Shown in pieces: positions 1 through 64,000 of a stretch of DNA of 64,000 nt. The stretch comes from Hyphomicrobiales bacterium (GTDB taxonomy: Bacteria; Pseudomonadota; Alphaproteobacteria; Rhizobiales; Methylopilaceae), in the NCBI GenBank assembly GCA_022842205.1, contig JALHQA010000003.1, positions 62,001-126,000 on the forward strand, read 5' to 3'. How positions within the stretch are numbered: position 1 is the first letter of the stretch; every line of letters starts with the position of its first letter. The notes below the pieces were generated by a model that saw nothing but the letters and a program-made list of their open reading frames with translations, was not told the origin of the DNA and searched no databases. The position numbers and the translations under genes are program-made.

Positions 1-241
1 TCCAGGCCGCGGCGGTCGTCACCTTCAGCGTCTCGGGTGCGAGGTCAAAGCCCGTCAGCGTCCTGCCGTTCGCACCGACCTCGACGCCGGTCACCGTCAG
101 GCACACGCCCGAGCAGGCGATCGATGCGCCGAGCGCAATGCCTTCCGGGTCGTAGCCGCTGGCCACGACGATGCGGACAACGCTGTTGTCCGGCTCGGTG
201 GAGACCACGTCTCCGATGTCTGTAACGATGCCTGTGAACAT
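1..241 (-). CDS. ribE: Riboflavin synthase alpha subunit, N-terminal part (cut by window edge)
   Basis: Riboflavin synthase dismutates two molecules of 6,7-dimethyl-8-ribityllumazine into riboflavin, the last step of the pathway, in the cytoplasm. The visible 80 residues begin MFTGIVTDIG, the hallmark start of this family, and contain the lumazine-site pattern around ACSGVCLTV (about residues 46-54), as in the first of the two repeated barrels. The rest lies beyond base 1. It sits 24 bp downstream of ribD on the same strand, so the two are very likely co-transcribed. Identity is firm; only the C-terminal half is unseen. Confidence 0.93.
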   Translation of the reverse strand, partial: MFTGIVTDIGDVVSTEPDNSVVRIVVASGYDPEGIALGASIACSGVCLTVTGVEVGANGRTLTGFDLAPETLKVTTAAAW

Positions 242-265
242 GAAGGACTGTCTTATCTGAAGAAA

Positions 266-1399
266 TCAGTCCCGTTCATATAGGAACAACGTATCCTCGC
301 CTGCCCTGTGCGTTCCGCGAAGGTTAAGCCCTGCCTTCGGCAAGGCCTCCTGGTAGGGCTGCGGGAGGGCATCGACGGCATCCTCGCCGAGCCGGTCCGG
401 GCTCTGGAAGATCGTGGCGGCATCCACCAGCCCGGCCTTCAGAAAGGCCGCGGCCAGCAGCGGTCCGCCCTCCACCATCAGGGTCGTAATTCCCTTTTCA
501 TACAGATGCTTGACTGCGGCTCTCAAATCGATGCCGACGGTGTCCAGCGGGCACCGCAGCACCTCGATCCCGTGCGGCGCCAGCATCAGTTCCGCCTCCC
601 TGCTCGCCCCCGTGTCGGCCAGGACCCAGACCGGCACCTGCCGGGCGGTCACCACGATCTGCGAGGTCAGCGGCAGGCGAATGGCGGAGTCGAAAATAAC
701 GCGGACCGGCGAACGGTCCTCCATCCCCGGCAGCCGCACCGTCAGCAGCGGGTCGTCCGCCAAAACCGTGCCGATCCCCGCCGCAATGGCGTCGGTCTTC
801 GACCGCATGCGGTGAACGAGATCGCGCGCCGCGGCCCCGGTAATCGGCGCGGGCTTGCGGCCCGCGAGCGCCGCCTTGCCGTTTGCCGACACAGCGAGCT
901 TCAGCGTCACGTAAGGGCGTTTGTGGACGATGCGGAATAGATGCCCCGCATGCACCTTCTCGGCTTCATGAGCGCACACGCCGTCGACAACCTCAATGCC
1001 CGCGTCGCGCAGCCGCTTGTAGCCCTGCCCGCCGATGAGCGGGTTCGGATCCTCGATGGTCGAGACGACACGCGCCACGCCGGACTCGACGATGGCGTCT
1101 GCGCAGGGTGGCGTCCGCCCGTGATGGGAGCATGGTTCCAGGCTGACATAGAGAGTGGCGCCGCGCGCCTCGTCCCCGGCTTCCGCCAGCGCCACACGCT
1201 CGGCATGGGGGCGTCCGCCGATCTTGGTCCAGCCGCGGCCAACGACCACGCCGTCCTTCACGACCAGCGCGCCCACCGCCGGGTTCGGCCAGGTGCGGCC
1301 CATCTCGCGCGTGCCCAGCGCAAGCGCCGCCCGCATGTAGCGGGCATCTTCGTCCGGCGCCGCCCCGGACTGGCTTTCCGGTGCGGTCATCAGGTTCAT
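266..1399 (-). CDS. ribD: Bifunctional riboflavin deaminase/reductase RibD
   Basis: Carries out two early riboflavin steps: deamination of the pyrimidine formed from GTP, then NADPH-dependent reduction of the ribosyl side chain. The 377 residues match the usual length of the fused enzyme. The N-terminal deaminase (about 17-160) shows the zinc site HAE at 65-67 and the two cysteines C90 and C99 in [12 protein letters not shown]. The reductase (about 165-370) shows AVSANGK and the EGGP motif. The ATG overlaps the nrdR stop as ATGA, implying translational coupling; a second in-frame ATG four codons later is possible. ribE follows. Confidence 0.96.
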
Positions 1400-1866
1400 T
1401 GGGGCGTGATGTTGTTTTCGTTGGCGAGTTCCGCGATCGCAACCTCGAAGTCGCGCGCCTCGCGGAAATTCCGATAGACCGACGCGAAGCGCACATACGC
1501 CACGTCGTCCACCACCTTCAGCTCTTCCATCACATATTCGCCGATGACTGAGCTTGGCACTTCCGGCTCGTTCAGCCCTTCGAGCCTTCGCACAACCTTG
1601 CTGGCGATCTCACCGATCTGCTCGGCCTCAACCGGCCGCTTGCGCAGCGCGATCTCGATCGAGCGCTCCAGCTTCTCGCGCTCGAAAGGCACGCGGCGGC
1701 CCGAACTCTTGACCACGACAAGCTCGCGCAGCTGCACGCGCTCGAAGGTCGTGAACCGGCGGTCGCAATTCGTGCAGACGCGGCGGCGCCGGATCGCGGT
1801 TTCGTCCTCGGTGGGCCGCGAGTCCTTCACCTGCGTATCGAGGCTTCCGCAATAAGGACACCGCAT
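1396..1866 (-). CDS. nrdR: Transcriptional repressor NrdR
   Basis: NrdR represses ribonucleotide reductase genes by sensing ATP/dATP. The 156 residues begin MRCPYCGS. A zinc ribbon uses C3, C6, C31 and C34, followed by RRRRVC and RFTTFE, then an ATP-cone domain from about residue 49 ([16 protein letters not shown]). Length and motifs fit the family exactly. It lies 24 bp downstream of glyA and its stop overlaps the ribD start. The glyA-nrdR-ribD-ribE order is the usual one in Hyphomicrobiales. No NrdR box was seen in the window, so its targets are elsewhere. Confidence 0.97.
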
Positions 1867-1890
1867 GCCCTGCCCCCGAACTTTCCGTTG

Positions 1891-3201
1891 TTACTGCTTT
1901 TCGTAGATCGGGAAGCGCGCGACAAGCTTCTTCACCTGCTCGCGGACCTTGCCTTCCGTCAGGCTGTCTTCCTCGACACCCTTCTGCGACAGCACGCCCA
2001 GAACCTCGGCGATCATGTCGCCGACTTCCTGGAACTCGGCAACGCCGAATCCGCGCGTCGTGCAGGCCGGCGTGCCGAGACGGATACCGGACGACACCAT
2101 CGGCTTTTCCGGGTCGAACGGAATGCCGTTCTTGTTGGTGGTGATGTTGGCGCGTCCGAGCGCGACTTCGGAGACGCGGCCCGTCAGCTTCTTGGGGCGA
2201 AGATCGACCAGGATGAGATGGGAGTCGGTACCGCCCGATACGATGTCGAAGCCGTGGCCCTTGAGGTTCTCGGCCAGCGCGCGCGCATTCTCGATCACGT
2301 TCTTCGCGTAGATCTTGAATTCCGGGCGCAGCGCCTCGCCGAGCGCGACGGCCTTCGCCGCGATGACATGCATCAGCGGGCCGCCCTGCTGGCCGGGGAA
2401 CACGGCGGAATTGATCTTCTTCGCCAGTTCCTCGTCATTGGTCAGGATCATGCCGCCGCGCGGACCGCGCAGGGTCTTGTGCGTCGTGGTCGAGACCACG
2501 TCGGCATAGTCCATCGGATTCGGATGCTGCCCGCCCGCGACGAGGCCGGCGAAATGCGCCATGTCGACGAAGAATTTCGCGCCGACCGCATCCGCGATCT
2601 CGCGGAAGCGCTTGAAGTCCGGATGGCGCGAATAGGCCGAGTGTCCGCCGACGATGACCTTCGGCTTGTGTTCGTGCGCCAGCTTCTCGACCTCGTCATA
2701 GTCGATCAGGTGCGTGTCGCGCGTCACGCTGTAGGGCACCGGCTTGAACCATTTTCCCGACACCGTCACGGGAGAACCGTGCGTCAGATGTCCGCCCGCC
2801 GCGAGATTGAGGCCAAGAAAGGTGTCGCCCGGCTGCATGAGCGCCATGAATACGGCGGCGTTCGCCTGCGCGCCGGAATGCGGCTGCACGTTCGCGAACT
2901 TGGCGTTGAACAGCTTCTTGGCGCGCTCGATCGCCACCTGCTCGACGATATCGACATACTGGCAGCCGCCGTAATAGCGGCGCCCGGGATAGCCCTCGGC
3001 ATATTTGTTGGTGAGCACCGAGCCCTGGGCGTCCAGAACGGCCTGCGAGACGATGTTCTCGGAGGCGATCAGCTCGATCTCCTCGCGCTGGCGCCCGATT
3101 TCCTTCTTCACCGCGGCAAAAATTTCAGGGTCGGCATCCTCAAGAGAATCCGAAAAGAAGCCGTTTGCGCCCGCAGCGGCGCCCGAAATGGTCGCGGTCA
3201 T
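1891..3201 (-). CDS. glyA: Serine hydroxymethyltransferase
   Basis: PLP enzyme interconverting serine plus tetrahydrofolate with glycine plus 5,10-methylene-tetrahydrofolate, the main source of one-carbon units. The 436 residues are family length. The PLP lysine is K242 in [21 protein letters not shown] (about 45-52), [11 protein letters not shown] and [13 protein letters not shown] are all present. The ATG at 3201 is the only good start. A hairpin lies just upstream in the leader. It heads the glyA-nrdR-ribD-ribE run. Methylene-THF made here is the substrate of MetF, encoded about 20 kb away. Confidence 0.97.
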
Positions 3202-3234
3202 AAAGAAACTCCTGGCCGGCGGCGGAAAATAGCC

Positions 3235-3258
3235 CCACCCGGCATCTCAGCCGGGTGG
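3235..3258 (-). terminator. Hairpin upstream of glyA, possible terminator or attenuator
   Basis: A perfect 9-bp stem, CCACCCGGC and GCCGGGTGG, with a 6-nt loop. On the minus strand it is followed by GGGCTATTTTCC, a short T-run. It sits between the DUF6898 gene and glyA, so it could end the upstream transcript or attenuate entry into glyA. No riboswitch consensus was recognised. Confidence 0.4.
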
Positions 3259-3409
3259 ATTACCATATCGGGTAGCCGCGGGCCAAGGGGGCCGCGCTTA
3301 TTGTGGCGCAGAGTTATCAGCTCCGTCTCGCCGGGTTCCTGAACACCCCTGCCCCCGCGCTGTTCGTAGCGCGCCGGGCAGTCACCGGAAGATTACAGGA
3401 TGCCGCAGA

Positions 3410-3637
3410 CTAGAGGATGCCCTCGCGCTTCAGCCGCTGGCGCAGCTTGCCGAGCGCGAGGCGCTGAAGATCGTGCCGCGCCGCGTGGGCGGGCCCCACC
3501 GCCGACACCTCGATGCCGGACGCGGCATGGATCGCCGAGACTTTGAGGCTCGCGCCAATGGAATAGAATTCGAGGAAAACCTCGCCGAGATCCGGTTCTC
3601 CCGAATCACTACTGGATGGAGGCGATCTGTCCGACAC
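3410..3637 (-). CDS. DUF6898 family small protein
   Basis: A 75-residue soluble protein of unknown function. The core GEVFLEFYSIGASLKVSAI, followed by GIEVSAVGPA and a basic C-terminus ending LRQRLKREGIL, matches my recollection of the small DUF6898 family of Hyphomicrobiales. The start is a GTG at 3637, inside the 3' end of the L,D-transpeptidase gene, giving a 29-nt overlap. No other in-frame start precedes the conserved core. The overlap suggests co-translation with the transpeptidase. No membrane segment or catalytic motif is visible. Confidence 0.7.
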   Translation of the reverse strand: MSDRSPPSSSDSGEPDLGEVFLEFYSIGASLKVSAIHAASGIEVSAVGPAHAARHDLQRLALGKLRQRLKREGIL

Positions 3638-4841
3638 CGTCGAGATTGTAGACGTCGTCGCGGAACTGCACCACGCCCTCGGCGTCGGCCCAGGCCGTGA
3701 TATAGACCCAATGCACAGACACCGGCGTCTTCAGCTTGGCGTCGATGCGCCCGCCGGAGCGGATGGCCTCGTCGATCTGCGGACGGTCCCAACCCTCGGT
3801 CTCGCGCAGCAGCCACTCGGCGAGCTCGCGTACATTCTGAACACGCACGCAGCCCGAGGAATGGAAGCGCGCGTTTTCGCCGAACAGACCCTTCGAGGGC
3901 GTGTCGTGCATGTACACGCCGTCCTTGTTCGGCATGTTGATGCGCATTGTGCCCATCGAATTCAGATCGCCCGGATCCTGCGTGAAGCGATAGTCCATCG
4001 CCTCGTCGGACTGCCAATTCACCTGCTCCGGCAGAAGCTCGTCGCCGCGCTGCGTGAAGATGCGGATCTTGTTCTTGGTCAGGTAGTCCGGCTCCTTCTG
4101 CATCTTCGGGATCAGGTCCTTCCTGATGATGGATGCCGGCACGGTCCAATACGGGTTGAAGTTCACTTCCTGGATCTTCACCGCGAGCTGCGGCGACTGG
4201 CGGTCGATCTTGCCGACGACGGCCGTGTGACGCAGTTCGACCATGCCGTCCGCCACCGCCTCGACCTCCTGGCCGGGAATGTTCACGGTCACGAAGCGGC
4301 GGTCGAGCTTCTTCGTCAGCGTCTCAAGGCGCTGCATGCTCATTTCGATCTGATGGCGGCGCATCGCGACCGGCACGTTCATCGCCTTGCGCGTGTCGGG
4401 GCCGACCGCGCCGTTCACGATAAGGCCATGGCGCGCCTGGAAGCGTTTCACGGCCGCATCCACATAGGAATCGAACACATCCGAACTGCCGAGATTTGGC
4501 GGCAGATCACCCGAAACCGTCAGGCGCTGCCGGATCACGACGACGTCGGGATGGCGCTTGCCGAGCTGCAGAACCTGGCCTTCCGGCACCATCGGCCAGC
4601 CGCCCATCTGCTCGATCTGTATGTATTTCTGCAGAGCGAACTGGCTCGCTTCGAGCGTCTGCTTGCTGAGGATCGGAACCGAGCTTTTCGGCATGCGCGC
4701 GGAGGACGGGGCGCTGTCATAGCGCTGAACCCATTCGACCTGCGCGAAAGCGCCCTGCATCGTCAGCGCGAGAGCGCCGAGCACGACGCCGATACGCGCC
4801 GGCATGCCACGAAAAGCCAATGCAATTGCAGGTGCCGTCAT
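3609..4841 (-). CDS. Secreted L,D-transpeptidase with peptidoglycan-binding domain
   Basis: Periplasmic enzyme expected to form 3-3 peptidoglycan cross-links or attach proteins to the wall. Starting at ATG 4841 the protein has 410 residues. An N-terminal signal peptide ends near AFAQ (about residue 33). A peptidoglycan-binding domain lies around 95-150 (LGKRHPDVVVIRQRL and FQARHGL). The YkuD catalytic domain is C-terminal, with H312 in YMHDTPSK and nucleophile C331 in HSSGCVRV. This layout resembles the larger YcbB-like group. An upstream in-frame ATG at 4895 and a downstream one at 4805 are alternatives. LdtR, a known regulator of such enzymes, is encoded 8 kb away. Confidence 0.9.
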   Translation of the reverse strand: MTAPAIALAFRGMPARIGVVLGALALTMQGAFAQVEWVQRYDSAPSSARMPKSSVPILSKQTLEASQFALQKYIQIEQMGGWPMVPEGQVLQLGKRHPDVVVIRQRLTVSGDLPPNLGSSDVFDSYVDAAVKRFQARHGLIVNGAVGPDTRKAMNVPVAMRRHQIEMSMQRLETLTKKLDRRFVTVNIPGQEVEAVADGMVELRHTAVVGKIDRQSPQLAVKIQEVNFNPYWTVPASIIRKDLIPKMQKEPDYLTKNKIRIFTQRGDELLPEQVNWQSDEAMDYRFTQDPGDLNSMGTMRINMPNKDGVYMHDTPSKGLFGENARFHSSGCVRVQNVRELAEWLLRETEGWDRPQIDEAIRSGGRIDAKLKTPVSVHWVYITAWADAEGVVQFRDDVYNLDGVGQIASIQ

Positions 4842-5038
4842 GTCTGCAAATGTCCCCGTAGATGCGAAAACCCTGCCCGTACCGTCGCGTAACACGAGTG
4901 CGGTTAACGGACAACGAGCGCGGGCTCACCCTTGGGGCGACTCGCGGCTTCGTTATTCCCTTCAGAAGCCAGTGCTTTGGGGCCAAACCGTGTCGCGTTT
5001 CGCGGCGGCGGCGCGGTGTTGCGGTTCGGTGACAGGGT

Positions 5039-5881
5039 TCAAAGGCTCGGCGGCTGCAATTCGATGCCCGCGTTCAGCCTGAGATCGAGCTGATGCGGCG
5101 AAAACTTGTAGTGCAGTTCCGGCGGCCGCGGCATCGGCATCGGCACCGTCCAGTAGGACGAGACCTCTACCGGCGGAGGCAGCGGCGGCGCGAGCATGCT
5201 GGACGACGCAAATTCATTCGGCGCCTGGCAGGCGCTGCCGAAGGCGACATTGGTCGCCACCCAGAACGGCACCACGCCCACGACGACGATCAGCGCCGGT
5301 GCGCCCGGATGCCACGCACCGCGCCGCCCCTTCAGCACGGCCAGTGCGATGAACATCAGCGAGGCGGCGAGGAAGATCGAGCCGTAGAGGAAATCCCACC
5401 ACTGCAGGCAGAGCGCATAGGGATTCACGCCGGCCCAGACGGCGAGCAGGCTGGCCGCCGCCGCCACCGGCACGATCGCCGCGACGTACCAATGCGGCGC
5501 AAGCGGCGCCATCGCCTGGCGCAAACGGCTCGCCCCCGCCGGCGCTGTCCAGGCCGGCATCATGTCCATGGCCTGCTGGAACAGCCGGTCCGGATCCTGA
5601 TCCTCCGCCATCAGATCGTCCGAACCTCGGTCCGCGCTTTCGCTTTCCGGCGTATCGGCTTCACGGGTCTCGGTTTCCGGCGTTTCGGGTGAACCTTCGT
5701 CATCGCCCGGCAGAACCGGCACGGTGGCTGGTGTCGTCTCGTGAACTTCCAGCTTCTTGTCGTCGTCCGGCGCGATGGCGAGACGATGGCTGACAACCGG
5801 GCGCTCCAGCTCCTCGGCGGCGGTCTCGACCGTCGCCTTGGTCCTGCTCGCTTCGCGGAATGCCTGCCATCCCCCGCTCAC
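5039..5881 (-). CDS. Membrane protein of unknown function with acidic cytoplasmic N-terminus
   Basis: I do not recognise this 280-residue protein. The first about 115 residues are hydrophilic and acidic, with a run rich in Pro, Glu and Thr (about 60-85). Three hydrophobic segments follow, centred near residues 155 (VAAIVPVAAAASLLAVWAGV), 180 (IFLAASLMFIALAVL) and 205 (LIVVVGVVPFWVATNVAFG). The C-terminal tail of about 60 residues is proline-rich. The start overlaps the stop of the next gene as ATGA, so the two form one translational unit. The pair diverges from the AAA+ ATPase gene, suggesting a shared process. No homologue can be named from sequence alone. Confidence 0.72.
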   Translation of the reverse strand: MSGGWQAFREASRTKATVETAAEELERPVVSHRLAIAPDDDKKLEVHETTPATVPVLPGDDEGSPETPETETREADTPESESADRGSDDLMAEDQDPDRLFQQAMDMMPAWTAPAGASRLRQAMAPLAPHWYVAAIVPVAAAASLLAVWAGVNPYALCLQWWDFLYGSIFLAASLMFIALAVLKGRRGAWHPGAPALIVVVGVVPFWVATNVAFGSACQAPNEFASSSMLAPPLPPPVEVSSYWTVPMPMPRPPELHYKFSPHQLDLRLNAGIELQPPSL

Positions 5882-6336
5882 GGCTCATAATCTCCGTCGA
5901 AACCGAAACGCAGCATGCATGTGAAGTACGGCTCGCCGTCCTTCATCACCGGCTTGTTCAGGAACAGCAGGTACGGGATAAGGCTGCCCTCGCGGCAGAA
6001 GTTCTTGAGCCAGTTCCAGTCCTCCCACTCCTGCAATTTTTCCAGCAGGGACTTGGGAATGAGCCTTGGAATCGGCACAAAGCGCCGTCCTTCCTGCAAC
6101 GGTGCGAGGTAGCTCTGCTCCAGATGTTCACGGAGCGGCTGTTCGCCCAGTACATGACACTTTTCAGGCTCAAGCCTGACCATTGAGAGAAAATACTCGG
6201 CCGTCGGCACCGAAAGGGCCAGCCGGTTCAGTTCCGCCGCGGAACAGGGGCGGTCTTCCGGCAGCATGGCCAGGTCGAGTATATGTGGAACGTATAGGCG
6301 GTAGAGGTCTTCGCCCGTGAAAACTTGGTCGTCCAT
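5878..6336 (-). CDS. Soluble protein of unknown function, coupled to a membrane protein
   Basis: Unrecognised protein of 152 residues from ATG 6336; a TTG at 6360 would add eight. It is tryptophan- and leucine-rich (LLEKLQEWEDWNWLKNFC), has no signal peptide or membrane segment, and ends MLRFGFDGDYEP. Its stop overlaps the next gene as ATGA. Its 5' end overlaps the divergent AAA+ gene by about 20 bp: GTG 6317 and ATG 6336 face outward, each with a purine-rich stretch upstream. One could suspect a substrate or adaptor for the ATPase, but that rests only on position. Confidence 0.68.
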   Translation of the reverse strand: MDDQVFTGEDLYRLYVPHILDLAMLPEDRPCSAAELNRLALSVPTAEYFLSMVRLEPEKCHVLGEQPLREHLEQSYLAPLQEGRRFVPIPRLIPKSLLEKLQEWEDWNWLKNFCREGSLIPYLLFLNKPVMKDGEPYFTCMLRFGFDGDYEP

Positions 6337-7324
6337 CACCACGCTACCCCCACCCGACAACCGCTACTGGATCGCGGACGGAGACGAGATTTGGAAGGAC
6401 CCCACCGGCCGAACGCCGGAGGATCAGCGCGAGGCCGCGCTGCAAGCCTATCCCGATCCGCCACCCGCGGAAGCCGCCGCACCGATGATGCCGCCGCCGC
6501 CGCCCGCTCCTCCTCCTACTTTTGAAGAAATTTTCGCGGGCCTGCAATCTCTTGTTGGCCTCGAAAGCGTCAAGGAAGAGCTAATGGCGCTCTACGACGC
6601 GGCCTATTCCATTGCCGCCATTGTAAAAGCCGGCGGTACCGTCGAAGAAATGCCGACTCTGCACATGGCTTTTCTTGGCAATCCCGGCACAGGCAAAACA
6701 ACGGTCGCCCGGCTCTGCGGCGCAATGTTCCAGCAGATGGGTTTTCTGCGCACGAACACGTTCATCGAGGTCGATCGCGGCTCGCTCGTCGGCGCCTATA
6801 TCGGCAAGACGGAGGAAAATCTCCGCCACAAGATCGCCAGCGCCATCGACGGCGTGCTGTTCATCGACGAGGCCCACGCTCTCTTCAAGAAGGACTCGCC
6901 GCGCGATTTCGGCGGCGACGCCATCAACCTGCTCGTGAAGGCGATGGAGGACGAGCGCCACCGCCTCGTCGTCATCCTCGCCGGCTATTCGGACGAGATG
7001 CAGGAGTTCCTCGATTCCAATTCCGGCCTGCGTTCGCGCGTCGGGCGCACCGTCAAATTCCCGGATTACACGGTCGAGGAACTGATCGAGGTGTTCCAGC
7101 AATTCGCCGCCAAATCCGGCTGGCAGCTCGACGAGGCCGGCCAGGAAGCGCTGAAGAAGACCGTCACCGCGGTCTACGAAAACCGCGATCCGCATTTCGG
7201 CAATGCGCGCGACATGCGCCGCCTGCTCGACCGGGTGCGCGAACGCCACGGCAAGCGCCTCAGAACCGAAGGCGCCGCCGATCCGCGCATCATCACGGCC
7301 GGCGATATTCCCGAGACGTTTTAG
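6317..7324 (+). CDS. CbxX/CfqX-type AAA+ ATPase
   Basis: A single-domain AAA+ protein of 335 residues from GTG 6317, with AGAGG nine bases upstream. A proline-rich linker (PPPPPAPPP, about 56-67) joins a short N-terminal region to the ATPase core. The core has Walker A GNPGTGKT (about 121-128), pore-loop region GSLVGAYIGKTEE, Walker B GVLFIDEAHAL and arginine-finger region NSGLRSRVGR. It belongs to the group holding CbbX, SpoVK and EccA. No Rubisco or type VII secretion genes are nearby, so it is neither a CbbX nor an EccA by context. It diverges from two unknown genes and probably remodels a partner protein. Confidence 0.88.
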   Translation: MKTWSSITTLPPPDNRYWIADGDEIWKDPTGRTPEDQREAALQAYPDPPPAEAAAPMMPPPPPAPPPTFEEIFAGLQSLVGLESVKEELMALYDAAYSIAAIVKAGGTVEEMPTLHMAFLGNPGTGKTTVARLCGAMFQQMGFLRTNTFIEVDRGSLVGAYIGKTEENLRHKIASAIDGVLFIDEAHALFKKDSPRDFGGDAINLLVKAMEDERHRLVVILAGYSDEMQEFLDSNSGLRSRVGRTVKFPDYTVEELIEVFQQFAAKSGWQLDEAGQEALKKTVTAVYENRDPHFGNARDMRRLLDRVRERHGKRLRTEGAADPRIITAGDIPETF

Positions 7325-7340
7325 CCACGGCAAAGAAAAA

Positions 7341-7362
7341 GCCCGCTCCTTCCGGAGCGGGC
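7341..7362 (-). terminator. Intrinsic terminator of the chemoreceptor gene
   Basis: A perfect 9-bp stem, GCCCGCTCC and GGAGCGGGC, with loop TTCC. On the minus strand it is followed by TTTTTCTTT, so it ends transcription from the chemoreceptor operon. It lies between convergent genes and may also slow plus-strand reading from the AAA+ gene. Confidence 0.85.
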
Positions 7363-7397
7363 CCACTCTGTGTTGTTACGCTTACGCCGCTAACGCG

Positions 7398-9083
7398 TTA
7401 AGCCGCACGAACCCGCAGCAGGAAGCCTTCCATCGCGTGGCGCATCCTGCCGGAACGCTCCAGCATGTCGCCGATGGCGCTGCGCATCTCGCTGGAGATT
7501 TCGCCGGTCCGCGTCGCGGACGAGCTGACCTCGCCGATCGCCGTCGACACCTGCTGGGTGCCGGTGGCGGCTTCGGCGATGTTGCGCGCGATCTCGATCG
7601 TCGCCGCGTTCTGCTCTTCGGCGGCAGCTGCCATGGCGGCCGCGCGCTCGGAGATCGTCTTGACCATTCCGGCGACAGACGCGGTGGCGTCGATCGACAG
7701 ATCGGCGGCCGTTTTCATCTCCGAGATCTGGCGATCGATTTCCTCGGTCGCCTTGGAGGTTTGCTCGGCCAGCGCCTTCACTTCCGAGGCGACGACCGCG
7801 AAGCCGCGGCCGGCATCGCCCGCGCGGGCGGCCTCGATCGTGGCGTTGAGCGCGAGAAGATTGGTCTGCTCGGCGATGTCGTTGATGAGCCGCGTCACAT
7901 CGCCGATCTTGGCGACGACGTTCTGCAGGCTGGTCACGGCACCGTTGCTCCGCTCCACCTCGGCCTCCGCCTCGATGGCGATCTTCGAGGAAGCATGGAT
8001 CTGGCCGTTGATCTCGCGGATCGAGGCCGACAGCTCCTCGGTCGCCGTCGCCACCGTCTGTACGTTCGCGGTCGCCTGCTCGGACGCCGACGACACCGTC
8101 AGCGACCGGTCCGTGGTGTCGGACGCGATCGAGGCGAGAGTCGAGGCCGTGACGTTGAGCTGCTCCGACGCACCCATGATGTCGCTCGAGAGCGTCATGA
8201 CGGTCTGCTCGAACTCCGAGGCGACACGTTCCATCTCCGCGCGTTTCTCGGCCTGCGCGGCCGCGGCCGCGCGTTCGGCATCGGCTTCCAGTTCGCGCGT
8301 GCGCTGCAGGTTCTCGCGGAACACGCCGAGCGCACCCGTGAGACGCCCGAGTTCGTCGCGCCGCCTGGTCGCCGGAACCTGTACCGACAGGTCTCCGCCG
8401 GCCAGCCGTTTTGTGGCATCGGCCAGGAAGGCCAGCGGGCGCGAAACCATTGCGTAGTTCAGGAAGCCGAGCATGGCGGCAAAACCCGCGATCACGAGCG
8501 CGCTGACGAGCGCGATCATCTTCACAAGACCAAGCTCGTTCTGCTGGACTTCGGCCAGTTCGGACTGGCGTGCTCCGAGCGCGGTGCGAAGCCCGTCGAA
8601 TTTTTCGCCGATCTGCGCGATTGCTGCGGCGCTCTCGCCGGTGGCCTCCATGGCCTTGGCCAGATCGACCGTCATCGGATCGCGCATCAGCTGGATCTGT
8701 TTGCCGATATAGCCGTCGAGCCAGGCCTTCCATTCGGACTGGATCGTCTGGACGCCGTCCGCGCCCGCGATGCCGGTGGCCGCGACCTCCTTGTCGATTG
8801 CCTCAAGACCTCCGGAGATTTTGCCGGACATGTCCTCGACCTCGCCGACCCAGCGGCGGTCGCCGGTCAGCAGGAAGTTCTTGACCGAGACGACCTGGTT
8901 GAGAACGTCGGCCTCCACCCCGCCGATGTCCTTGATCACCGATTGAAGCCGACCATTCTCCGTCACGGCGGCCGCCGCCGTGACCGATTTGGTGTATGCG
9001 ACATAACTCGACAGCACGCCGATCAGCGCCATCATGGCAAACGCCGCGACGCCTTTCGCTGTGACTGAAAGATTGTTCAACAT
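7398..9083 (-). CDS. Methyl-accepting chemotaxis protein
   Basis: Transmembrane chemoreceptor of 561 residues. TM1 lies near 8-30. A periplasmic helical domain of about 155 residues follows. TM2 is near 186-208, HAMP at about 210-262, and the cytoplasmic coiled coil carries the signalling tip [27 protein letters not shown]. The C-terminus ends RVRAA without a CheB/CheR-binding pentapeptide. A secreted protein is encoded 27 bp upstream, almost certainly in the same operon. No other che genes are in the window, so it probably feeds a chemotaxis array encoded elsewhere. The ligand is unknown. Confidence 0.95.
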
Positions 9084-9110
9084 GACGAGTGCCCCCTTCG
9101 TCCGTACTCG

Positions 9111-9728
9111 TCAGATGCCGAGCATCTGACGGCGTTCGAGTTCGGAAAGATTGACTTCAACCGTGGCGGCGCCGATCGGCGTTTTTCCGTCCGCTGCGGT
9201 CAGCGTGAAATTGATCTGCGTGCGCCAGACCTTGAAATCCTCGTTCCATTCCGGATCGTCGACGAACACGGCGTCGAATCCGGCCGGGAAAGTCTTCTGG
9301 AACTTGCCTTCGTCGCCCTGCCAGAAGTCGCTGGTGATCGACGACTGGCCGACGTTGAGGCCCTTGTTGTCCATGACGAAGATTTCGGCATACAGGCCCA
9401 CCGAGCGGCCCTGCATGCGGGACAGATAGACCGACAGCGGGTTCGACAACGTCGCGGCGATCAGCGGCTTGTCGTCCGCCTCGCGTTCGCTGACCCATTG
9501 CTTGTCGAGTTTCTCGACTTCGGCCTGGGATAGGCTTCCGTAGCGTTTGTTCTGCGTCTCGATCGAGAGACGAACGATTTCGGTATCGAGCCAGCCGCGG
9601 ATTCCGTCCATGACGGCGGGAGTAACAAGCGCCTTTGCGTCGGGTGCACCGGTCTGGGCGCAGGCAAGGCTCGGCGCGGCAAGGCACAGGGCAAGCCCGG
9701 CGGCAAGGCGAAGAGAGACAGATGACAT
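9111..9728 (-). CDS. Secreted sensor-like (PDC/Cache-like) protein paired with a chemoreceptor
   Basis: A 205-residue protein from ATG 9728 with a clear signal peptide ending near LACAQ. The mature part contains FVMDNKGLNVGQSSITSDFW and a C-terminal strand pattern with DGKTPIGAATVEVNLSEL. This resembles the MDxxGxxVxxS...TSDxWQGDE layout of PDC/Cache sensor domains, but no membrane or signalling domain is attached. An ATG 17 codons upstream is less likely because it would bury the signal peptide. It is co-directional with the chemoreceptor, so I infer a soluble periplasmic ligand-binding partner. Domain assignment is by pattern only. Confidence 0.72.
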   Translation of the reverse strand: MSSVSLRLAAGLALCLAAPSLACAQTGAPDAKALVTPAVMDGIRGWLDTEIVRLSIETQNKRYGSLSQAEVEKLDKQWVSEREADDKPLIAATLSNPLSVYLSRMQGRSVGLYAEIFVMDNKGLNVGQSSITSDFWQGDEGKFQKTFPAGFDAVFVDDPEWNEDFKVWRTQINFTLTAADGKTPIGAATVEVNLSELERRQMLGI

Positions 9729-9816
9729 CGTCGCGTTCCTTTTGGGTCGGTGTCGACGCAAGGAATGCGGCAAAGCCATTAATTCCGGGTGAATACGGAA
9801 AGATTTCGGAAACCAT

Positions 9817-9850
9817 AAAAAGGGGCGCGCGCCGGCCCGGGCGCATCCCC
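9817..9850 (-). terminator. Probable terminator of the AraC-type gene
   Basis: A GC-rich imperfect stem (GGGG plus GCGC on each side, 9822-9850) is followed on the minus strand by TTTTTATGG. It lies directly after the regulator's stop codon and before the sensor gene start. Confidence 0.55.
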
Positions 9851-9858
9851 GTAAGTGC

Positions 9859-10764
9859 TTACGCTGTCTGCAGGAATGGCTGCGGCATAGCCTTCATCCG
9901 TGCGATGTCGCGGATCGGCGGCAGGCCGAAAGTGCGCGCGTACTCCCGCGAGAACTGCGATGGGCTTTCATAACCGACGCTGTGACTCGCGGTCGCCGCG
10001 TCCACCGCCTGAATCAGCATCAGTTGGCGCGCCTCCTGCAGCCTGAGCTGCTTCTGATACTGCAGCGGGCTCATTGCCGTGACGGCCTTGAAATGCGCAT
10101 GCAGCGCCGACGCGCTCATGCGCGCCTCGCCGGTCACCGCCTCGATGCTGAACGGCTCGCGGAAGTTCTTCTTGATCCAGCCGATGGCGCGGTTGACCTG
10201 CTGCAGCTTGCCGTCGGCCACCGCGATCTGCTTCAGCCGCGCGCCCTGGTCGCCGAGCAGAAGTCTGTACAGTATCTCCCGCTCGGCCAGCGGCGCCAAT
10301 ACGGCGATGTCGCCGGGCCTGTCGAGCAGGCGTATCAGCCGGGTCGCGGCATCGAGCAGTTCAGGCGTCAAGGCCGAAACCTGCAGGCTCGCGCTCGCGG
10401 GGGCGTCGGCCGCAGCCGAAATTCCGGCTTCAAGCATCAGCTGGCCGAGCACCGCGCGGTCGAGATCGAGCCGCACGCACAGATAAGGTTTGTCGGGAGA
10501 CGCCTCGATCACCTCGCCCAGCACCGGCGAATCGACGGACACGACGAGGAACTTCGCCGGGTCGTAATAGAGCTGGCTGTCGCCCGCGATGACGCGCTTG
10601 GCGCCCTGCGCCACGATGCACAGAGCGGGTTCGTACACACCGTGGATCGGCTCGGTCGGCCGGTCGGCCCGGAACAGCGTCACGCGCGGGAGGGCCGTTG
10701 CCTGGATTCCTTCATGCGTGGCATATCGTGCAATCAAGCCTGCAAGTTCGGCGTGGCCGTTCAT
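9859..10764 (-). CDS. AraC-family transcriptional regulator
   Basis: A 301-residue regulator from ATG 10764, preceded by GAAGGGAAA. An AraC_N-type effector domain covers about 15-170 (VYEPALCIVAQGAKRVIAGD). The C-terminal double helix-turn-helix covers about 195-295, with FSIEAVTGEARMSASALHAHF and SVGYESPSQFSREYARTFG. This two-domain form is common in regulators of neighbouring oxidoreductases. It diverges from a short-chain dehydrogenase gene across a 245-bp gap holding repeated TCAGGCAAT-like elements. The likely role is control of the downstream dehydrogenases and possibly itself. Confidence 0.92.
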   Translation of the reverse strand: MNGHAELAGLIARYATHEGIQATALPRVTLFRADRPTEPIHGVYEPALCIVAQGAKRVIAGDSQLYYDPAKFLVVSVDSPVLGEVIEASPDKPYLCVRLDLDRAVLGQLMLEAGISAAADAPASASLQVSALTPELLDAATRLIRLLDRPGDIAVLAPLAEREILYRLLLGDQGARLKQIAVADGKLQQVNRAIGWIKKNFREPFSIEAVTGEARMSASALHAHFKAVTAMSPLQYQKQLRLQEARQLMLIQAVDAATASHSVGYESPSQFSREYARTFGLPPIRDIARMKAMPQPFLQTA

Positions 10765-10841
10765 GACGCTTTTCCCTTCGACCCGGCCTATAAAAGCACG
10801 AATTATCCTGATTGTAACGCCGATCTTGGAGGCCTGGAGGA

Positions 10842-10911
10842 TCGGGCAAGGATGCCGGAGCTTCAGGCAATCCTGTGCCCGAATACCCATATGTTTGGAG
10901 AATCAGGCAAT
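10842..10911 (+). promoter_or_regulatory. Candidate AraC-type operator with repeated half-sites
   Basis: Between the divergent araC-type and SDR genes, TCAGGCAAT occurs at 10863-10871 and again at 10903-10911. A near copy, TCGGGCAAG, lies at 10842-10850. Spacings of 21 and 40 bp place the copies close to the same DNA face, as expected for direct-repeat AraC half-sites. Assignment is by pattern and position only. Confidence 0.45.
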
Positions 10912-11009
10912 ATCTACGGAGTTGCGGTCTACCGCCCTTCCGCCCTCGCCCGCCATTGTCTCCTCACCGCCGGACGCAATCCGCGAAGGCACGAACGAAG
11001 GAGATATCC

Positions 11010-11741
11010 ATGTCCATCAAAGGAAAAGTCATCGCGATCACCGGCGCCTCGAGCGGCATCGGCGAGGCAGCCGCCCTCCTCCTTGCCGAGCGCGGCGCGA
11101 AGATCGTGCTCGGTGCGCGCCGTACGGACAGGCTCGAAGCGCTCGCCCGCACGATAAATGAAAAAGGCGGCTCCGCCCGCTTCCGCGCACTCGATGTCAC
11201 GAGCCTTGAGGACACGCAGGCCTTCGTCGATTTCGCCAAGGCAGAGTTCGGCGCCCTTGATGTCATCGTCAACAATGCCGGCGTCATGCCGCTGTCCGTG
11301 ATGACCGACCTCAAGATCGACGACTGGAACCGGATGATCGACGTCAACATCCGCGGCGTCCTCCACGGCATCGCGGCGGTGTTGCCCGGCATGAAGGCCG
11401 CGGGCAAGGGCCAGATCATCAATGTCGCCTCCATCGGTGCGCATGTCGTCGTGCCGACCGGCGCCGTCTATTGCGCGACGAAATACGCTGTATGGGCAAT
11501 TTCGGAAGGCCTGCGTCAGGAAAACCCGGATGTGCGCGTCACCATCGTCTCGCCCGGCGTCACCGCCACCGAGCTTGGCCACGACATCACCGACGATACG
11601 ACCAAAGAAGCGCTGGTCGAATGGCGGAAGACATCGCTCACTCCCGACGCCATCGCCCGCGCCATCGCCTATGCGGTCGAACAGCCCGATGATGTCGACA
11701 TCAATGAGGTGATCGTCCGTCCGACGGCGAGCACGTTCTGA
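11010..11741 (+). CDS. Short-chain dehydrogenase/reductase
   Basis: Classical NAD(P)-dependent oxidoreductase of 243 residues; the ATG at 11010 is preceded by GAAGGAGA. The nucleotide-binding motif TGASSGIG is at 11-18, NNAG at 88-91, and the catalytic set S141, Y154 and K158 (YCATK). ARRTD after the second strand suggests NADP preference. The substrate cannot be inferred. It is transcribed away from the AraC regulator and followed by a tiny overlapping frame and a second SDR, so it is the probable regulated target. Confidence 0.92.
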   Translation: MSIKGKVIAITGASSGIGEAAALLLAERGAKIVLGARRTDRLEALARTINEKGGSARFRALDVTSLEDTQAFVDFAKAEFGALDVIVNNAGVMPLSVMTDLKIDDWNRMIDVNIRGVLHGIAAVLPGMKAAGKGQIINVASIGAHVVVPTGAVYCATKYAVWAISEGLRQENPDVRVTIVSPGVTATELGHDITDDTTKEALVEWRKTSLTPDAIARAIAYAVEQPDDVDINEVIVRPTASTF

Positions 11742-11821
11742 TGCGCCGCCGCCTGTTCCCGGTCTTCGCGAGCGCCGCTTATGCGGCGTTCGCAGCCTTC
11801 GCCATTCTCAATCTTGCCTGA
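11741..11821 (+). CDS. Possible 26-residue membrane miniprotein
   Basis: The ATG overlaps the SDR stop as TGATG, a typical re-initiation arrangement. The peptide begins with three arginines after the Met (MRRRLFPVF) and continues as one hydrophobic Ala/Phe-rich stretch ending FAILNLA. That composition fits a single membrane helix with a positive inside end. There is no family evidence, so translation is unproven. Confidence 0.35.
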   Translation: MRRRLFPVFASAAYAAFAAFAILNLA

Positions 11822-11863
11822 CACCCCACATACAGGGCGTCAGACAATCCCAAGGAAACTCCA

Positions 11864-12598
11864 ATGGTCCAGCAGAAAACCGCCATCGTCACCGGAGCCT
11901 CGCGCGGCATCGGCGCCGCGATCGCGGAGCGTCTTGCTCAGGAAGGCTTCGCCATCGTCATCAATTATGCCGGCAACACCGCCGCGGCCGAGGATGCGAA
12001 GGCGCGGATCGAATCCGCGGGCGGACGTGCCGTTCTGGCGAAGGGCGACGTTGCTGACCCCGCCGCGGTCAAGGCGGTGTTCGATATCGCCGAAAAGGAG
12101 TTCGGCAAGGTCGATGTGCTGATCAACAATGCCGGCGTCTTCCAGCCCATGCCGCTGAAGGATTCGACCGACGATCTGTTCGACCGCCATTTCAATATCA
12201 ACGTGAAAGGGACATTCAACGGCATGCGCGAAGCCGCGACGCGGCTCAGCAAGGGCGGGCGCATCGTCAATTTCTCGACCAGCGTCACCGGCACGAAGAT
12301 GGAGAATTACAGCGTCTACGGCGCGACGAAGGCCGCCGTCGAGACCATGACCGCGATCTTCGCCAAGGAACTGCGCGGCACCGGCACGACGGTCAATTGC
12401 GTTGCGCCCGGCCCCACCGGCACCGATCTTTTTCTCGACGGCAAGTCGCCCGACCTGATCGATCGCCTCGCCAAGATGTCGCCGATGGAGCGTCTCGGCA
12501 CCCCGGACGACATCGCGGCCGTCGTGTCCTTCCTCGTCGGCCCGGATGGCGGCTGGATCAACGGCCAGGTCATCCGCGCGAACGGCGGGATGGTGTAA
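11864..12598 (+). CDS. Short-chain dehydrogenase/reductase
   Basis: A second SDR, 244 residues, with TGASRGIG at 10-17, NNAG at 88-91, serines in FSTS (about 137-140), and Y152 and K156 in YGATK. The C-terminus AVVSFLVGPDGGWINGQVIRANGG is typical of FabG-like 3-oxoacyl reductase-type SDRs, but context does not support a fatty-acid role. It lies 42 bp after the miniprotein frame and ends in a strong terminator, so it closes the SDR transcript. The two SDRs differ clearly in sequence, so they are not a recent tandem duplication. Confidence 0.92.
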   Translation: MVQQKTAIVTGASRGIGAAIAERLAQEGFAIVINYAGNTAAAEDAKARIESAGGRAVLAKGDVADPAAVKAVFDIAEKEFGKVDVLINNAGVFQPMPLKDSTDDLFDRHFNINVKGTFNGMREAATRLSKGGRIVNFSTSVTGTKMENYSVYGATKAAVETMTAIFAKELRGTGTTVNCVAPGPTGTDLFLDGKSPDLIDRLAKMSPMERLGTPDDIAAVVSFLVGPDGGWINGQVIRANGGMV

Positions 12599-12610
12599 CG
12601 GCAGCAAAAA

Positions 12611-12635
12611 GGGCGCCATCCCCCCGGAGGCGCCC
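12611..12635 (+). terminator. Bidirectional intrinsic terminator
   Basis: Stem GGGCGCC (12611-12617) and GGCGCCC (12629-12635), preceded by AAAAA and followed by TTTCTT. It serves the second SDR on the plus strand and probably ldtR on the minus strand. Confidence 0.85.
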
Positions 12636-12672
12636 TTTCTTGTCCCCGAGCCCGCAATGCGCGGACAAACGC

Positions 12673-13185
12673 TCAGAGGCGATAGCGGATCTGGTCGGTC
12701 CAGAAGCGTTCGAGACGAACCAGCGCCTTGTTGATGGTGAGGAAGTCCGACGAGTTGATGCCGCCGACCTGTTCGATCGACTTCACGTGCTTGGCGTACA
12801 GATCGTCGACGATCTTGTGCACTTCGCGGCCGCGGTCCGTCAGGCTGATGCGCACCGAGCGGCGGTCCATACGCGAGCGCTGGTGATGCAGGAAGCCGGC
12901 CTCGACCAGCTTCTTCAGATTGTAGGAAACGTTCGAGCCGAGATAGTAGCCGCGCGTGCGCAGCTCGCCGGCCGTCAGTTCGGAGTCGCCGATATTGTAG
13001 AGAAGCAGCGCCTGGACGCTGTTCACATCGGAACGGCCGCGGCGGTCGAATTCATCCTTGATGACGTCGAGCAGACGGCGATGAAGACGCTCGACGAGCG
13101 TCAGCGCTTCAAGATAGAGCGGACGAACGTCGCCTGCCTTTTCGGCCACGTCCCCTCCCACAAGCGCGTGAGCAGTTTTAGACAT
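12673..13185 (-). CDS. ldtR: MarR-family transcriptional regulator LdtR
   Basis: A 170-residue MarR-type winged-helix regulator. The long N-terminal helix, VNSVQALLLYNIGDSELTAG, the recognition-helix region GYYLGSNVSYNLKKL and wing SRMDRRSVRISLTDRG match LdtR. In Liberibacter and Sinorhizobium that protein controls an L,D-transpeptidase gene and stress tolerance. The gene lies downstream of a DUF6163 gene as usual in this order. Its expected neighbour glyA is displaced by about 9.5 kb. The 244-bp region upstream contains an inverted repeat that could be its operator. Confidence 0.9.
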   Translation of the reverse strand: MSKTAHALVGGDVAEKAGDVRPLYLEALTLVERLHRRLLDVIKDEFDRRGRSDVNSVQALLLYNIGDSELTAGELRTRGYYLGSNVSYNLKKLVEAGFLHHQRSRMDRRSVRISLTDRGREVHKIVDDLYAKHVKSIEQVGGINSSDFLTINKALVRLERFWTDQIRYRL

Positions 13186-13330
13186 TGTTACGCCTCACCC
13201 TGAAAATTCGTGGGTTGCCTTTACGGTCTTGCCCACTCTTGAAAACCAAGAATAGGCGGCGGGGCGTGAAAATGCGCTTAAAAGCCTTAGCTAAATTTGT
13301 CTTTATTTCTTGTACTGAACAACCGGTAAA

Positions 13331-13399
13331 CAAGCACTCGACTCAGGGGCCGACGCCACTAAGCCCTCATAGATGGAAATCTATTCTTATGAGTGCTTG
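13331..13399 (-). promoter_or_regulatory. Inverted-repeat element upstream of ldtR
   Basis: CAAGCACTC (13331-13339) and GAGTGCTTG (13391-13399) form a perfect 9-bp inverted repeat 51 bp apart. Inside it, ATAGAT and ATCTAT (13369-13384) form a second hairpin with loop GGAA. The surrounding 244 bp between DUF6163 and ldtR are less GC-rich than the genes. It could be an operator or a terminator of the DUF6163 gene; no T-run favours the latter. Confidence 0.4.
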
Positions 13400-13429
13400 G
13401 GAATACCCTGCGGGTAGGGGCCGACCTGT

Positions 13430-15045
<1,616 letters not shown>

Positions 15046-15054
15046 CCCCGATCT

Positions 15055-15163
15055 TCATCCTGAGCCGGACTCGCCGCAGGCGAGCCGTGTCGAAGGATGG
15101 CGGCAACCACCGAATCTTGCGGCCATCCTTCGACACGCGAGCTTCGCTCGCGGCTCAGGATGA
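15055..15163. repeat. Two inverted copies of a dispersed palindromic intergenic repeat
   Basis: A unit running from TCATCCTGAGCCG to GTGTCGAAGGATGG (15055-15100) is followed by an inverted copy (15123-15163). Each unit can fold on itself through GC-rich arms around CTCGCC/GGCGAG or GCGAGC/GCTCGC, and the two copies can pair with each other. Such extragenic palindromes are common between genes in Hyphomicrobiales. A third, diverged copy lies at 20264-20308. It separates hemB from the threonine deaminase gene. Confidence 0.85.
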
Positions 15164-15203
15164 GGTTTGTGTATAATTGCGAACCTTCCGTCCGAGTCTG
15201 TTC

Positions 15204-16439
15204 ATGTCCAAACTTCCCGTCACCCTCGCCGACATCCAGGCCACGCGCGATGTGCTCGCAGGCCAGGTCATCCGCACACCCACTCTGCCGGCGCCCAAAC
15301 TCTCGACGCTCACCGGAGCCGAGGTCTGGGTGAAGTATGAGAACATGCAGGTGACGAACAGCTTCAAGGACCGCGGGGCCTATGTGAAGCTGTCCTCGCT
15401 CGACGAGGCCGCGCGCAAGACCGGCGTCGTCACCATGTCGGCCGGCAATCATGCCCAGGCGGTCGCCTATCACGCCCAGCGGCTCGGCATCCCCGCCACC
15501 GTCGTCATGCCCGAGCAGACGCCGCAGGTGAAAATCCGCAACACCGAAGCGTTCGGCGCCAAAGTCGTGCTCGATGGCGAAACGCTGGCGGAGTCGCAGA
15601 TCCGCGCCCAGCAGCTTGTCGAGGAACACGGGCTGACCCTCATCCACCCCTACGACGATCCCGCCATCATATCCGGCCAGGGCACCGCCGCGCTGGAAAT
15701 GCTCGAGGACGCGCCGGACCTCGAAATCATCGTCGTCCCGATCGGCGGCGGCGGCCTCATCTCCGGCATCGCCATCGCCTCGAAAGGCCTCAAGCCGTCG
15801 ATCGAGATCATCGGCGTCGAAAGCCGGCTCTATCCGTCGATGATCAATGCGATGACGGGCAAGGAACGCCCGAAAGGCGGCCCGACCTTGGCCGAAGGCA
15901 TCGCCGTCAAGAATGTCGGTACACTGACGCTGCCGGTCGTGCGCGGCCTCGTCTCCGAAATCCTGCTCGTTTCGGAGCCGGAGCTGGAGCGCGCGGTCAA
16001 TGCCTTCGCCACGCTGCAGAAGACCATGGCCGAAGGCGCGGGCGCCGCGGGCCTCGCCGCCATGCTTGGGTCGCCGGAGCGCTTCCGCGGCAAGAAGGTC
16101 GGCATCGTGCTCTGCGGCGGCAATATCGACTCGCGCATCCTCGCGTCCATCATGGTGCGCGAGCTTGAGCGCGAGCATCGCGTCTGCGCCTTCCGCCTGA
16201 CCTTCAACGATCAGCCGGGCGTCCTCGGCCGGGTTGCGACGCGTCTTGGCGAACTCGGCGCCAACATCCTCGAAGTCAGCCATGGCCGCCTGTATCTCGA
16301 CGTGCCGGCCAAGGGCGCGACGCTCGACATCACGGTGGAGACGCGCGACCGCGCCCATGCCGATCTCGTCGAGGCCGAGCTCGCGAAATTCGAAGGCATC
16401 CCCTGCCGCCGCATCCGTCCCGGCGGCGGCGTAGAGTAG
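15204..16439 (+). CDS. ilvA: Threonine ammonia-lyase with C-terminal ACT domain
   Basis: PLP enzyme turning threonine into 2-oxobutanoate and ammonia, feeding isoleucine synthesis or threonine breakdown. The 411 residues start at ATG 15204. PLP lysine K55 is in TNSFKDRGA. SAGNHAQAVAYHA and the phosphate loop IGGGGLISG follow. A single short ACT domain begins near 330 (FNDQPGVLGRVATRLGELGAN). This is the short form with one ACT domain, so it could be named ilvA or tdcB-like. It is upstream of the nucleosidase gene on the same strand with a 23-bp gap. Confidence 0.92.
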   Translation: MSKLPVTLADIQATRDVLAGQVIRTPTLPAPKLSTLTGAEVWVKYENMQVTNSFKDRGAYVKLSSLDEAARKTGVVTMSAGNHAQAVAYHAQRLGIPATVVMPEQTPQVKIRNTEAFGAKVVLDGETLAESQIRAQQLVEEHGLTLIHPYDDPAIISGQGTAALEMLEDAPDLEIIVVPIGGGGLISGIAIASKGLKPSIEIIGVESRLYPSMINAMTGKERPKGGPTLAEGIAVKNVGTLTLPVVRGLVSEILLVSEPELERAVNAFATLQKTMAEGAGAAGLAAMLGSPERFRGKKVGIVLCGGNIDSRILASIMVRELEREHRVCAFRLTFNDQPGVLGRVATRLGELGANILEVSHGRLYLDVPAKGATLDITVETRDRAHADLVEAELAKFEGIPCRRIRPGGGVE

Positions 16440-16462
16440 TTACACGCGCGGGGAGCAGGATC

Positions 16463-17107
16463 ATGCTCAAGACCTACACCGCCTCCGACGGCCCGCTGCG
16501 CGTCCTGTTCGTCATGGCGACCGAAGCCGAATACGGTGCCGCGCTGCGGAACCATATCGAGCCGGTCATAACCGGCGTCGGCCCTGTCGAGGCCGCGGCC
16601 CGCACCGCACGGGCGCTTGCCGATCATCCGGCCGATCTCGTCGTAAATCTCGGTTCGGCCGGCTCGCGCTCGCTGCCGCAGGCCGGCATCTTCCAGGTCG
16701 CCTCGGTCTCCTACCGCGATATGGACGCAAGCCCGCTCGGCTTCGAAAAAGGAACGACGCCGTTCCTCGATCTGCCGGCGGAAGTCCGCATCGTTCCGCG
16801 CCTGCCGGGCATTCCGGAAGCGCGGCTGTCGACCGGCGGGGGCATCGTCAACGGTCATGGCTACAGCGCATTCGACGCCGACATGGCCGACATGGAAAGC
16901 TTTGCCGTGCTGCGCGCCGCCATGCTGGCCGGCGCCGGCTATATCGGCCTGCGCGGCATTTCGGACGGCGAAAGGCCGATTGAGCGTTTCTCGGACTGGA
17001 CGTTCTATCTCGCCGAGATCGACGCCCGCATGGCCGAAATCGTACATGCGCTCCCGGATGCATTCGCCGCCCATCGGCGCGCCTGGTGGAAGGAAGCATT
17101 CGCATGA
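16463..17107 (+). CDS. MTA/SAH nucleosidase-family phosphorylase
   Basis: Member of the nucleoside phosphorylase family that includes 5'-methylthioadenosine/S-adenosylhomocysteine nucleosidase, releasing adenine from MTA or SAH. The 214 residues show VFVMATEAEYG at the N-terminus (the ExE catalytic region), TGVGPVEAA, DMADMESFAV in place of the usual DMEGAA, and RGISDGE (usually RxISDxA). These shifts make the exact substrate less certain. ATGA overlap couples it to a purine-type deaminase, which suggests base salvage. SahR, sensing SAH, is encoded 5 kb away. Confidence 0.82.
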   Translation: MLKTYTASDGPLRVLFVMATEAEYGAALRNHIEPVITGVGPVEAAARTARALADHPADLVVNLGSAGSRSLPQAGIFQVASVSYRDMDASPLGFEKGTTPFLDLPAEVRIVPRLPGIPEARLSTGGGIVNGHGYSAFDADMADMESFAVLRAAMLAGAGYIGLRGISDGERPIERFSDWTFYLAEIDARMAEIVHALPDAFAAHRRAWWKEAFA

Positions 17108-17580
17108 ACGCGCACGACCTCGCCCTTCTCGAGCGCTGCATCCTTCTTGCCGAGGAAGCGCTTGATGCCGGAGACGAGCCATTCGGCTCGGTTCTTGCGG
17201 ACAGCGACGGCAACATCCTCCACGAAGACCGCAACCGCATCGCGGGCGGAGACCGCACGCGCCACCCCGAATTCGCACTGGCGCGTTGGGCGGCCGAAAA
17301 CATGGCGTCGGCGGAGCGCGCCTCCGCCACCGTCTATACATCCGGCGAGCATTGCCCGATGTGCGCCGCCGCCCATGCCTGGGTCGGCCTCGGCCGCATC
17401 GTCTACGCCAGTTCCTCGGCGCAGCTGGCGGGATGGCTGGAAGAGATGAATGTGCCGCCAGGGCCCGTGCGCGCACTTCCGGTCCAGGACATTGCTCCCG
17501 GCATCAAGGTCGAAGGCCCCGTGCCGGAGCTTGCCGCGCGCGTCCGTGAGCTTCACCGGCGTCTGTACTCGGGACAATGA
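17104..17580 (+). CDS. Nucleoside/guanine deaminase-like zinc enzyme
   Basis: A 158-residue member of the cytidine deaminase superfamily, closest in layout to guanine and tRNA-adenosine deaminases. The zinc site is H54-P-E56 (usual HAE) with C84 and C87 in GEHCPMCAA. The start ATG overlaps the nucleosidase stop as ATGA, so both products are made together. A plausible joint role is cleaving a purine nucleoside and then deaminating the base, but substrates are not defined by sequence. Its stop abuts the stop of the convergent small gene at 17581. Confidence 0.83.
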   Translation: MNAHDLALLERCILLAEEALDAGDEPFGSVLADSDGNILHEDRNRIAGGDRTRHPEFALARWAAENMASAERASATVYTSGEHCPMCAAAHAWVGLGRIVYASSSAQLAGWLEEMNVPPGPVRALPVQDIAPGIKVEGPVPELAARVRELHRRLYSGQ

Positions 17581-17862
17581 CTACTCGCCGAGCGGGGGCT
17601 TGTAGATCCGCTGTTCGATCCAGCCGCGCGCTTCGTCGAGCGAACTGAAAAGCGGCGGCGGCCGCCCGGTCGCAAAATCGCTGCACGGACCGAATCCGGC
17701 TTCGCGATACCAGCCTTCGGATGAAGCCCCGTTGCTCTCGGCCTCGCTCGGCAACAAGTGGATGAAGACCGCGATCAGTTTTCCGTTCGCCAGCGCAAGG
17801 CGACCGTCGGAAATTCCTCCATTGGTCAAAACTTCCATTGGTTCAAATTTGATCGACGTCAT
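17581..17862 (-). CDS. Hypothetical small soluble protein
   Basis: A 93-residue protein that I do not recognise. It starts MTSIKFEPMEVL, has GRLALANGKLIAVFIHLL, and a C-terminal segment LFSSLDEARGWIEQRIY that looks like a short helix. No signal peptide or metal motif is seen. Its ATG overlaps the stop of the upstream Crp-type gene as ATGA, so it is translated with that regulator. The convergent deaminase gene ends at the adjoining base. Confidence 0.65.
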   Translation of the reverse strand: MTSIKFEPMEVLTNGGISDGRLALANGKLIAVFIHLLPSEAESNGASSEGWYREAGFGPCSDFATGRPPPLFSSLDEARGWIEQRIYKPPLGE

Positions 17863-18581
17863 CGGGGCTCGTTCTGCAGGCTGAGATAGGTCGGCGAAAA
17901 CTCGGCGATGTCGCGCAGCCGGTCCCAGTCAAGGATTGTCACTGCGCCGCCTCCAGCCCATTGAACGAGCCGTCCGGCCTTGAGTTCCGTCAGCACACGA
18001 TTGACATGCACCGTCGACAGCCCGAGTGCATCGCCCAGTTCTTCCTGCGTTATCGGGAAGTGGAAGCTCATGCCATTGGTCAGGCCCACGGCATTCAGGC
18101 GTACATGCAGTTCGCACAGAAGATGCGCCATCTGCGCGACCGCCGAGCTTCTCCCCATTGTGGTCAGCCACTGGCGGTGGATGGCGGCGTCGATCAGGGT
18201 CGAGAGCCACAGCAGTCGCGTCAGATGCGGATGCTGTTCGGAAATCGTGTTCAGAACGGCGTGCGGCACGAAGGCAACGCGGCTCGGCGACAGCGTAACA
18301 ACACCGTGATCCATCGTCTTCAGCAGGAAACTGTGCAGATCGACGAAATCGCCCGATATATGGATAGCGGAAATCTGCCGCCGCCCGCTGGGCAGCAGCT
18401 TGTAGCGCGCCGCAAACCCCTCGACGATGATGCAGGATTCCGTTGGACGGTCCCCCTCCCGGACGATGTCCTCGTCCGCCTTGAAATCGCGGATTCGGGT
18501 GAAGGAACGCTCAAGCACGGCCTTTTCCTCATCGGAAAGGACATCGCTTTGTTCAAGCTTACGAATCAGCGGTTTGGTCAT
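17859..18581 (-). CDS. Crp/Fnr-family transcriptional regulator
   Basis: A 240-residue regulator with an N-terminal cyclic-nucleotide-like beta-barrel (about 25-140; IVREGDRPTESCIIVEG, ISGDFVDLHSFLL) and a C-terminal winged helix (about 150-225; FPITQEELGDALGLSTVHVNRVLTELK). The cysteines needed for an Fnr iron-sulfur cluster are absent. SAIHISGDF is like many Hyphomicrobiales Crp paralogues of unknown effector. It is translationally coupled to the 93-residue protein and is divergent from the small gene at 18704. Confidence 0.92.
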   Translation of the reverse strand: MTKPLIRKLEQSDVLSDEEKAVLERSFTRIRDFKADEDIVREGDRPTESCIIVEGFAARYKLLPSGRRQISAIHISGDFVDLHSFLLKTMDHGVVTLSPSRVAFVPHAVLNTISEQHPHLTRLLWLSTLIDAAIHRQWLTTMGRSSAVAQMAHLLCELHVRLNAVGLTNGMSFHFPITQEELGDALGLSTVHVNRVLTELKAGRLVQWAGGGAVTILDWDRLRDIAEFSPTYLSLQNEPR

Positions 18582-18703
18582 TTGGCCCCCGCGCGGACAG
18601 AAGCGAGGAATGGTCCTTTCCTCATTAACCTATGTGTTTGAATTCCAACGCGCGGGAACGTTGGCTGGTTTCCAGCTGCTGTGGACTTTAAGAGGGTCAG
18701 GGG

Positions 18704-18928
18704 TTGAACACATTCCGCGCGTTTATTCTGGACGCCAAAAACAGGATCGTGCGGGCCGAAGTATTGGCCGTGACGAACGATGATGACGCCATTGCGGCTG
18801 CTCGCATATTTTCCGCCGGGAACGGCTTGGAGGTCTGGCAGGGCAGCCGGCGCATTGCGACGATCGACAAGGACGGCGCCGTCACGTCTGCCGAAACCAG
18901 AAAGGGCGGGCCTTCGCCCGCCCCCTAG
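18704..18928 (+). CDS. Small conserved-type hypothetical protein
   Basis: A 74-residue protein from TTG 18704, preceded by AGAGGGTCAGG. The pattern FILDAKNRIVRAEVLAVTNDDDAIAAAR resembles small Hyphomicrobiales proteins with an LDxxGRI and DDDEAIxxA layout, whose role is unknown. Its last codons (GGPSPAP) are encoded by the terminator hairpin of the convergent gene. The missing ATG lowers certainty. It diverges from the Crp-type gene across about 120 bp. Confidence 0.6.
   Translation: MNTFRAFILDAKNRIVRAEVLAVTNDDDAIAAARIFSAGNGLEVWQGSRRIATIDKDGAVTSAETRKGGPSPAP
18904..18923 (-). terminator. Intrinsic terminator of the H1-like gene
   Basis: Perfect 8-bp stem GGGCGGGC and GCCCGCCC with loop CTTC. 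On the minus strand it is followed by TTTCTGGTTT. It overlaps the 3' end of the convergent 74-residue coding region. Confidence 0.72.
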
Positions 18929-18979
18929 CCAACAAAACGGGGCGGAGATCCGCCCGCGCCGTCCGGAACGCCGGAGAAA

Positions 18980-19477
18980 TCAGAAATTGTCGGAGTCGTT
19001 GGCCTCGCGGCGCGGGGTCGACCACGACGGCGCGGAGGGCGTCGGCGCCGGTTCAGGCGGGGTGAACGCGGGTGCGGGCTCAGGCTGCGAGACCAGCGGG
19101 GCGGCCACGGCGGCCGTCTCGGTAGCCGGCGTCTTTACAGTCTTCGGCTTTCTCGGCTTGGCGGGTTTCTTGGCCGCCGGCTTCGCGGCCTTGGCCGGTG
19201 CCTTTGCCTTGACGGGTGCCTTTGCCTTGGCAGGTTTCTTCGCCTTGTCTGTCTTTGCCGGCTTGGCTTTCGCGGTCTTGGGCTTCGCCTTCTTGAGGCT
19301 CTTCGATCCCTTGTTGATGTGCGCAGCGGCAGCGGCGGCACCCGCCTCGATCGCCTCTTCCAGCAGCTTCAGGCCGCCAGGGACGGAAAACAGCGCCCTG
19401 ATGGCTGCTGAATTTCGAACCGCCGGTGGAATCGCGAGGCCAGCAATCTTTTTCGGGACCTTCGTCGCTTTCGCCAT
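18980..19477 (-). CDS. Lysine/alanine-rich histone H1-like protein
   Basis: A 165-residue basic protein from ATG 19477, preceded by AGGAG. The first about 60 residues form a moderately hydrophobic, probably helical head (AIRALFSVPGGLKLLEEAIE). Residues about 62-115 are a run of short KAKPAK, KAPVKA and KPAAKK units like the C-terminal tail of histone H1. The last 45 residues are Pro-rich and acidic. A role in DNA or polyanion binding is likely by composition. A second, different basic protein is encoded 2.7 kb away beyond ettA. Low-complexity composition makes family assignment weak. Confidence 0.72.
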   Translation of the reverse strand: MAKATKVPKKIAGLAIPPAVRNSAAIRALFSVPGGLKLLEEAIEAGAAAAAAHINKGSKSLKKAKPKTAKAKPAKTDKAKKPAKAKAPVKAKAPAKAAKPAAKKPAKPRKPKTVKTPATETAAVAAPLVSQPEPAPAFTPPEPAPTPSAPSWSTPRREANDSDNF

Positions 19478-19801
19478 TCTATCTCTCCTGCCCGTTCCCA
19501 GCACTGTTCAGGGCGCGGAAGCCTCTCACAATTCGCACCCACAAGCGAGATGGATTCTGCGCTCATTGCGCGAAGCTTCCAAGCGGTCCCGAAGTGTTTT
19601 CAGCCTATATTGAAGGCGTTTTTACGCTCCTCTTGCTCCTCTTGCTCGCCTTGCCTGCTCCGGTTCGCGCGTCGGCACAAAGTCGCCACAAGCCGGCGGC
19701 CGCCGGATTGGAATCGTTCCCGCCGCAGACCGCGGGCCCATCGAGCCCGAGTCCTGACAATCGTTATTGACTTTATTCCTATTTTGTGACACACAGGGCG
19801 T

Positions 19802-19985
19802 GCTTTCGGTCACGGAGGGCGCTCTCGCGAGGCGTCGTTTGGGTGGATCGGGAGTGCGGTGGCCGGTTGGGGTTCGCAAGCCCTGGCCGGAGGCCCAAGG
19901 CCGATGGTCCTGCTCCCTCCTGCGAGGGCGCGAGGCCTCCCTTGGTGACCTGATGTGGGACCCGTACCAACGGGACACGCAGGTC
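19802..19985 (+). ncRNA. Structured RNA candidate, 6S-like rod fold
   Basis: Bases 19808-19829 pair with 19929-19950 (GGTCAC with GTGACC, GGG with CCC, CTCGCG with CGCGAG). An asymmetric bubble of about 20 and 11 nt follows, then a second stem GGGAGTG (19850-19856) with TGCTCCC (19911-19917), and an apical arm with TTGGG and CCCAA. This is the layout of 6S RNA: closing stem, central bubble, terminal stem. Several pairs are G-U wobbles only on the plus strand, which favours that orientation. A further hairpin, CCCGT/ACGGG with loop ACCA inside CCTG/CAGG, extends to 19983. No sequence-level match to 6S was possible, so identity is tentative and ends are approximate. Confidence 0.42.
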
Positions 19986-20263
19986 GATGAGGCCGCCAAT
20001 GGAGGAGAACAAGCCACTGTCCTCCAGGGGCCCTCGGCAGCAAGCCTCACACACCGCGCGCGGGACGTCGTGGGAACGACGTTTCCCGGTGAGTGCAAAA
20101 CTGGTTCGGTCCCTTACCAACTGACCGAGCCGCCGAGGGAGCGGTCAATCTCCCGGCGTCCCGCGCGCCCCTCCACGCGAACCGCAGTTTGCGGGTTCGC
20201 GAAAGGAGACAGGGCAGACGTTGGATCGCAGAGCTTCCAAACACGGGAGCCGATTTCGCGCGC

Positions 20264-20308
20264 CTCATCCCGAGCCGGATTCGCGAAGCGAGCCGTGTCG
20301 TGGGACAC
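20264..20308. repeat. Diverged copy of the dispersed palindromic repeat
   Basis: TCATCCCGAGCCGGATTCGC followed by GAAGCGAGCCGTGTCG corresponds to the left unit at 15055-15100, with substitutions in the loop and a truncated 3' end (GTGGGACACG replaces GAAGGATGG). It lies about 85 bp before ettA. Confidence 0.65.
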
Positions 20309-20391
20309 GCGCCTTGAAATCCCCGCTCTGCCCGGTAGAACAGCGCCAACACTTCCCTTCCGATCCCACCCACTCCGGAGAGCGCGCCCAT

Positions 20392-22044
20392 ATGGCCCGT
20401 CAGTTCATCTATCACATGAGCGGTCTGTCCAAGACCTATCCGGGCGGCAAGAAAGTGCTCGATAACGTCCACCTTCAGTTCTACCCGGACGCCAAGATCG
20501 GCGTGCTCGGCGTCAACGGCTCGGGCAAGTCCACTTTGCTGCGCATCATGGCGGGCATCGACAAGGAATATAACGGCGAGGCCTGGGTCGCCGAAGGCGC
20601 GAAGGTCGGTTACCTGCCGCAGGAGCCGCAGCTCGATCCGTCGAAGACCGTCCGCCAGAACGTCATGCTCGGCGTTGCGGAAAAACAGGCGATCCTCGAC
20701 CGCTACAACGAACTCGCCGTCAACTACTCGGACGAAACCGCCGACGAGATGACGAAGCTGCAGGACGAGATCGAGGCACAGGGCCTTTGGGATCTCGATG
20801 CCCGTGTCGACCAGGCGATGGAGGCGCTGCGCTGCCCGCCGGACGATGCCGATCCGAACGTATTGTCGGGCGGCGAACGTCGTCGCGTCGCTCTCTGCCG
20901 TCTCCTTCTCGAACAGCCGGAGCTTCTCCTGCTCGACGAACCCACCAACCATCTCGACGCCGAGACGACCAACTGGCTTGAAGGCCATCTGCGCGCCTAT
21001 CCGGGCGCGATCCTGATCGTCACCCACGACCGCTATTTCCTCGACAATGTCACGGGCTGGATTCTGGAGCTCGATCGCGGCCGCGGCATTCCCTACGAGG
21101 GTAATTACACGAGCTGGCTCGGCCAGAAGCAGAAGCGGCTTTCCCAGGAAGCGTCCGAGGACAAGGCACGCCAGCGCGCGATCGCGGCGGAAGCCGAGTG
21201 GATTTCGGCGTCGCCGAAAGCCCGCCAGGCCAAGAGCAAGGCGCGCGTCCAGCGCTATGAGGATCTCGTCAAGAAGGCCGCCGACAAGGCGCCCGGATCC
21301 GCGCAGATCGTCATTCCGGTTGCCGAGCGCCTCGGCCAGAACGTCATCGATTTCGAAGGGCTCACCAAGGGTTATGGCGACCGGCTGCTGATCGACGACC
21401 TCACCTTCAAGCTGCCGCCCGGCGGTATTGTCGGCGTTATCGGTCCGAACGGCGCGGGCAAGACCACCCTCTTCCGCATGATCACCGGTCAGGAGACGCC
21501 TGACTCCGGCACGATCACCGTCGGCGAAAGCGTCCAGCTCGGCTATGTCGACCAGTCGCGCGACAGTCTCGATCCCAACAAGAATGTCTGGGAAGAGATT
21601 TCCGGCGGCAACGACATCATCTATCTCGGCAAGAAAGAGGTGAACTCGCGCGGCTACACCTCCGCCTTCAACTTCAAGGGCGCCGATCAGCAGAAGAAGG
21701 TCGGTCAGCTCTCGGGCGGCGAACGCAACCGCGTGCATCTCGCCAAGATGCTGAAGTCGGGCGCCAACGTGTTGCTGCTCGACGAACCGACCAACGACCT
21801 CGATGTCGAAACGCTGCGCGCGCTTGAAGAGGCGCTGGAGGATTTCGCCGGCTGCGCTGTCATCATCTCGCATGACCGTATGTTCCTCGACCGCATCGCG
21901 ACGCACATGCTTTCGTTTGAAGGCGACAGCCACGTCGAATGGTTCGAAGGCAACTTCCAGGACTATGAAGAAGACAAGAAGCGGAGGCTTGGACCCGAAT
22001 CAGTCGAGCCGAAACGGCTTAAGTACAAGAAGTTCTCGCGCTGA
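20392..22044 (+). CDS. ettA: Energy-dependent translational throttle protein EttA (ABC-F)
   Basis: Soluble ABC-F ATPase that binds the ribosomal E-site and gates the first peptide bonds according to ATP/ADP. The 550 residues start at ATG 20392. Two ABC domains are visible: Walker [10 protein letters not shown] and signature [11 protein letters not shown] in the first, GPNGAGKTT and [11 protein letters not shown] in the second, each with LLLDEPTN. The arm insertion ([20 protein letters not shown]) is characteristic of EttA. Length is that of the E. coli protein. The long, RNA-like region upstream is unusual for this gene. Confidence 0.95.
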
Positions 22045-22178
22045 TTCTGGCGTTATCGGTTCCGTTTGACGCGCAATCCCAACAATATTTGCACGTCAGG
22101 CGGGCTTCGCCTTGGAACTCGCCCTGCCTCAATGTACGTTTTCGCGGCGCGGGAAGCCGCACGACTTGCGAGGCAGCT

Positions 22179-22502
22179 ATGGCGAAAACCAGCAACAAAT
22201 CATTTTGGGACCGGTTCAAGGACTCGGTTCTTTCGATAGCCGACGAGACACCGGCTCCGGCGGCACCGGCCAAGACGAAGAAGGCGAAGACCAAGGCCAA
22301 GCCCAGAAAGGCCGCGCCGAAGCGCGCTGCCGCCAAGACAAAGGCCAAGACGGCGAAGCCGAAAGCAAAGAAGCCCGCCGCCAAGAAGTCCGTTGCGAAG
22401 AAAACCGCTGCGAAGAAGCCGGCGGCAAAGAAATCCGCGGCCAAGAAACCCGCAGCCAGAAAGCCTGCGGCCAAACGCAAGCCGGCCAAGGCCAGGAAGT
22501 AA
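22179..22502 (+). CDS. Lysine/alanine-rich histone H1-like small protein
   Basis: A 107-residue strongly basic protein from ATG 22179. A short amphipathic head, SFWDRFKDSVLSIADE, precedes tandem lysine-rich units (AKKPAAKKS, AKKTAAKKPA) from about residue 33 to the end. This is the composition of bacterial H1/HC2-like and AlgP-like DNA-binding tails. It differs from the H1-like protein on the other side of ettA, which has a longer head and an acidic tail. The 17-bp terminator directly after the stop indicates a monocistronic, possibly well expressed gene. Confidence 0.73.
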   Translation: MAKTSNKSFWDRFKDSVLSIADETPAPAAPAKTKKAKTKAKPRKAAPKRAAAKTKAKTAKPKAKKPAAKKSVAKKTAAKKPAAKKSAAKKPAARKPAAKRKPAKARK

Positions 22503-22536
22503 TTTTCCGGACGGCGGCACCGCCATTCCCGGTTTC

Positions 22537-22576
22537 ATAAAAGCTCCGGAAGCCAGACCGCTTCCGGAGCTTTTAT
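22537..22576 (+). terminator. Very strong bidirectional-looking terminator
   Basis: A perfect 17-bp stem, ATAAAAGCTCCGGAAGC and its complement GCTTCCGGAGCTTTTAT, with loop CAGACC. The descending arm ends in the T-run. It follows the H1-like gene by 34 bp and ends 22 bp before the SahR operator. Confidence 0.93.
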
Positions 22577-22598
22577 GTTGCGTCCGCACCCGCAGGCG

Positions 22599-22616
22599 CA
22601 TAAAGATATCTTTATG
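22599..22616 (+). promoter_or_regulatory. Perfect 18-bp palindromic operator of SahR
   Basis: CATAAAGATATCTTTATG is a perfect palindrome whose last three bases are the sahR start codon. The ATAAAGATATCTTTAT core matches the type of site known for ArsR-type regulators and assigned to SahR-like proteins in alphaproteobacteria. Position implies autorepression of sahR-metF. The only copy noticed in the window is this one. Confidence 0.82.
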
Positions 22617-23642
22617 TCTGATCGCAATGCCAGCAAGGGTGGCGAAGCCCCTCTGTCGGTCGTCCTCGGCGCCCTCCGGGCGGCGGGCGAACCGACACGT
22701 CTCCGCCTGCTCGCGCTGCTCGCCAATGGCGAACTCAACGTTACCGATCTGACGGAAATTCTCGGCCAGTCTCAGCCGCGCATCTCGCGCCATCTGAAGC
22801 TGATGGCGAGTGCGGGTCTGATCGAGCGTCACCGCGAAGGCTCCTGGGCATTCTTCCGCATCAGCCATGACGGCCCCGGCGCCGCCCTCGCCCAAGCGGT
22901 CGTGGCTCGTATTTCGCCGGACGAGCAGGTTCTCGTCCGCGACCGTGAGCGCCTCGCCGAAGTTCGCGCCGCACGCGCCGACACGGCTGCCGCTTACTTC
23001 CGCGAACACGCGAAGGATTGGGGGAAGATTCGCGCCCTCCATGTCGAGGAAGCCGCGGTCGAAACTGCGATCCGCGATGCCATAGGCCAGAAGCCGGTTC
23101 GCGCACTGCTCGACATCGGCACCGGAACGGGACGCATCATCGAAATCATCGGCGCGCAGGCAGATCGCGCCGTGGGCGTTGATCTGTCGGTCGACATGCT
23201 CGCCGTCGCACGCGCCAATCTCGCGAAGCTCGGACTTTCAAAGGCCCAGCTGCGCCAGGGCGACGTCTATGCACTGCCCGTGCAGCCGCAGAGCTTTGAC
23301 CTCGTCGTGATCCATCAGGTGCTGCACTTCCTCGACGAGCCTGCCCGCGCCATCCGCGAGGCTGCTCGCGCGCTCGCACCCGGCGGCCGGTTGCTGATCG
23401 TTGATTTCGCACCGCACGAGCTCGAATTCCTGCGCGATGCGCACGCTCATCGCCGCCTCGGTTTTGCATCCGACGCCATTGAGCAATGGATGACGAAAGC
23501 CGGGCTGACGCTCGAACATCATCGTGATCTCGCGCCGCCCGGTGGCACGCGCGACAAGCTCACGGTTTCGCTGTGGTTGGCGCGCGATCCGCGCGTCATT
23601 ACCGATCTTCCTGCCGCCGATCCCACCCGGGCTGTTGCATGA
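22614..23642 (+). CDS. sahR: ArsR-type regulator fused to a SAM-methyltransferase-like domain (SahR)
   Basis: A 342-residue fusion. The winged helix (about 12-95) includes GEPTRLRLLALLANGELNVT and QSQPRISRHLKLMASAGLI. A class I methyltransferase-like domain (about 155-300) has LLDIGTGTGRIIEI and LVVIHQVLHFLDEP. This architecture beside metF is that of SahR, which senses S-adenosylhomocysteine and controls methionine-cycle genes. metF overlaps as ATGA. An alternative ATG at 22575 has GGAG at good spacing but lies in the terminator arm and would put the operator inside the gene, so 22614 is preferred. Confidence 0.88.
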   Translation: MSDRNASKGGEAPLSVVLGALRAAGEPTRLRLLALLANGELNVTDLTEILGQSQPRISRHLKLMASAGLIERHREGSWAFFRISHDGPGAALAQAVVARISPDEQVLVRDRERLAEVRAARADTAAAYFREHAKDWGKIRALHVEEAAVETAIRDAIGQKPVRALLDIGTGTGRIIEIIGAQADRAVGVDLSVDMLAVARANLAKLGLSKAQLRQGDVYALPVQPQSFDLVVIHQVLHFLDEPARAIREAARALAPGGRLLIVDFAPHELEFLRDAHAHRRLGFASDAIEQWMTKAGLTLEHHRDLAPPGGTRDKLTVSLWLARDPRVITDLPAADPTRAVA

Positions 23643-24547
23643 CCCCCGCTCCTGCCGAACGCCTCAGTCGCAATGACGATGCGCGTGATCTCGCTGTGTC
23701 CTTCGAATTCTTCCCTCCGAAAACGGAAGAAGCCGAAAAGGCGCTGTGGGGGTCGATCGCCCGTCTTCTGCCGCTGCAGCCACGCTTTGTCTCGGTCACC
23801 TACGGCGCCGGAGGCTCCACACGCGAGCGCACTCATCAGACGGTCACGCGCCTTGTGCGTGAAACGAATGTCCCGCCAGCGGCGCACCTCACCTGTGTCG
23901 CGGCTTCCCGTGTCGAAGTGGACGAAGTAGCGCGCGACTACTGGGATGCCGGCGTCCGCCATATCGTGGCCCTGCGCGGCGATCCGACGGCTGGCATCGG
24001 CACGACCTACACGCCGCATCCCGAGGGCTACGCTTATGCCTGCGATCTGGTCGGCGGGCTGAAGAAGATAGGCGATTTCGAGATTTCGGTCGCGTGCTAC
24101 CCGGAAACGCATCCCGAAAGCCGCAGCCTCGAGGCCGACATCGACATTCTCAAAGCCAAGATCGATGCCGGCGCGGACCGCGCCATTACGCAGTTCTTCT
24201 TCGATAACGATGTGTTCGAACGTTATATCGAGCGCGTCCGCCGCGCGGGCATCGAGCTCCCCATCGTGCCGGGGATTGCTCCCGTCCACTCTTTCAGCGC
24301 CGTTTCGAATTTCGCGAAGAAAGCCGGCGCGAGCGTGCCGAACTGGCTCGCGCATCGCTTCGATGGTCTGGAGAACGATCCCGCGACGCGCCAGCTCGTG
24401 GCCGCTGCGGTTGCTGCCGAGCAGGTACTCGATCTTGTCGATCGCGGCGTCGATCAGTTCCACTTCTACACGATGAACCGCGCGGACCTCGTCTACGCGA
24501 TCTGCCACCTGCTCGGTCTTCGTCCCGGCGTGCCGGAAGCCGCCTAA
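23639..24547 (+). CDS. metF: 5,10-methylenetetrahydrofolate reductase
   Basis: FAD enzyme reducing methylene-THF to methyl-THF, the methyl donor for methionine synthase. The 302 residues start at ATG 23639, overlapping the sahR stop. SFEFFPPKT near residue 24, the VTYGAGGSTRERT strand, and the FAD/folate region HIVALRGDP are diagnostic. ITQFFFDNDVF and PIVPGIAPV are also present. Placement under the SahR operator gives control by SAH. metH is not in the window. It converges on the acetyltransferase gene with a 4-nt overlap of ends. Confidence 0.96.
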   Translation: MTPAPAERLSRNDDARDLAVSFEFFPPKTEEAEKALWGSIARLLPLQPRFVSVTYGAGGSTRERTHQTVTRLVRETNVPPAAHLTCVAASRVEVDEVARDYWDAGVRHIVALRGDPTAGIGTTYTPHPEGYAYACDLVGGLKKIGDFEISVACYPETHPESRSLEADIDILKAKIDAGADRAITQFFFDNDVFERYIERVRRAGIELPIVPGIAPVHSFSAVSNFAKKAGASVPNWLAHRFDGLENDPATRQLVAAAVAAEQVLDLVDRGVDQFHFYTMNRADLVYAICHLLGLRPGVPEAA

Positions 24548-25077
24548 ACGCGGCCTGCGCCGGGCCTGAGCCTGTACAGCCCATGCGGCAGGCCGGCGCG
24601 TTCGATCGGCTGATCGTAGGCAAAGCCACAACGCAGCATGACTGCCTCGGAGCGCGTATTGTCAGGCTGCACAAAGCCGACGATTTCCGTCAGCCCGAGA
24701 TTTTCAAACCCGAGCTGTGTTGCGAGCTTGCCGATCTCGGTCGCGCAGCCGCGCCCCCAATGATCGGGCGTCAACGAATATAGAAGCTCGACCACCTCCT
24801 GCCCGTCATGCTCGGTGCGGCGGATACCGCCCCAGCCCGCGAACGATCCGGTCTCGAGACCGCGGAAGAACCAGATGCCGAAGCTGTGCTCGCGCCAATG
24901 CGCGCGTTCGCGGCCGATGAAGGCTTTTGCTGCCTGGGGCGGCCGCACGCCGCCCAACGTCTTCATCATTTCAGGATCGGAAAAAACTTTCTCGACACCG
25001 GTCAGGTGGCCCTCATGCGGCACATCGCCGAACAGACCGCTCACCTCGACCATTGTGGGGAAGAGAAGGCTCAGCAT
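24544..25077 (-). CDS. GNAT-family N-acetyltransferase
   Basis: A 177-residue acetyltransferase from ATG 25077, 7 bp after murI. It resembles RimJ/RimL-type enzymes: ELLYSLTPDHWGRGCATEIGKL carries the acetyl-CoA loop (Q/RxxGxA pattern as WGRGCATE), followed by VGFVQPDNTRSEAVMLRCGF. The substrate is unknown. An earlier ATG at 25113 would overlap murI. It is probably in the murI transcript. No toxin-antitoxin partner is seen. Confidence 0.85.
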   Translation of the reverse strand: MLSLLFPTMVEVSGLFGDVPHEGHLTGVEKVFSDPEMMKTLGGVRPPQAAKAFIGRERAHWREHSFGIWFFRGLETGSFAGWGGIRRTEHDGQEVVELLYSLTPDHWGRGCATEIGKLATQLGFENLGLTEIVGFVQPDNTRSEAVMLRCGFAYDQPIERAGLPHGLYRLRPGAGRV

Positions 25078-25084
25078 GCGGGAC

Positions 25085-25942
25085 TCACACCGGCACCGCG
25101 AGAAAGCCGACATCGTGGATACCGCGAGCCTTCAGCGCAGCCCGCAAAGCCGGCGTGATTCCGGCAGCGTTCGTAAACAGCGCGCGGCCCGTGGCTTTCG
25201 TCATGCTCGCTGCGGCATCGCCCGCCAGCGACGTCACGCGCCGCGCGATTGCCGGTGCACTATCTATCCACGCGACGGGCCATGGCGCGAGCGCCTCGAG
25301 CCGCGCGGCGATAAGCGGGTAATGCGTACAGGCAAGAACAACCGTGTCGGTTCGCTGCCCCCCCTTTTCAACGAACGCGTCCCGTATCTCGGCAAGAATG
25401 TCGGCGTCGTCGGCGGGGACGCCGTTCAGCTCTGCCTCTGCGTAGGAAGCGAGCCTCGCACTGCCGACGAGCGTCACCTCGCATCCTTTCGCATGCTCGG
25501 AGACCAGTTCGCGGGTGTAGTCGCGGGCCACCGTGCCCGGCGTTGCGAGCACGCTGATCAAGCGGCTTCTGCTTCCGGCCACGGCCGGTTTGATCGCAGG
25601 AACCGTACCGACAAAGGGAATTGCGAACTGTGCGCGCAGAACCGGCAGTGCAAGTGTCGATGCCGTATTGCAGGCAATGACTACGATATCCGGGACGTGA
25701 CGCTCGATGACTTCGCCGATAACGGCCGACACGCGTTCGATGAGTTCGCGCTCCGGCAACCTTCCATAAGGAAAGACAGCGGTGTCACCGACATAAATGA
25801 GATCCGCAGAAAGCAAACGAGCGATTTCGGCGTGTACGGTTAATCCTCCAAGACCTGAATCGAACACGGCGATGCGCGGCAGACGGTCGCGGAGAGCCGC
25901 GGCCGGTTGGTGCGCCTTACCTGCCAGAAAATCGAATTTCAC
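25085..25942 (-). CDS. murI: Glutamate racemase
   Basis: Converts L- to D-glutamate for peptidoglycan. The 285 residues start at GTG 25942, preceded by GGAAGG; the in-frame ATG at 26053 would add 37 residues without family similarity. Catalytic cysteines lie in VVIACNTAS and VLACTHYP. FDSGLGGLTV near the N-terminus and GDTAVFPYG are diagnostic. It diverges from the secreted-protein gene at 26120. The acetyltransferase follows. Confidence 0.95.
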   Translation of the reverse strand: MKFDFLAGKAHQPAAALRDRLPRIAVFDSGLGGLTVHAEIARLLSADLIYVGDTAVFPYGRLPERELIERVSAVIGEVIERHVPDIVVIACNTASTLALPVLRAQFAIPFVGTVPAIKPAVAGSRSRLISVLATPGTVARDYTRELVSEHAKGCEVTLVGSARLASYAEAELNGVPADDADILAEIRDAFVEKGGQRTDTVVLACTHYPLIAARLEALAPWPVAWIDSAPAIARRVTSLAGDAAASMTKATGRALFTNAAGITPALRAALKARGIHDVGFLAVPV

Positions 25943-26119
25943 GTGGCCTTCCGTCCCTAAGTGCCCGGTCCACAATGAATGAATCTGATAACGAATTCGT
26001 CGCTCCGGCGGAAGTTGGGCCAGGGAACTTTCCGCCCGCCCCCTCGAGGCCACGCCCGGCCCCTATTTATGCCCCATTTAACGGGCTTTTGGCCGCCACT
26101 TCGAAATTGGAGATGTGGG

Positions 26120-26623
26120 ATGACGAACCCGACGCGCTTTGCGCTGGCGGCCATATGTGCTTTTGCCGCCTTTTCTGGAGCCGCCGAGGCCAATGAGGCC
26201 GATTATCTTAAGCGTTTCCATGGCTCGTTTACGGGCGGCGGGCAGGCCCGGCTGAAGGCCGAGGGCGAGGCTCATCAGATTTCATGCAAAGTTTCAGGCA
26301 CTTCGTCGGGAACCACGGTGAACATCGGTGGCACCTGCAGTGCCGGCATGATGAGCAAGAACATCTCTGCGACGCTTCGCGCCGGCTCCAACGGCCGCTA
26401 TTCCGGCACCTATAACGGTGTGAACGGCTCGGCCTCCCTGTCCGGTCGCCGCAAGGGCAATACGATCGTTCTGGCGGTCCGCGGCGCCAAACCGGCGACC
26501 ATGACCATCTCGAATTCGGGAAGCGGCATTTCGCTGACCGTGACGGCCAACAGCACACAAATGACGCGCGTCAGTCTCGCCCGCGCAGGCGGCGGCACCC
26601 AGGTGGCGTCAATCTCCGAATAA
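26120..26623 (+). CDS. Secreted protein of unknown function
   Basis: A 167-residue exported protein from ATG 26120, preceded by GGAGATGTGG. A signal peptide ends near GAAEA (about residue 24). The mature part is a beta-rich pattern: RFHGSFTGGGQARL, HQISCKVSG with a probable disulfide to GGTCSAG, then GRYSGTYNGVNGSASLSGR and GNTIVLAVRG. This resembles small periplasmic beta-barrel proteins in Hyphomicrobiales, but I cannot name the family. Its 3' end overlaps the thiolase-like gene by 15 nt and its terminator lies inside that gene. Confidence 0.75.
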   Translation: MTNPTRFALAAICAFAAFSGAAEANEADYLKRFHGSFTGGGQARLKAEGEAHQISCKVSGTSSGTTVNIGGTCSAGMMSKNISATLRAGSNGRYSGTYNGVNGSASLSGRRKGNTIVLAVRGAKPATMTISNSGSGISLTVTANSTQMTRVSLARAGGGTQVASISE

Positions 26624-27730
26624 AAGGGCACTCCCAAGCCCACCGGCGGCGGCTATCGCCGCCAGACCTCGGAAGCCGCTGGAAACAGCGGCTTTCTTTT
26701 TTTGGTGGAACATCCGCACGCAAAGTATCGCGCCCGAGGCGCCGATCGGATGCCCGCGCGCGAGCGCCCCTCCTCCGATATTGGTCACGGACGGATCGAG
26801 GCCGACGCCCTCGATACACGCCATCGCCTGAACGGCGAATGCTTCCATGATTTCGGCAACCGCAATATCGGAGGGCTTTACGCCGTTCCGATCAAGAAGC
26901 GCTCGCGCCGCTGCGACGGGAGCAAGGCCCGGCCGCTCCGGATCGCCACCCCGCCGTGCGCTCCCAAGTATCCGTACGGACGTCGCGGCTTCCTTTGCGA
27001 ACCTTTCCGATACGACCAGAACCGCAGCGGCCGCGTCCGCCTCGACTGCTACCGTCGCTGCTGTCACACCATGCTTCGCATCCCCGGCGAGAAGCGGAAG
27101 CCGCGCGCACACGGCCGAATCGAGCCGGCGCGTGAAGGCATCGCGGAGCAGATTTTCGACCGGCACGATTTCGTCCGCCGCGGGCCCGGTGAGAGCCTTG
27201 CTATGGCTGTGAACGGCGAACTCCGCCTGCGCCACGCGCGTGACAGCGAGTTCTCGGGCAAGGATCGCAGCCGCCTCGATCATATCGGGGTCGCGTTCCG
27301 AAAACGGAACGAAAGGCGGACGTTGATATTCAAGCGGCATCTCGTCCGGGCCGCGCGGCCGAACAAAGCGCAGCGGCGACCGGCTGAAGCTTTCAACACC
27401 GCCGGCAAGGATTACATCCGCCTCGCCGTGCGCGACGCGGGACGCCGCGAGAGCAACCGCGTCAAGCCCCGCGCAGCATTGCGTATCGATAGTCAGCGCA
27501 GAAACCTCGTCAGGCAGCCCGGCGGCCAGCGCTGCCATGCGTGCCGGATTGCCGCCGCCATACAGCGCATTGCCGAGGATGACGTCGTCAACCTGGCTGT
27601 ACTCCATACTGGCGTCGGCGAGTACCGCGCGGATTACCGGCGCGGCGAGATCATGCGCCTCGGCCACCCGGAACGCTCCATTGCGCGGGGCAACGGCCGT
27701 GCGGCGTGCGGCGATGATGAACGCATTCAT
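26609..27730 (-). CDS. Thiolase-superfamily protein with non-canonical active site
   Basis: A 373-residue thiolase homologue from ATG 27730. The nucleophile cysteine is kept (C85 in TQCCAGLDA) and H327 is present in LARGHPIGASG. The second catalytic cysteine (CxGGG) is replaced: the region reads AAIAAAGGLG, with A360 at its place. The NEAFA asparagine is M295 (IMEAFA). Condensation or thiolysis would need both, so activity may be altered or lost. ATGA overlap with the acyl-CoA ligase and placement at the end of a biotin-transport operon suggest a role in a biotin precursor or acyl-CoA step. Confidence 0.85.
   Translation of the reverse strand: MNAFIIAARRTAVAPRNGAFRVAEAHDLAAPVIRAVLADASMEYSQVDDVILGNALYGGGNPARMAALAAGLPDEVSALTIDTQCCAGLDAVALAASRVAHGEADVILAGGVESFSRSPLRFVRPRGPDEMPLEYQRPPFVPFSERDPDMIEAAAILARELAVTRVAQAEFAVHSHSKALTGPAADEIVPVENLLRDAFTRRLDSAVCARLPLLAGDAKHGVTAATVAVEADAAAAVLVVSERFAKEAATSVRILGSARRGGDPERPGLAPVAAARALLDRNGVKPSDIAVAEIMEAFAVQAMACIEGVGLDPSVTNIGGGALARGHPIGASGAILCVRMFHQKKKAAVSSGFRGLAAIAAAGGLGSALLFGD
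26673..26703 (+). terminator. Terminator of the secreted-protein gene, inside the antisense thiolase gene
   Basis: Stem AAGCCGCTG (26673-26681) and CAGCGGCTT (26686-26694) with loop GAAA, followed by TCTTTTTTT. It is a textbook terminator for the plus-strand gene ending at 26623, yet it lies wholly within the minus-strand thiolase-like coding region, where the A-run encodes the KKK of HQKKKAAVSS. Confidence 0.9.
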
Positions 27731-29202
27731 TCCAGGGGCTCGTATTTCTCGTCGTTCCAGATTTTCTGCAGCTTGGCGTAATCGCTTTTTCCGGAACGGG
27801 TCGATGGCCATTTCGCGACAATTCCGACATGCGACGGAACCTTGTAAGCCGGCAGAAGGCCGCGCAGATGCGCCGTCAGCGCAGGCATCGTTATGCCCTG
27901 CTCTTTCAGCTTCACGAGCGCCGCCAGCCTCACCCCACGCTTGTCGTCCGCCACGCCGAACACGGCCGAAGACTCGACCGCGGGATGGAGATTGAGAGCG
28001 GTCTCGACTTCCTCGGGTTGAATATTGCGGCCGGCGGAAATCAGCAGGCGATCGTCTCGACCCTCAAGATGCAGAAACCCGCTCTTGTCGAGGAATCCGC
28101 GATCGCCGACCGACAGCGCATCGCCCATACGCAGCACGTCGGTGCCGTCATTATAGCCCGCAAAAACGAGCGGCCCTTCCACAAAGACCAATCCCGTTCG
28201 CCCGGCGGGACAGTTTTTGCCCTTTGCATCGCGAACGCTGACGTTGACGCCTGGAAACGGTCGTCCAACCGAGCCTTTCGGTATGCGCTCATCGCTGCGC
28301 GCCAGCGTTACAAAAGACAGCTCGGATGCGCCGTAGAACTCGACGAACAGCGCTTTTGGGAACACCTTCTTTAATCGGGAGGCCATTTTAGGCGGCCACT
28401 TCGCGCCCGAGCACAATATCAGGCGAACGCCATGGCAAACCGCGTTGCTGGCTTCGGCGGCCTCAATCAACAGGAAGAGTTGCGAAGGCACGCCATACAG
28501 CACCGACACACGGTGTGCTCCGATCGTTCGCAACGCGGAATTCGGGTGGAACCCCCGGGCAACCACGAATTTCGCGCCGGCATGAAGTGCACTCGAAAGC
28601 GCATAGAGCGGCAGCGAATGACTGAAAGGTCCTGGCGCGAAGACACAATCGGCGGGGCCGATTTCGAACTCGTCCTGAGCACTGGCAAAACTCGCAAGCC
28701 AGGACCTGTGCGTACGAGAAAACGCTTTCGGTGTTCCCGTCGAGCCGGACGTGAAGCCCGTGTAGAAAAGTGCCTCCTGATCGACATCCGAAACACGGCG
28801 GAACTCCGCCGGGGCGCCAATCGCATCGGCGATTTCCGGAACCGGTAGATCGCCGTCGATCCTGACAGCTTTTCCTTCAAACTCCTCGCGCGAGGTAACC
28901 GCAATACTGGGTTTCAGCGAGGCGGCCACTTTGTTGACGGTCGCGTTTGGCCATTCGTGATCGAGTATCTGGGCACAGCGACCGGCGGTCGCGGCGGCAA
29001 GGAAAAGTACAGCCAATGGCGGCCCGTTCGGGAGATCGAGAGCGACTGTTCCCTCGCGGGGTGTTCGCGCCGCGATGAATGCGGCAAGGCGCGCGACGGC
29101 GTTATCGAGATCGCGGCGCGATGTCTTGCGATCCTCAAAGATAATCGCGGTCTCATCCGGGAGACGCCGCGCATGCTCGGCGATAGGGCGCGTGATACCC
29201 AT
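27727..29202 (-). CDS. Acyl-CoA ligase (AMP-binding family)
   Basis: A 491-residue adenylate-forming enzyme that activates a carboxylic acid to its CoA ester. Motifs: FTSGSTGTPKAF (about 152-163), FYGASE, GDRGFLDKSGFLHLEGRDDRLLI, and the catalytic lysine region RSGKSDYAKL near the C-terminus. The substrate cannot be read from sequence. It follows bioY with no gap and overlaps the thiolase homologue by ATGA, so it belongs to the biotin-transport operon. Pimelate or another biotin precursor is an attractive but unproven substrate. Confidence 0.9.
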   Translation of the reverse strand: MGITRPIAEHARRLPDETAIIFEDRKTSRRDLDNAVARLAAFIAARTPREGTVALDLPNGPPLAVLFLAAATAGRCAQILDHEWPNATVNKVAASLKPSIAVTSREEFEGKAVRIDGDLPVPEIADAIGAPAEFRRVSDVDQEALFYTGFTSGSTGTPKAFSRTHRSWLASFASAQDEFEIGPADCVFAPGPFSHSLPLYALSSALHAGAKFVVARGFHPNSALRTIGAHRVSVLYGVPSQLFLLIEAAEASNAVCHGVRLILCSGAKWPPKMASRLKKVFPKALFVEFYGASELSFVTLARSDERIPKGSVGRPFPGVNVSVRDAKGKNCPAGRTGLVFVEGPLVFAGYNDGTDVLRMGDALSVGDRGFLDKSGFLHLEGRDDRLLISAGRNIQPEEVETALNLHPAVESSAVFGVADDKRGVRLAALVKLKEQGITMPALTAHLRGLLPAYKVPSHVGIVAKWPSTRSGKSDYAKLQKIWNDEKYEPLE

Positions 29203-29754
29203 TCAGTGTCCGGCAGCCGTGTCGGGCACGGCGCTTTGCAGCGTCCGGGTGATGAAACCCGTCAGGACGACCTTGATGAGATCACCGGGCAGGAAAAGCA
29301 TGCTCGCCGCCGTCGCCTGAAGGAGGCTCATGTCGGTCTTCCACGCGAGAACCGGAATGCCGATGGCGTAGATGACGAATACTCCGCCAACGAACGCCGC
29401 GGCCATGGCTGCGACCGTTGCCGGGATTTGCCGCAACTGCGTCATCATCAGACCCGCAACGAACGCGCCTGGAATGAAGCCCAATATGAAGCCGGCGCCC
29501 GGCCCAAAGAATACCCCGAGCCCACCGCGACCGCCGGCCAGCAGCGGCACTCCGAGCGCGACGATAAGCAGGAAAAGCACGACCGCAAGCGCGCCGTTCC
29601 GCGGGCCGAGCACGGTGCCCGCAAGCATGACACCAAGCGTCTGTGCCGTGACCGGAACTCCTGCCGCGAGTGGAAGGTCGAATTTCGGCAAAATCCCGAG
29701 GGCGCCGATAATGGCGGCGAACAGGGCAATGCGGACGAGATCCTTGGTCGTCAT
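29203..29754 (-). CDS. bioY: BioY-family substrate-binding transporter (second copy)
   Basis: A 183-residue S-component of an ECF vitamin transporter from ATG 29754. About six hydrophobic segments are visible; GVPVTAQTLGVMLAG, PLLAGGRGGLGVFFGPGAGFILGF and the C-terminal FLPGDLIKVVL are typical of BioY. It is a clear paralogue of the neighbouring bioY (about half identical by eye), so a tandem duplication followed by divergence is likely. The stop directly abuts the acyl-CoA ligase ATG. The ligand may be biotin or a related compound. Confidence 0.92.
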   Translation of the reverse strand: MTTKDLVRIALFAAIIGALGILPKFDLPLAAGVPVTAQTLGVMLAGTVLGPRNGALAVVLFLLIVALGVPLLAGGRGGLGVFFGPGAGFILGFIPGAFVAGLMMTQLRQIPATVAAMAAAFVGGVFVIYAIGIPVLAWKTDMSLLQATAASMLFLPGDLIKVVLTGFITRTLQSAVPDTAAGH

Positions 29755-29765
29755 TACATAAAACC

Positions 29766-30302
29766 TCAGTTTCGCCCGAAATTCATGCCGGCGAGCAGAT
29801 AGGCGATGATCGCCGTCCCAAACGCCTTGATTATGCCACCCGGAAGAAGACCGGCGGCCACTCCGACGGCCTCGCGCATCGATTTGTCGGTGACCCACGC
29901 CAGCACCGGAATACCGATCATGTTCAGCACCACGTAGCCACCGATAAAGGCAGCAAAAAGCGCCGCCAGAAAGACGCCCCAGCGCAACGCGCCGAACAGA
30001 ACGCCCGTGATATAGGCCGCGGGCACAAAGCCGATCAGGAAACCCGCCGTCGGACCTGTAAAGACATCGAGCCCACCCCGGCCTCCCGCCAGAAGCGGCA
30101 TGCCGAACGCGACGGCGACGAGGAAAACGGCCGCCGCCAGTGCGCCGTTGCGCGCACCGATCAGAACACCGGCCAGCGTGACCCCCATGCTCTGGGCCGT
30201 GATTGGAACACCGCCGAGGAATGGAAAATCGATCCTCGGCACGAGACCGAGCGCCGCAATGATCGCCGCGAACAGAATGATCAGCCCAATCTCGCGAAAC
30301 AT
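29766..30302 (-). CDS. bioY: BioY-family substrate-binding transporter (first copy)
   Basis: A 178-residue biotin-type S-component from ATG 30302, 7 bp after bioN. PITAQSMGVTLAGVLIGARNGA, GGRGGLDVFTGPTAGFLIGF and LLPGGIIKAFGTAI match BioY. It sits between bioN and the second bioY, giving a bioM-bioN-bioY-bioY order. Two S-components sharing one energy module would let the cell take up two related ligands. Confidence 0.93.
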   Translation of the reverse strand: MFREIGLIILFAAIIAALGLVPRIDFPFLGGVPITAQSMGVTLAGVLIGARNGALAAAVFLVAVAFGMPLLAGGRGGLDVFTGPTAGFLIGFVPAAYITGVLFGALRWGVFLAALFAAFIGGYVVLNMIGIPVLAWVTDKSMREAVGVAAGLLPGGIIKAFGTAIIAYLLAGMNFGRN

Positions 30303-30309
30303 CGCTCTT

Positions 30310-30912
30310 TCACCCCCTGCGTCCGAAGCCGCGCGCGTCGAGCGACTCGGCAATCTGATCGGCCATTCTAAGAGTCTCCGCAAGGAAAGGCGCGACGAGC
30401 CGCCAGGATTGCTTGCGGCCGGTCCGCGCACGCCAGGCCTCGCTGCGCGCCTCCCAGTTCGATGCGAGCAACGGCACGAAGCGAACGACCAGCGAAACCG
30501 CGAGCGAGACCTTCCGCGGGTTGACGCCGAAGGGCCGAAGCAGGCGCAGAACCGGCATCAGCGCCCGCATCATGTCCTGCATGGTGGTGGTCATGCTGAC
30601 GATATCCGCCAGCATCACCATCATCAGCAGCCGCGCGACGGAGCCGATGCCCGCCTGCCAATCCCCCGCCAGCGCATGAAGCGCAAAGATGACCGCGAGC
30701 AGCGGCAGCAATGGACGCAGAAGAAGTACGCGGCGGAACGCATCCGTTCCCAGTATTCCGGCAAGGGCCACGACCAGGAACAACCCGCCGGCGAGAAGGC
30801 GCCAGTCCTGAACCGGCAGAACCGCGAAACTGACCGCGGCGAGCGCGAGAAGCTTTGCACCAGCGGGGACGCGGTGGAGCCAGGTTTGTCGCGAGAGATA
30901 GCCGGAGATCAT
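30310..30912 (-). CDS. bioN: ECF transporter transmembrane component BioN
   Basis: A 200-residue T-component that couples the ATPase to BioY. About four to five hydrophobic segments occupy residues 20-110. Two AxR-type coupling motifs follow: EAWRARTGR (about 157-165) and SLDARGFGR at the C-terminus. It overlaps bioM by 4 nt (ATGA). A short form like this is usual for BioN. Confidence 0.92.
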   Translation of the reverse strand: MISGYLSRQTWLHRVPAGAKLLALAAVSFAVLPVQDWRLLAGGLFLVVALAGILGTDAFRRVLLLRPLLPLLAVIFALHALAGDWQAGIGSVARLLMMVMLADIVSMTTTMQDMMRALMPVLRLLRPFGVNPRKVSLAVSLVVRFVPLLASNWEARSEAWRARTGRKQSWRLVAPFLAETLRMADQIAESLDARGFGRRG

Positions 30913-31619
30913 GCGGTCCTGGCCTTGCCGGCTGCAGTTACCGTGGCGCGATAGGCCGGAATCACGGATTCAGGCGGGGCGTTGGCGCGGACGCGGCCGC
31001 CGTCGAGCCATATCACCCGGTCGAACCCGGAATCGGACAGGAGATCAAGGTCGTGGCTTGCCATCAGGATATGTTGATTGATGCCCGCCAGACGGTCCTT
31101 GAAATCGTAACGTGTTGGAAGATCGAGGCTGGAGAATGGCTCGTCGAGCAGAAGGACATCCGGCTCGGCCGCCAGCACCGCAATAAGGCAGACAAGCTGC
31201 TTCTGACCCTCGGACAGTTCATGGACCGCCCTCTTCTCCCAACCTGCGCAGCCATGAAGAGCAAGCAGCTCGCGCGCCCTTACTCCGGCCGCCGCGTGGT
31301 CCATGCCTTTTTCGATAAGCCCGAACGCGACTTCCTCGCCGACCGTCGGAAAAAGAATCTGATGGTCGGGGTTCTGGAAAAGGAAGCCGGTTTCCGGCCT
31401 GCCCTCGGCCGTCGGCCGGCCCATCACACGAACCACCCCGGCATCGGGCATCAGCAGCCCGGCCGCGAGCCTCAGAAGCGAGCTTTTTCCGGAGCCGTTA
31501 TTGCCGATGACGCCTACGCGCCGGCCGGCAATCTGCAGCGACACATCCTGAAAAACCGTTCTGTTGGAACGCCTTAAGGTTACACCTTCAAGCGCGACGA
31601 AGGGGCTCTGATCATCCAT
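30909..31619 (-). CDS. bioM: ECF transporter ATPase BioM
   Basis: A 236-residue ABC ATPase from ATG 31619. Walker A GNNGSGKSSL, Q-loop FLFQNPDHQILF, signature ELSEGQKQLVC and Walker B DVLLLDEPFSSLD are present. It is the first gene of the minus-strand operon. Upstream lies a divergent glycosyltransferase gene within 94 bp; no BioR-type box was found there. It energises BioN with either BioY. Confidence 0.94.
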   Translation of the reverse strand: MDDQSPFVALEGVTLRRSNRTVFQDVSLQIAGRRVGVIGNNGSGKSSLLRLAAGLLMPDAGVVRVMGRPTAEGRPETGFLFQNPDHQILFPTVGEEVAFGLIEKGMDHAAAGVRARELLALHGCAGWEKRAVHELSEGQKQLVCLIAVLAAEPDVLLLDEPFSSLDLPTRYDFKDRLAGINQHILMASHDLDLLSDSGFDRVIWLDGGRVRANAPPESVIPAYRATVTAAGKARTA

Positions 31620-31712
31620 GGCATGGTGATACCCTGCCCGGCCTTCCGATGCCACGGCCTCGCCGGACCTTCACCCGTCCTTAAGCGGACTCGGTCTTTA
31701 TCGGATGCTGAC

Positions 31713-32978
31713 ATGCCGACCGAGAAACCCTACCCCAGCAGCAGGCGCACTCCGCCGGACGTATCCATCGTCATGCCCTGCCTGAACGAGGCGCTTTCGC
31801 TCGGCCCCTGCGTGGCGGTGGCCCAGGAAGCCCTGCGCGTTCTGAACGCGCGGCACGGGCTGACCGGCGAAGTCGTCGTCGCCGACAACGGCTCGACCGA
31901 CGGGAGTCAGGCGCTTGCCCGCAAGCTCGGCGCCCGGGTCGTCGGCGTACCCCGGCGCGGCTACGGCGCCGCGCTGAGCGCCGGCTTCGGCGCCGCCAAA
32001 GGCCGCTATCTGGTGATGGGCGATTCCGACGGCTCCTACGATTTCCTCGACGCCGTGCCGATGGTCGAAGAACTGATGCGCGGCGCGGATCTCTGCATGG
32101 GATCGCGCTTCAAGGGCGGCATCGCGCCGGGCGCCATGCCATGGAAGAACCGCTATATCGGCAATCCCGTACTGACAGGAATTCTCAACATCCTGTTCAA
32201 CACCAAAATCGACGATGCCCATTGCGGCCTGCGCGCGCTGACGCGCCGCGCCTTCGAGCGGCTGCGGCTCAACGGCTCCGGCATGGAATTCGCCAGCGAA
32301 ATGGTCATCAAGGCCGCGCTGCTGAAATTCGAGATCGCGGAAGTGCCGACAACACTGTCACCCGATCTCCGCGATCGGCCGCCGCATCTGCGCCCGTGGC
32401 GCGACGGCTGGCGGCATTTGCGTTATCTGTTCATGCTCAGCCCGCTGTGGTCGTTCATCGTTCCGGCGGGCGCGATCGGCGCGATCTCGCTGACGGTGCT
32501 TCTTTTCGCGGCGGCCGAGTGGGCCGGACTCACGCCTCCGAACGGCATCTTCGGCAATTACTGGACTATTCTCGCGGGCGCCGGGCTGACACTCAGCCAT
32601 CTCGCAATGCTGATGGGCATCACCGCGCAATTCTATGGCGTCCAGTCCGGCTATCGCCAGCCGGGCCGCATCACAAGCCGGCTTGCACCCGTGCTCACCC
32701 TCGAGACAATGCTGCTCTCAGGCGTAGCGGTATTGACCATTGGCATCGTTGCTCTCGCAGCGATCACAGTTTTCTGGTCGGCCCACGGGTTCCAGGCGAT
32801 CGGCAGCGTATTGCCTGCAGTCGCGGGCACGGCGCTCATGACCATCGGCGTGCAGAACATGCTCGGCGGTTTCCTGCTCGCCGTCGTTTGCAACAACGAA
32901 GCCGCGCTCTTGCGCGGAAGGTCCGAACCCGAAACCGTTGAGCCTGCACAGGAGACGCCTGTTGCGAAAGCGAGCTAA
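31713..32978 (+). CDS. Family 2 glycosyltransferase with C-terminal membrane domain
   Basis: A 421-residue enzyme from ATG 31713. The GT-A domain (about 15-245) starts DVSIVMPCLNEALSLG, with VVADNGSTDGS and the DxD-type MGDSDGSYDF. Four hydrophobic segments follow from about residue 250. This layout is that of polyprenyl-phosphate hexose synthases (DPM1/GtrB-like). It opens a plus-strand operon with a GT4, a methyltransferase and a GtrA-like protein, so it likely makes the lipid-linked sugar. Confidence 0.9.
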   Translation: MPTEKPYPSSRRTPPDVSIVMPCLNEALSLGPCVAVAQEALRVLNARHGLTGEVVVADNGSTDGSQALARKLGARVVGVPRRGYGAALSAGFGAAKGRYLVMGDSDGSYDFLDAVPMVEELMRGADLCMGSRFKGGIAPGAMPWKNRYIGNPVLTGILNILFNTKIDDAHCGLRALTRRAFERLRLNGSGMEFASEMVIKAALLKFEIAEVPTTLSPDLRDRPPHLRPWRDGWRHLRYLFMLSPLWSFIVPAGAIGAISLTVLLFAAAEWAGLTPPNGIFGNYWTILAGAGLTLSHLAMLMGITAQFYGVQSGYRQPGRITSRLAPVLTLETMLLSGVAVLTIGIVALAAITVFWSAHGFQAIGSVLPAVAGTALMTIGVQNMLGGFLLAVVCNNEAALLRGRSEPETVEPAQETPVAKAS

Positions 32979-32982
32979 GGAC

Positions 32983-34176
32983 ATGGCGGTCCTCAGGATC
33001 GCAATGCTCTCGGCCTATTTCGAAGCCCACCGTGGCGGCATCGAGATCGTCGCCGGAAAGCTGGCACGCGAGTTCAAAAAGCATGGCCATGCGCTTACAT
33101 GGATTGCGTCCGGTCCTGAGCTGCCGCCCAAGAATGCCGGACAAGCGCTCCAGCTTCGTGCGCTGAACATCACCGAACGTTTTGGTGTTCCGTTTCCCCT
33201 GCCACTCCCATCGGTCTACAAACCGCTCAACGCGAAACTCGGCAATGTGGACGTCGTGGTCATCCATGACGCCGTATACCCGCTGCATGTTCTGGCCTAT
33301 TTGCGGGGGCGCGCGCACGGAACCCCGGTGATCGTTGTCCAGCACATCGGCAATGTTCCGTATCGCAACATCTTGTTGCGCGCGCTGATGAAGCTTGCGA
33401 CCGCTCTTGTGACAAAGCCGATCCTGCGGCGCGCGGATCAGGTCGTATTCATCAGTGACGCGGTGGCGCGCGAGTTTGGGGACCTGACCTACAGGCAGCG
33501 CCCGAAAGTCATCTTCAACGGAGTCGATACAGCGGTTTTCAAACCGCCGATTTCGGCACGGGCCAAGACCCGCAACCGGAAGCCGTTCGGGCTCCCGGCA
33601 CGAACGCCGGTTGCCCTGTTCGTCGGACGCTTTGTTGAAAAGAAAGGCCTTGCGATCCTCGAACGTCTTGCGCGCACGCGCCCCGACGTCACGTTCGCTC
33701 TTGCGGGTTGGGGTCCGGTCGATCCGCGCTCGTGGCAATTACCAAATGTCGTCGTATTCGATGGGTTGAAAGGGGCTTCTCTTACGAAACTCTACAATGC
33801 AGCGGACATGCTCATCCTGCCGAGTGTCGGCGAAGGATATCCGCTCGTGATTCAGGAAGCGCTTGCCTGCGGTCTTCCGGTGATATGCGGCAGCGAAACC
33901 GCCGAAGCGCACGCTGCCGCGAAACCGTTCCTTTATCCGGTTCACATCCAGCCCGGCTGGCCCGCTGTCACGGCAACCGCAATTTCAAGCGAGATCGAGC
34001 ATGCCCTGGGCGAACCCGATTCGGCCGCCGATCGGCGCGCGGCCTTCGCGCGACGGCATTACAATTGGGAGCGGGCTGCGGATTCCTATGACGCCCTGTT
34101 CAGAAAGGTCGTGCGCCCGTGGACAGGTCCGGGCCTGAAGACGCAGGCGCGCTATATGATGGATAATGCCGTATGA
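32983..34176 (+). CDS. Family 4 glycosyltransferase
   Basis: A 397-residue GT-B enzyme from ATG 32983. The N-terminal domain has AMLSAYFEAHRGGIEIVAGKL; the C-terminal domain has FVGRFVEKKGLAILERL and the nucleotide-sugar motif SVGEGYPLVIQEALACG. It uses a nucleotide sugar to extend a glycan. It lies 4 bp after the GT2 and overlaps the methyltransferase by ATGA, so it is in the same operon. Confidence 0.92.
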   Translation: MAVLRIAMLSAYFEAHRGGIEIVAGKLAREFKKHGHALTWIASGPELPPKNAGQALQLRALNITERFGVPFPLPLPSVYKPLNAKLGNVDVVVIHDAVYPLHVLAYLRGRAHGTPVIVVQHIGNVPYRNILLRALMKLATALVTKPILRRADQVVFISDAVAREFGDLTYRQRPKVIFNGVDTAVFKPPISARAKTRNRKPFGLPARTPVALFVGRFVEKKGLAILERLARTRPDVTFALAGWGPVDPRSWQLPNVVVFDGLKGASLTKLYNAADMLILPSVGEGYPLVIQEALACGLPVICGSETAEAHAAAKPFLYPVHIQPGWPAVTATAISSEIEHALGEPDSAADRRAAFARRHYNWERAADSYDALFRKVVRPWTGPGLKTQARYMMDNAV

Positions 34177-34883
34177 GCATATCTGCCGGCGAACAGATGC
34201 GCCGCCGCTCTCCGCGCATCTTCGATACGGACTGGCTGGTTCTCCGAAAATTGCGCCAGGCGATCGGAGTGTTGTCGGAACGCGCGTCGCCTGACATGAC
34301 GGCGGTCGATTTCGGATGTGGCTCCAAACCCTACGCCGATCTCTTCATTGATCGCGGCGTGACCTATCTTGGGGCAGACTTCGGATCGGGCGCGGAGCTT
34401 CGTATCACCGATGACGGACGACTGCTTTGCGACGACGGCATTGCCGATATCGTGTTGTCGTTTCAGGTTCTCGAACATGTACGCGATCTTGATATGTACT
34501 TCGCTGAGGCGAGGCGCGCCCTGAAGCCCGATGGCTGGATGATACTCTCGACACATGGCGCATGGCTTTACCATCCGCACCCTGAAGATCACCGCCGCTG
34601 GACCCGCGAGGGACTTCGCAACGACATCGAAACGCGCGGTTTCAAGGTCGAGGGGTGCGAGGCGGTCGTCGGCCCGCTTGGCTGGACAACCATTTTCCGC
34701 ATGATGGGATTTGTGCATTTCCTCCGGAAAATACCGGTGGTCGGCCACGCGGTTGCGGGAGTCATTGCAAGCCTCATGAACGCACGCGCGGCCCTTGAGG
34801 ACCTGATTACACCTCAGCGCCTCATCGACAACGACGCCTGCATCTATGTGATGTTCTGCCGGCCGGAGCCGGAACGGCGATGA
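34173..34883 (+). CDS. SAM-dependent methyltransferase
   Basis: A 236-residue class I methyltransferase. The SAM-binding strand reads AVDFGCGSKPYADLF (about 44-58), followed by DIVLSFQVLEHVRDL. HPHPEDHRRWTREGL matches sugar or lipid methyltransferases of glycan clusters. It overlaps both neighbours by ATGA, so it is translationally coupled. Likely role is methylating a sugar or glycan intermediate; the exact acceptor is unknown. Confidence 0.88.
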   Translation: MSISAGEQMRRRSPRIFDTDWLVLRKLRQAIGVLSERASPDMTAVDFGCGSKPYADLFIDRGVTYLGADFGSGAELRITDDGRLLCDDGIADIVLSFQVLEHVRDLDMYFAEARRALKPDGWMILSTHGAWLYHPHPEDHRRWTREGLRNDIETRGFKVEGCEAVVGPLGWTTIFRMMGFVHFLRKIPVVGHAVAGVIASLMNARAALEDLITPQRLIDNDACIYVMFCRPEPERR

Positions 34884-35245
34884 CGGGCGTGCGCTTTCTC
34901 GCCGTCGGCGGCTTCTGCGCCGCGTTGCATAACGCCATCCTGATCATGGGCGACATAATCGGCGTGCACTATATCCTGTCCAGCATCGTCTCATTCGCCG
35001 TGGTGGTGGTGGCAGGTTATCTTCTGCATCACAGGTTCACGTTTCGCACGTCCGTACAAAACCCTTCCTTTGCCCGTTACGTTCTGGGTATGGCAGCGAA
35101 TTTTCCGCTATCGCTTCTGGCGCTGTTCGTGCTGATTGATGTTCTGGGGATGCCGGTCTGGGCCGCCGCGCCACTCTCCACTTGCGTGCTTGTTCTTTGG
35201 AACTACGCGGCCACCCGGTGGGCCTTGGTGCGAAACCCGGCTTGA
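34880..35245 (+). CDS. GtrA-like membrane protein
   Basis: A 121-residue protein with four predicted membrane segments (FLAVGGFCAALHNAIL, LSSIVSFAVVVVAGYLL, YVLGMAANFPLSLLALFVL, AAAPLSTCVLVLWNY). HHRFTFRT between the second and third matches the GtrA family, which is thought to flip polyprenyl-phosphate sugars. It ends the GT2 operon, 19 bp from the convergent GT-C gene, so a flippase role fits. Confidence 0.9.
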   Translation: MTGVRFLAVGGFCAALHNAILIMGDIIGVHYILSSIVSFAVVVVAGYLLHHRFTFRTSVQNPSFARYVLGMAANFPLSLLALFVLIDVLGMPVWAAAPLSTCVLVLWNYAATRWALVRNPA

Positions 35246-35264
35246 AAAATACGGCCGCGGCTGC

Positions 35265-36914
35265 CTACTCGCTGCAGCCCGGCGCAACCAATACGCTCCG
35301 AAGCGCGGCGATATGCGGGCTTGGGTGTTCCGGCACGATCCGCAGGCCGAAGGATTCCGCATTCTCCCCGCCGAAATGTCCGACCTTGAACCGCGCACAG
35401 AGGTCTGCAATTTCCGCCTCATCCAGATAGTTCAGCACCATCACCTTCGGCCGGTTTCCGAGATAGGGATCGTTGCGTACAAGATCGCCGCCGAACCAGA
35501 TCTCGTTCGGATCGACGATGACGACATCGGCATCCGCATTGCGGATTTCGGCATAAGCGTCCGCATAGGGCTTCGTGAAGCTGTGCATCTGATACATGCG
35601 CAGCGGCAGCATCACGAGTGCGGAAATCGTGCATATGGCAAAGACGCCGCGCATCGGCACGGCTTCCTTGCGCGGCAGTGAAATCCAGCCATAGGCGGCT
35701 ATGAGCACGACGCTGCCGAGCAGGCCATGCAGGTAGCGATATCCCCATCCGTGGCCCTGATAGGGCATCAGCACGAACATGACGGCGATCGTCAGCACGA
35801 CGCCGCCCAGAAGCTCCGGCAGCGGCCGCGGCCAGCGCCGGATCGACGGCAGTGCGAGAACAAAAAGAACCAGCGCGAACGGATTGAGCCACGCGATCAG
35901 CCGCGTCATGTTGCGCAGCATCAGGACAACGCCTTCGAGATCGAACCGCAGCATGTCGGCCGCGCGCACGAGGAGACCCTCAAGCCCGGCTCCGGACGCC
36001 ACGGGAACGCCGGGAACCAGCAATCCCCAATAGGAAATCCAGAACAGACCGATGCCGGCGTAACCGGCGGTGTAGAGAGCCGCCGTTGCCCAGCGGCGGT
36101 CGATCCACAGCGCCAATACAAACGGCGCGACATAAAGCGGGTGGAAGACGATCTGATGGAGCCCGGTCGCCGCAAAGCCGACCGCGAGCGCCGCGACATG
36201 CGCGGGGATCGTTCCACGCAGAAACAGCACAAGCCAGATGAGATTCAGCGCAAGATGCGCCGTCATGGCATAGGGCGTCATTGCCGTGACGAGAAACTGT
36301 GAGGACGTGAAGAGAAGAATGACCGCGACGAGCGCGGCATCCGGACGTTTCGGCCAGAGCCGTCGCGCGCCGGCATAAAGCGCGAGCAGCGATATGGCCG
36401 CCAGCACGGGGGGCGCAAGCCGCCCGTCCCCCAGCGCCTCAAGGGCGGCGATTAGCGCGGCGTTGATCGGAAGATAATTCGAGAGCCAGGACCGGTTGCC
36501 TTCCGTGACGATCGTGAAGATCGGCTGCAGCGCATCGGCATAAGGGCGCCACGCGGCATCGATCGGCGCGGCGAGATGGCCGCCACCGAGAATGCCGGCA
36601 TCGAATACCGCCATGAATTCGTCCATGGACAGCGGAAAACTCAGCGCCGCGGTGCGCGCGCCGACATAGCCGATGGCGAGCGCGGCGAGTGCGCAAAGAA
36701 TGGAGACGACGCGTTCGTGCCCGCTGAAATCGGGCGCAGAAATCCTCGGCGGACGGCGGAGCATCCATCCGAGCAGCAGCGTCGAAAGGATGAGGACCGG
36801 CATGTCCTGGCTGCGCAGCATGAAGCCGCTGAGATCGCGCGGCGCGGGCGGCAGAAAATAACTCAGCACGCCGAACAGCGCCGCGCCGAGATAGATTTTG
36901 AATGCGAGAGTCAT
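35265..36914 (-). CDS. Membrane glycosyltransferase-like protein (GT-C fold)
   Basis: A 549-residue polytopic protein with more than ten hydrophobic segments. The first large loop contains SMDEFMAVFD, an Asp/Glu pair as in GT-C enzymes such as the PMT/ArnT group, and a periplasmic tail of about 110 residues follows the last helix. This type uses a polyprenyl-phosphate sugar in the periplasm. It converges with the GT2-GtrA operon, the likely donor supplier. It is downstream of pgl on the same strand with a 46-bp gap, so it may share that transcript. Confidence 0.78.
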   Translation of the reverse strand: MTLAFKIYLGAALFGVLSYFLPPAPRDLSGFMLRSQDMPVLILSTLLLGWMLRRPPRISAPDFSGHERVVSILCALAALAIGYVGARTAALSFPLSMDEFMAVFDAGILGGGHLAAPIDAAWRPYADALQPIFTIVTEGNRSWLSNYLPINAALIAALEALGDGRLAPPVLAAISLLALYAGARRLWPKRPDAALVAVILLFTSSQFLVTAMTPYAMTAHLALNLIWLVLFLRGTIPAHVAALAVGFAATGLHQIVFHPLYVAPFVLALWIDRRWATAALYTAGYAGIGLFWISYWGLLVPGVPVASGAGLEGLLVRAADMLRFDLEGVVLMLRNMTRLIAWLNPFALVLFVLALPSIRRWPRPLPELLGGVVLTIAVMFVLMPYQGHGWGYRYLHGLLGSVVLIAAYGWISLPRKEAVPMRGVFAICTISALVMLPLRMYQMHSFTKPYADAYAEIRNADADVVIVDPNEIWFGGDLVRNDPYLGNRPKVMVLNYLDEAEIADLCARFKVGHFGGENAESFGLRIVPEHPSPHIAALRSVLVAPGCSE

Positions 36915-36960
36915 TTCGCCAAGACCGCCGGGGATGCCGGACGATAGGCCGAACCCGCTC

Positions 36961-37674
36961 CTATTCGGTTAATCCCGCCGCGGCGCGATCCACGAACCAG
37001 GTCAGCCGCCCGTTGGGCTTCAGGCGCGCGGCGGGGAAATCCGCGCCTGCGAGAACCTGTTTCAGCCGCTTGGCCTTGCCAGTGCCCGTGACGAAGAAGC
37101 CGGAAGCACGGCAGCTTTCAAGCGCCGGAAATGTCAGTGTCATGCGCGGCACGAACGGATCGTGCTTCGGCTCGGCTGCGATGCACCAGCGCGTGCGCTC
37201 CTCAAGCGTGGGCTGCCCCGGAAACAGCGACGCCGTGTGGCCGTCATCGCCCATGCCGTTCAGCACGAGGTCGAACAGCGGCCGCGTGGGGTCGAGTTTA
37301 TCGGCGCCGTAGAAGCGCCTGAGCTCCGCATCGTAACGCGCCGCGCTTTCCTCATTGCTTGCAACGCCGGTCGGCATCGGATGGATATGCGCGGCGGGAA
37401 CCGGAACCTTGTCGAGCAGAAGGCGGCGCGAGACGCTTGCATTGTTGCGCGGATCGCCGGGCGGCACGAACCGCTCGTCGCTCCAGAAGAAATGCATGCG
37501 CTCCCACGGCAGCTTGCGCGCGGCGATAAGTCCATACAGCGTTTCCGCCGTCGATCCGCCGGTGAGACAGATTGCGACACGGCCAGAATTCTCCGCGACG
37601 ACGGCCTCGAACCAATCGGCGGCCGCGCGGCCCAGCGCCTCGCGATCCGGAAAGACTTTCACCTCACCCGCCAT
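36961..37674 (-). CDS. pgl: 6-phosphogluconolactonase
   Basis: Hydrolyses 6-phosphogluconolactone in the pentose phosphate and Entner-Doudoroff routes. The 237 residues start at ATG 37674, overlapping the zwf stop by 11 nt. Motifs: CLTGGSTAETLYGL, FWSDERFVPPGDPRNN and LVLNGMGDDGHTASLFPG. Other in-frame ATGs upstream extend into zwf and are less likely. It follows zwf in a gnd-zwf-pgl order. Confidence 0.94.
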   Translation of the reverse strand: MAGEVKVFPDREALGRAAADWFEAVVAENSGRVAICLTGGSTAETLYGLIAARKLPWERMHFFWSDERFVPPGDPRNNASVSRRLLLDKVPVPAAHIHPMPTGVASNEESAARYDAELRRFYGADKLDPTRPLFDLVLNGMGDDGHTASLFPGQPTLEERTRWCIAAEPKHDPFVPRMTLTFPALESCRASGFFVTGTGKAKRLKQVLAGADFPAARLKPNGRLTWFVDRAAAGLTE

Positions 37675-39196
37675 CGGCGATGCTCCGCCACGCACGGCCA
37701 TCGCCCGCCAGAAGTTCGTCTGCTTTCGCCGGACCCTCGCTGCCGGCATCATAGGTTTCGATGCCCTTGGCCCCGGCTTCGCGCCATGCCTTGATGAACG
37801 GCTCGACCGCACGCCATCCCGCCTCGACGCCATCGGCGCGCTGATAGAGGATCGCGTCGCCGGTCATGCAGTCATAGATCAGCGTTTCATAGCCCGTCGC
37901 TGGCGCGGCTTCGAAATAGTCCTTGTACTCAAACGTCATGCCGACAGGGACGATCTCGATCTCCGGCCCCGGCACTTTCGCGTTGAAGTGGAGCTTGATG
38001 CCTTCTTCCGGCTGGATGGCAATGACGAGAAGATTGTCGCCGAGGGCCTCCATCGGCATGTTGCGGAACATCGAGACCGGCGCCTGCTTGAATTTAACCG
38101 CGATCTCGGTGCGGCGTTTCGCCAGCGCCTTTCCCGTGCGCAGATAAAACGGCACGCCGGCCCAACGCCAGTTGTCGATGTCCAGACGCAGCGCGACGAA
38201 GGTTTCAGTGGTCGAGCCGGGCGAGACGTCGGGCGATTTGCGATAGGCCGTCACCTCGCGGTCGCCGATCTTTCCCTGCCGGTATTGCGCGCGGACGGAA
38301 TTGCGCAGCGCCTCCTCGGCATTGGGAATGCGGATCGAATCCAGCGCTTCGGCCTTCTGCGAGCGCACGGAATTCGCCTCGAACCGCACCGGCGGCTCCA
38401 TGGCGACGAGCGACAGCAGCTGGAACAGATGGTTCGGCACCATGTCGCGCAGCGCGCCGGTCGCATCGTAGAATTTCCCGCGCGTACCGACATCGACGGT
38501 TTCCGCCACGGTGATCTGCACATGATCAATGTGGTTGCGGTTCCAGATGGGCTCGAACAGTCCGTTCGCGAAGCGCAGGATCAGGATGTTCTGGACGGTC
38601 TCCTTGCCGAGATAATGATCGATCCGGAAAATCTGCTCCTCGTCGAGAACGCTGAGAAGCTCGCGGTTGAGCGCGCGCGCGGATTCGAGGCTGGTGCCGA
38701 ACGGCTTCTCGACGATCAGCCGCCGCCACGGACCACCTTCGCGCTCTTCCGACAAGCCCGCGGCGCCGAGATGCAGCGCGATCGGCGCAAAGGCCTGCGG
38801 CGGCGTCGCGCAATAAAACAGCCGGTTGCCCTGGCTGAGACCCGACGCCTCAAGACGCTCCAGTTCCGTCTTCAGCTTGGCATAAGTCTCCGGGTCGTCG
38901 ACATCGCCGGACAGGTAGCTGACGCAGGACAGCAGCCATTTGGCGGTGGCCGCGTCCACCTTCTGAGTTGCAAATTCGGCAAGGCCCTTTTCGAGATGGG
39001 CGCGAAAAGCATCCGCCGACATCTCCGCGCGCGCGACACCGAGAATGCGAAACCCGTCCGACAACAATCCCTCGGCCGCAAGATTGTACAGCGCCGGCAC
39101 GAGCAGGCGCCGTGTCAGATCGCCGGATGCGCCGAAGATCACGAAGACGCACGGATCCGCCGGATCGGGCTTCACATGATCGCTACTTGTCGACAT
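37664..39196 (-). CDS. zwf: Glucose-6-phosphate 1-dehydrogenase
   Basis: Oxidises glucose-6-phosphate to the lactone with NADP. The 510 residues start at ATG 39196 and overlap gnd by 14 nt. [10 protein letters not shown] is the cofactor-binding loop, [13 protein letters not shown] holds the catalytic His and substrate Lys, and [12 protein letters not shown] follows. Length is normal. It lies between gnd and pgl. Confidence 0.96.
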
Positions 39197-40181
39197 CGGG
39201 CGGCGGTACCTTGGGTTCGAGATGGCCGCCGAAGCCCTTGCGCATGGCGGACAGGACTTTCTCGGCAAAGGTATGATCCTGCCGCGAGCGGAAGCGCGTG
39301 TAGAGCGCCGATGTCAGAACTTCGGCCGGCACGGCCTCGGCAACGGCCGCCTGCACCGTCCAGCGTCCTTCCCCGCTGTCGTCGACATAGCCCGAGTAGG
39401 AACCTAGATCGCCCTCCTCGACCAGCGCGGCCGCGGTCAGGTCGAGCAGCCAGCTTGTAACGACACTGCCGCGCCGCCAGACTTCGGCGACCTCGGTGAT
39501 GTCGATATCGAGACGCTCTTCTTCCGGCAGACGGCTGGAAGACGCATTCTTCAGAATATCGAAGCCCTCGGCATAGGCCTGCATGAGGCCATATTCGATG
39601 CCGTTGTGAATCATCTTCACGAAATGCCCGGCGCCGTTCGGCCCGGCGTGGATATAGCCCTGCTCGGCGCGAGCGTATTCTCCTTCGCGGCCCGAAGTGC
39701 GCGGAATATCGCCGTGGCCCGGTGCTAGCGCGAAGAAAATCGGATCGAGCCGTTCGACCACCTCTTTCTCGCCGCCGATCATCAGGCAATAGCCGCGCTG
39801 GACACCCCATATTCCGCCGGATGTACCGACATCGACATAATGAATGCCCTTTTCGCGAAGCTCCTTCGCGCGACGCAGGTCGTCTTTCCAAAAGGTGTTG
39901 CCGCCATCGATAATCGTGTCGCCCGGCTCCAGCAGCGCGGCCACCTCGGCGATGACAGCTTCGGTGATCGGCCCTGACGGCACCATGACCCAGACGGTGC
40001 GCGGCTTTTCGAGTTTGCCGACAAAATCCTTGAGATCGGACGCTCCCAACGGGCCTTCCCTGGCGAGTGCCGCCACGGTCTCGCTGTTGCGGTCGTAAAT
40101 AACGGCCGAATGGCCTTTGACGAGCAGACGGCGCACAATATTCGCGCCCATCCGCCCAAGGCCGATCATTCCAAGCTGCAT
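39183..40181 (-). CDS. gnd: 6-phosphogluconate dehydrogenase, short (YqeC/GndA-type) form
   Basis: Oxidative decarboxylation of 6-phosphogluconate to ribulose-5-phosphate. The 332 residues are the short form, often NAD-preferring, rather than the about 470-residue NADP form. Motifs: [34 protein letters not shown], and [18 protein letters not shown]. It heads the gnd-zwf-pgl genes, 63 bp after the HAD phosphatase. Confidence 0.94.
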
Positions 40182-40244
40182 CGAAACCTCCGCACCGGGA
40201 GAATGTAGAGCGCAAAATGCAGTGGCAACAAGGGTCTCGGCTTC

Positions 40245-40871
40245 TTAAGCCTTAAAGCCCGCCAGCCGCACGATATCCACGACCTCGTCGAGCACGATAT
40301 CCGGCGCGCATGACAACAGCGCCCGGCGGCTGGAATACCCCCATGTGACGGCCGCGAATTTCATTCCCGCATCGCGGGCAGCCTGGGCGTCGCGTATCTC
40401 GTCGCCGACATAGACCGCATCGGCAGGTGAAACGCCCGCCGCTCCTATTGCCCGCCGCAACTTCCTTGCTTTGCCGAAAAGCGCCGCACCGCAAAAATAG
40501 CCCTCAAACAGGCCCGCCGTTTCGTGGCCGAGCGTGCGGCGGATGCCGGCCTCACTGTCGGAACTCACCATCGCGAGCGCGATGCCACGCGATTTCAGAT
40601 CTCCGAGCGCCGCCGCCACGCCGTCGAACAGCGGGATGTCGGCAGTCTGCTTCATCGCCCGCATGTCGCGAGCGATGCGCGGCACGTTCCAGAGCGGCAC
40701 ATTCAGCGCTTTCAGGATCTCACGCGCGCCGAGATCGCGCAGTTCTTCGCGCTCGGCCGACTGAACCTGCCGGAAGCGATGGCGGCGCGCGACATCATTC
40801 AAGACATCGCAGAACCACGGAAAGGAATTGGCCAGCGTTCCGTCGAAATCGAAGATGACGAGCCTTTTCAC
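40245..40871 (-). CDS. HAD-superfamily phosphatase
   Basis: A 208-residue haloacid dehalogenase-type hydrolase. The nucleophile motif is FDFDGTLANS (D8 and D10), motif II is MVSSDSE, and the acidic motif is YVGDEIRDAQAAR. It resembles phosphoglycolate phosphatases, but the substrate is not defined. It lies 7 bp after the amidotransferase, so it may be transcribed with the catabolic operon as well as in front of gnd. Confidence 0.85.
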   Translation of the reverse strand: MKRLVIFDFDGTLANSFPWFCDVLNDVARRHRFRQVQSAEREELRDLGAREILKALNVPLWNVPRIARDMRAMKQTADIPLFDGVAAALGDLKSRGIALAMVSSDSEAGIRRTLGHETAGLFEGYFCGAALFGKARKLRRAIGAAGVSPADAVYVGDEIRDAQAARDAGMKFAAVTWGYSSRRALLSCAPDIVLDEVVDIVRLAGFKA

Positions 40872-40878
40872 AGGCCGG

Positions 40879-41748
40879 TCATGCCCTGCCCCGTTTGCTC
40901 ATGGCCGGCTGGACCAGCCTTTCGATCCAGTTGCGTATCTCGGTCAGACGCCGACGCGGATCGAGCACATCCGCATCGTAGCCGAGACGCCATGAAATGT
41001 CCTTACGTGACGAATCCTTGCCGAGAGTCTCCAGATCGTCCGCATGGCGCGTCAGCTCATCAAGATCGCGGAACGGCCCCTCCTCGACCAGCACCTTGCC
41101 ATAGCGGCGCATGATGCCCGCCATTTCGCCGAGCGTGAACTCCGGGTGATACTGCACCCCCCAGAAGGTGGACTCGCCACGCACGATTTCCGCAGCCTGC
41201 ACCTCGGAATGGGCATTCGTCGCCGTCACGACCATGCCGGCCGGCTTCTCGCCTACCTCGTCGGTATGCACGGCGGGGGCATCGAAACTCGGGCCCTTGC
41301 CCTCGTGCATCGCATGACCGTGTCCGGCTTCGGTCAGCACAATCTTCCGGGCAAGGCCGATTTCCCGCCCATTCCTCGAGCGCACTACCGTTCCGCCCGT
41401 CGCCACCGTGGCGACCTGCAAGCCCCAGCAAGATCCGAACATCGGCACTCCGGTGTCGAAAATCTGACGCACCAGCTCGACCTGGCGAACGGCTTCCGGA
41501 CGTTCATCGTAGATGTTGAGCGCAGAGCCCGTAATGGCGATGCCGTCGTACCCGGCGATGCCGCTCGGATCGGGGATATTCGCGCCTTCGTCGGTGGGAA
41601 AGCAGATATCGACGATAGCCTCCGGCGCGATCGTCCGCAGCACGTCCGAATAGGACTGGCTATAGGTCTGTCCGGTAAACTCCGCCTGCTTCGCACGCGC
41701 CCGCGCAGTGTTTCCTTCCACGACCAGAAGGCGCGGAGCACGGCCCAT
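40879..41748 (-). CDS. Class I glutamine-amidotransferase-type hydrolase
   Basis: A 289-residue enzyme with a GATase-1 domain. The nucleophile cysteine is in FGSCWGLQVA, and the His/Glu pair in WGVQYHPEFT. The first 30 residues, MGRAPRLLVVEGNTARARA, begin a flavodoxin-like core. No synthetase domain is attached. In gamma-glutamyl catabolic routes such a protein cuts the gamma-glutamyl amide, as PuuD does for gamma-glutamyl-GABA. Its start overlaps the alcohol dehydrogenase stop as TGATG. The 60-residue C-terminal extension is unusual. Confidence 0.85.
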   Translation of the reverse strand: MGRAPRLLVVEGNTARARAKQAEFTGQTYSQSYSDVLRTIAPEAIVDICFPTDEGANIPDPSGIAGYDGIAITGSALNIYDERPEAVRQVELVRQIFDTGVPMFGSCWGLQVATVATGGTVVRSRNGREIGLARKIVLTEAGHGHAMHEGKGPSFDAPAVHTDEVGEKPAGMVVTATNAHSEVQAAEIVRGESTFWGVQYHPEFTLGEMAGIMRRYGKVLVEEGPFRDLDELTRHADDLETLGKDSSRKDISWRLGYDADVLDPRRRLTEIRNWIERLVQPAMSKRGRA

Positions 41749-42923
41749 CACTTGCCTCCGAGGTCGCCGCTTATGGCGGCGCGTATCAGAACCTCGAAAT
41801 CCTTCGCCTTCATCGGCACGGGATTTCCTCCGGTCGACGGATCGCGTTCGGCGTGCTCCGCAAGTTCGGCGACTTTGTCCTCCTTGACACCGAGATCGGC
41901 CAGCGTGTGCGGCACGCCAAGCTCCTTGCGGAAAGCCAGAAGCCACTCCATTACGCCGTCGAAACCCGGTTTTTTGAGATCGAGCACGCGCGCGAGGAGC
42001 GCCATCCTGTCCTCGACGGCCTTGCGGTTGAACGCCAGAACGTAAGGAAGCATGACGCCATTCGTCATGCCGTGATGGGTGTCGTAGAACGCCCCGACCG
42101 GATGGGACACGGAATGCACCGCGCCGAGTCCCTTCTGGAAAGCGGCCGCGCCCATCGATGCCGCGGCCAGCATGCGCGAACGAGCCTCGATATCGGTACC
42201 ATTCTTGTACGCACGCGGCAGATACTCGGCGATCAGGCGAATGCCTTCGACCGCGATGCCGTCGGCCATAGGATGGAAGCCCGGCGCGCAATAAGCCTCG
42301 ATACAGTGCGCCAGCGCGTCAAAACCCGTGCCGGATGTGAGGAACGGAGGCAGGCCGACCGTTAGCTCCGGATCTGCAATGACGATCTTCGGCAGGAGTT
42401 GCGGATGAAAAATGATCTTCTTCTCGTGCGTGTCTTCCTTTGTCAGAACCGACGCGCGACCGACCTCGGAACCCGTGCCCGCGGTCGTCGGCACGGCGAC
42501 GATCGGCGCGATCCGCGATGTGTCCGCCCGCGTCCACCAATCGCCGACATCCTCGAAGTCCCAGACCGGGCGCGTCTGCCCCGGCATGAACGCGACGAGC
42601 TTGCCGACATCGAGGCCCGAGCCGCCGCCGAAGGCGACGACGCCATCGTGTTTGCCGGTGCGGAACGCGGCCACGCCGGCATTCAGATTGCTTTCGGTCG
42701 GGTTGCCCTGGACGTCGGAGAACACATCGTCCGTCATGCCGGCGGCCTTCAGCACGCCCCGCGCCTTTTCAAGGATCGGCGTTCCGGCGAGCCCGCGATC
42801 CGTCACGATCAACGGACGCGAGATACCTGCGGCCTTGCAGGCCTCCGCCAGCTCAGAAATCCGGCCCGGGCCGGTCAATACGCGCGTCGGATAGTTCCAC
42901 GCGCCCGTCAGCACAGCACTCAT
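41748..42923 (-). CDS. Iron-type alcohol dehydrogenase
   Basis: A 391-residue group III dehydrogenase from ATG 42923, with GAGG five bases upstream; ATGs at 42926 and 42947 are alternatives. NAD region GGGSGLDVGKLVA, metal ligands in DALAHCIEAY, HSVSHPVGAFYDTHHG and TTAGTGSEVG match the family. Such enzymes oxidise a primary alcohol to an aldehyde. The next gene upstream is an aldehyde dehydrogenase, so the two steps are paired. Confidence 0.92.
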   Translation of the reverse strand: MSAVLTGAWNYPTRVLTGPGRISELAEACKAAGISRPLIVTDRGLAGTPILEKARGVLKAAGMTDDVFSDVQGNPTESNLNAGVAAFRTGKHDGVVAFGGGSGLDVGKLVAFMPGQTRPVWDFEDVGDWWTRADTSRIAPIVAVPTTAGTGSEVGRASVLTKEDTHEKKIIFHPQLLPKIVIADPELTVGLPPFLTSGTGFDALAHCIEAYCAPGFHPMADGIAVEGIRLIAEYLPRAYKNGTDIEARSRMLAAASMGAAAFQKGLGAVHSVSHPVGAFYDTHHGMTNGVMLPYVLAFNRKAVEDRMALLARVLDLKKPGFDGVMEWLLAFRKELGVPHTLADLGVKEDKVAELAEHAERDPSTGGNPVPMKAKDFEVLIRAAISGDLGGK

Positions 42924-42982
42924 CATAACCTCGGCTCTAATGTTCATATGACCCGGCGCTCACAGCGCCGCGTGGCCCGTTG

Positions 42983-44368
42983 TCAAATCTTCTCGCGCAA
43001 ATGGAAGCTCTTCGGACGCGTCAGCGCCGCATAGCCGAGTTCGGACAGCGACGCACCGCGGCCCGTATCCTTGACGCCGGTCCAGGCGAGAGATGGATCG
43101 AGGTAATCGCAGCGATTCATGTAGACCGTCCCGGTCTCGACCTGCTCGCCCAGTTCCTCGGCCCTGTCTATATCCGACGTCCAGATCGATGCGGTCAGTC
43201 CGTACGGGCTGTCGTTCATCAGCTTCAGGGCTTCCTCGTCGGACTTCACTTTCATGATGCCGACAACCGGGCCGAAGCTCTCCTCCACCATGACCCGCAT
43301 CGAGTGATCGACATTCGTCAGAACCTGCGGCGCGAGATAGGGCGTTCCGGCCTTGTCGGCCGGGAAGTCGTTCGGATCGAGATGAGCCTTCGCGCCCTTG
43401 GCCAGCGCCTCGGCGGTCTGATCGCGCACAAGATCGGCAAACCGGGTATGCGCCATCGGGCCGAGCGTCGTGGCCTCGTCGAGCGGATTGCCGAGGACAT
43501 ATCTGGACGTCAGGTCGACATATTTTTCGACAAACCGGCCGTAGAGATTCTCGTGCACATAAATACGCTCGATGCCGCAGCAGCACTGGCCGGAATTGTA
43601 GAACGCGCCATCGACGAGATTCTCGACGGCATAGTCGAAATTCGCATCTGCCCGTACATAGGCCGGGTCCTTGCCGCCGAGTTCGAGACCGACGGTCGTG
43701 AACGTCCCGGCGGCAGCGCGCTCGATGGAACGGCCGCCTTCGACCGAGCCGGTGAAGTTCACATGATCGACTCCGCTCGAGGACAGGATTTTCGAGGTGT
43801 CGTCATGAGAGAGGACGAGATTGCGGAACAAGCCTTTCGGCGCGCCGGCCTTGTCCATAGCCTGCTGGAAGCGCTCGCCGACGAGAATGGTCTGCGAGGC
43901 ATGTTTCAGAATGACGGCGTTACCCGCAATGATCGCCGGCACAATGGTATTGACGGCTGTCAGGAACGGATAGTTCCACGGCGCGATGACCAGGACAACA
44001 CCCACGGGATCGCGGCGGACGAAGCGCCTGAAGCCATCACGCGGCTTCGGAACGATATCGGCGAGCGAGGCGTCCGCAAGCTCGATCATCGTCCGCACGC
44101 GTTCTTCGACGGGACGAAATTCGCCGCCATAGCGCACCGGCCGGCCCATCTGCAGCGCGAGTTCCGGCACGACTTCCTGATTGAGGCTCAGCAGCGCGTC
44201 CATGAACTTGAGCGCCAGCGCCTTGCGTTCGGCAAGTGGCGTCTTGCGCCATGCGGCCTGCGCGGCGCGCGCTTCCTTCAGCGCGACGTCGATTTCAGGC
44301 GCGCTGGCCGTCTTCCGGCGCGCGACCTCTCGCCCGTCCACGGGCGATATGCAGACGATCTCTCCCAC
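42983..44368 (-). CDS. NAD(P)-dependent aldehyde dehydrogenase
   Basis: A 461-residue ALDH from GTG 44368, preceded by GGAG at six bases. Catalytic glutamate in GLELGGKDPAYV, nucleophile cysteine in NSGQCCCGIER, and APWNYPFLTAVN for cofactor binding are visible. It resembles succinate-semialdehyde and gamma-glutamyl-aldehyde dehydrogenases. It lies 14 bp after the glutamine-synthetase-like gene and precedes the iron-type alcohol dehydrogenase. Confidence 0.92.
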   Translation of the reverse strand: MGEIVCISPVDGREVARRKTASAPEIDVALKEARAAQAAWRKTPLAERKALALKFMDALLSLNQEVVPELALQMGRPVRYGGEFRPVEERVRTMIELADASLADIVPKPRDGFRRFVRRDPVGVVLVIAPWNYPFLTAVNTIVPAIIAGNAVILKHASQTILVGERFQQAMDKAGAPKGLFRNLVLSHDDTSKILSSSGVDHVNFTGSVEGGRSIERAAAGTFTTVGLELGGKDPAYVRADANFDYAVENLVDGAFYNSGQCCCGIERIYVHENLYGRFVEKYVDLTSRYVLGNPLDEATTLGPMAHTRFADLVRDQTAEALAKGAKAHLDPNDFPADKAGTPYLAPQVLTNVDHSMRVMVEESFGPVVGIMKVKSDEEALKLMNDSPYGLTASIWTSDIDRAEELGEQVETGTVYMNRCDYLDPSLAWTGVKDTGRGASLSELGYAALTRPKSFHLREKI

Positions 44369-44382
44369 GATGTTCTCCAGAC

Positions 44383-45747
44383 TCAGATGATTTCGAAATA
44401 CCGCGCCATTTCCCAATCGGTGATGGCGCGGCGGAATTCACGTTCTTCCCACTCGCGCGTCGCGGCGTAGTGATCGACGAAGTCGTCGCCGAACAGAACG
44501 CGCGCGGGTTTTGACGCTTTCAGGCGACCGGCGGCCTCCATCAGAGAGCGCGGCAGGGCCAGCTCCGGCTTGTGCTGCAGCGCATAGGAATTGCCTTCCA
44601 CAACGGGCTCCGGCTCGATCCTGTTTTCCACGCCCCAAAGGCCTGATCCGATGGCCGCGGCGAACGCGATATAGGGATTTATATCGGCAGCAGCCACGCG
44701 ATATTCCACCCGCTGGCTCTTTGCCGCACCCGGAATGACCCGCAGGGCGGTCGTGCGGTTTTCAACGCCCCAGGTGGCATCGGTCGGGGCCCAGAAACCG
44801 GGGATCAGCCGCGTATAGGAATTCACGGTGGACGCGACCATCGCCAGCAGCTCCGGCATCAGTTTCTGCTGACCGCCGACGAACCACCGCATTGTGTCGG
44901 ACATGTTGTAGGGCTTGCCCTCGTCGTGGAAGGCGGGCTTGCCGTCCTTCGTCAGCGACACGTGCAGATGGCCGGACTGGCCGGGCCAGTCCTTCGACCA
45001 TTTGGCCATGAACGTCGCCATCCAGCCGCGCTGCTGCGCCAGAACCTTGGTGAAGGTCTTGAACAGCGCGGCGCGGTCCGCCGCCTCCAGGGCGCCAGAA
45101 TATTCGATCGCGGCTTCGAGCACGCCGGGGCCCGTCTCGGTGTGAAGGCCCTCGATCGGAAACCGCATATCCTGGCCGAGCGCCAGAAGATCGTGATAAA
45201 AATCCGCGTGTACGGACGACCGCAACATCGAATAGCCGAAAAAGCCCGGCGTGATGTTTTTCAGGTTACGATAGGCCTTTTCGCGTACCGAATGCGGCGT
45301 TTCCTCGAAGAGAAAGAACTCGAATTCGGCCGAGGCGACGACATCGAAGCCCTGCCCCTTCGCGCGCTCCAGAACGCGGCGCAGCGTGCCGCGCGGACAA
45401 ACTGCTTCCGCCTTCTCGGTGAATTCACCGAGGAAGAACAGCATGTCGCCTTCAAACGGAACGTCGCGGCAGGTTTCGGGAAGGATGCGGGCATTCGCAT
45501 CGGGATAGGCCGTGTGCCAGCCCGTATAGGTCACATTGTCATAGAGCTGATCGTTCGAGTCCCAGCCGAGCACGACATCGCAAAAACCGAAGCCCTTCTC
45601 CAGCGCGGAGAAAAACTTTGGTCTCGACATGTATTTCCCGCGCATGATGCCGTCGGCATCGACGACACCGACCTTCACATGCTCAAGCCCGCGTTCCTCG
45701 ACGATTTTTCTGGCGTCGGCGGCGGTCTTTACATCGCGGGAGTCCAT
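44383..45747 (-). CDS. Glutamine-synthetase-like gamma-glutamyl ligase
   Basis: A 454-residue GS-family ligase from ATG 45747. It has the GS core: SAEFEFFLFEE, HTETGPGVLEAAIEYS, GHLHVSLTKDGK (MHVHQS position), NSYTRLIPGFWAP and ENRTTALRV. It differs from nitrogen-assimilation GS in lacking the adenylylation tyrosine region. Such GlnA-like ligases (PuuA, IpuC, GlnA4) attach an amine to the gamma-carboxyl of glutamate. With ALDH, alcohol dehydrogenase and amidotransferase downstream it is the likely first step for an amino alcohol. Confidence 0.88.
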   Translation of the reverse strand: MDSRDVKTAADARKIVEERGLEHVKVGVVDADGIMRGKYMSRPKFFSALEKGFGFCDVVLGWDSNDQLYDNVTYTGWHTAYPDANARILPETCRDVPFEGDMLFFLGEFTEKAEAVCPRGTLRRVLERAKGQGFDVVASAEFEFFLFEETPHSVREKAYRNLKNITPGFFGYSMLRSSVHADFYHDLLALGQDMRFPIEGLHTETGPGVLEAAIEYSGALEAADRAALFKTFTKVLAQQRGWMATFMAKWSKDWPGQSGHLHVSLTKDGKPAFHDEGKPYNMSDTMRWFVGGQQKLMPELLAMVASTVNSYTRLIPGFWAPTDATWGVENRTTALRVIPGAAKSQRVEYRVAAADINPYIAFAAAIGSGLWGVENRIEPEPVVEGNSYALQHKPELALPRSLMEAAGRLKASKPARVLFGDDFVDHYAATREWEEREFRRAITDWEMARYFEII

Positions 45748-45824
45748 GGCGTTCCGTCCGGTTGTTCTTGTGGGGGTGCGGCCGGGCATCGGGGCCCGGC
45801 CGCCATAGTTTCAGACCCGAGACA

Positions 45825-46895
45825 TCAGCCGGCGCTGTAAAGGCCGCCGGCCTTTCTGAGGATCGCGTTGTAGTCCTTGAAGATCTTGACCACCTTGGCT
45901 TTCTCTTCGCTTTCGGCGGCGATCTCGTCCCAGAACTTCAGCGCGGCGTCTTCTACCTGACGCCACTCCTCGGGCGGAATCGTCGTGAGCTTCAGCTTGG
46001 TGCCGGTGGCGCGGAGCTTGGCTTCGCCGCCCCAGTACCACTGGTAGCGATAATCGTGACCGGCCTCGACGCAGGCCTGCCAGAGCGCCTTCAGATGGTC
46101 GGGGAAGTCCGCCCACTTCTTTTCGTTGACGAACCACGAGCCGATCCAGGCGCCCGAGATGTTGTTGGTCAGGAAATGGTCCGTCACGTCCGCCCAGCCC
46201 ACCGTGTAGTCTTCGGTGATGCCGGACCACGACATGCCGTCGAGTTCACCCGTCTGTACGGCGACCTGCACGTCCTCGTAGGGAATCGACACCGGCACAA
46301 CGCCGAACTGGGCAAGGAAGCGGCCCGCGGTCGGGAAGGTGTACAGGCGAAGACCCTTCAGGTCGTCGAGCGAGTTCAGCGCCTTCTTGGTGTTGAAGTT
46401 GCACGGGTCCTGACCGGCCGCCGAGAGCCAGACGACCCCGCCGGCCTTCTTGTAGTTCTCGCGCCAGATGTCGGCGAGACCATACTGATGGAACAGCGTA
46501 GGCACGTCGAGCGCGTGTTTCGTGGCGAAGGGGAAATATCCGCCGAACACCGAGATCTCGACCGGCGCCGCCATCGAGTCGTCGTCCGAATGCACGGCGT
46601 CGATCGTGCCGGCCTGCAGTGCACGGAACAGCTCGCCGGTCGGGACGAGCTGGTCGGCATAATACAGCTCGATCTCGGCCTCGCCTTTCGCGGCCTTGTT
46701 GAACATGTCGATCGCCGGCTTCGTCACATGGGGACCGAGGGCCGCGCCGGCATAGGTCTGCAGGCGCCACTTGATCGGCGCCTGGGCATGGATGGCCGGA
46801 GCGCCCAGTGTGGTCGCGCCCGCGGCGCCGGCAGCAACGACGCCGGCTGTCTTGAAGAACTCACGCCTGCTTTTTGTGTTGGGTGTGTCAGTCAT
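45825..46895 (-). CDS. TRAP transporter substrate-binding protein, Tat-exported
   Basis: A 356-residue periplasmic binding protein. The N-terminus SRREFFKTAGVVAAGAAG is a twin-arginine signal. The usual conserved arginine of the LKGLKxR motif, which binds carboxylates, seems to be a tyrosine here (DLKGLRLYTFPTAG, about 174-187). That suggests a ligand without a carboxylate in the usual place. It is upstream of the ligase genes and just after the DctM gene. Confidence 0.9.
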   Translation of the reverse strand: MTDTPNTKSRREFFKTAGVVAAGAAGATTLGAPAIHAQAPIKWRLQTYAGAALGPHVTKPAIDMFNKAAKGEAEIELYYADQLVPTGELFRALQAGTIDAVHSDDDSMAAPVEISVFGGYFPFATKHALDVPTLFHQYGLADIWRENYKKAGGVVWLSAAGQDPCNFNTKKALNSLDDLKGLRLYTFPTAGRFLAQFGVVPVSIPYEDVQVAVQTGELDGMSWSGITEDYTVGWADVTDHFLTNNISGAWIGSWFVNEKKWADFPDHLKALWQACVEAGHDYRYQWYWGGEAKLRATGTKLKLTTIPPEEWRQVEDAALKFWDEIAAESEEKAKVVKIFKDYNAILRKAGGLYSAG

Positions 46896-46925
46896 CGTTC
46901 GCTCCTGTCATTACACTACATCGGC

Positions 46926-48254
46926 CTATTCTTTTGTATAGACGTGGTTCGGCAGCCACGTCGCGATCTCGGGAAAGATCCCGATGATGACAAGTGTCAG
47001 CAGCATAATCCCGACAAACGGGACGATCGACCGGTATATATCGGGCAAGCTGATGCCCGGCGGCGCCATGGCGCGCATCAGGAAGAGATTATACCCGAAG
47101 GGCGGCGTCAGATAGGCGATCTGGCAGGTGATGGTGTACAGCACGCCATACCAGACAAGATCAAATCCAAGGGCCCCGGCCAGCGGAATGAAGAGCGGCG
47201 CCACGATGACGAGCATGGCGGTGTCGTCGAGGAAGACACCGAGAACCAGAAAGGTCAGCTGCATCAGGACGAGGATCTGCCAGGGCTCAAGGCCCAGATC
47301 CCCCAGGAACAGGCGTTCGATCGATTTGACGGCGCCGAGTCCGTCAAACACCGCACCAAAGCAAAGCGCCGCCGTGATGATCCAGAAGAACATGCACGAG
47401 ATGCCCAGCGTCTTGCGCGTCGTCTCATGCAGGACTTTCCACGTCAGCCGCCCACGGAGAAGAGCCGCGATGATCGACGCCACGGCGCCGACGGCCGAAC
47501 TTTCGACAAGGCTTGTGACGCCGGTCAGAAACAGGCCGGTCATGGAAACAAAAATGGCCAGCGGAACGATGCCGGCGCTGAGCAGCCGGAATTTCTCGCC
47601 CCACGTGATGGACTCGCGCTCTTCCTTCGGCAGCGGCGGCCCCAGACTGGGCTGAAGCCAGCAGCGGATCACGATGTAAAGGATGAACAACGCCGCCATC
47701 AGGAGACCGGGGAACACCCCCGCCATCCAGAGATTGCCGACCGGCTGGCGCGCGATCATGCCGTACAGCACCAGCACCACGCTCGGCGGCACGAGAATGC
47801 CGAGCGTCGAGCCTGCCTGCACGACGCCGGTCACCATGATCTTGTCATAGCCTCGTCGCAGCAACTCCGGCAGCGCGATCGTCGCGCCGACCGCGAGACC
47901 GGCGACACTGAGACCGTTGATCGCGGAAATGATGACCATCATCAGGATGGTGCCGATCGCAAGCCCGCCGCGCACCGGCCCCATCCAGACATGGAACATG
48001 CGGTAGAGATCGTCGGCGATATGCGACTCCGCCAGCATATAGCCCATGAACACAAACAGCGGCAGCGTGAGCAGCGGGTACCACTTCATCAGCTTCATCG
48101 AAGCCGAGAACGCAAGATTGAACGAACCGTCACCCCACAGGAAAAGAGCAGCCGCCGCGCCGACGAAGCCGATCACGGCGAAAACCCTCTGCCCCGTCAG
48201 AAGCAGAAGCATCATCGAAGAGAACATCAGAAGGGCAATCAGACCGTAACTCAT
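46926..48254 (-). CDS. TRAP transporter large permease subunit (DctM-type)
   Basis: A 442-residue membrane protein with about 12 hydrophobic segments. LPLFVFMGYMLAESH, the NGLSVAGLAVGATIALPELL stretch and GSTLGILVPPSVVLVLYG are typical of DctM subunits. It drives sodium- or proton-coupled import with the binding protein and DctQ. Its start overlaps the dctQ stop as ATGA. Confidence 0.94.
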   Translation of the reverse strand: MSYGLIALLMFSSMMLLLLTGQRVFAVIGFVGAAAALFLWGDGSFNLAFSASMKLMKWYPLLTLPLFVFMGYMLAESHIADDLYRMFHVWMGPVRGGLAIGTILMMVIISAINGLSVAGLAVGATIALPELLRRGYDKIMVTGVVQAGSTLGILVPPSVVLVLYGMIARQPVGNLWMAGVFPGLLMAALFILYIVIRCWLQPSLGPPLPKEERESITWGEKFRLLSAGIVPLAIFVSMTGLFLTGVTSLVESSAVGAVASIIAALLRGRLTWKVLHETTRKTLGISCMFFWIITAALCFGAVFDGLGAVKSIERLFLGDLGLEPWQILVLMQLTFLVLGVFLDDTAMLVIVAPLFIPLAGALGFDLVWYGVLYTITCQIAYLTPPFGYNLFLMRAMAPPGISLPDIYRSIVPFVGIMLLTLVIIGIFPEIATWLPNHVYTKE

Positions 48255-48760
48255 GGAAGCGGTTTGCCCTTTATGGTGGCCCAGTCACGGAAGAAGATGG
48301 CGACGGCTTGCAGCAACGTCAGGAAGATGCCGAATGTCATCACGAGCTTGATCGGCAGCATGTACGGGCGCCATGCCGAATAGCTGCGTTCGCCGTAATC
48401 GAAGGCATAGATCGTGCTGAGAACACCGCCAATCAGCAGCATCACAAGGAAAAAGATGAGTGTGAGGTCGGTGAAAAGATCGACTTGCGCCCGGCGCCGC
48501 GTCGGCCATCCGCCATACAGCAGGTCCATGCGGACATGCTCGTCGTTCTTCAGAGAATAGGCCCCGCCGAGGAGATAGTAGGCGACCATGATGAACTGGG
48601 CCATTTCGACGGTCCAGTTCGAGGGCAGGAAAAAGGTTTTGGTGAAGGACGCCCAGAGCAGGACGCCGAGCATCGCGAACACCAGATACATCGCGAACAA
48701 CCCGATGTAATGGCTGACCGAATCGATGAACCGGACATAAGCGACGATGGCTTTAGGCAC
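48251..48760 (-). CDS. TRAP transporter small permease subunit (DctQ-type)
   Basis: A 169-residue protein from GTG 48760, preceded by GGGAGG. Four hydrophobic segments (YIGLFAMYLVFAMLGVLLW and later) and NDEHVRMDLLYG match DctQ. It is the first gene of the catabolic operon and faces the divergent RpiR gene. An earlier GTG at 48793 is less likely because of poorer spacing. Confidence 0.9.
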   Translation of the reverse strand: MPKAIVAYVRFIDSVSHYIGLFAMYLVFAMLGVLLWASFTKTFFLPSNWTVEMAQFIMVAYYLLGGAYSLKNDEHVRMDLLYGGWPTRRRAQVDLFTDLTLIFFLVMLLIGGVLSTIYAFDYGERSYSAWRPYMLPIKLVMTFGIFLTLLQAVAIFFRDWATIKGKPLP

Positions 48761-48882
48761 GGGACGCCTCCCAAGGGCAGACCCGACGATCACGCTTGCA
48801 ACGGAAGGCGTCTACCCGGCTCCCACGCCCCTTCGCCGGTATTTTCTCGCCCAGGGGGTCTTCTCCCGCGCCCTTGGTTGAA

Positions 48883-48927
48883 TGGAATGATCGTTCCAGT
48901 CTATTCATACTCAGTCAACATGGAATG
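48883..48927. promoter_or_regulatory. Candidate RpiR operator between dctQ and the regulator
   Basis: TGGAATGATCGTTCCA (48883-48898) is a near-perfect 16-bp palindrome (seven of eight pairs). A second TGGAATG half-site lies at 48921-48927, 38 bp on. Position between the divergent TRAP operon and the RpiR gene fits a site controlling both. Confidence 0.6.
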
Positions 48928-48990
48928 TTTAAGCCATTCGGCGGAGCGCCCGGACGAGGTGCCGGAAAACCCGGCAAATGTTTGAGACAA

Positions 48991-49863
48991 ATGAACAAAC
49001 AAGCAGCAGAATCGGTCGCCGACGTTCTCAACAGCGCGCTGCCGGGTTTGACAGCCCAGGAGCGGCGGGCCGCGCTGTATCTTCGCGATCACTATCCTGT
49101 CGCGGGGCTTGATCCTCTGGCAAGGCTCGCGCGCGCAAGCGGCGTCAGTTCCCAGACCATCCTGCGCCTTACCGCCAAGCTTGGCTTTTCAAACTATCGC
49201 GACCTTCAGGACAGGCTGCGCGGTGAAGTCTCGAGCGAACGCTCATCGCCGCTCGCGCGCATTGTGGCGCGCGGGCCGACCGCGGCGGATGGAGACTGGC
49301 TCGCCGGCTATGCCGGCAAGATGGCCGACAACGTCAATACGGCCTTTTCGATGGTGGTGCGCGAGGATTTCGAAGCCGCGGCGCGGGCACTGGCGGATCG
49401 CAAACGGCCGATGCTGGCTGTCGGCGGCCGCTTTACGCAACCGCTTGCGCGCTATCTTGTCCGTCATCTCGAAATCGTGCGCGGCGGGGTGGAAGAGATC
49501 GGCTCGATTTCGGCGACCTGGCCGGACCGTTTGATCGATGTCGATCGCCGGTCGATCGTCGTTGTGTACGACGTCCGCCGTTATGCACCCGATGTCGTTG
49601 CCTTCGCCGAGATAGCGGCCCAACAGGGCGCGACCGTCATACTGTTCACCGATAGCCGCGCCGCTCCTGTGTCGCATTTTGCATCGCAGGTTTTTGTCGC
49701 GCCGACCGACAGCGCCGGAGCCTGGGACTCTCTGTCGGCGCTGTTTGCGCTGACAGAGGCGATGATCGCGCGCGTGACGGAACTTGAGGGAGGCGGCACC
49801 ACCGAACGCCTCGGCCGCCTGGAAAACATCCGCGCCCGCCTTCTCGGCAACAATGCGCCTTAG
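48991..49863 (+). CDS. RpiR-family transcriptional regulator
   Basis: A 290-residue regulator from ATG 48991. The N-terminal helix-turn-helix covers about 30-85 (LARLARASGVSSQTILRLTAKLGFSNYRDLQ). The C-terminal SIS domain (about 125-260) includes RPMLAVGGRFTQPLA and SIVVVYDVRRYAPDV. RpiR proteins usually bind phosphosugars or small metabolites. It diverges from the TRAP operon, so it is the likely regulator. Its stop overlaps the stop region of the convergent DUF1513 gene by 4 nt. Confidence 0.93.
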   Translation: MNKQAAESVADVLNSALPGLTAQERRAALYLRDHYPVAGLDPLARLARASGVSSQTILRLTAKLGFSNYRDLQDRLRGEVSSERSSPLARIVARGPTAADGDWLAGYAGKMADNVNTAFSMVVREDFEAAARALADRKRPMLAVGGRFTQPLARYLVRHLEIVRGGVEEIGSISATWPDRLIDVDRRSIVVVYDVRRYAPDVVAFAEIAAQQGATVILFTDSRAAPVSHFASQVFVAPTDSAGAWDSLSALFALTEAMIARVTELEGGGTTERLGRLENIRARLLGNNAP

Positions 49864-50966
49864 GAATCCCAGCCCCTGATGTGGTTGTCCCACATATAGC
49901 GGTCCAGATCGCTGCCGCCGACGCGGAGAAGATCGTGGGTGCTGGCGCGCGCCATGCGCACCCCAGCATTACCCGACGACACGACAAACACGCCACTCTC
50001 CGGCATCGCCGCAACGCCGCAGACATCGGACATTGAAGCAAGGCCCAGATATGTGCCGGTCTCCCGGTCCCAGAACGCCGCCATGCCGCCGCGCGGGCTT
50101 GTGGCGCAGATCATGCGCCCCGACGCATCGAGCGCGACCGCGCCGAGATAGTTGTTGAGCCGGTATAGATCCTCGTCGGGCATCGGCAGCATGCGCGTCC
50201 TGCCGTCCGGCAGCACGGTGCCGACAAGAAGCGGCATCTCCTCGATCTCGCCTTCGTACTGGCAGGCGAACACAGCTTCACCGTCAGGCGCTACGGCGAG
50301 ATGACGAAACGACAGACCGGACATATCGCGACCGAAATCGACCTTGCTCTTCGCCTCGCCGGTACGCGGATCGACCAGGGCAAGGCTCGGCTCCATCCGG
50401 CTCTTGTTCAGGATCTCGCGGCCGGTTTGGGGATCGGTGCGCGCGCCGCCGTTGGCGACCAGCAGAAACTCCCCGCCGGGCACGGATGCGACATCATGCG
50501 GACCGATGCCATGTGTCGGCTGTTCGCCGATGCGCGCGTAGTTCTTCGCGACGTCGTAGACGCCGAGCACGCCCTGCCCGCTCTCGAGATTGTTCTCCGT
50601 GGCGTAAAGCAGCCGGCCATCAGCCGAATAGAGTCCATGCCCGTAGTAGTGACGCCGCTCGGGACTGCGCACGAGGACTTTCACCGCGCCGGAAAAGCGG
50701 TTCACCACCGCCATCCAGTCGCCTGGCCGGCGCGCGAACACGACCAGATCGGAATTGACCGGATTGAGCGCGATGTCGTGCCCGCGATCGGGCAATCTCG
50801 TCCTGAACAAAGTGCCGCCATCGGTGGTGAAAACCGCGACGTGCGAGACGCCCGCGGCGTCGTTGACCGCCGACACGTAAAGACGCTCGCCGCCAGACGC
50901 GCGCACCGGGCCGACCGCGAAGGAACTCGCGAGTGCCAGCAAGAACGAGCGCCGGTCGATGTTCAT
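49860..50966 (-). CDS. DUF1513 periplasmic beta-propeller-like protein
   Basis: A 368-residue exported protein. A Tat-like N-terminus, DRRSFLLALASSFAVG, is followed by repeated beta strands: GHDIALNPVNSDLVVFARRPG, HYYGHGLYSADGRLLYATEN, GIGPHDVASVPGGEFLLVANGG. The pattern matches DUF1513, often next to imelysin and DUF1111 genes. It may bind iron or heme as part of an iron uptake route, though the function is not established. It is the last gene of the operon. Confidence 0.88.
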   Translation of the reverse strand: MNIDRRSFLLALASSFAVGPVRASGGERLYVSAVNDAAGVSHVAVFTTDGGTLFRTRLPDRGHDIALNPVNSDLVVFARRPGDWMAVVNRFSGAVKVLVRSPERRHYYGHGLYSADGRLLYATENNLESGQGVLGVYDVAKNYARIGEQPTHGIGPHDVASVPGGEFLLVANGGARTDPQTGREILNKSRMEPSLALVDPRTGEAKSKVDFGRDMSGLSFRHLAVAPDGEAVFACQYEGEIEEMPLLVGTVLPDGRTRMLPMPDEDLYRLNNYLGAVALDASGRMICATSPRGGMAAFWDRETGTYLGLASMSDVCGVAAMPESGVFVVSSGNAGVRMARASTHDLLRVGGSDLDRYMWDNHIRGWDS

Positions 50967-52019
50967 TCAATCTCCGTCGAGACTGTTGAATCCGATCGTG
51001 ATCCCGAGCGCGGGCGGCACATACTGGCCCGAGAGATCGCGCGCGCCGCGCACGGCGTCCCGAAGCAGAAACAGCCTCCTGCGCTGCACGTCGTCGGCCG
51101 CCATTTCCGAAAGCGGCAGGGGAAGCTCCTCCGCCAGCTTTTTCGCCGTGTCGATGGCCCCGACCGTCGAGGTTCCCGCATCACCCGGGCCGAGGACGAT
51201 CCAGGTGAGATCCGCGACAGCCTGAAGATTGAGAGCAATCGTCTGGCTTGAGAGCCCGCTGCGCCACCATTGCGCCGCCTTCGGCTTCACATCGGCCGCC
51301 GTCTTGCCCATCACGGCATCGAGTTTCAGATCGCCGACCACCTGATAGGCGGTGAGAAGATCGGTCGCGAACCGCGTCACGACTTCGCGGGCAATCGTGT
51401 CATCGGCCCTGATCTGGTCCTTCGCAGGCCCCCAGCCATTGACGATGTCCTGTACGACATTCTTCAGATTGCCGGATATCGCGACGCCCGCCGCGCAACG
51501 CCGCTTCTGCGCATTGCCCGATGCGACCAGCGCATCACGCGCATTGCCCTCGTAAAGCAGACGTTCGAGCGCGGGGAGGCCCTGGACGGCGACGCTCTTC
51601 TTCGACATCGCATCCGGCGTCAATACATCGGATTCGGACAGCATGCGCCGCAGCCCACGCTCGACATCGTTCTTGCGCTCCGGCCAGTAAGCAATGCGCT
51701 CGTACCGGAAGCCGTCCGACACCGGACCGTAGCGCAGCAGTTCCACGCTCGACCATGCGTTGACGGCGTTGGCGAACTGTTCGGTGAGGCGGCTGAAATT
51801 CCTCTGCTCCGGTTCCGCTGCGCAGAATTCCGTCCATGCGGCTTCCTGGGCCTGCATCCGGGTCAGCAGCACGCCATAGCGCGGCTCGGCAAACTCTTCG
51901 GCGATGCGCAGCGCCAGCAGCTTGTGATCGACGTTGCTGGCGGGAGGAATGTTCTCCTGGGCGTGCAAAGGCAGAACCGAAAGAAGAAGAAACGCAAGCG
52001 CGCCGAGTCTGTGCATCAT
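50967..52019 (-). CDS. Imelysin-family periplasmic protein (second)
   Basis: A 350-residue protein with a signal peptide ending near PLHAQ. LPALERLLYEGNARD matches the imelysin GxHxxE region, but the histidine is replaced (GLPALE), so metal binding may differ from the first imelysin. A C-terminal FLLRDAVRGARDLSGQYVPP and ALGITIGFNSLDGD follow. It is adjacent to the DUF1513 gene with no gap and overlaps DUF1111 by 4 nt. Confidence 0.87.
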   Translation of the reverse strand: MMHRLGALAFLLLSVLPLHAQENIPPASNVDHKLLALRIAEEFAEPRYGVLLTRMQAQEAAWTEFCAAEPEQRNFSRLTEQFANAVNAWSSVELLRYGPVSDGFRYERIAYWPERKNDVERGLRRMLSESDVLTPDAMSKKSVAVQGLPALERLLYEGNARDALVASGNAQKRRCAAGVAISGNLKNVVQDIVNGWGPAKDQIRADDTIAREVVTRFATDLLTAYQVVGDLKLDAVMGKTAADVKPKAAQWWRSGLSSQTIALNLQAVADLTWIVLGPGDAGTSTVGAIDTAKKLAEELPLPLSEMAADDVQRRRLFLLRDAVRGARDLSGQYVPPALGITIGFNSLDGD

Positions 52020-53191
52020 AGTCCTTCGACATAGCGCACGAGTGCCGCGCGGTCGGTGTCCTTCATTGCATCATATCTCGCCCGCGCGGCCGAGGCCTCG
52101 CCACCATGCAGGGCAATTGCCTCAGCGACTCCGGCGGCGCGGCCATCGTGCAGCAGGCCGCTCTTCGCGGCAATGGCACGGGACATTCCCCATAAGGGAG
52201 CCGTGCGCCACTCCGTCGGCGCAACGCCGGGCTCGGTCGCTCCGCCGTCAAGACTATCGCCCAGATCGTGCAGCAGAAGATCCGAAAACGCCCGGACCTC
52301 GCCATGCGAAGACGGCAGCGACGGCACATGACACGACGCACAGCCGGCAGCGGCAAACAGTTTTTCGCCTTCGAGTGTCGTCATGGATTCCGGCGGCGGG
52401 ACGTTGGCAAGATAATCCGCAAGCATGGCAACGAGATCGTGACGAATTTCAGGCTCTGTCAGCGTTCCCCCGTGCGGCGCGGCACGGCAGGTCTCGTTGA
52501 GGCAGTCGCCTGCCAGCGCAGGTTGTCCGAGCGTCGACATGCCGAGGTCCATGGCGAAGGCCAATTCGGTCTGCGCCGCCAGGGAGACGCCGGAGGCCTT
52601 CAGTCCGAACCGTCCCAGCCTGTGGCTGCCGTCCGGCGATGCGATCCAGTTCGGGCGTCCCGAGATGCCGTCGCCGTTTCGATCGTCGGGATCGGCGTTG
52701 GCGAGAACCGCCTCTTCCGGCACCGCCGCCAGAAGTCCGAGCCCCCGCAGCGCCGGTGCGGCGCGAAGACCCGCGCGCGTTTCATCCGCCATTGGCCCGA
52801 ATGAGAGATCGCCGACGCCTGCGCCGGCATCCGTCATGGTGATGCGGCCTTCGGGCTCAAATCCCGGTATTGACGCCGTCTGCAACTGTCCGCCGTAGGA
52901 TGGATCGTGACGCCCATCGGCATCGGACAGTTTCACCACGGTGCCCTGATGGGTGAAGCCGCCCTGCCCGTCCGGGATCCGCGCCGCGCGGTCGAGGCCC
53001 TGATGACAGGCGGAACAGGCCCGTGCGTTGAACAGCGGGCCGAGCCCGTCATTGGCGAGCGTCGATGACGGCGCCGGCACCCAGGCGCGCTCGAACAGCG
53101 CCTTGCCGATGGCGATGGAAAGATCGCGGCCGCCGGCCAGCGCCCCGGTTGCAGCGAACAGAACTGCGACGGTGATCCCGGCCTTGCGCAT
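52016..53191 (-). CDS. Di-heme oxidoreductase-like protein, DUF1111
   Basis: A 391-residue periplasmic protein from ATG 53191, with a signal peptide ending near ALAGG. Two CxxCH heme motifs are present: ACSACHQG near 59 and CASCHVPS near 292. DUF1111 proteins are described as putative thiol oxidoreductases and commonly accompany imelysins. A redox role in iron uptake is plausible. Its start overlaps the multicopper oxidase stop as TGATG. Confidence 0.9.
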   Translation of the reverse strand: MRKAGITVAVLFAATGALAGGRDLSIAIGKALFERAWVPAPSSTLANDGLGPLFNARACSACHQGLDRAARIPDGQGGFTHQGTVVKLSDADGRHDPSYGGQLQTASIPGFEPEGRITMTDAGAGVGDLSFGPMADETRAGLRAAPALRGLGLLAAVPEEAVLANADPDDRNGDGISGRPNWIASPDGSHRLGRFGLKASGVSLAAQTELAFAMDLGMSTLGQPALAGDCLNETCRAAPHGGTLTEPEIRHDLVAMLADYLANVPPPESMTTLEGEKLFAAAGCASCHVPSLPSSHGEVRAFSDLLLHDLGDSLDGGATEPGVAPTEWRTAPLWGMSRAIAAKSGLLHDGRAAGVAEAIALHGGEASAARARYDAMKDTDRAALVRYVEGL

Positions 53192-54642
53192 CACACCACT
53201 CTCAGCCAGCCCATCATGCCGTTCTCCTGATGCTCGAGGATGTGGCAGTGGAGCATCCACCCGCCGGCAGCAGCGACGAAGGCAATTTCCACCCGTTCTT
53301 TCGGCTGCACGATCACAGTGTCGGCCAGAAAGCGCGGAAGTTCCTGCTTCGATGCCGACAACACCTCGAATGTATGGCCGTGCATATGGATCGGATGCGG
53401 ATGGGGCGTCGTGTTCACGAGATCGAAAATGTAACTGCGTCCCTGCTGCAGCACGGCAAGCGGCGGCGGCAGGCGAAGATGGCCGTCGGCTGGCCATTGT
53501 GTCTTGTTGATCGCCCAAAGGCCGCGATTGCCCGCGCAAAGGCTGTCGAGCATCTGCTGCGCCAGCGGATCGCCGGGCGGAAACGCATCGATGATCGACG
53601 CGACCGCGCCCGCCGCCGCGCTGAACCTGAATGTCAGGCGCTCGGCGCCGGCGAGATTGGCGCGGGGTACATGCGGCGCATACAGCTTCTTTGGTGCGGC
53701 GGGCTTTTCCGGCCCCCTCGGCTGACCGGAGGTAAACGTCGCGAGCGGCCACGGCGTGGCGGCAAAATAGTCGAGTACCCGAAAGACCTGCCCCTGCTTC
53801 GGCGTCCGGATATGAATATCCGCGCGCATGGCGGCGCCCATCCGCCAGGTGTGCAGCGGAAACGGATCGACCGGATTTCCGTCGGTGGCGATCACCCAGG
53901 CCTCGGCACCATCGACGCCGAGATCGATCATGCGTGTCGGATCGATATTTAGAACGCGCACGCGGATGTCCGCACCCGCGGGAACAAGGTGCTCGACGCT
54001 TTGCTGCCCGTTGACGCTGCGGACGGTGCCGAACGTGCCCGCCCGGCCCGCGCCCTCGTCGGTATAGAAAGGCAGCCACTCTCCGCTCTCGCCAAGCCGC
54101 CAGTCCTTCATCGCAAGCACATATTCGCCGTCGAACGCGGCGGGTTCGTCGCCCTCGACGATCAGTACACCTGCGAGTCCACGGCCGATCTGGCTGACGC
54201 CGTTGCAATGCGAATGGAAGAAGAAGGTGCCGGTGTCCGGCGGCGAAAACTCATAGGTGAAGTCCTGCCCCGGCTCGACCGGCGGCTGGGTCACATACTG
54301 CACGCCGTCCATATTGTTCGGCAGGCGAATGCCGTGCCAGTGGATCGCTGTGTGCTCCGGCAGCCGGTTCCTGAGACGCGCGCGGATCGTGTCTCCGCGC
54401 TTGACGCGCAGCGGCAAGAACGGCGTGTCGTTGTAAAGCCAGAACGGCGCGTCCGGAGCGGCGGCGCCGACAATTCCGCCCCTGTGCTCGGCGGCGACGA
54501 TCTCGAATTCGTGCAGCCTGCCGCCGGCAACACCCGGCGCCGGCTGCAAGGATGACGCGGCGCGCGCCCGGCCCCCGGCTCCGGCGAGAGCCAAAGCTCC
54601 CGCCGCGCCGAGCCCGCCGAGTATCACGCGCCGCGTCGGCAT
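53191..54642 (-). CDS. Multicopper oxidase (ferroxidase-like)
   Basis: A 483-residue protein with a Tat-like N-terminus (PTRRVILGGLGAAG). All copper motifs are present: HWHG (about 102-105), HSHC, HPIHMHGH and HCHILEHQENGMM near the C-terminus. In this operon a ferroxidase role, oxidising Fe2+ before imelysin binding, is likely. A laccase or bilirubin-oxidase-like role cannot be excluded. It lies 7 bp after the first imelysin. Confidence 0.92.
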   Translation of the reverse strand: MPTRRVILGGLGAAGALALAGAGGRARAASSLQPAPGVAGGRLHEFEIVAAEHRGGIVGAAAPDAPFWLYNDTPFLPLRVKRGDTIRARLRNRLPEHTAIHWHGIRLPNNMDGVQYVTQPPVEPGQDFTYEFSPPDTGTFFFHSHCNGVSQIGRGLAGVLIVEGDEPAAFDGEYVLAMKDWRLGESGEWLPFYTDEGAGRAGTFGTVRSVNGQQSVEHLVPAGADIRVRVLNIDPTRMIDLGVDGAEAWVIATDGNPVDPFPLHTWRMGAAMRADIHIRTPKQGQVFRVLDYFAATPWPLATFTSGQPRGPEKPAAPKKLYAPHVPRANLAGAERLTFRFSAAAGAVASIIDAFPPGDPLAQQMLDSLCAGNRGLWAINKTQWPADGHLRLPPPLAVLQQGRSYIFDLVNTTPHPHPIHMHGHTFEVLSASKQELPRFLADTVIVQPKERVEIAFVAAAGGWMLHCHILEHQENGMMGWLRVV

Positions 54643-54649
54643 TCAGTCC

Positions 54650-55918
54650 TCACTGGACGGCGGTCGGGTTGTCCAGGCTGTCTGAACCTTCGAGCTCGAT
54701 CTTGAGACCAAGTTTGGCCACCACGGCTTCGATGGCGCGGGCCTGGGCGACAAGCGAGTCGACCACGTCCTGGACAATCTTGTTGCCCTCGGCGTTACCC
54801 TCGCCGATCATCTGGTCATAGGCTTCCTTGCCGCTGTCGGCACGGTCCTTCATGACCTTCATCGCGGCGGCCGTCTCGTCGAAGGCGGCATCGAGGGCCT
54901 TGGCCTCTTCCGGCGCCTTCTCGGCGGCGTAGGCGGCAAGGCTCGGTCCTTCCGTGACCTTGCCGTCGGACGCCGTGTACTTACCGTTGTAGATCGCGAT
55001 CATGCCCATCTGGTCATAGTAGTGCGAGTTGTGGGTATTGTCGGAGAAGCAGTCGTGCTCCTCTTCCGGATCGTGGAGGATCAGGCCGAGCTTGATGCGT
55101 TCGCCCGCGAGTTCGCCGTAGGACAGCGAACCGAGGCCGGTCAGGATGGTCGCAAGGCCATCGTCGGCGCTCTTGCCGGTGACATCCTTGCGTGCATCGC
55201 CGTCCTTGCCCCAGGCAGCGACGATTTCTTCCAGATCCGAGATCAGAAGATCGGTGGCGGCCTTCAGATACTGGGCGCGGCGATCGCAATTGCCGTTTGT
55301 GCAGTTCTTCGTATCGAAGTCGCTCGCCTTGCGCTCCCCCGCGCCGGCGTCCGTACCGTTGAGATCCTGGCCCCAGAGCAGGAATTCGATCGCGTGATAG
55401 CCGGTCGCGACATTGGATTCGACACCGCCGGCTTCCTGCAGGCTCTGCAGGACTTCCGTGTTGATGGTCGTGGCGTCGATCTCGTCCTTGCCGACACGGA
55501 GCTTCTTGTTGGCAATCACATTGGCCGCATAGAGCGGGTTCTCGTCGGAGGTCTCGCCGTAGCTCTTGGTCTCGACATAGTCGATCAGGCCCTCGTCGAG
55601 CGGCCAGGCATTCACCTTGCCCTCCCAGTCGTCGACGATCGCATTGCCGAAGCGATAGCCCTCGCTCTGCTGATAGGGCGCGCGGGCCGCCTTCCAGGCT
55701 TCGCGCGCCGCCTTCAGTGTCTCGTCGGACGGCGCGGCGATGAGGGCATCGACAGCCTTCTGCAGCGCCTTGGCCGTTACGAGGCTGTCGGAATAGATCG
55801 CCTCGGCGACATCGGCATAGGTTGCGACCACAGCGTCAGGCTGGGTGGCGGCTGTAACCGGCGCCGCAAGGGCAACGCTGAGCGCGGCCGCCGAAATCAT
55901 CGTGCGGAAAGAATGCAT
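54650..55918 (-). CDS. Imelysin-family iron-regulated periplasmic protein (first)
   Basis: A 422-residue protein from ATG 55918 with a signal peptide ending near VTAAT. It has the GxHxxE metal motif in TGYHAIEFLLWGQD and an IrpA-type middle part with DWEGKVNAWPLDEGLIDYV. Imelysins bind iron or act in its transport, as in EfeO-type systems. It opens the operon behind an AT-rich upstream region. Iron control is expected, though no binding site was proven. Confidence 0.9.
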   Translation of the reverse strand: MHSFRTMISAAALSVALAAPVTAATQPDAVVATYADVAEAIYSDSLVTAKALQKAVDALIAAPSDETLKAAREAWKAARAPYQQSEGYRFGNAIVDDWEGKVNAWPLDEGLIDYVETKSYGETSDENPLYAANVIANKKLRVGKDEIDATTINTEVLQSLQEAGGVESNVATGYHAIEFLLWGQDLNGTDAGAGERKASDFDTKNCTNGNCDRRAQYLKAATDLLISDLEEIVAAWGKDGDARKDVTGKSADDGLATILTGLGSLSYGELAGERIKLGLILHDPEEEHDCFSDNTHNSHYYDQMGMIAIYNGKYTASDGKVTEGPSLAAYAAEKAPEEAKALDAAFDETAAAMKVMKDRADSGKEAYDQMIGEGNAEGNKIVQDVVDSLVAQARAIEAVVAKLGLKIELEGSDSLDNPTAVQ

Positions 55919-56198
55919 GGGAAGGTCTCCAGGGTGCCGTTCGGCAAGATTGAACCCGCCGGACTCAGCCGTAGCAGGCAAGGCGCACGGAGACCCCAGG
56001 ACCACCAAGTTGTCAATAAACAAACAGGCAATTTATAATTGTAATAATTCCAGTTTATATGCAGTCTAATCTGACTTATGCGCATACAATAAAGAAGCAC
56101 CTAAATCTCATATAGTATATTGTAAGCGAAATCTGTATTTATACGATCAGATATTGGCCTACCACGGTATATTTTTGCTTCCATACGAACAATAAAAA
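55919..56198. other. AT-rich regulatory region upstream of the iron operon
   Basis: The stretch from about 56010 to 56200 is strongly AT-rich in an otherwise GC-rich window. Direct elements such as TTATAATTGTAATAA (about 56034-56048) and TATAGTATATTG lie here. The operon is iron-related, so an Irr, RirA or Fur site is likely, but no clear consensus could be matched. No open frame of note is present. Confidence 0.5.
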
Positions 56199-56645
56199 CT
56201 ATTGGCCGGTGAGATGCTTTTCGATTTCATGAACCGGATGCTTCGTGAGGTCCTTGTCGATTTCGGCTGTCACCAAAGCTTTGGTCTGATCGGAGAAAAA
56301 CCGCCGAAGATCGGCAAGCATGCGCGGCGGCGCCACGACGATTAAAGACCGCAATGTTCCGGCCTGGCGGACGTCATCAAGGCCCGCAGCTATCTCGCGC
56401 GCGAATTGCTCTTCGGCCCGGTCGTGAAAATCGGTCTGTTCCGCGGCGCTGCGCTGCGTTCCGACGCTCTCGAAGACGCGCGTCGGCCGCTCGGTACCCT
56501 GCTCCCGCGTCGGTGGGTTCTCGATTTCCCTTACCTGTGCCGTCCGGAGGTTTGGAAACTTCTCGTCTCCGATGTTCTCCAGAAACAGCGCCTTGCTGCC
56601 ATCGCACACCAGCACATGGCCTCCGGCCGGAATCGAATGCTTCAT
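56199..56645 (-). CDS. Host attachment family protein
   Basis: A 148-residue protein from ATG 56645. The N-terminus GGHVLVCDGSKALFLEN and the C-terminal RSLIVVAPPRMLADLRRFF segment match the small host-attachment (Hap/AtsA-type) family, whose role is unclear despite the name. No signal peptide is present, so it is cytoplasmic. It is transcribed toward the AT-rich region and diverges from the gene at 56751. Confidence 0.82.
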   Translation of the reverse strand: MKHSIPAGGHVLVCDGSKALFLENIGDEKFPNLRTAQVREIENPPTREQGTERPTRVFESVGTQRSAAEQTDFHDRAEEQFAREIAAGLDDVRQAGTLRSLIVVAPPRMLADLRRFFSDQTKALVTAEIDKDLTKHPVHEIEKHLTGQ

Positions 56646-56750
56646 TGCAGATGCCTTTCGTTGAATGGCCTGGAACTCGCGACGCCCCATCTATCTAATG
56701 TCTAGGGTCGCCATGCCGTTCTGGAAGCCCTGAAGAAAATGGAGACTGTC

Positions 56751-57143
56751 ATGGGCATGCCGCAGGAACTCCCCCGCAGCTTTCGTCGCATCATGATGGA
56801 ACTTGCGCGCGAGCCCGGTCATCCTGCCGGCGATCCCCAGTCTGGCTATCAGCTCGTGGTGCCGCTGACGGAAGACCTGCGGATCGATGCGGGCCTCTGG
56901 GACAAATATCGTGACCATTACCGGGTCACCCGTTTCCGCGCCGACGGAGAGCGGGATATCGGCCATGTGCTTCACGGCCCCGGCGGAAACTGGACGTTTC
57001 ACTACGACATATCCGGCGATGATAATGATGATGAAAGCGGGTACCGGCTGCAAAGCGAACGCTTCGATGTCGGCGAGTATGTCTCCATCAAGGACGACAC
57101 GGGTATGCACACCTACGTCATCACACTGGTTGACTATCTCTAA
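56751..57143 (+). CDS. Conserved-type hypothetical protein
   Basis: A 130-residue soluble protein from ATG 56751, with GGAG six bases upstream; an ATG at 56739 is an alternative. It begins MGMPQELPRSFRRIMMELARE and has GYQLVVPLTEDLRIDAGLW, then VTRFRADGERDIGHVLHGPG and a short acidic segment before WTFHYDIS. I do not recognise the family. It lies about 200 bp before urtA but ends before the sigma-54 promoter, so it is not part of the urea operon. Confidence 0.68.
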   Translation: MGMPQELPRSFRRIMMELAREPGHPAGDPQSGYQLVVPLTEDLRIDAGLWDKYRDHYRVTRFRADGERDIGHVLHGPGGNWTFHYDISGDDNDDESGYRLQSERFDVGEYVSIKDDTGMHTYVITLVDYL

Positions 57144-57156
57144 CTGCTCAATTTGT

Positions 57157-57226
57157 AGGCTAAAGTATAACTTTGCTCAAAAATTAGCCTCCGAAGTTTG
57201 CCCAGATAATTTGCTTTTCCCTGCAA
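57157..57226 (+). promoter_or_regulatory. Candidate activator elements upstream of the urt promoter
   Basis: AGGCTAA (57157-57163) and TTAGCCT (57184-57190) form a perfect 7-bp inverted repeat. TTGC (57211-57214) and GCAA (57223-57226) form another with 8 bp between. Both lie within 110 bp of the sigma-54 site, where NtrC-type enhancers occur. The match to the NtrC consensus is partial only. Confidence 0.35.
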
Positions 57227-57265
57227 CCGCCGCGATTTGGACGCCCGCGGCACGCCGCGGAACCA

Positions 57266-57281
57266 TGGCACGCAGCTTGCT
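57266..57281 (+). promoter_or_regulatory. Sigma-54 promoter of the urt operon
   Basis: TGGCACGCAGCTTGCT fits the -24/-12 consensus TGGCACG-N4-TTGCW exactly. It lies 68 bp upstream of the urtA start, on the right strand. Sigma-54 control of urea uptake under nitrogen limitation is known in many proteobacteria. Confidence 0.9.
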
Positions 57282-57348
57282 GACCTCTCCTGCCGTAGGG
57301 GGCTGACCAACAGCCGACCCCGAGACTGAAAAACGGAGAGGCGTCTAT

Positions 57349-58644
57349 ATGCGCAATACAATTTCCACGATGGCCCGTTCGGCGAGCGCGCTCGCAGCGG
57401 CGGCCATTGTCGCGGGCGGCATCTCGTCCGCCTCGGCGGAGGAAACAATCAAGGTCGGCGTACTGCACTCGCTGTCGGGCACGATGGCGATTTCGGAGAC
57501 GACGCTCAAGGACACGGTTCTGTTCATGATCGACGAGCAGAACAAGAAGGGCGGCGTGCTCGGCAAGAAGCTCGAAGCGGTCGTCGTCGACCCGGCTTCC
57601 AACTGGCCGCTGTTCGCCGAGAAAGCGAAAGAGCTGATCGCGCAGGAGAAGGTCGCGGTCGTGTTCGGCTGCTGGACCTCGGTGTCCCGTAAGTCCGTAC
57701 TGCCGGTATTCAAGGAACTGAACTCGATCCTCTTCTATCCCGTGCAGTACGAGGGCGAAGAGTCCGAGCGTAACGTGTTCTACACCGGCGCCGCCCCGAA
57801 CCAGCAGGCCATTCCGGCCGTCGACTATCTCGCCAAGGAAGAAGGCGTCGAGCGCTGGGTTCTCGCCGGCACCGACTACGTCTATCCGCAGACGACCAAC
57901 AAGATCCTCCAGGCCTATCTGAAATCGAAGGGCGTGGCGGAAGAAGACATCATGATCAACTACACGCCGTTCGGGCATTCCGACTGGCAGACAATCGTGT
58001 CGGACATCAAGAAGTTCGGCTCGGCCGGCAAGAAGACCGCTGTTGTTTCGACCATCAATGGCGACGCCAACGTGCCGTTCTACAAGGAACTCGCGAACCA
58101 GGGCATCAAGGCGACCGACATTCCGGTCGTGGCGTTCTCGGTCGGTGAAGAAGAACTCGCCGGCATCGACACCGCGAACCTCGTCGGCCACCTCGCCGCG
58201 TGGAACTACTTCCAGTCCGTCGAAGACCCGGCCAACGCCGAGTTCATCAAGAAGTGGAAGGAATTCACGAAAAACGACAAGCGCGTCACCAACGACCCGA
58301 TGGAAGCCACCGTCATCGGCTTCAACGCGTGGGTGAAGGCTGTCGAAAAGGCCGGCACCGTCGACGTCGACAAGGTCATCGACACCCTGCCCGGCATCGA
58401 GGTCGCGAACCTCACCGGCGGCACGTCGAAGGTTCTTCCGAACCATCACATCACGAAACCCGTCCTGATCGGTGAGATCAAGGATGATGGCCAGTTCGAC
58501 GTGGTGTGGAAGACCGACGGTCTCGTACCCGGCGACGCCTGGACGGACTTCCTCGAAGGTTCGAAGGACCTTGAGTCCGACTGGGTAGATCTGAAGTGCG
58601 GTAACTACAACACCAAGACAAAGAAGTGCGGCGCGGACTCCTAA
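57349..58644 (+). CDS. urtA: Urea ABC transporter substrate-binding protein
   Basis: A 431-residue periplasmic binding protein with a signal peptide ending near SASAEE. VGVLHSLSGTMAISETTLKD, GCWTSVSRKSVLPVFKELN, and YPVQYEGEES are typical of UrtA. It is the first gene of the urt operon, 68 bp after the sigma-54 promoter. It captures urea in the periplasm for UrtBC-UrtDE. A hairpin follows the gene. Confidence 0.96.
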   Translation: MRNTISTMARSASALAAAAIVAGGISSASAEETIKVGVLHSLSGTMAISETTLKDTVLFMIDEQNKKGGVLGKKLEAVVVDPASNWPLFAEKAKELIAQEKVAVVFGCWTSVSRKSVLPVFKELNSILFYPVQYEGEESERNVFYTGAAPNQQAIPAVDYLAKEEGVERWVLAGTDYVYPQTTNKILQAYLKSKGVAEEDIMINYTPFGHSDWQTIVSDIKKFGSAGKKTAVVSTINGDANVPFYKELANQGIKATDIPVVAFSVGEEELAGIDTANLVGHLAAWNYFQSVEDPANAEFIKKWKEFTKNDKRVTNDPMEATVIGFNAWVKAVEKAGTVDVDKVIDTLPGIEVANLTGGTSKVLPNHHITKPVLIGEIKDDGQFDVVWKTDGLVPGDAWTDFLEGSKDLESDWVDLKCGNYNTKTKKCGADS

Positions 58645-58675
58645 CTCTTCCGGGGAATTTCTGACGCCAAGAACG

Positions 58676-58702
58676 GGGGAGGCGGTGTGCGGCCGCCTCC
58701 CC
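58676..58702 (+). terminator. Intercistronic hairpin between urtA and urtB
   Basis: Perfect 10-bp stem GGGGAGGCGG and CCGCCTCCCC with a 7-nt loop, followed only by TATTT. The weak T-run suggests partial termination or RNA protection, keeping urtA at a higher level than the permease genes. Confidence 0.6.
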
Positions 58703-58740
58703 TATTTCAAAAAACAAGATCCACGGGGCAGGCTGGAATT

Positions 58741-60354
58741 ATGGGCTTTGCATTCTTCCGGCGTCTGGCGCTGACGCTCTTGCTCGCGCTGACAGTTTTC
58801 GCGATTCAGTTTCCCGCGCGGGCCGACGCCGTCGACGACGCCCTCGCTTTGTTCACGACCGACAGTTTCAACGACACGACGAAAGCCATAGACGGTCTCG
58901 TCGCCTCCGGCCACGCCAATACGCTCCCGATCCTGCGTGCTTTGGCGGATGGCAAGCTTCTCTACGACCCCGGCAGCAAGGCCGTCTTCTACAAGGACGA
59001 CGCAGGCGCCCTGCTCAACGCCAGGACCGCCACGCCCTCCAGCGCCGATGCCTCTTTATTGAAAGCGGTCCGTCTCAACAATCGCCTGCGCCGCGCGGTC
59101 GAAGCCGCGCGAGGCGGGCTCGCTCTGCTGGCGCCCGAACCCGAACGCCGCCGCACGGCGGCCGAAGCCGTGTTCAAATCGCGCGACGCCAATGCACTTC
59201 CGACGCTCGACGCCGCCATCGGGAAGGAAACCGACGCACGCGCGAAAGCCGCAATGGAACTGGCGCGCGCGGCGATCGTCGTCACCTTCCCCGGCGCCTC
59301 CGAACAAGATCGCCTTGCCGCGGTCAACACCATCGCCGCGCGGGGCGACGGAGACGCCGCGGCCCTCCTACGCTCGCTGCCCGCCGACCTGCCCGAAAGC
59401 GTGAAAGCTGCCGCGGCCGACGCGGTCGACGGCATCGAAGCGCGCCTCGCCGTCTGGGCCGCGCTGCAGAACATTCTGTACGGCGTATCGCTCGGCTCGG
59501 TTCTGCTGCTCGCCGCCGTCGGCCTCGCCATCACCTTCGGCCAGATGGGCGTCATCAACATGGCCCATGGCGAAATGGTGATGATCGGCGCCTATACGAC
59601 CTTCGTGGTGCAGGACGTTATCCGCAACAACGCGCCCTGGTTGTTCGACTATTCGCTGTTCATGGCGATCCCATTGGCTTTCCTCGTCGCGGCCGCGGTC
59701 GGCATTGCCATCGAGCGCAGCGTCATCCGTTTCCTGTACGGACGCCCACTCGAAACGCTGCTTGCCACATGGGGCATTTCGCTGATCCTCATTCAGTCCG
59801 TGCGTTCCATCTTCGGCCCGACCAATCGCGAGGTCGGCACGCCGAGCTGGATGGCGGGCTCCCTCGATCTCGGCGGCCTGTCGCTGACCTATAACCGCGT
59901 CGCGATCATCGTCTTTGCCGCGCTTGTGTTCGTCGCGCTGCTGCTCGTTCTGAAGAAAACCGCGCTCGGCCTTCAGGTCCGCGCCGTCACGCAGAACCGG
60001 CGCATGGCCGCGGCGATGGGCATCCGCACCGACTGGATCGACGCCATGACATTCGGCCTCGGCTCCGGCGTTGCCGGCATGGCGGGCGTCGCGCTCAGCC
60101 AGATCGATAACGTGTCGCCCAATCTCGGCCAAGGCTACATCATCGACAGCTTCATGGTCGTCGTGTTCGGCGGCGTCGGAAACCTGTGGGGCACGCTCGT
60201 CGGCGCGATGACGCTTGGCATCGCCAACAAGTTCCTTGAGCCCTACGCAGGCGCCGTTCTCGGCAAGATCCTGCTGCTCATTGCCATCATCCTCTTCATC
60301 CAGAAACGTCCGCGCGGGCTGTTCGCCCTCAAGGGCCGGGCGGTGGAAGCATGA
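58741..60354 (+). CDS. urtB: Urea ABC transporter permease UrtB
   Basis: A 537-residue permease from ATG 58741. A signal-like first segment precedes an about 200-residue Ala-rich, HEAT-like periplasmic extension (for example VDDALALFTTDSFNDTTKA). The membrane part from about 240 has ITFGQMGVINMAHGEMVMIGAY and GLGSGVAGMAGVALSQI. The extension is normal for UrtB in proteobacteria. ATGA overlap couples it to urtC. Confidence 0.95.
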   Translation: MGFAFFRRLALTLLLALTVFAIQFPARADAVDDALALFTTDSFNDTTKAIDGLVASGHANTLPILRALADGKLLYDPGSKAVFYKDDAGALLNARTATPSSADASLLKAVRLNNRLRRAVEAARGGLALLAPEPERRRTAAEAVFKSRDANALPTLDAAIGKETDARAKAAMELARAAIVVTFPGASEQDRLAAVNTIAARGDGDAAALLRSLPADLPESVKAAAADAVDGIEARLAVWAALQNILYGVSLGSVLLLAAVGLAITFGQMGVINMAHGEMVMIGAYTTFVVQDVIRNNAPWLFDYSLFMAIPLAFLVAAAVGIAIERSVIRFLYGRPLETLLATWGISLILIQSVRSIFGPTNREVGTPSWMAGSLDLGGLSLTYNRVAIIVFAALVFVALLLVLKKTALGLQVRAVTQNRRMAAAMGIRTDWIDAMTFGLGSGVAGMAGVALSQIDNVSPNLGQGYIIDSFMVVVFGGVGNLWGTLVGAMTLGIANKFLEPYAGAVLGKILLLIAIILFIQKRPRGLFALKGRAVEA

Positions 60355-61490
60355 TCCTCCGCAACATCGACCGCGCAGGCTGGGTCTTCCTCGGCATGGT
60401 GATAACCGCCGGGATTCTCATCCCAGTGCTCAACCTCGCCGTTCCGCCCGGATCGTTCCTGCATGTCCCCGACTATCTGGTCCCGCTGCTCGGGAAGTAT
60501 CTTTGCTTCGCACTGCTCGCGATCTCGATCGATCTTATCTGGGGCTATGCCGGCATTCTGTCGCTTGGTCATGGCGCATTCTTCGCGCTCGGCGGCTATG
60601 CGATGGGTATGTACCTCATGCGCCAGATCGGCACGCGGGGTGTCTATGCCGATCCGATCCTGCCGGACTTCATGGTGTTCCTGAACTACAAGGAACTGCC
60701 TTGGTTCTGGCATGGCTTCGACATGTTCTGGTTCGCAGCGATCTGGGTGCTGCTGGCGCCGGGCCTTCTCGCCTTCGTCTTCGGCTGGCTTGCCTTCCGC
60801 TCCCGCGTTACGGGCGTATACCTCTCGATCATCACGCAGGCCATGACCTTCGCGCTGATGCTCGCCTTCTTCCGCAACGACATGGGCCTCGGCGGCAATA
60901 ACGGCTTCACCGACTTCAAGGACATCCTGGGCTTCAACATCCAGGCGGCGGAAACGCGCGGCGTGTTGTTCTTCCTGTCGGCCATGGCCCTGGCGGGCGG
61001 CTACCTGATGTGCCGCCTGATCGTCACCTCGAAACTCGGCAAAGTTCTGGTCGCGGTTCGCGACGCCGAAAGCCGCACGCGTTTCATCGGCTACCGCGTC
61101 GAATACTACAAGCTATTCGTATTCACACTTTCCGCCATGATCGCGGGCATCGCAGGGGCGCTTTATGTGCCACAGGTCGGGATCATCAACCCGTCCGAAT
61201 TCGCACCCGCCAACTCCATCGAGATGGTGATCTGGGTTGCGGTCGGCGGGCGCGGCACGCTGGTTGGTGCCGCACTCGGTGCTCTCGTCGTAAACGCCGG
61301 CAAGACCTGGTTCACCGGCGCCCTGCCCGAACTATGGTTGTTCGCGCTCGGCGGGCTGTTTGTTTTCGTCACCCTGTTCCTGCCGAAAGGCATTCTGGGA
61401 ACACTCGGGACAGGCTGGGACAAGCTTCACCGCGGCAGCCCGAAGAAGGAATCCGCACCTGCAGTCGCTGTCCCAGATGCGGCGGAGTGA
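60351..61490 (+). CDS. urtC: Urea ABC transporter permease UrtC
   Basis: A 379-residue permease of the LivM type. LIWGYAGILSLGHGAFFALGGYAMGMY and AGIAGALYVPQVGIINP are typical, and about nine hydrophobic segments are visible. It pairs with UrtB. It lies between urtB (ATGA overlap) and urtD (3-bp gap). Confidence 0.95.
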   Translation: MILRNIDRAGWVFLGMVITAGILIPVLNLAVPPGSFLHVPDYLVPLLGKYLCFALLAISIDLIWGYAGILSLGHGAFFALGGYAMGMYLMRQIGTRGVYADPILPDFMVFLNYKELPWFWHGFDMFWFAAIWVLLAPGLLAFVFGWLAFRSRVTGVYLSIITQAMTFALMLAFFRNDMGLGGNNGFTDFKDILGFNIQAAETRGVLFFLSAMALAGGYLMCRLIVTSKLGKVLVAVRDAESRTRFIGYRVEYYKLFVFTLSAMIAGIAGALYVPQVGIINPSEFAPANSIEMVIWVAVGGRGTLVGAALGALVVNAGKTWFTGALPELWLFALGGLFVFVTLFLPKGILGTLGTGWDKLHRGSPKKESAPAVAVPDAAE

Positions 61491-61493
61491 GCC

Positions 61494-62270
61494 ATGAACC
61501 AGATCGTTGACAGCGACGAACTCCCGACGCTCACCCCGACGCTGCTCTATCTCGACGGCGTCACCGTGTCCTTCGACGGCTTCCGGGCTCTGAACAATCT
61601 GTCGCTCGCAATCGACGAGTCCGAGATGCGCGCCATCATCGGTCCCAACGGCGCCGGCAAGACGACGATGATGGATGTCATTACCGGCAAGACCCGGCCG
61701 AACGAGGGAACCGCCATCTTCGCGGGCCAGCATGATTTGACCAAGCTCGACGAGGCTGCCATCGCCACGCTCGGCATCGGCCGCAAATTCCAGACACCGA
61801 CGGTCTTCGAGATGCACACGGTGGAGGACAACATCGTTCTCGCATTGAAGGCAGACCGGAAACCTTTTGCGACGCTGTTCTCTCGCCGCACGGCGAGCGA
61901 GCGGGAACGTATCGATGCGCTGCTCGAGCGCATCCGCCTCAAGGACCAGCGCTTGCGCAAGGCTTCCGAGCTGAGCCACGGCCAGAAGCAATGGCTCGAG
62001 ATAGGTATGCTGCTCGCACAGGAACCCCGCGTTCTGCTGGTCGACGAGCCGGCCGCCGGCATGACCGACCAGGAAACGGCCGATACCGCCGACCTTTTGC
62101 GTGAAATCGCCAAGACGCGCTCCGTCATCGTCGTCGAACACGACATGACGTTCGTGCGCGATCTCGGGGTGAAGGTCACCTGCCTGCACGAAGGCTCGGT
62201 ACTGGCGGAGGGATCGCTCGATCAGGTCTCGGCCGACGAACGCGTCATCGAAGTCTACCTGGGGCGCTGA
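61494..62270 (+). CDS. urtD: Urea ABC transporter ATPase UrtD
   Basis: A 258-residue ATPase. Walker [13 protein letters not shown], signature ELSHGQKQWLEIG (the LSHGQ form common in UrtD), and Walker B RVLLVDEPAAGM are visible. VVEHDMTFVRDLGVKVTCLHEG is the usual C-terminal H-loop region. It partners with UrtE. Confidence 0.96.
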   Translation: MNQIVDSDELPTLTPTLLYLDGVTVSFDGFRALNNLSLAIDESEMRAIIGPNGAGKTTMMDVITGKTRPNEGTAIFAGQHDLTKLDEAAIATLGIGRKFQTPTVFEMHTVEDNIVLALKADRKPFATLFSRRTASERERIDALLERIRLKDQRLRKASELSHGQKQWLEIGMLLAQEPRVLLVDEPAAGMTDQETADTADLLREIAKTRSVIVVEHDMTFVRDLGVKVTCLHEGSVLAEGSLDQVSADERVIEVYLGR

Positions 62271-62272
62271 CC

Positions 62273-62968
62273 ATGCTAGCCGTCGAAAACCTCTCCCTGC
62301 ACTACGGCGCCGCGCAGGCGCTCCACAAGGTTTCGCTCACGGCAAAGGCCGGCGAGGTGACTTGCGTGCTCGGCCGCAACGGCGTCGGCAAGACATCGCT
62401 CATGCGCGCCATTGTCGGCCACCGGCCGATCTCGGGCGGCAGGATCGAGTTCGACGGTACGGACATCACCGGCCTGCCGACCTTTCAACGGGCACGCCAG
62501 GGCGTGGCGTATGTCCCGCAAGGCCGCGAAATCTTCCCGCTGCTGACCGTGCGGGAAAATCTTGAAACCGGCTTCGCGCCGCTGCCGCGCGCGCAGAAGA
62601 GCATTCCGGGGGAGATCTTCGACCTGTTTCCGGTGCTGAAAAGCATGCTCCACCGGCGCGGCGGCGACCTATCCGGCGGCCAGCAGCAGCAGCTCGCCAT
62701 CGGCCGCGCGCTCGTCACCCGCCCAAAACTGCTCGTTCTGGACGAGCCGACCGAAGGCATTCAGCCCTCGATCATCAAGGATATCGGCCGGGCCATCATC
62801 TATCTCCGCGAACGCGGCGACATGGCCATCGTGCTCGTCGAGCAATATTTTGACTTCGCCCGCGCGCTGGCTGACCGTTTCATCGTGCTTGAGCGCGGCG
62901 AGGTGGTCGAGGCCGGCGACAAGAAGGCACTCGAGGGAGACGATGTTCGAAACCGCCTGGTCTTCTGA
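62273..62968 (+). CDS. urtE: Urea ABC transporter ATPase UrtE
   Basis: A 231-residue LivF-type ATPase. Walker A GRNGVGKTSLMR, signature LSGGQQQQLAIGR, and Walker B LLVLDEPTEGIQPS are visible. It starts 2 bp after urtD, and ureD overlaps its 3' end by 26 nt. Confidence 0.96.
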   Translation: MLAVENLSLHYGAAQALHKVSLTAKAGEVTCVLGRNGVGKTSLMRAIVGHRPISGGRIEFDGTDITGLPTFQRARQGVAYVPQGREIFPLLTVRENLETGFAPLPRAQKSIPGEIFDLFPVLKSMLHRRGGDLSGGQQQQLAIGRALVTRPKLLVLDEPTEGIQPSIIKDIGRAIIYLRERGDMAIVLVEQYFDFARALADRFIVLERGEVVEAGDKKALEGDDVRNRLVF

Positions 62969-63788
62969 TGAGCTCGGCGCCGCACCGCGCCGGCAGCGCG
63001 CCCACGGCCAGGTCACTTTCGAGACCAATCTTTTGGACGGTATCACGCGGCCTGTCCGCATCGCCGAAAGCGGGCCGTCGCGTGTCCGTCTGCCAAATGT
63101 CGCGGGGCAAGGGCTGGAAGCCGTCATCATGAATACCGGAGGCGGCATCGCCTGCGGCGACCGGTTCGATATCGCAGTCAAAGCCGGTTCCGGTTCGGAT
63201 CTCGTGATCACCACACCCGCCGCCGAACGCTGCTACCGTTCGGACGGCCCCATCGCCGCCATCGATGTGTCGCTGCAAGTCGCATCCGGCGCATCGCTGG
63301 CGTGGCTACCGCAGGAGACGCTTCTCTACAACGAGGCACGCCTCCGCCGGCGCTTCGACGCGCATCTCGCCGAAGACGCCCGGCTCTCCATGTTCGAATG
63401 CGCCGTTTTCGGCCGCGCGGCGAAAGGCGAGATTGTCGAGACCGGCCTGTTCGAAGACCGCTGGCGGATCCGCCGCGGCGGACGTCTGATCTACGCCGAT
63501 ACGCTGAAGCTCGACGGCCAGATAGCCGCCCTGCTGGAGCGCCCGGCGATCGCCAAGGGCGCGCGCGCCCTCGCCACCTTCCTCCACATTGCCCCTGACG
63601 CCGAAGCCCGGCTGGACGAAGCCCGCGATCTTCTTGCGGATGCGCCCTGCACCGTCGTCGCATCGTCCTGGTGCGGCCTTCTGGCCGTCCGCTTTCTGGC
63701 GCCGGAGATTGCGGCTCTGCGCACTGCGGCGATAAACTTCCTCACCCGCTTCCGCGGCGCGCCTCTGCCCCGCGTCTGGCAATCATAA
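62943..63788 (+). CDS. ureD: Urease accessory protein UreD
   Basis: A 281-residue nickel-urease chaperone subunit from ATG 62943, inside the end of urt[26 protein letters not shown] and [20 protein letters not shown] are diagnostic. UreD works with UreF and UreG to load nickel into urease. ureA follows by 13 bp. Confidence 0.93.
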
Positions 63789-63801
63789 AAAGGACTGTCT
63801 C

Positions 63802-64000
63802 GTGAATCTGACGCCGCGCGAGAAAGACAAGCTGCTGATCGCCATGGCCGCCGAAGTGGCGCGCAAGCGCCTCGCCCGTGGCGTGAAGCTCAACCATCCG
63901 GAAGCGATCGCGCTCATCACAGATTTCGTTGTCGAGGGCGCGCGCGACGGCAGGAGCGTCGCCGAACTCATGGAAGCCGGCGCGCATGTGATCTCCACCG
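63802..64000 (+). CDS. ureA: Urease subunit gamma, N-terminal part (cut by window edge)
   Basis: Smallest structural subunit of urease, which hydrolyses urea to ammonia and carbon dioxide. The visible 66 residues start at GTG 63802 after AGGA and read [20 protein letters not shown], with [14 protein letters not shown] and [11 protein letters not shown], typical of UreA. The gene runs past base 64000. It links urea uptake to urease in one operon. Confidence 0.95.

Follow-up and report, generated by a model that had tools for sequence, protein, structure and literature searches.

The operon described here, located in the window (the whole 64-kb stretch of DNA that was analyzed), very probably serves the utilization of ethanolamine via γ-glutamylation, without ethanolamine ammonia-lyase, by the predicted enzymatic steps given below. 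It is a hybrid, mix-and-match form of a known pathway; the pathway and its TRAP importer have already been published. The operon departs from the known form in its predicted ligase, which is related to glutamine synthetase (GS), belongs to a subfamily labelled GSb in this analysis and is 33% identical to the type usual beside the binding protein EtoX, and in a class-I amidotransferase, the putative hydrolase, that is present instead of a hydrolase of the N-formylglutamate-amidohydrolase (FGase) type.

Organization of the operon and proposed pathway

The seven genes are arranged on the minus strand in the order given by a first-pass annotation of the sequence, and all exceed their Pfam cut-offs. 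They code for an EtoV-like small TRAP permease of the DctQ type (48251 to 48793; PF04290, 70 bits), an EtoW-like large TRAP permease of the DctM type (46926 to 48254; PF06808, 227 bits), an EtoX-like solute-binding protein (45825 to 46895; Pfam DctP, 87 bits; match to 4uab with E 2.2e-145), the predicted GS-like γ-glutamyl-amine ligase (44383 to 45789; PF00120, Gln-synt_C, 329 bits), an aldehyde dehydrogenase (ALDH) with an uncertain TTG start (42983 to 44416; PF00171, Aldedh, 400 bits), an iron-containing alcohol dehydrogenase (ADH) (41748 to 42947; PF00465, Fe-ADH, 165 bits, and C-terminal domain PF25137, 155 bits), and a class-I amidotransferase-like protein proposed to be a γ-glutamylglycine hydrolase (40879 to 41748; PF00117, GATase, 76 bits). 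The tight spacing noted earlier was borne out, with gaps of 30 bp (DctM-DctP), 35 bp (DctP-ligase) and 35 bp (ALDH-ADH) and overlaps of 4 bp (DctQ/DctM), 1 bp (ADH/amidotransferase) and, provided that the TTG start is correct, 34 bp (ligase/ALDH). The longest DctQ frame begins with GTG at 48793, and 48760 is a later in-frame possible start. The amidotransferase proper comprises 289 amino acids, and a longer frame reaching up to 42291 enters the ADH gene. A gene for a HAD hydrolase (40245 to 40871) lies 7 bp downstream of the amidotransferase gene; it was excluded from the operon because no test links it to the pathway. Divergent from the operon, on the plus strand, is a gene for an RpiR/MurR-type regulator with HTH_6 and SIS domains above the Pfam cut-off (about 48991 to 49863), whose start presumably is the ATG of MNKQAAE and which was missing from the first-pass gene list.

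In the proposed pathway, EtoX would take up ethanolamine in the periplasm and EtoVW would import it. The ligase would form γ-glutamylethanolamide from ethanolamine, glutamate and ATP, the iron ADH would convert the alcohol to the aldehyde, ALDH would convert the glutamylated aldehyde to γ-glutamylglycine, and the amidotransferase, if this is indeed its substrate, would release glutamate and glycine. An amino-alcohol glutamylation route with ADH as an added step had been suggested before; it is supported by inference, and ethanolamine is the best candidate. Residues Cys278 and Glu245 of ALDH (placed by motif) and the amidotransferase triad Cys107, His201 and Glu203 are present; in ADH, Asp210, His214, His278 and His292 were placed via what we take to be the motif. 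A search for EutB gave no match in the assembly, which is 96.7% complete, and the E. coli control was positive.

The binding protein resembles ethanolamine-binding EtoX

TRAP transporters typically import carboxylates, and Arg-147 is present in 96.8% of DctP proteins; it is absent from Csal_0678 of Chromohalobacter salexigens, which binds ethanolamine (complex in PDB 4uab; same sequence in 4xf5). Among the proteins of that organism, the binding protein alone was compared: the DctP of the window is 65.5% identical to Csal_0678 over 316 amino acids, shares the loss of the arginine, with Tyr185 at the canonical site, and has Glu228 aligned with the ethanolamine-coordinating Glu220 (numbering checked in relatives). 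The 77 aligned DctP proteins over 300 amino acids have Phe (58), Tyr (17), Arg (1) or Val (1) at the arginine site, and 75 retain Glu228, the other two being distant paralogues with 40 to 44 bits. By these residues, namely the missing conserved arginine and the ethanolamine glutamate, the protein appears to be a binding protein of the EtoVWX-fed γ-glutamyl ethanolamine operons. Its N-terminal motif SRREFFK, recognized by eye, agrees with the Tat-type signal predicted earlier, and the DctM of the window is 64 to 76% identical to DctM proteins adjoining EtoX-like DctP in relatives.

In a tree of EtoX proteins, one supported half contains both the window DctP and Csal_0678. Among the loci compared, the eight relatives closest to 4uab are tied to the other ligase type and not to GSb; 24 rows of the tree carry the ligase label "none", which is weak because these rows are partly short stretches. 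EtoX homologues of about 55 to 59% identity often occur without a GS-like gene at the locus, and therefore EtoX likeness alone does not prove a glutamylation route. An EtoX-like TRAP system is found near eutBC on a Chelatococcus plasmid and adjoins EutBC in another locus (L070).

Csal_0678 and its pathway were reportedly described by Vetting et al. in 2015, as related in citing papers. The first-pass annotation had considered a TRAP importer for an amino alcohol unusual; if unusual is taken to mean unreported, this view is not supported, given the ethanolamine-binding Csal_0678 and the Phaeobacter EtoVWX operon published in 2023; a novel TRAP use was rejected on this literature.

The ligase scores as neither a GlnA nor a PuuA

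The ligase reached 225.9 bits with the GlnA model TIGR00653 (cut-off 429) and 179.2 bits with the PuuA model NF045547 (cut-off 650). It is 28% identical to PuuA, 38% to annotated IpuC and 33% to the ligases of Paracoccus and SC52, which represent the type usual beside EtoX and are 62% identical to each other; it thus lies outside the subfamily usual in EtoVWX-type operons. The metal, phosphate and arginine residues of GS are retained. As we take the ammonium site of GS to be composed, Asp50 and Glu212 are also retained, while Tyr179 is changed to Gly, Ser53 to Thr and Glu327 to Trp; a separate protein encoded in the same genome, which shares 64% identity with E. coli GlnA, retains the residues changed in the ligase. 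An ammonia-type glutamine synthetase was rejected on the sub-cut-off TIGR00653 score and the changed ammonium-site residues. No assay was found in the literature searched for the GSb ligase type or for this amidotransferase type.

With 33% identity to the usual EtoX-linked type and 38% to IpuC, the substrate of the ligase could differ. The same chemistry might act on another small amino alcohol (1-amino-2-propanol, alaninol or 3-aminopropanol) and yield another glutamylated amino acid as the oxidized product. The enzymes would fit primary amino alcohols in general, the distances of the ligase from the two reference types are similar, and isopropylamine breakdown proceeds via glutamylated alaninol. 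The ipu cluster for isopropylamine on pTC2 of Paenarthrobacter aurescens TC1 also has a putative class-I amidotransferase and an ALDH near its GS-like ligase, but it contains P450 and ferredoxin genes, and neither an iron ADH nor a TRAP transporter is annotated in the 11.4 kb examined. We regard another amino alcohol as improbable, as the DctP groups with Csal_0678 and retains the ethanolamine glutamate, and as the enzyme core is paired elsewhere with ethanolamine-permease-like transporters.

A Puu-type route for polyamines, or a route for simple amines, is less probable still. E. coli Puu follows the same logic of glutamylation, oxidation and class-I amidotransferase, and the ligase, ALDH and amidotransferase of the window fit this general plan; moreover, a ligase relative of 55% identity (L309) has a spermidine/putrescine-type ABC transporter nearby. 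The Puu substrate, however, is putrescine, and the PuuB oxidase stands where the window has ADH. Of the Puu-type route proposed in the first-pass annotation, the general glutamylation scheme probably holds; the literal Puu class was rejected on the PuuA model score, the lack of a PuuB-type amine oxidase among the operon genes and the kinship of the importer to ethanolamine-binding proteins.

Two transporter types occupy the same slot

Beyond the window, 67 loci around homologous DctP genes were compared. The gene set recurs, as 29 loci keep the enzymes together in one uniform order of RpiR, FGase-family gene, DctQ, DctM, DctP, GS-like gene, ALDH and Fe-ADH, but with the FGase-family gene as hydrolase; many of the remaining loci are truncated where a contig ends, and in at least 11 loci with flanks of 13 to 19 kb, no GS-like gene lies within 7 kb. 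Co-location of the operon genes exceeds chance. The window shares with the EtoVWX-type operons the GS-like ligase, ALDH and Fe-ADH genes downstream of EtoX on one strand and the divergent RpiR gene; the exact window arrangement is rare (3 of 217 annotated loci). The departure of ligase and hydrolase from the usual partners of the importer was not visible in the first-pass annotation.

Within the family, a core of RpiR, ligase, ALDH, ADH and amidotransferase is common. In all nine family loci of other genera with a GSb ligase, the transporter slot holds an ethanolamine-permease-like gene. Within the genus, such a gene is present in two genomes (G579 and G581), and EtoVWX is present in the window and in G580. 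The operon of Hansschlegelia beijingensis is of the permease type. Four permease-like genes beside GSb-type ligases were scanned with the ethanolamine permease model TIGR00908 (cut-off 382 bits); L185 scored 552 bits, and the other three fell below the cut-off (L111, 362; L128, 348; L119, 348). The genes, their order, the conserved residues and the two contents of this slot are direct observations. The presence of EtoVWX in the slot is explained most simply by replacement in place, in a direction of exchange that we infer. Accidental adjacency of TRAP and enzyme genes serving two substrates, with the TRAP system importing a carboxylate, is the least probable reading, since Tyr185 stands at the site of the carboxylate-binding arginine, EtoX-type DctP recurs with GS-like, ALDH and Fe-ADH genes and the TRAP genes fill a slot that holds ethanolamine-permease-like genes in relatives, although carboxylates are the typical TRAP substrates and the TRAP genes are the exchanged part of the operon.

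The known systems closest to the ethanolamine pathway proposed here are those of Phaeobacter and Streptomyces. According to PMC10132767 (2023), the operon of Phaeobacter sp. MED193 (MED193_10021-10056) comprises RpiR, hydrolase, EtoVWX, ligase, ALDH and ADH, its proteins increase on phosphorylethanolamine, and the Kd of its EtoX for ethanolamine is 7.9 µM; the gene set and the proposed intermediates are those of the window. It differs in that its hydrolase lies, by locus number, between RpiR and EtoV, whereas the 3′ end of the window operon codes for a class-I amidotransferase as the proposed hydrolase. In annotated relatives, the gene between RpiR and EtoV codes for an N-formylglutamate amidohydrolase, and the ligase beside EtoX shares 33% identity with that of the window; MED193 itself was compared by its published description. 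PMC10132767 cites a work, taken to be Vetting et al. 2015, for Agrobacterium tumefaciens C58, and the second ligase type may therefore already be described there. GlnA4 of Streptomyces coelicolor (SCO1610-1615) is an assayed γ-glutamylethanolamide synthetase, for which dehydrogenases and a γ-glutamylglycine hydrolase are proposed in PMC6529630. By that description, its pathway differs from the window in having a permease, not a TRAP system, in related species, a formylglutamate-amidohydrolase-type hydrolase and the regulator EpuRI. Ethanolamine binding by EtoX relatives and the ligase chemistry of GlnA4 were thus established elsewhere and would apply to the window by analogy.

A proposed alternative hydrolase

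The FGase-family hydrolase typical of the position between RpiR and EtoV is absent there; no such gene was found in the stretch from 36001 to 54000, which has the class-I amidotransferase instead. Among 96 operons with complete flanks, 55 have FGase alone, 23 have the amidotransferase alone, 18 lack both and none has both. Raw counts give Fisher p values of 2e-11 for the full set of 96 and 8e-6 for the GSb loci; after correction for the tree, there are 3 independent pairs on supported branches and 5 on all branches, with a median p of 1 in the sign test. Exclusivity was consequently rejected as proof of functional replacement and is kept as suggestive. An amidotransferase version of the ethanolamine route was not found in the literature searched, which lacked most subscription papers. 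The word amidotransferase does not occur in one review on ethanolamine, γ-glutamylglycine and alcohol dehydrogenase.

We lean, by a modest degree, toward the view that GSb and its partner amidotransferase constitute a second pair of γ-glutamylethanolamide synthetase and γ-glutamylglycine hydrolase, distributed across Alphaproteobacteria and some Gamma- and Betaproteobacteria. The route would then be modular: ligase and ALDH would travel together, the importer (EtoVWX, ethanolamine permease or others) and the hydrolase would have been exchanged repeatedly, and EtoVWX would have been joined to GSb on several separate occasions.

Regulator and candidate operator

RpiR regulators more often respond to sugar phosphates. 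The regulator encoded here would control the operon, probably via the 16-bp palindrome TGGAATGATCGTTCCA at 48883 to 48898, a candidate operator assigned to neither strand. The regulator is 74 to 78% identical to its counterparts in three genus-mates, and relatives have it in the same divergent position. The pattern GGAA[CT]N4[AG]TTCC occurs once in the window, at this palindrome, and it is present in the region separating RpiR from the first operon gene in all 12 aligned loci of the same genus and family (L266-L277). Over all RpiR regions, it was found in 9 of 79 in its loose and 6 of 79 in its strict form (expectation derived from the remainder of the loci, 0.041 and 0.004 per region); these counts are minimum values, since the longest reading frame was used to place the region, and L147 and L126 appear empty in this way, although the same contigs, as L269 and L273, contain the motif. 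With these counts, a single operator common to all RpiR-led operons was rejected, and the motif appears to be a family-level one.

Implications

Membrane lipids release ethanolamine, and PMC10132767 reports etoX to be abundant and expressed in the ocean. Should GSb act in the same pathway, surveys based on EtoX or on the usual ligase would miss operons combining GSb with a permease. The occurrence of two transporter types in one slot among close relatives provides a simple handle for assigning a substrate to uncharacterized core genes.

Operon organization and genomic surroundings

The operon lies on the minus strand (48793 down to 40879) and encodes, in gene order, the TRAP components DctQ, DctM, and DctP, a glutamine synthetase (GS)-like ligase, an aldehyde dehydrogenase (ALDH), an iron-type alcohol dehydrogenase (ADH), and a class I amidotransferase, the amidotransferase proper starting at 41748 (minus strand). 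With junctions of -4, 30, 35, -34, 35, and -1 bp, the seven-gene same-strand order with short gaps or overlaps described in the first-pass annotation is borne out. An RpiR-type regulator gene (start ~48991, plus strand) diverges from the operon. The assembly comprises 2.78 Mb in 17 contigs.

Past the operon's 3′ end, a HAD-type hydrolase gene (40245-40871) precedes minus-strand genes for 6-phosphogluconolactonase, glucose-6-phosphate dehydrogenase, and a 6-phosphogluconate dehydrogenase (36961-40181). Another minus-strand group (49860-56023), encoding a DUF1513 protein, a pair of imelysin-type proteins, and a di-haem oxidoreductase, along with an overlapping frame that carries multicopper oxidase domains, is perhaps an iron-uptake cluster. 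The urea ABC transporter genes urtA, urtB, urtC, and urtD (57349-62270, plus strand), all scoring above the NCBIfam cutoff, represent a further nitrogen acquisition system near the operon.

The importer points to ethanolamine

According to the accessible text of PMC10132767, an operon of Phaeobacter MED193 encodes RpiR, a gamma-glutamylglycine amidohydrolase, the TRAP importer EtoV/EtoW/EtoX (DctQ/DctM/DctP), an ethanolamine gamma-glutamylase, and aldehyde and alcohol dehydrogenases; growth on phosphorylethanolamine raises the levels of proteins from it, and the Kd of EtoX for ethanolamine is 7.9 uM. Prior work on Chromohalobacter and Agrobacterium is cited there, and an excerpt of another paper terms the Chromohalobacter pathway an in silico prediction. 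Excerpts of PMC6529630 and the review PMC9397018 describe Streptomyces GlnA4 as an assayed gamma-glutamylethanolamide synthetase and repeat its pathway, respectively. Both the pathway and its supply by a TRAP importer are therefore known, and the view that such an importer would be unusual for an amino alcohol is not supported if unusual is taken to mean unreported.

The closest relative of known structure to the window DctP was 4uab (E 2.2e-145; runner-up, 3e-17), Csal_0678 of Chromohalobacter salexigens in complex with ethanolamine, which in the available part of PMC12410723 is coordinated by Glu220. The consulted part of PMC4646407 reports that a selectivity arginine is present in 96.8% of 6142 DctP proteins and that Csal_0678 lacks it and binds ethanolamine. 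In the window DctP this position is occupied by Tyr185, and in 77 aligned DctP proteins by Phe (58), Tyr (17), Arg (1), or Val (1). Glu228 is retained in 75 of the 77, the two exceptions being distant paralogues (40-44 bits). Since the matching Glu of close relatives of Csal_0678, counted from the likeliest start, lies mostly at residues 214-218 and a nearby alternative Glu at residues 203-207, the counterpart of Glu220 is more likely to be Glu228. In a FastTree tree of 102 rows, the window protein falls in the supported half containing Csal_0678. As regards the importer, the case for ethanolamine as substrate is strong; as regards the enzymes, it is indirect.

Outside the genus, the closest EtoX found (81%) is that of genome G240; its locus shows no recognized ligase in the 1.5 kb after EtoX and has an isochorismatase-like reading frame there (named by eye).

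Enzyme residues

At GS positions that include the ammonium site, the ligase carries Gly, Thr, Trp, and Pro in place of Tyr179, Ser53, Glu327, and Asn264, respectively, and keeps Asp50 and Glu212; the genome also encodes a separate protein with 64% identity to Escherichia coli GlnA, which retains all GS residues compared. Motif-assigned residues are retained in the amidotransferase (Cys107, His201, Glu203), the ALDH (Cys278, Glu245), and the iron ADH (Asp210, His214, His278, His292). Residues of GS that serve as metal, phosphate, and arginine sites are likewise preserved in the ligase, the metal, glutamate, and phosphate sites being those listed in the accessible text of PMC6529630.

Two operon versions and their rare combination

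An EtoX-like protein (E 1e-60 or better) was found in 68 of 199 genomes of the order and in 27 of 398 genomes sampled across the phylum, the window's own included in both. In the order's other 67 EtoX loci, the GS-like match, where found, was 30-36% identical to the window ligase, with one exception (L031, 74%), and the window amidotransferase had no match at 1e-10; a more sensitive profile located an amidotransferase beyond RpiR, outside the operon, in L021 and L048. The commonest arrangement (29 of the 67) was RpiR on the opposite strand, an N-formylglutamate amidohydrolase-type hydrolase (FGase, annotated as such on two plasmids), DctQ, DctM, DctP, ligase, ALDH, and ADH. Unlike the loci with this arrangement, the window has a ligase of another subfamily, here called GSb, and an amidotransferase in place of the usual EtoX-linked ligase and FGase.

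A sample of 385 genomes from across the class yielded matches to the window ligase at E 1e-100 or better, with identities down to 44%, in 66 genomes, its own included; the 80 named ligase loci were drawn from the best among the matches listed. GSb operons often contain ALDH and ADH, in some cases also the amidotransferase, and are accompanied by an ethanolamine permease-like gene, by FGase plus permease (Microvirga), or by another or no recognized transporter. Four permease-like proteins scored 552, 362, 348, and 348 bits against TIGR00908 (cutoff, 382). The first-pass annotation had suggested searching for the same gene set elsewhere: the exact arrangement does recur, in L112 and L127, but is rare (3 of 217 annotated loci, window included). 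EtoX and GSb also occur together in partial or rearranged form, in L031, L210, L124, L140, L289, and L290. The nine rows linked to GSb require six label changes on the EtoX tree, six of them forced by supported branches, which suggests that EtoX and GSb were joined repeatedly.

Several other combinations were seen. Microvirga loci (L128, L130, L134, and others) combine GSb, FGase, and an ethanolamine permease-like gene, with no amidotransferase found nearby. L149, L151, L163, and similar Reyranella/Rhodospirillales loci pair GSb with a different TRAP system (DctM ~31% identical) and have no EtoX-like DctP within 7 kb. On a Burkholderia vietnamiensis G4 plasmid (L307:3325-9883), a Na+/solute symporter and a divergent RpiR occur with a ligase of 58% identity, ALDH, and a class I amidotransferase; the annotation shows no iron ADH among these genes.

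EutBC (ethanolamine ammonia-lyase) or EutB was present in none of 144 GSb loci (some genomes counted twice), and EutB was not found in the window's genome. Among the 67 EtoX loci, EutBC adjoins the TRAP genes in L070, and EutB lies ~8 kb away in L065. On Chelatococcus sp. CO-6 plasmid pCO-6 (L310:497-7047), an EtoX-like TRAP system lies near eutBC, which is encoded on the opposite strand and separated from it by a DeoR-type regulator; next come a pair of FAD oxidoreductases and an FGGY kinase. This locus may represent another catabolic route supplied by an importer of this type.

Exchange of transporter and hydrolase

Among the relatives searched, the window-type ligase was present in all three genus-mates and in 9 of 14 family members of other genera and missing from the remaining 5. 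Between RpiR and the ligase, two genus-mates (G579 and G581) and all nine ligase-bearing family members carry a permease-like gene (one of the nine loci, L273, stops at a contig end before ADH), and the window and the third genus-mate, G580, carry EtoVWX. In a tree of five shared proteins (midpoint root, inner fork without resolution, regulator missing from 3 of 18 rows), the window and G580 nest with G579 next to G581, within the family that bears the permease.

A putative operator accompanies either transporter version. Its pattern occurs once in the window (TGGAATGATCGTTCCA, 48883-48898). All 12 same-genus and same-family loci have it in the stretch separating RpiR from the first operon gene (L267 has a second match elsewhere); it is also found in L116 and is missing from L117 and L127. 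In its strict form it is rare, being found in at least 6 of 79 RpiR regions. Judged from this pattern, 48883-48898 is a candidate family-level operator.

Hydrolases were counted in 96 of 115 distinct loci with codirectional ligase, ALDH, and ADH (window included), namely, those with at least 5 kb before and at least 4.5 kb after the ligase. FGase alone was found in 55, the amidotransferase alone in 23, both in none, and neither in 18; the corresponding numbers for GSb loci were 20, 23, 0, and 18. That the two never occur together suggests that they do the same job, although this exclusivity is not statistically shown, as the ALDH tree holds only three independent pairs on supported branches. 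On this tree, built from an uneven sample in which the named loci are best matches and Microvirga is frequent, the hydrolase state requires 13 changes, the transporter 12, and the ligase type 2. ALDH and ligase thus move together, whereas transporter and hydrolase get exchanged. The window operon, predicted to act on ethanolamine, is a hybrid of two forms of the glutamylation operon for this compound.
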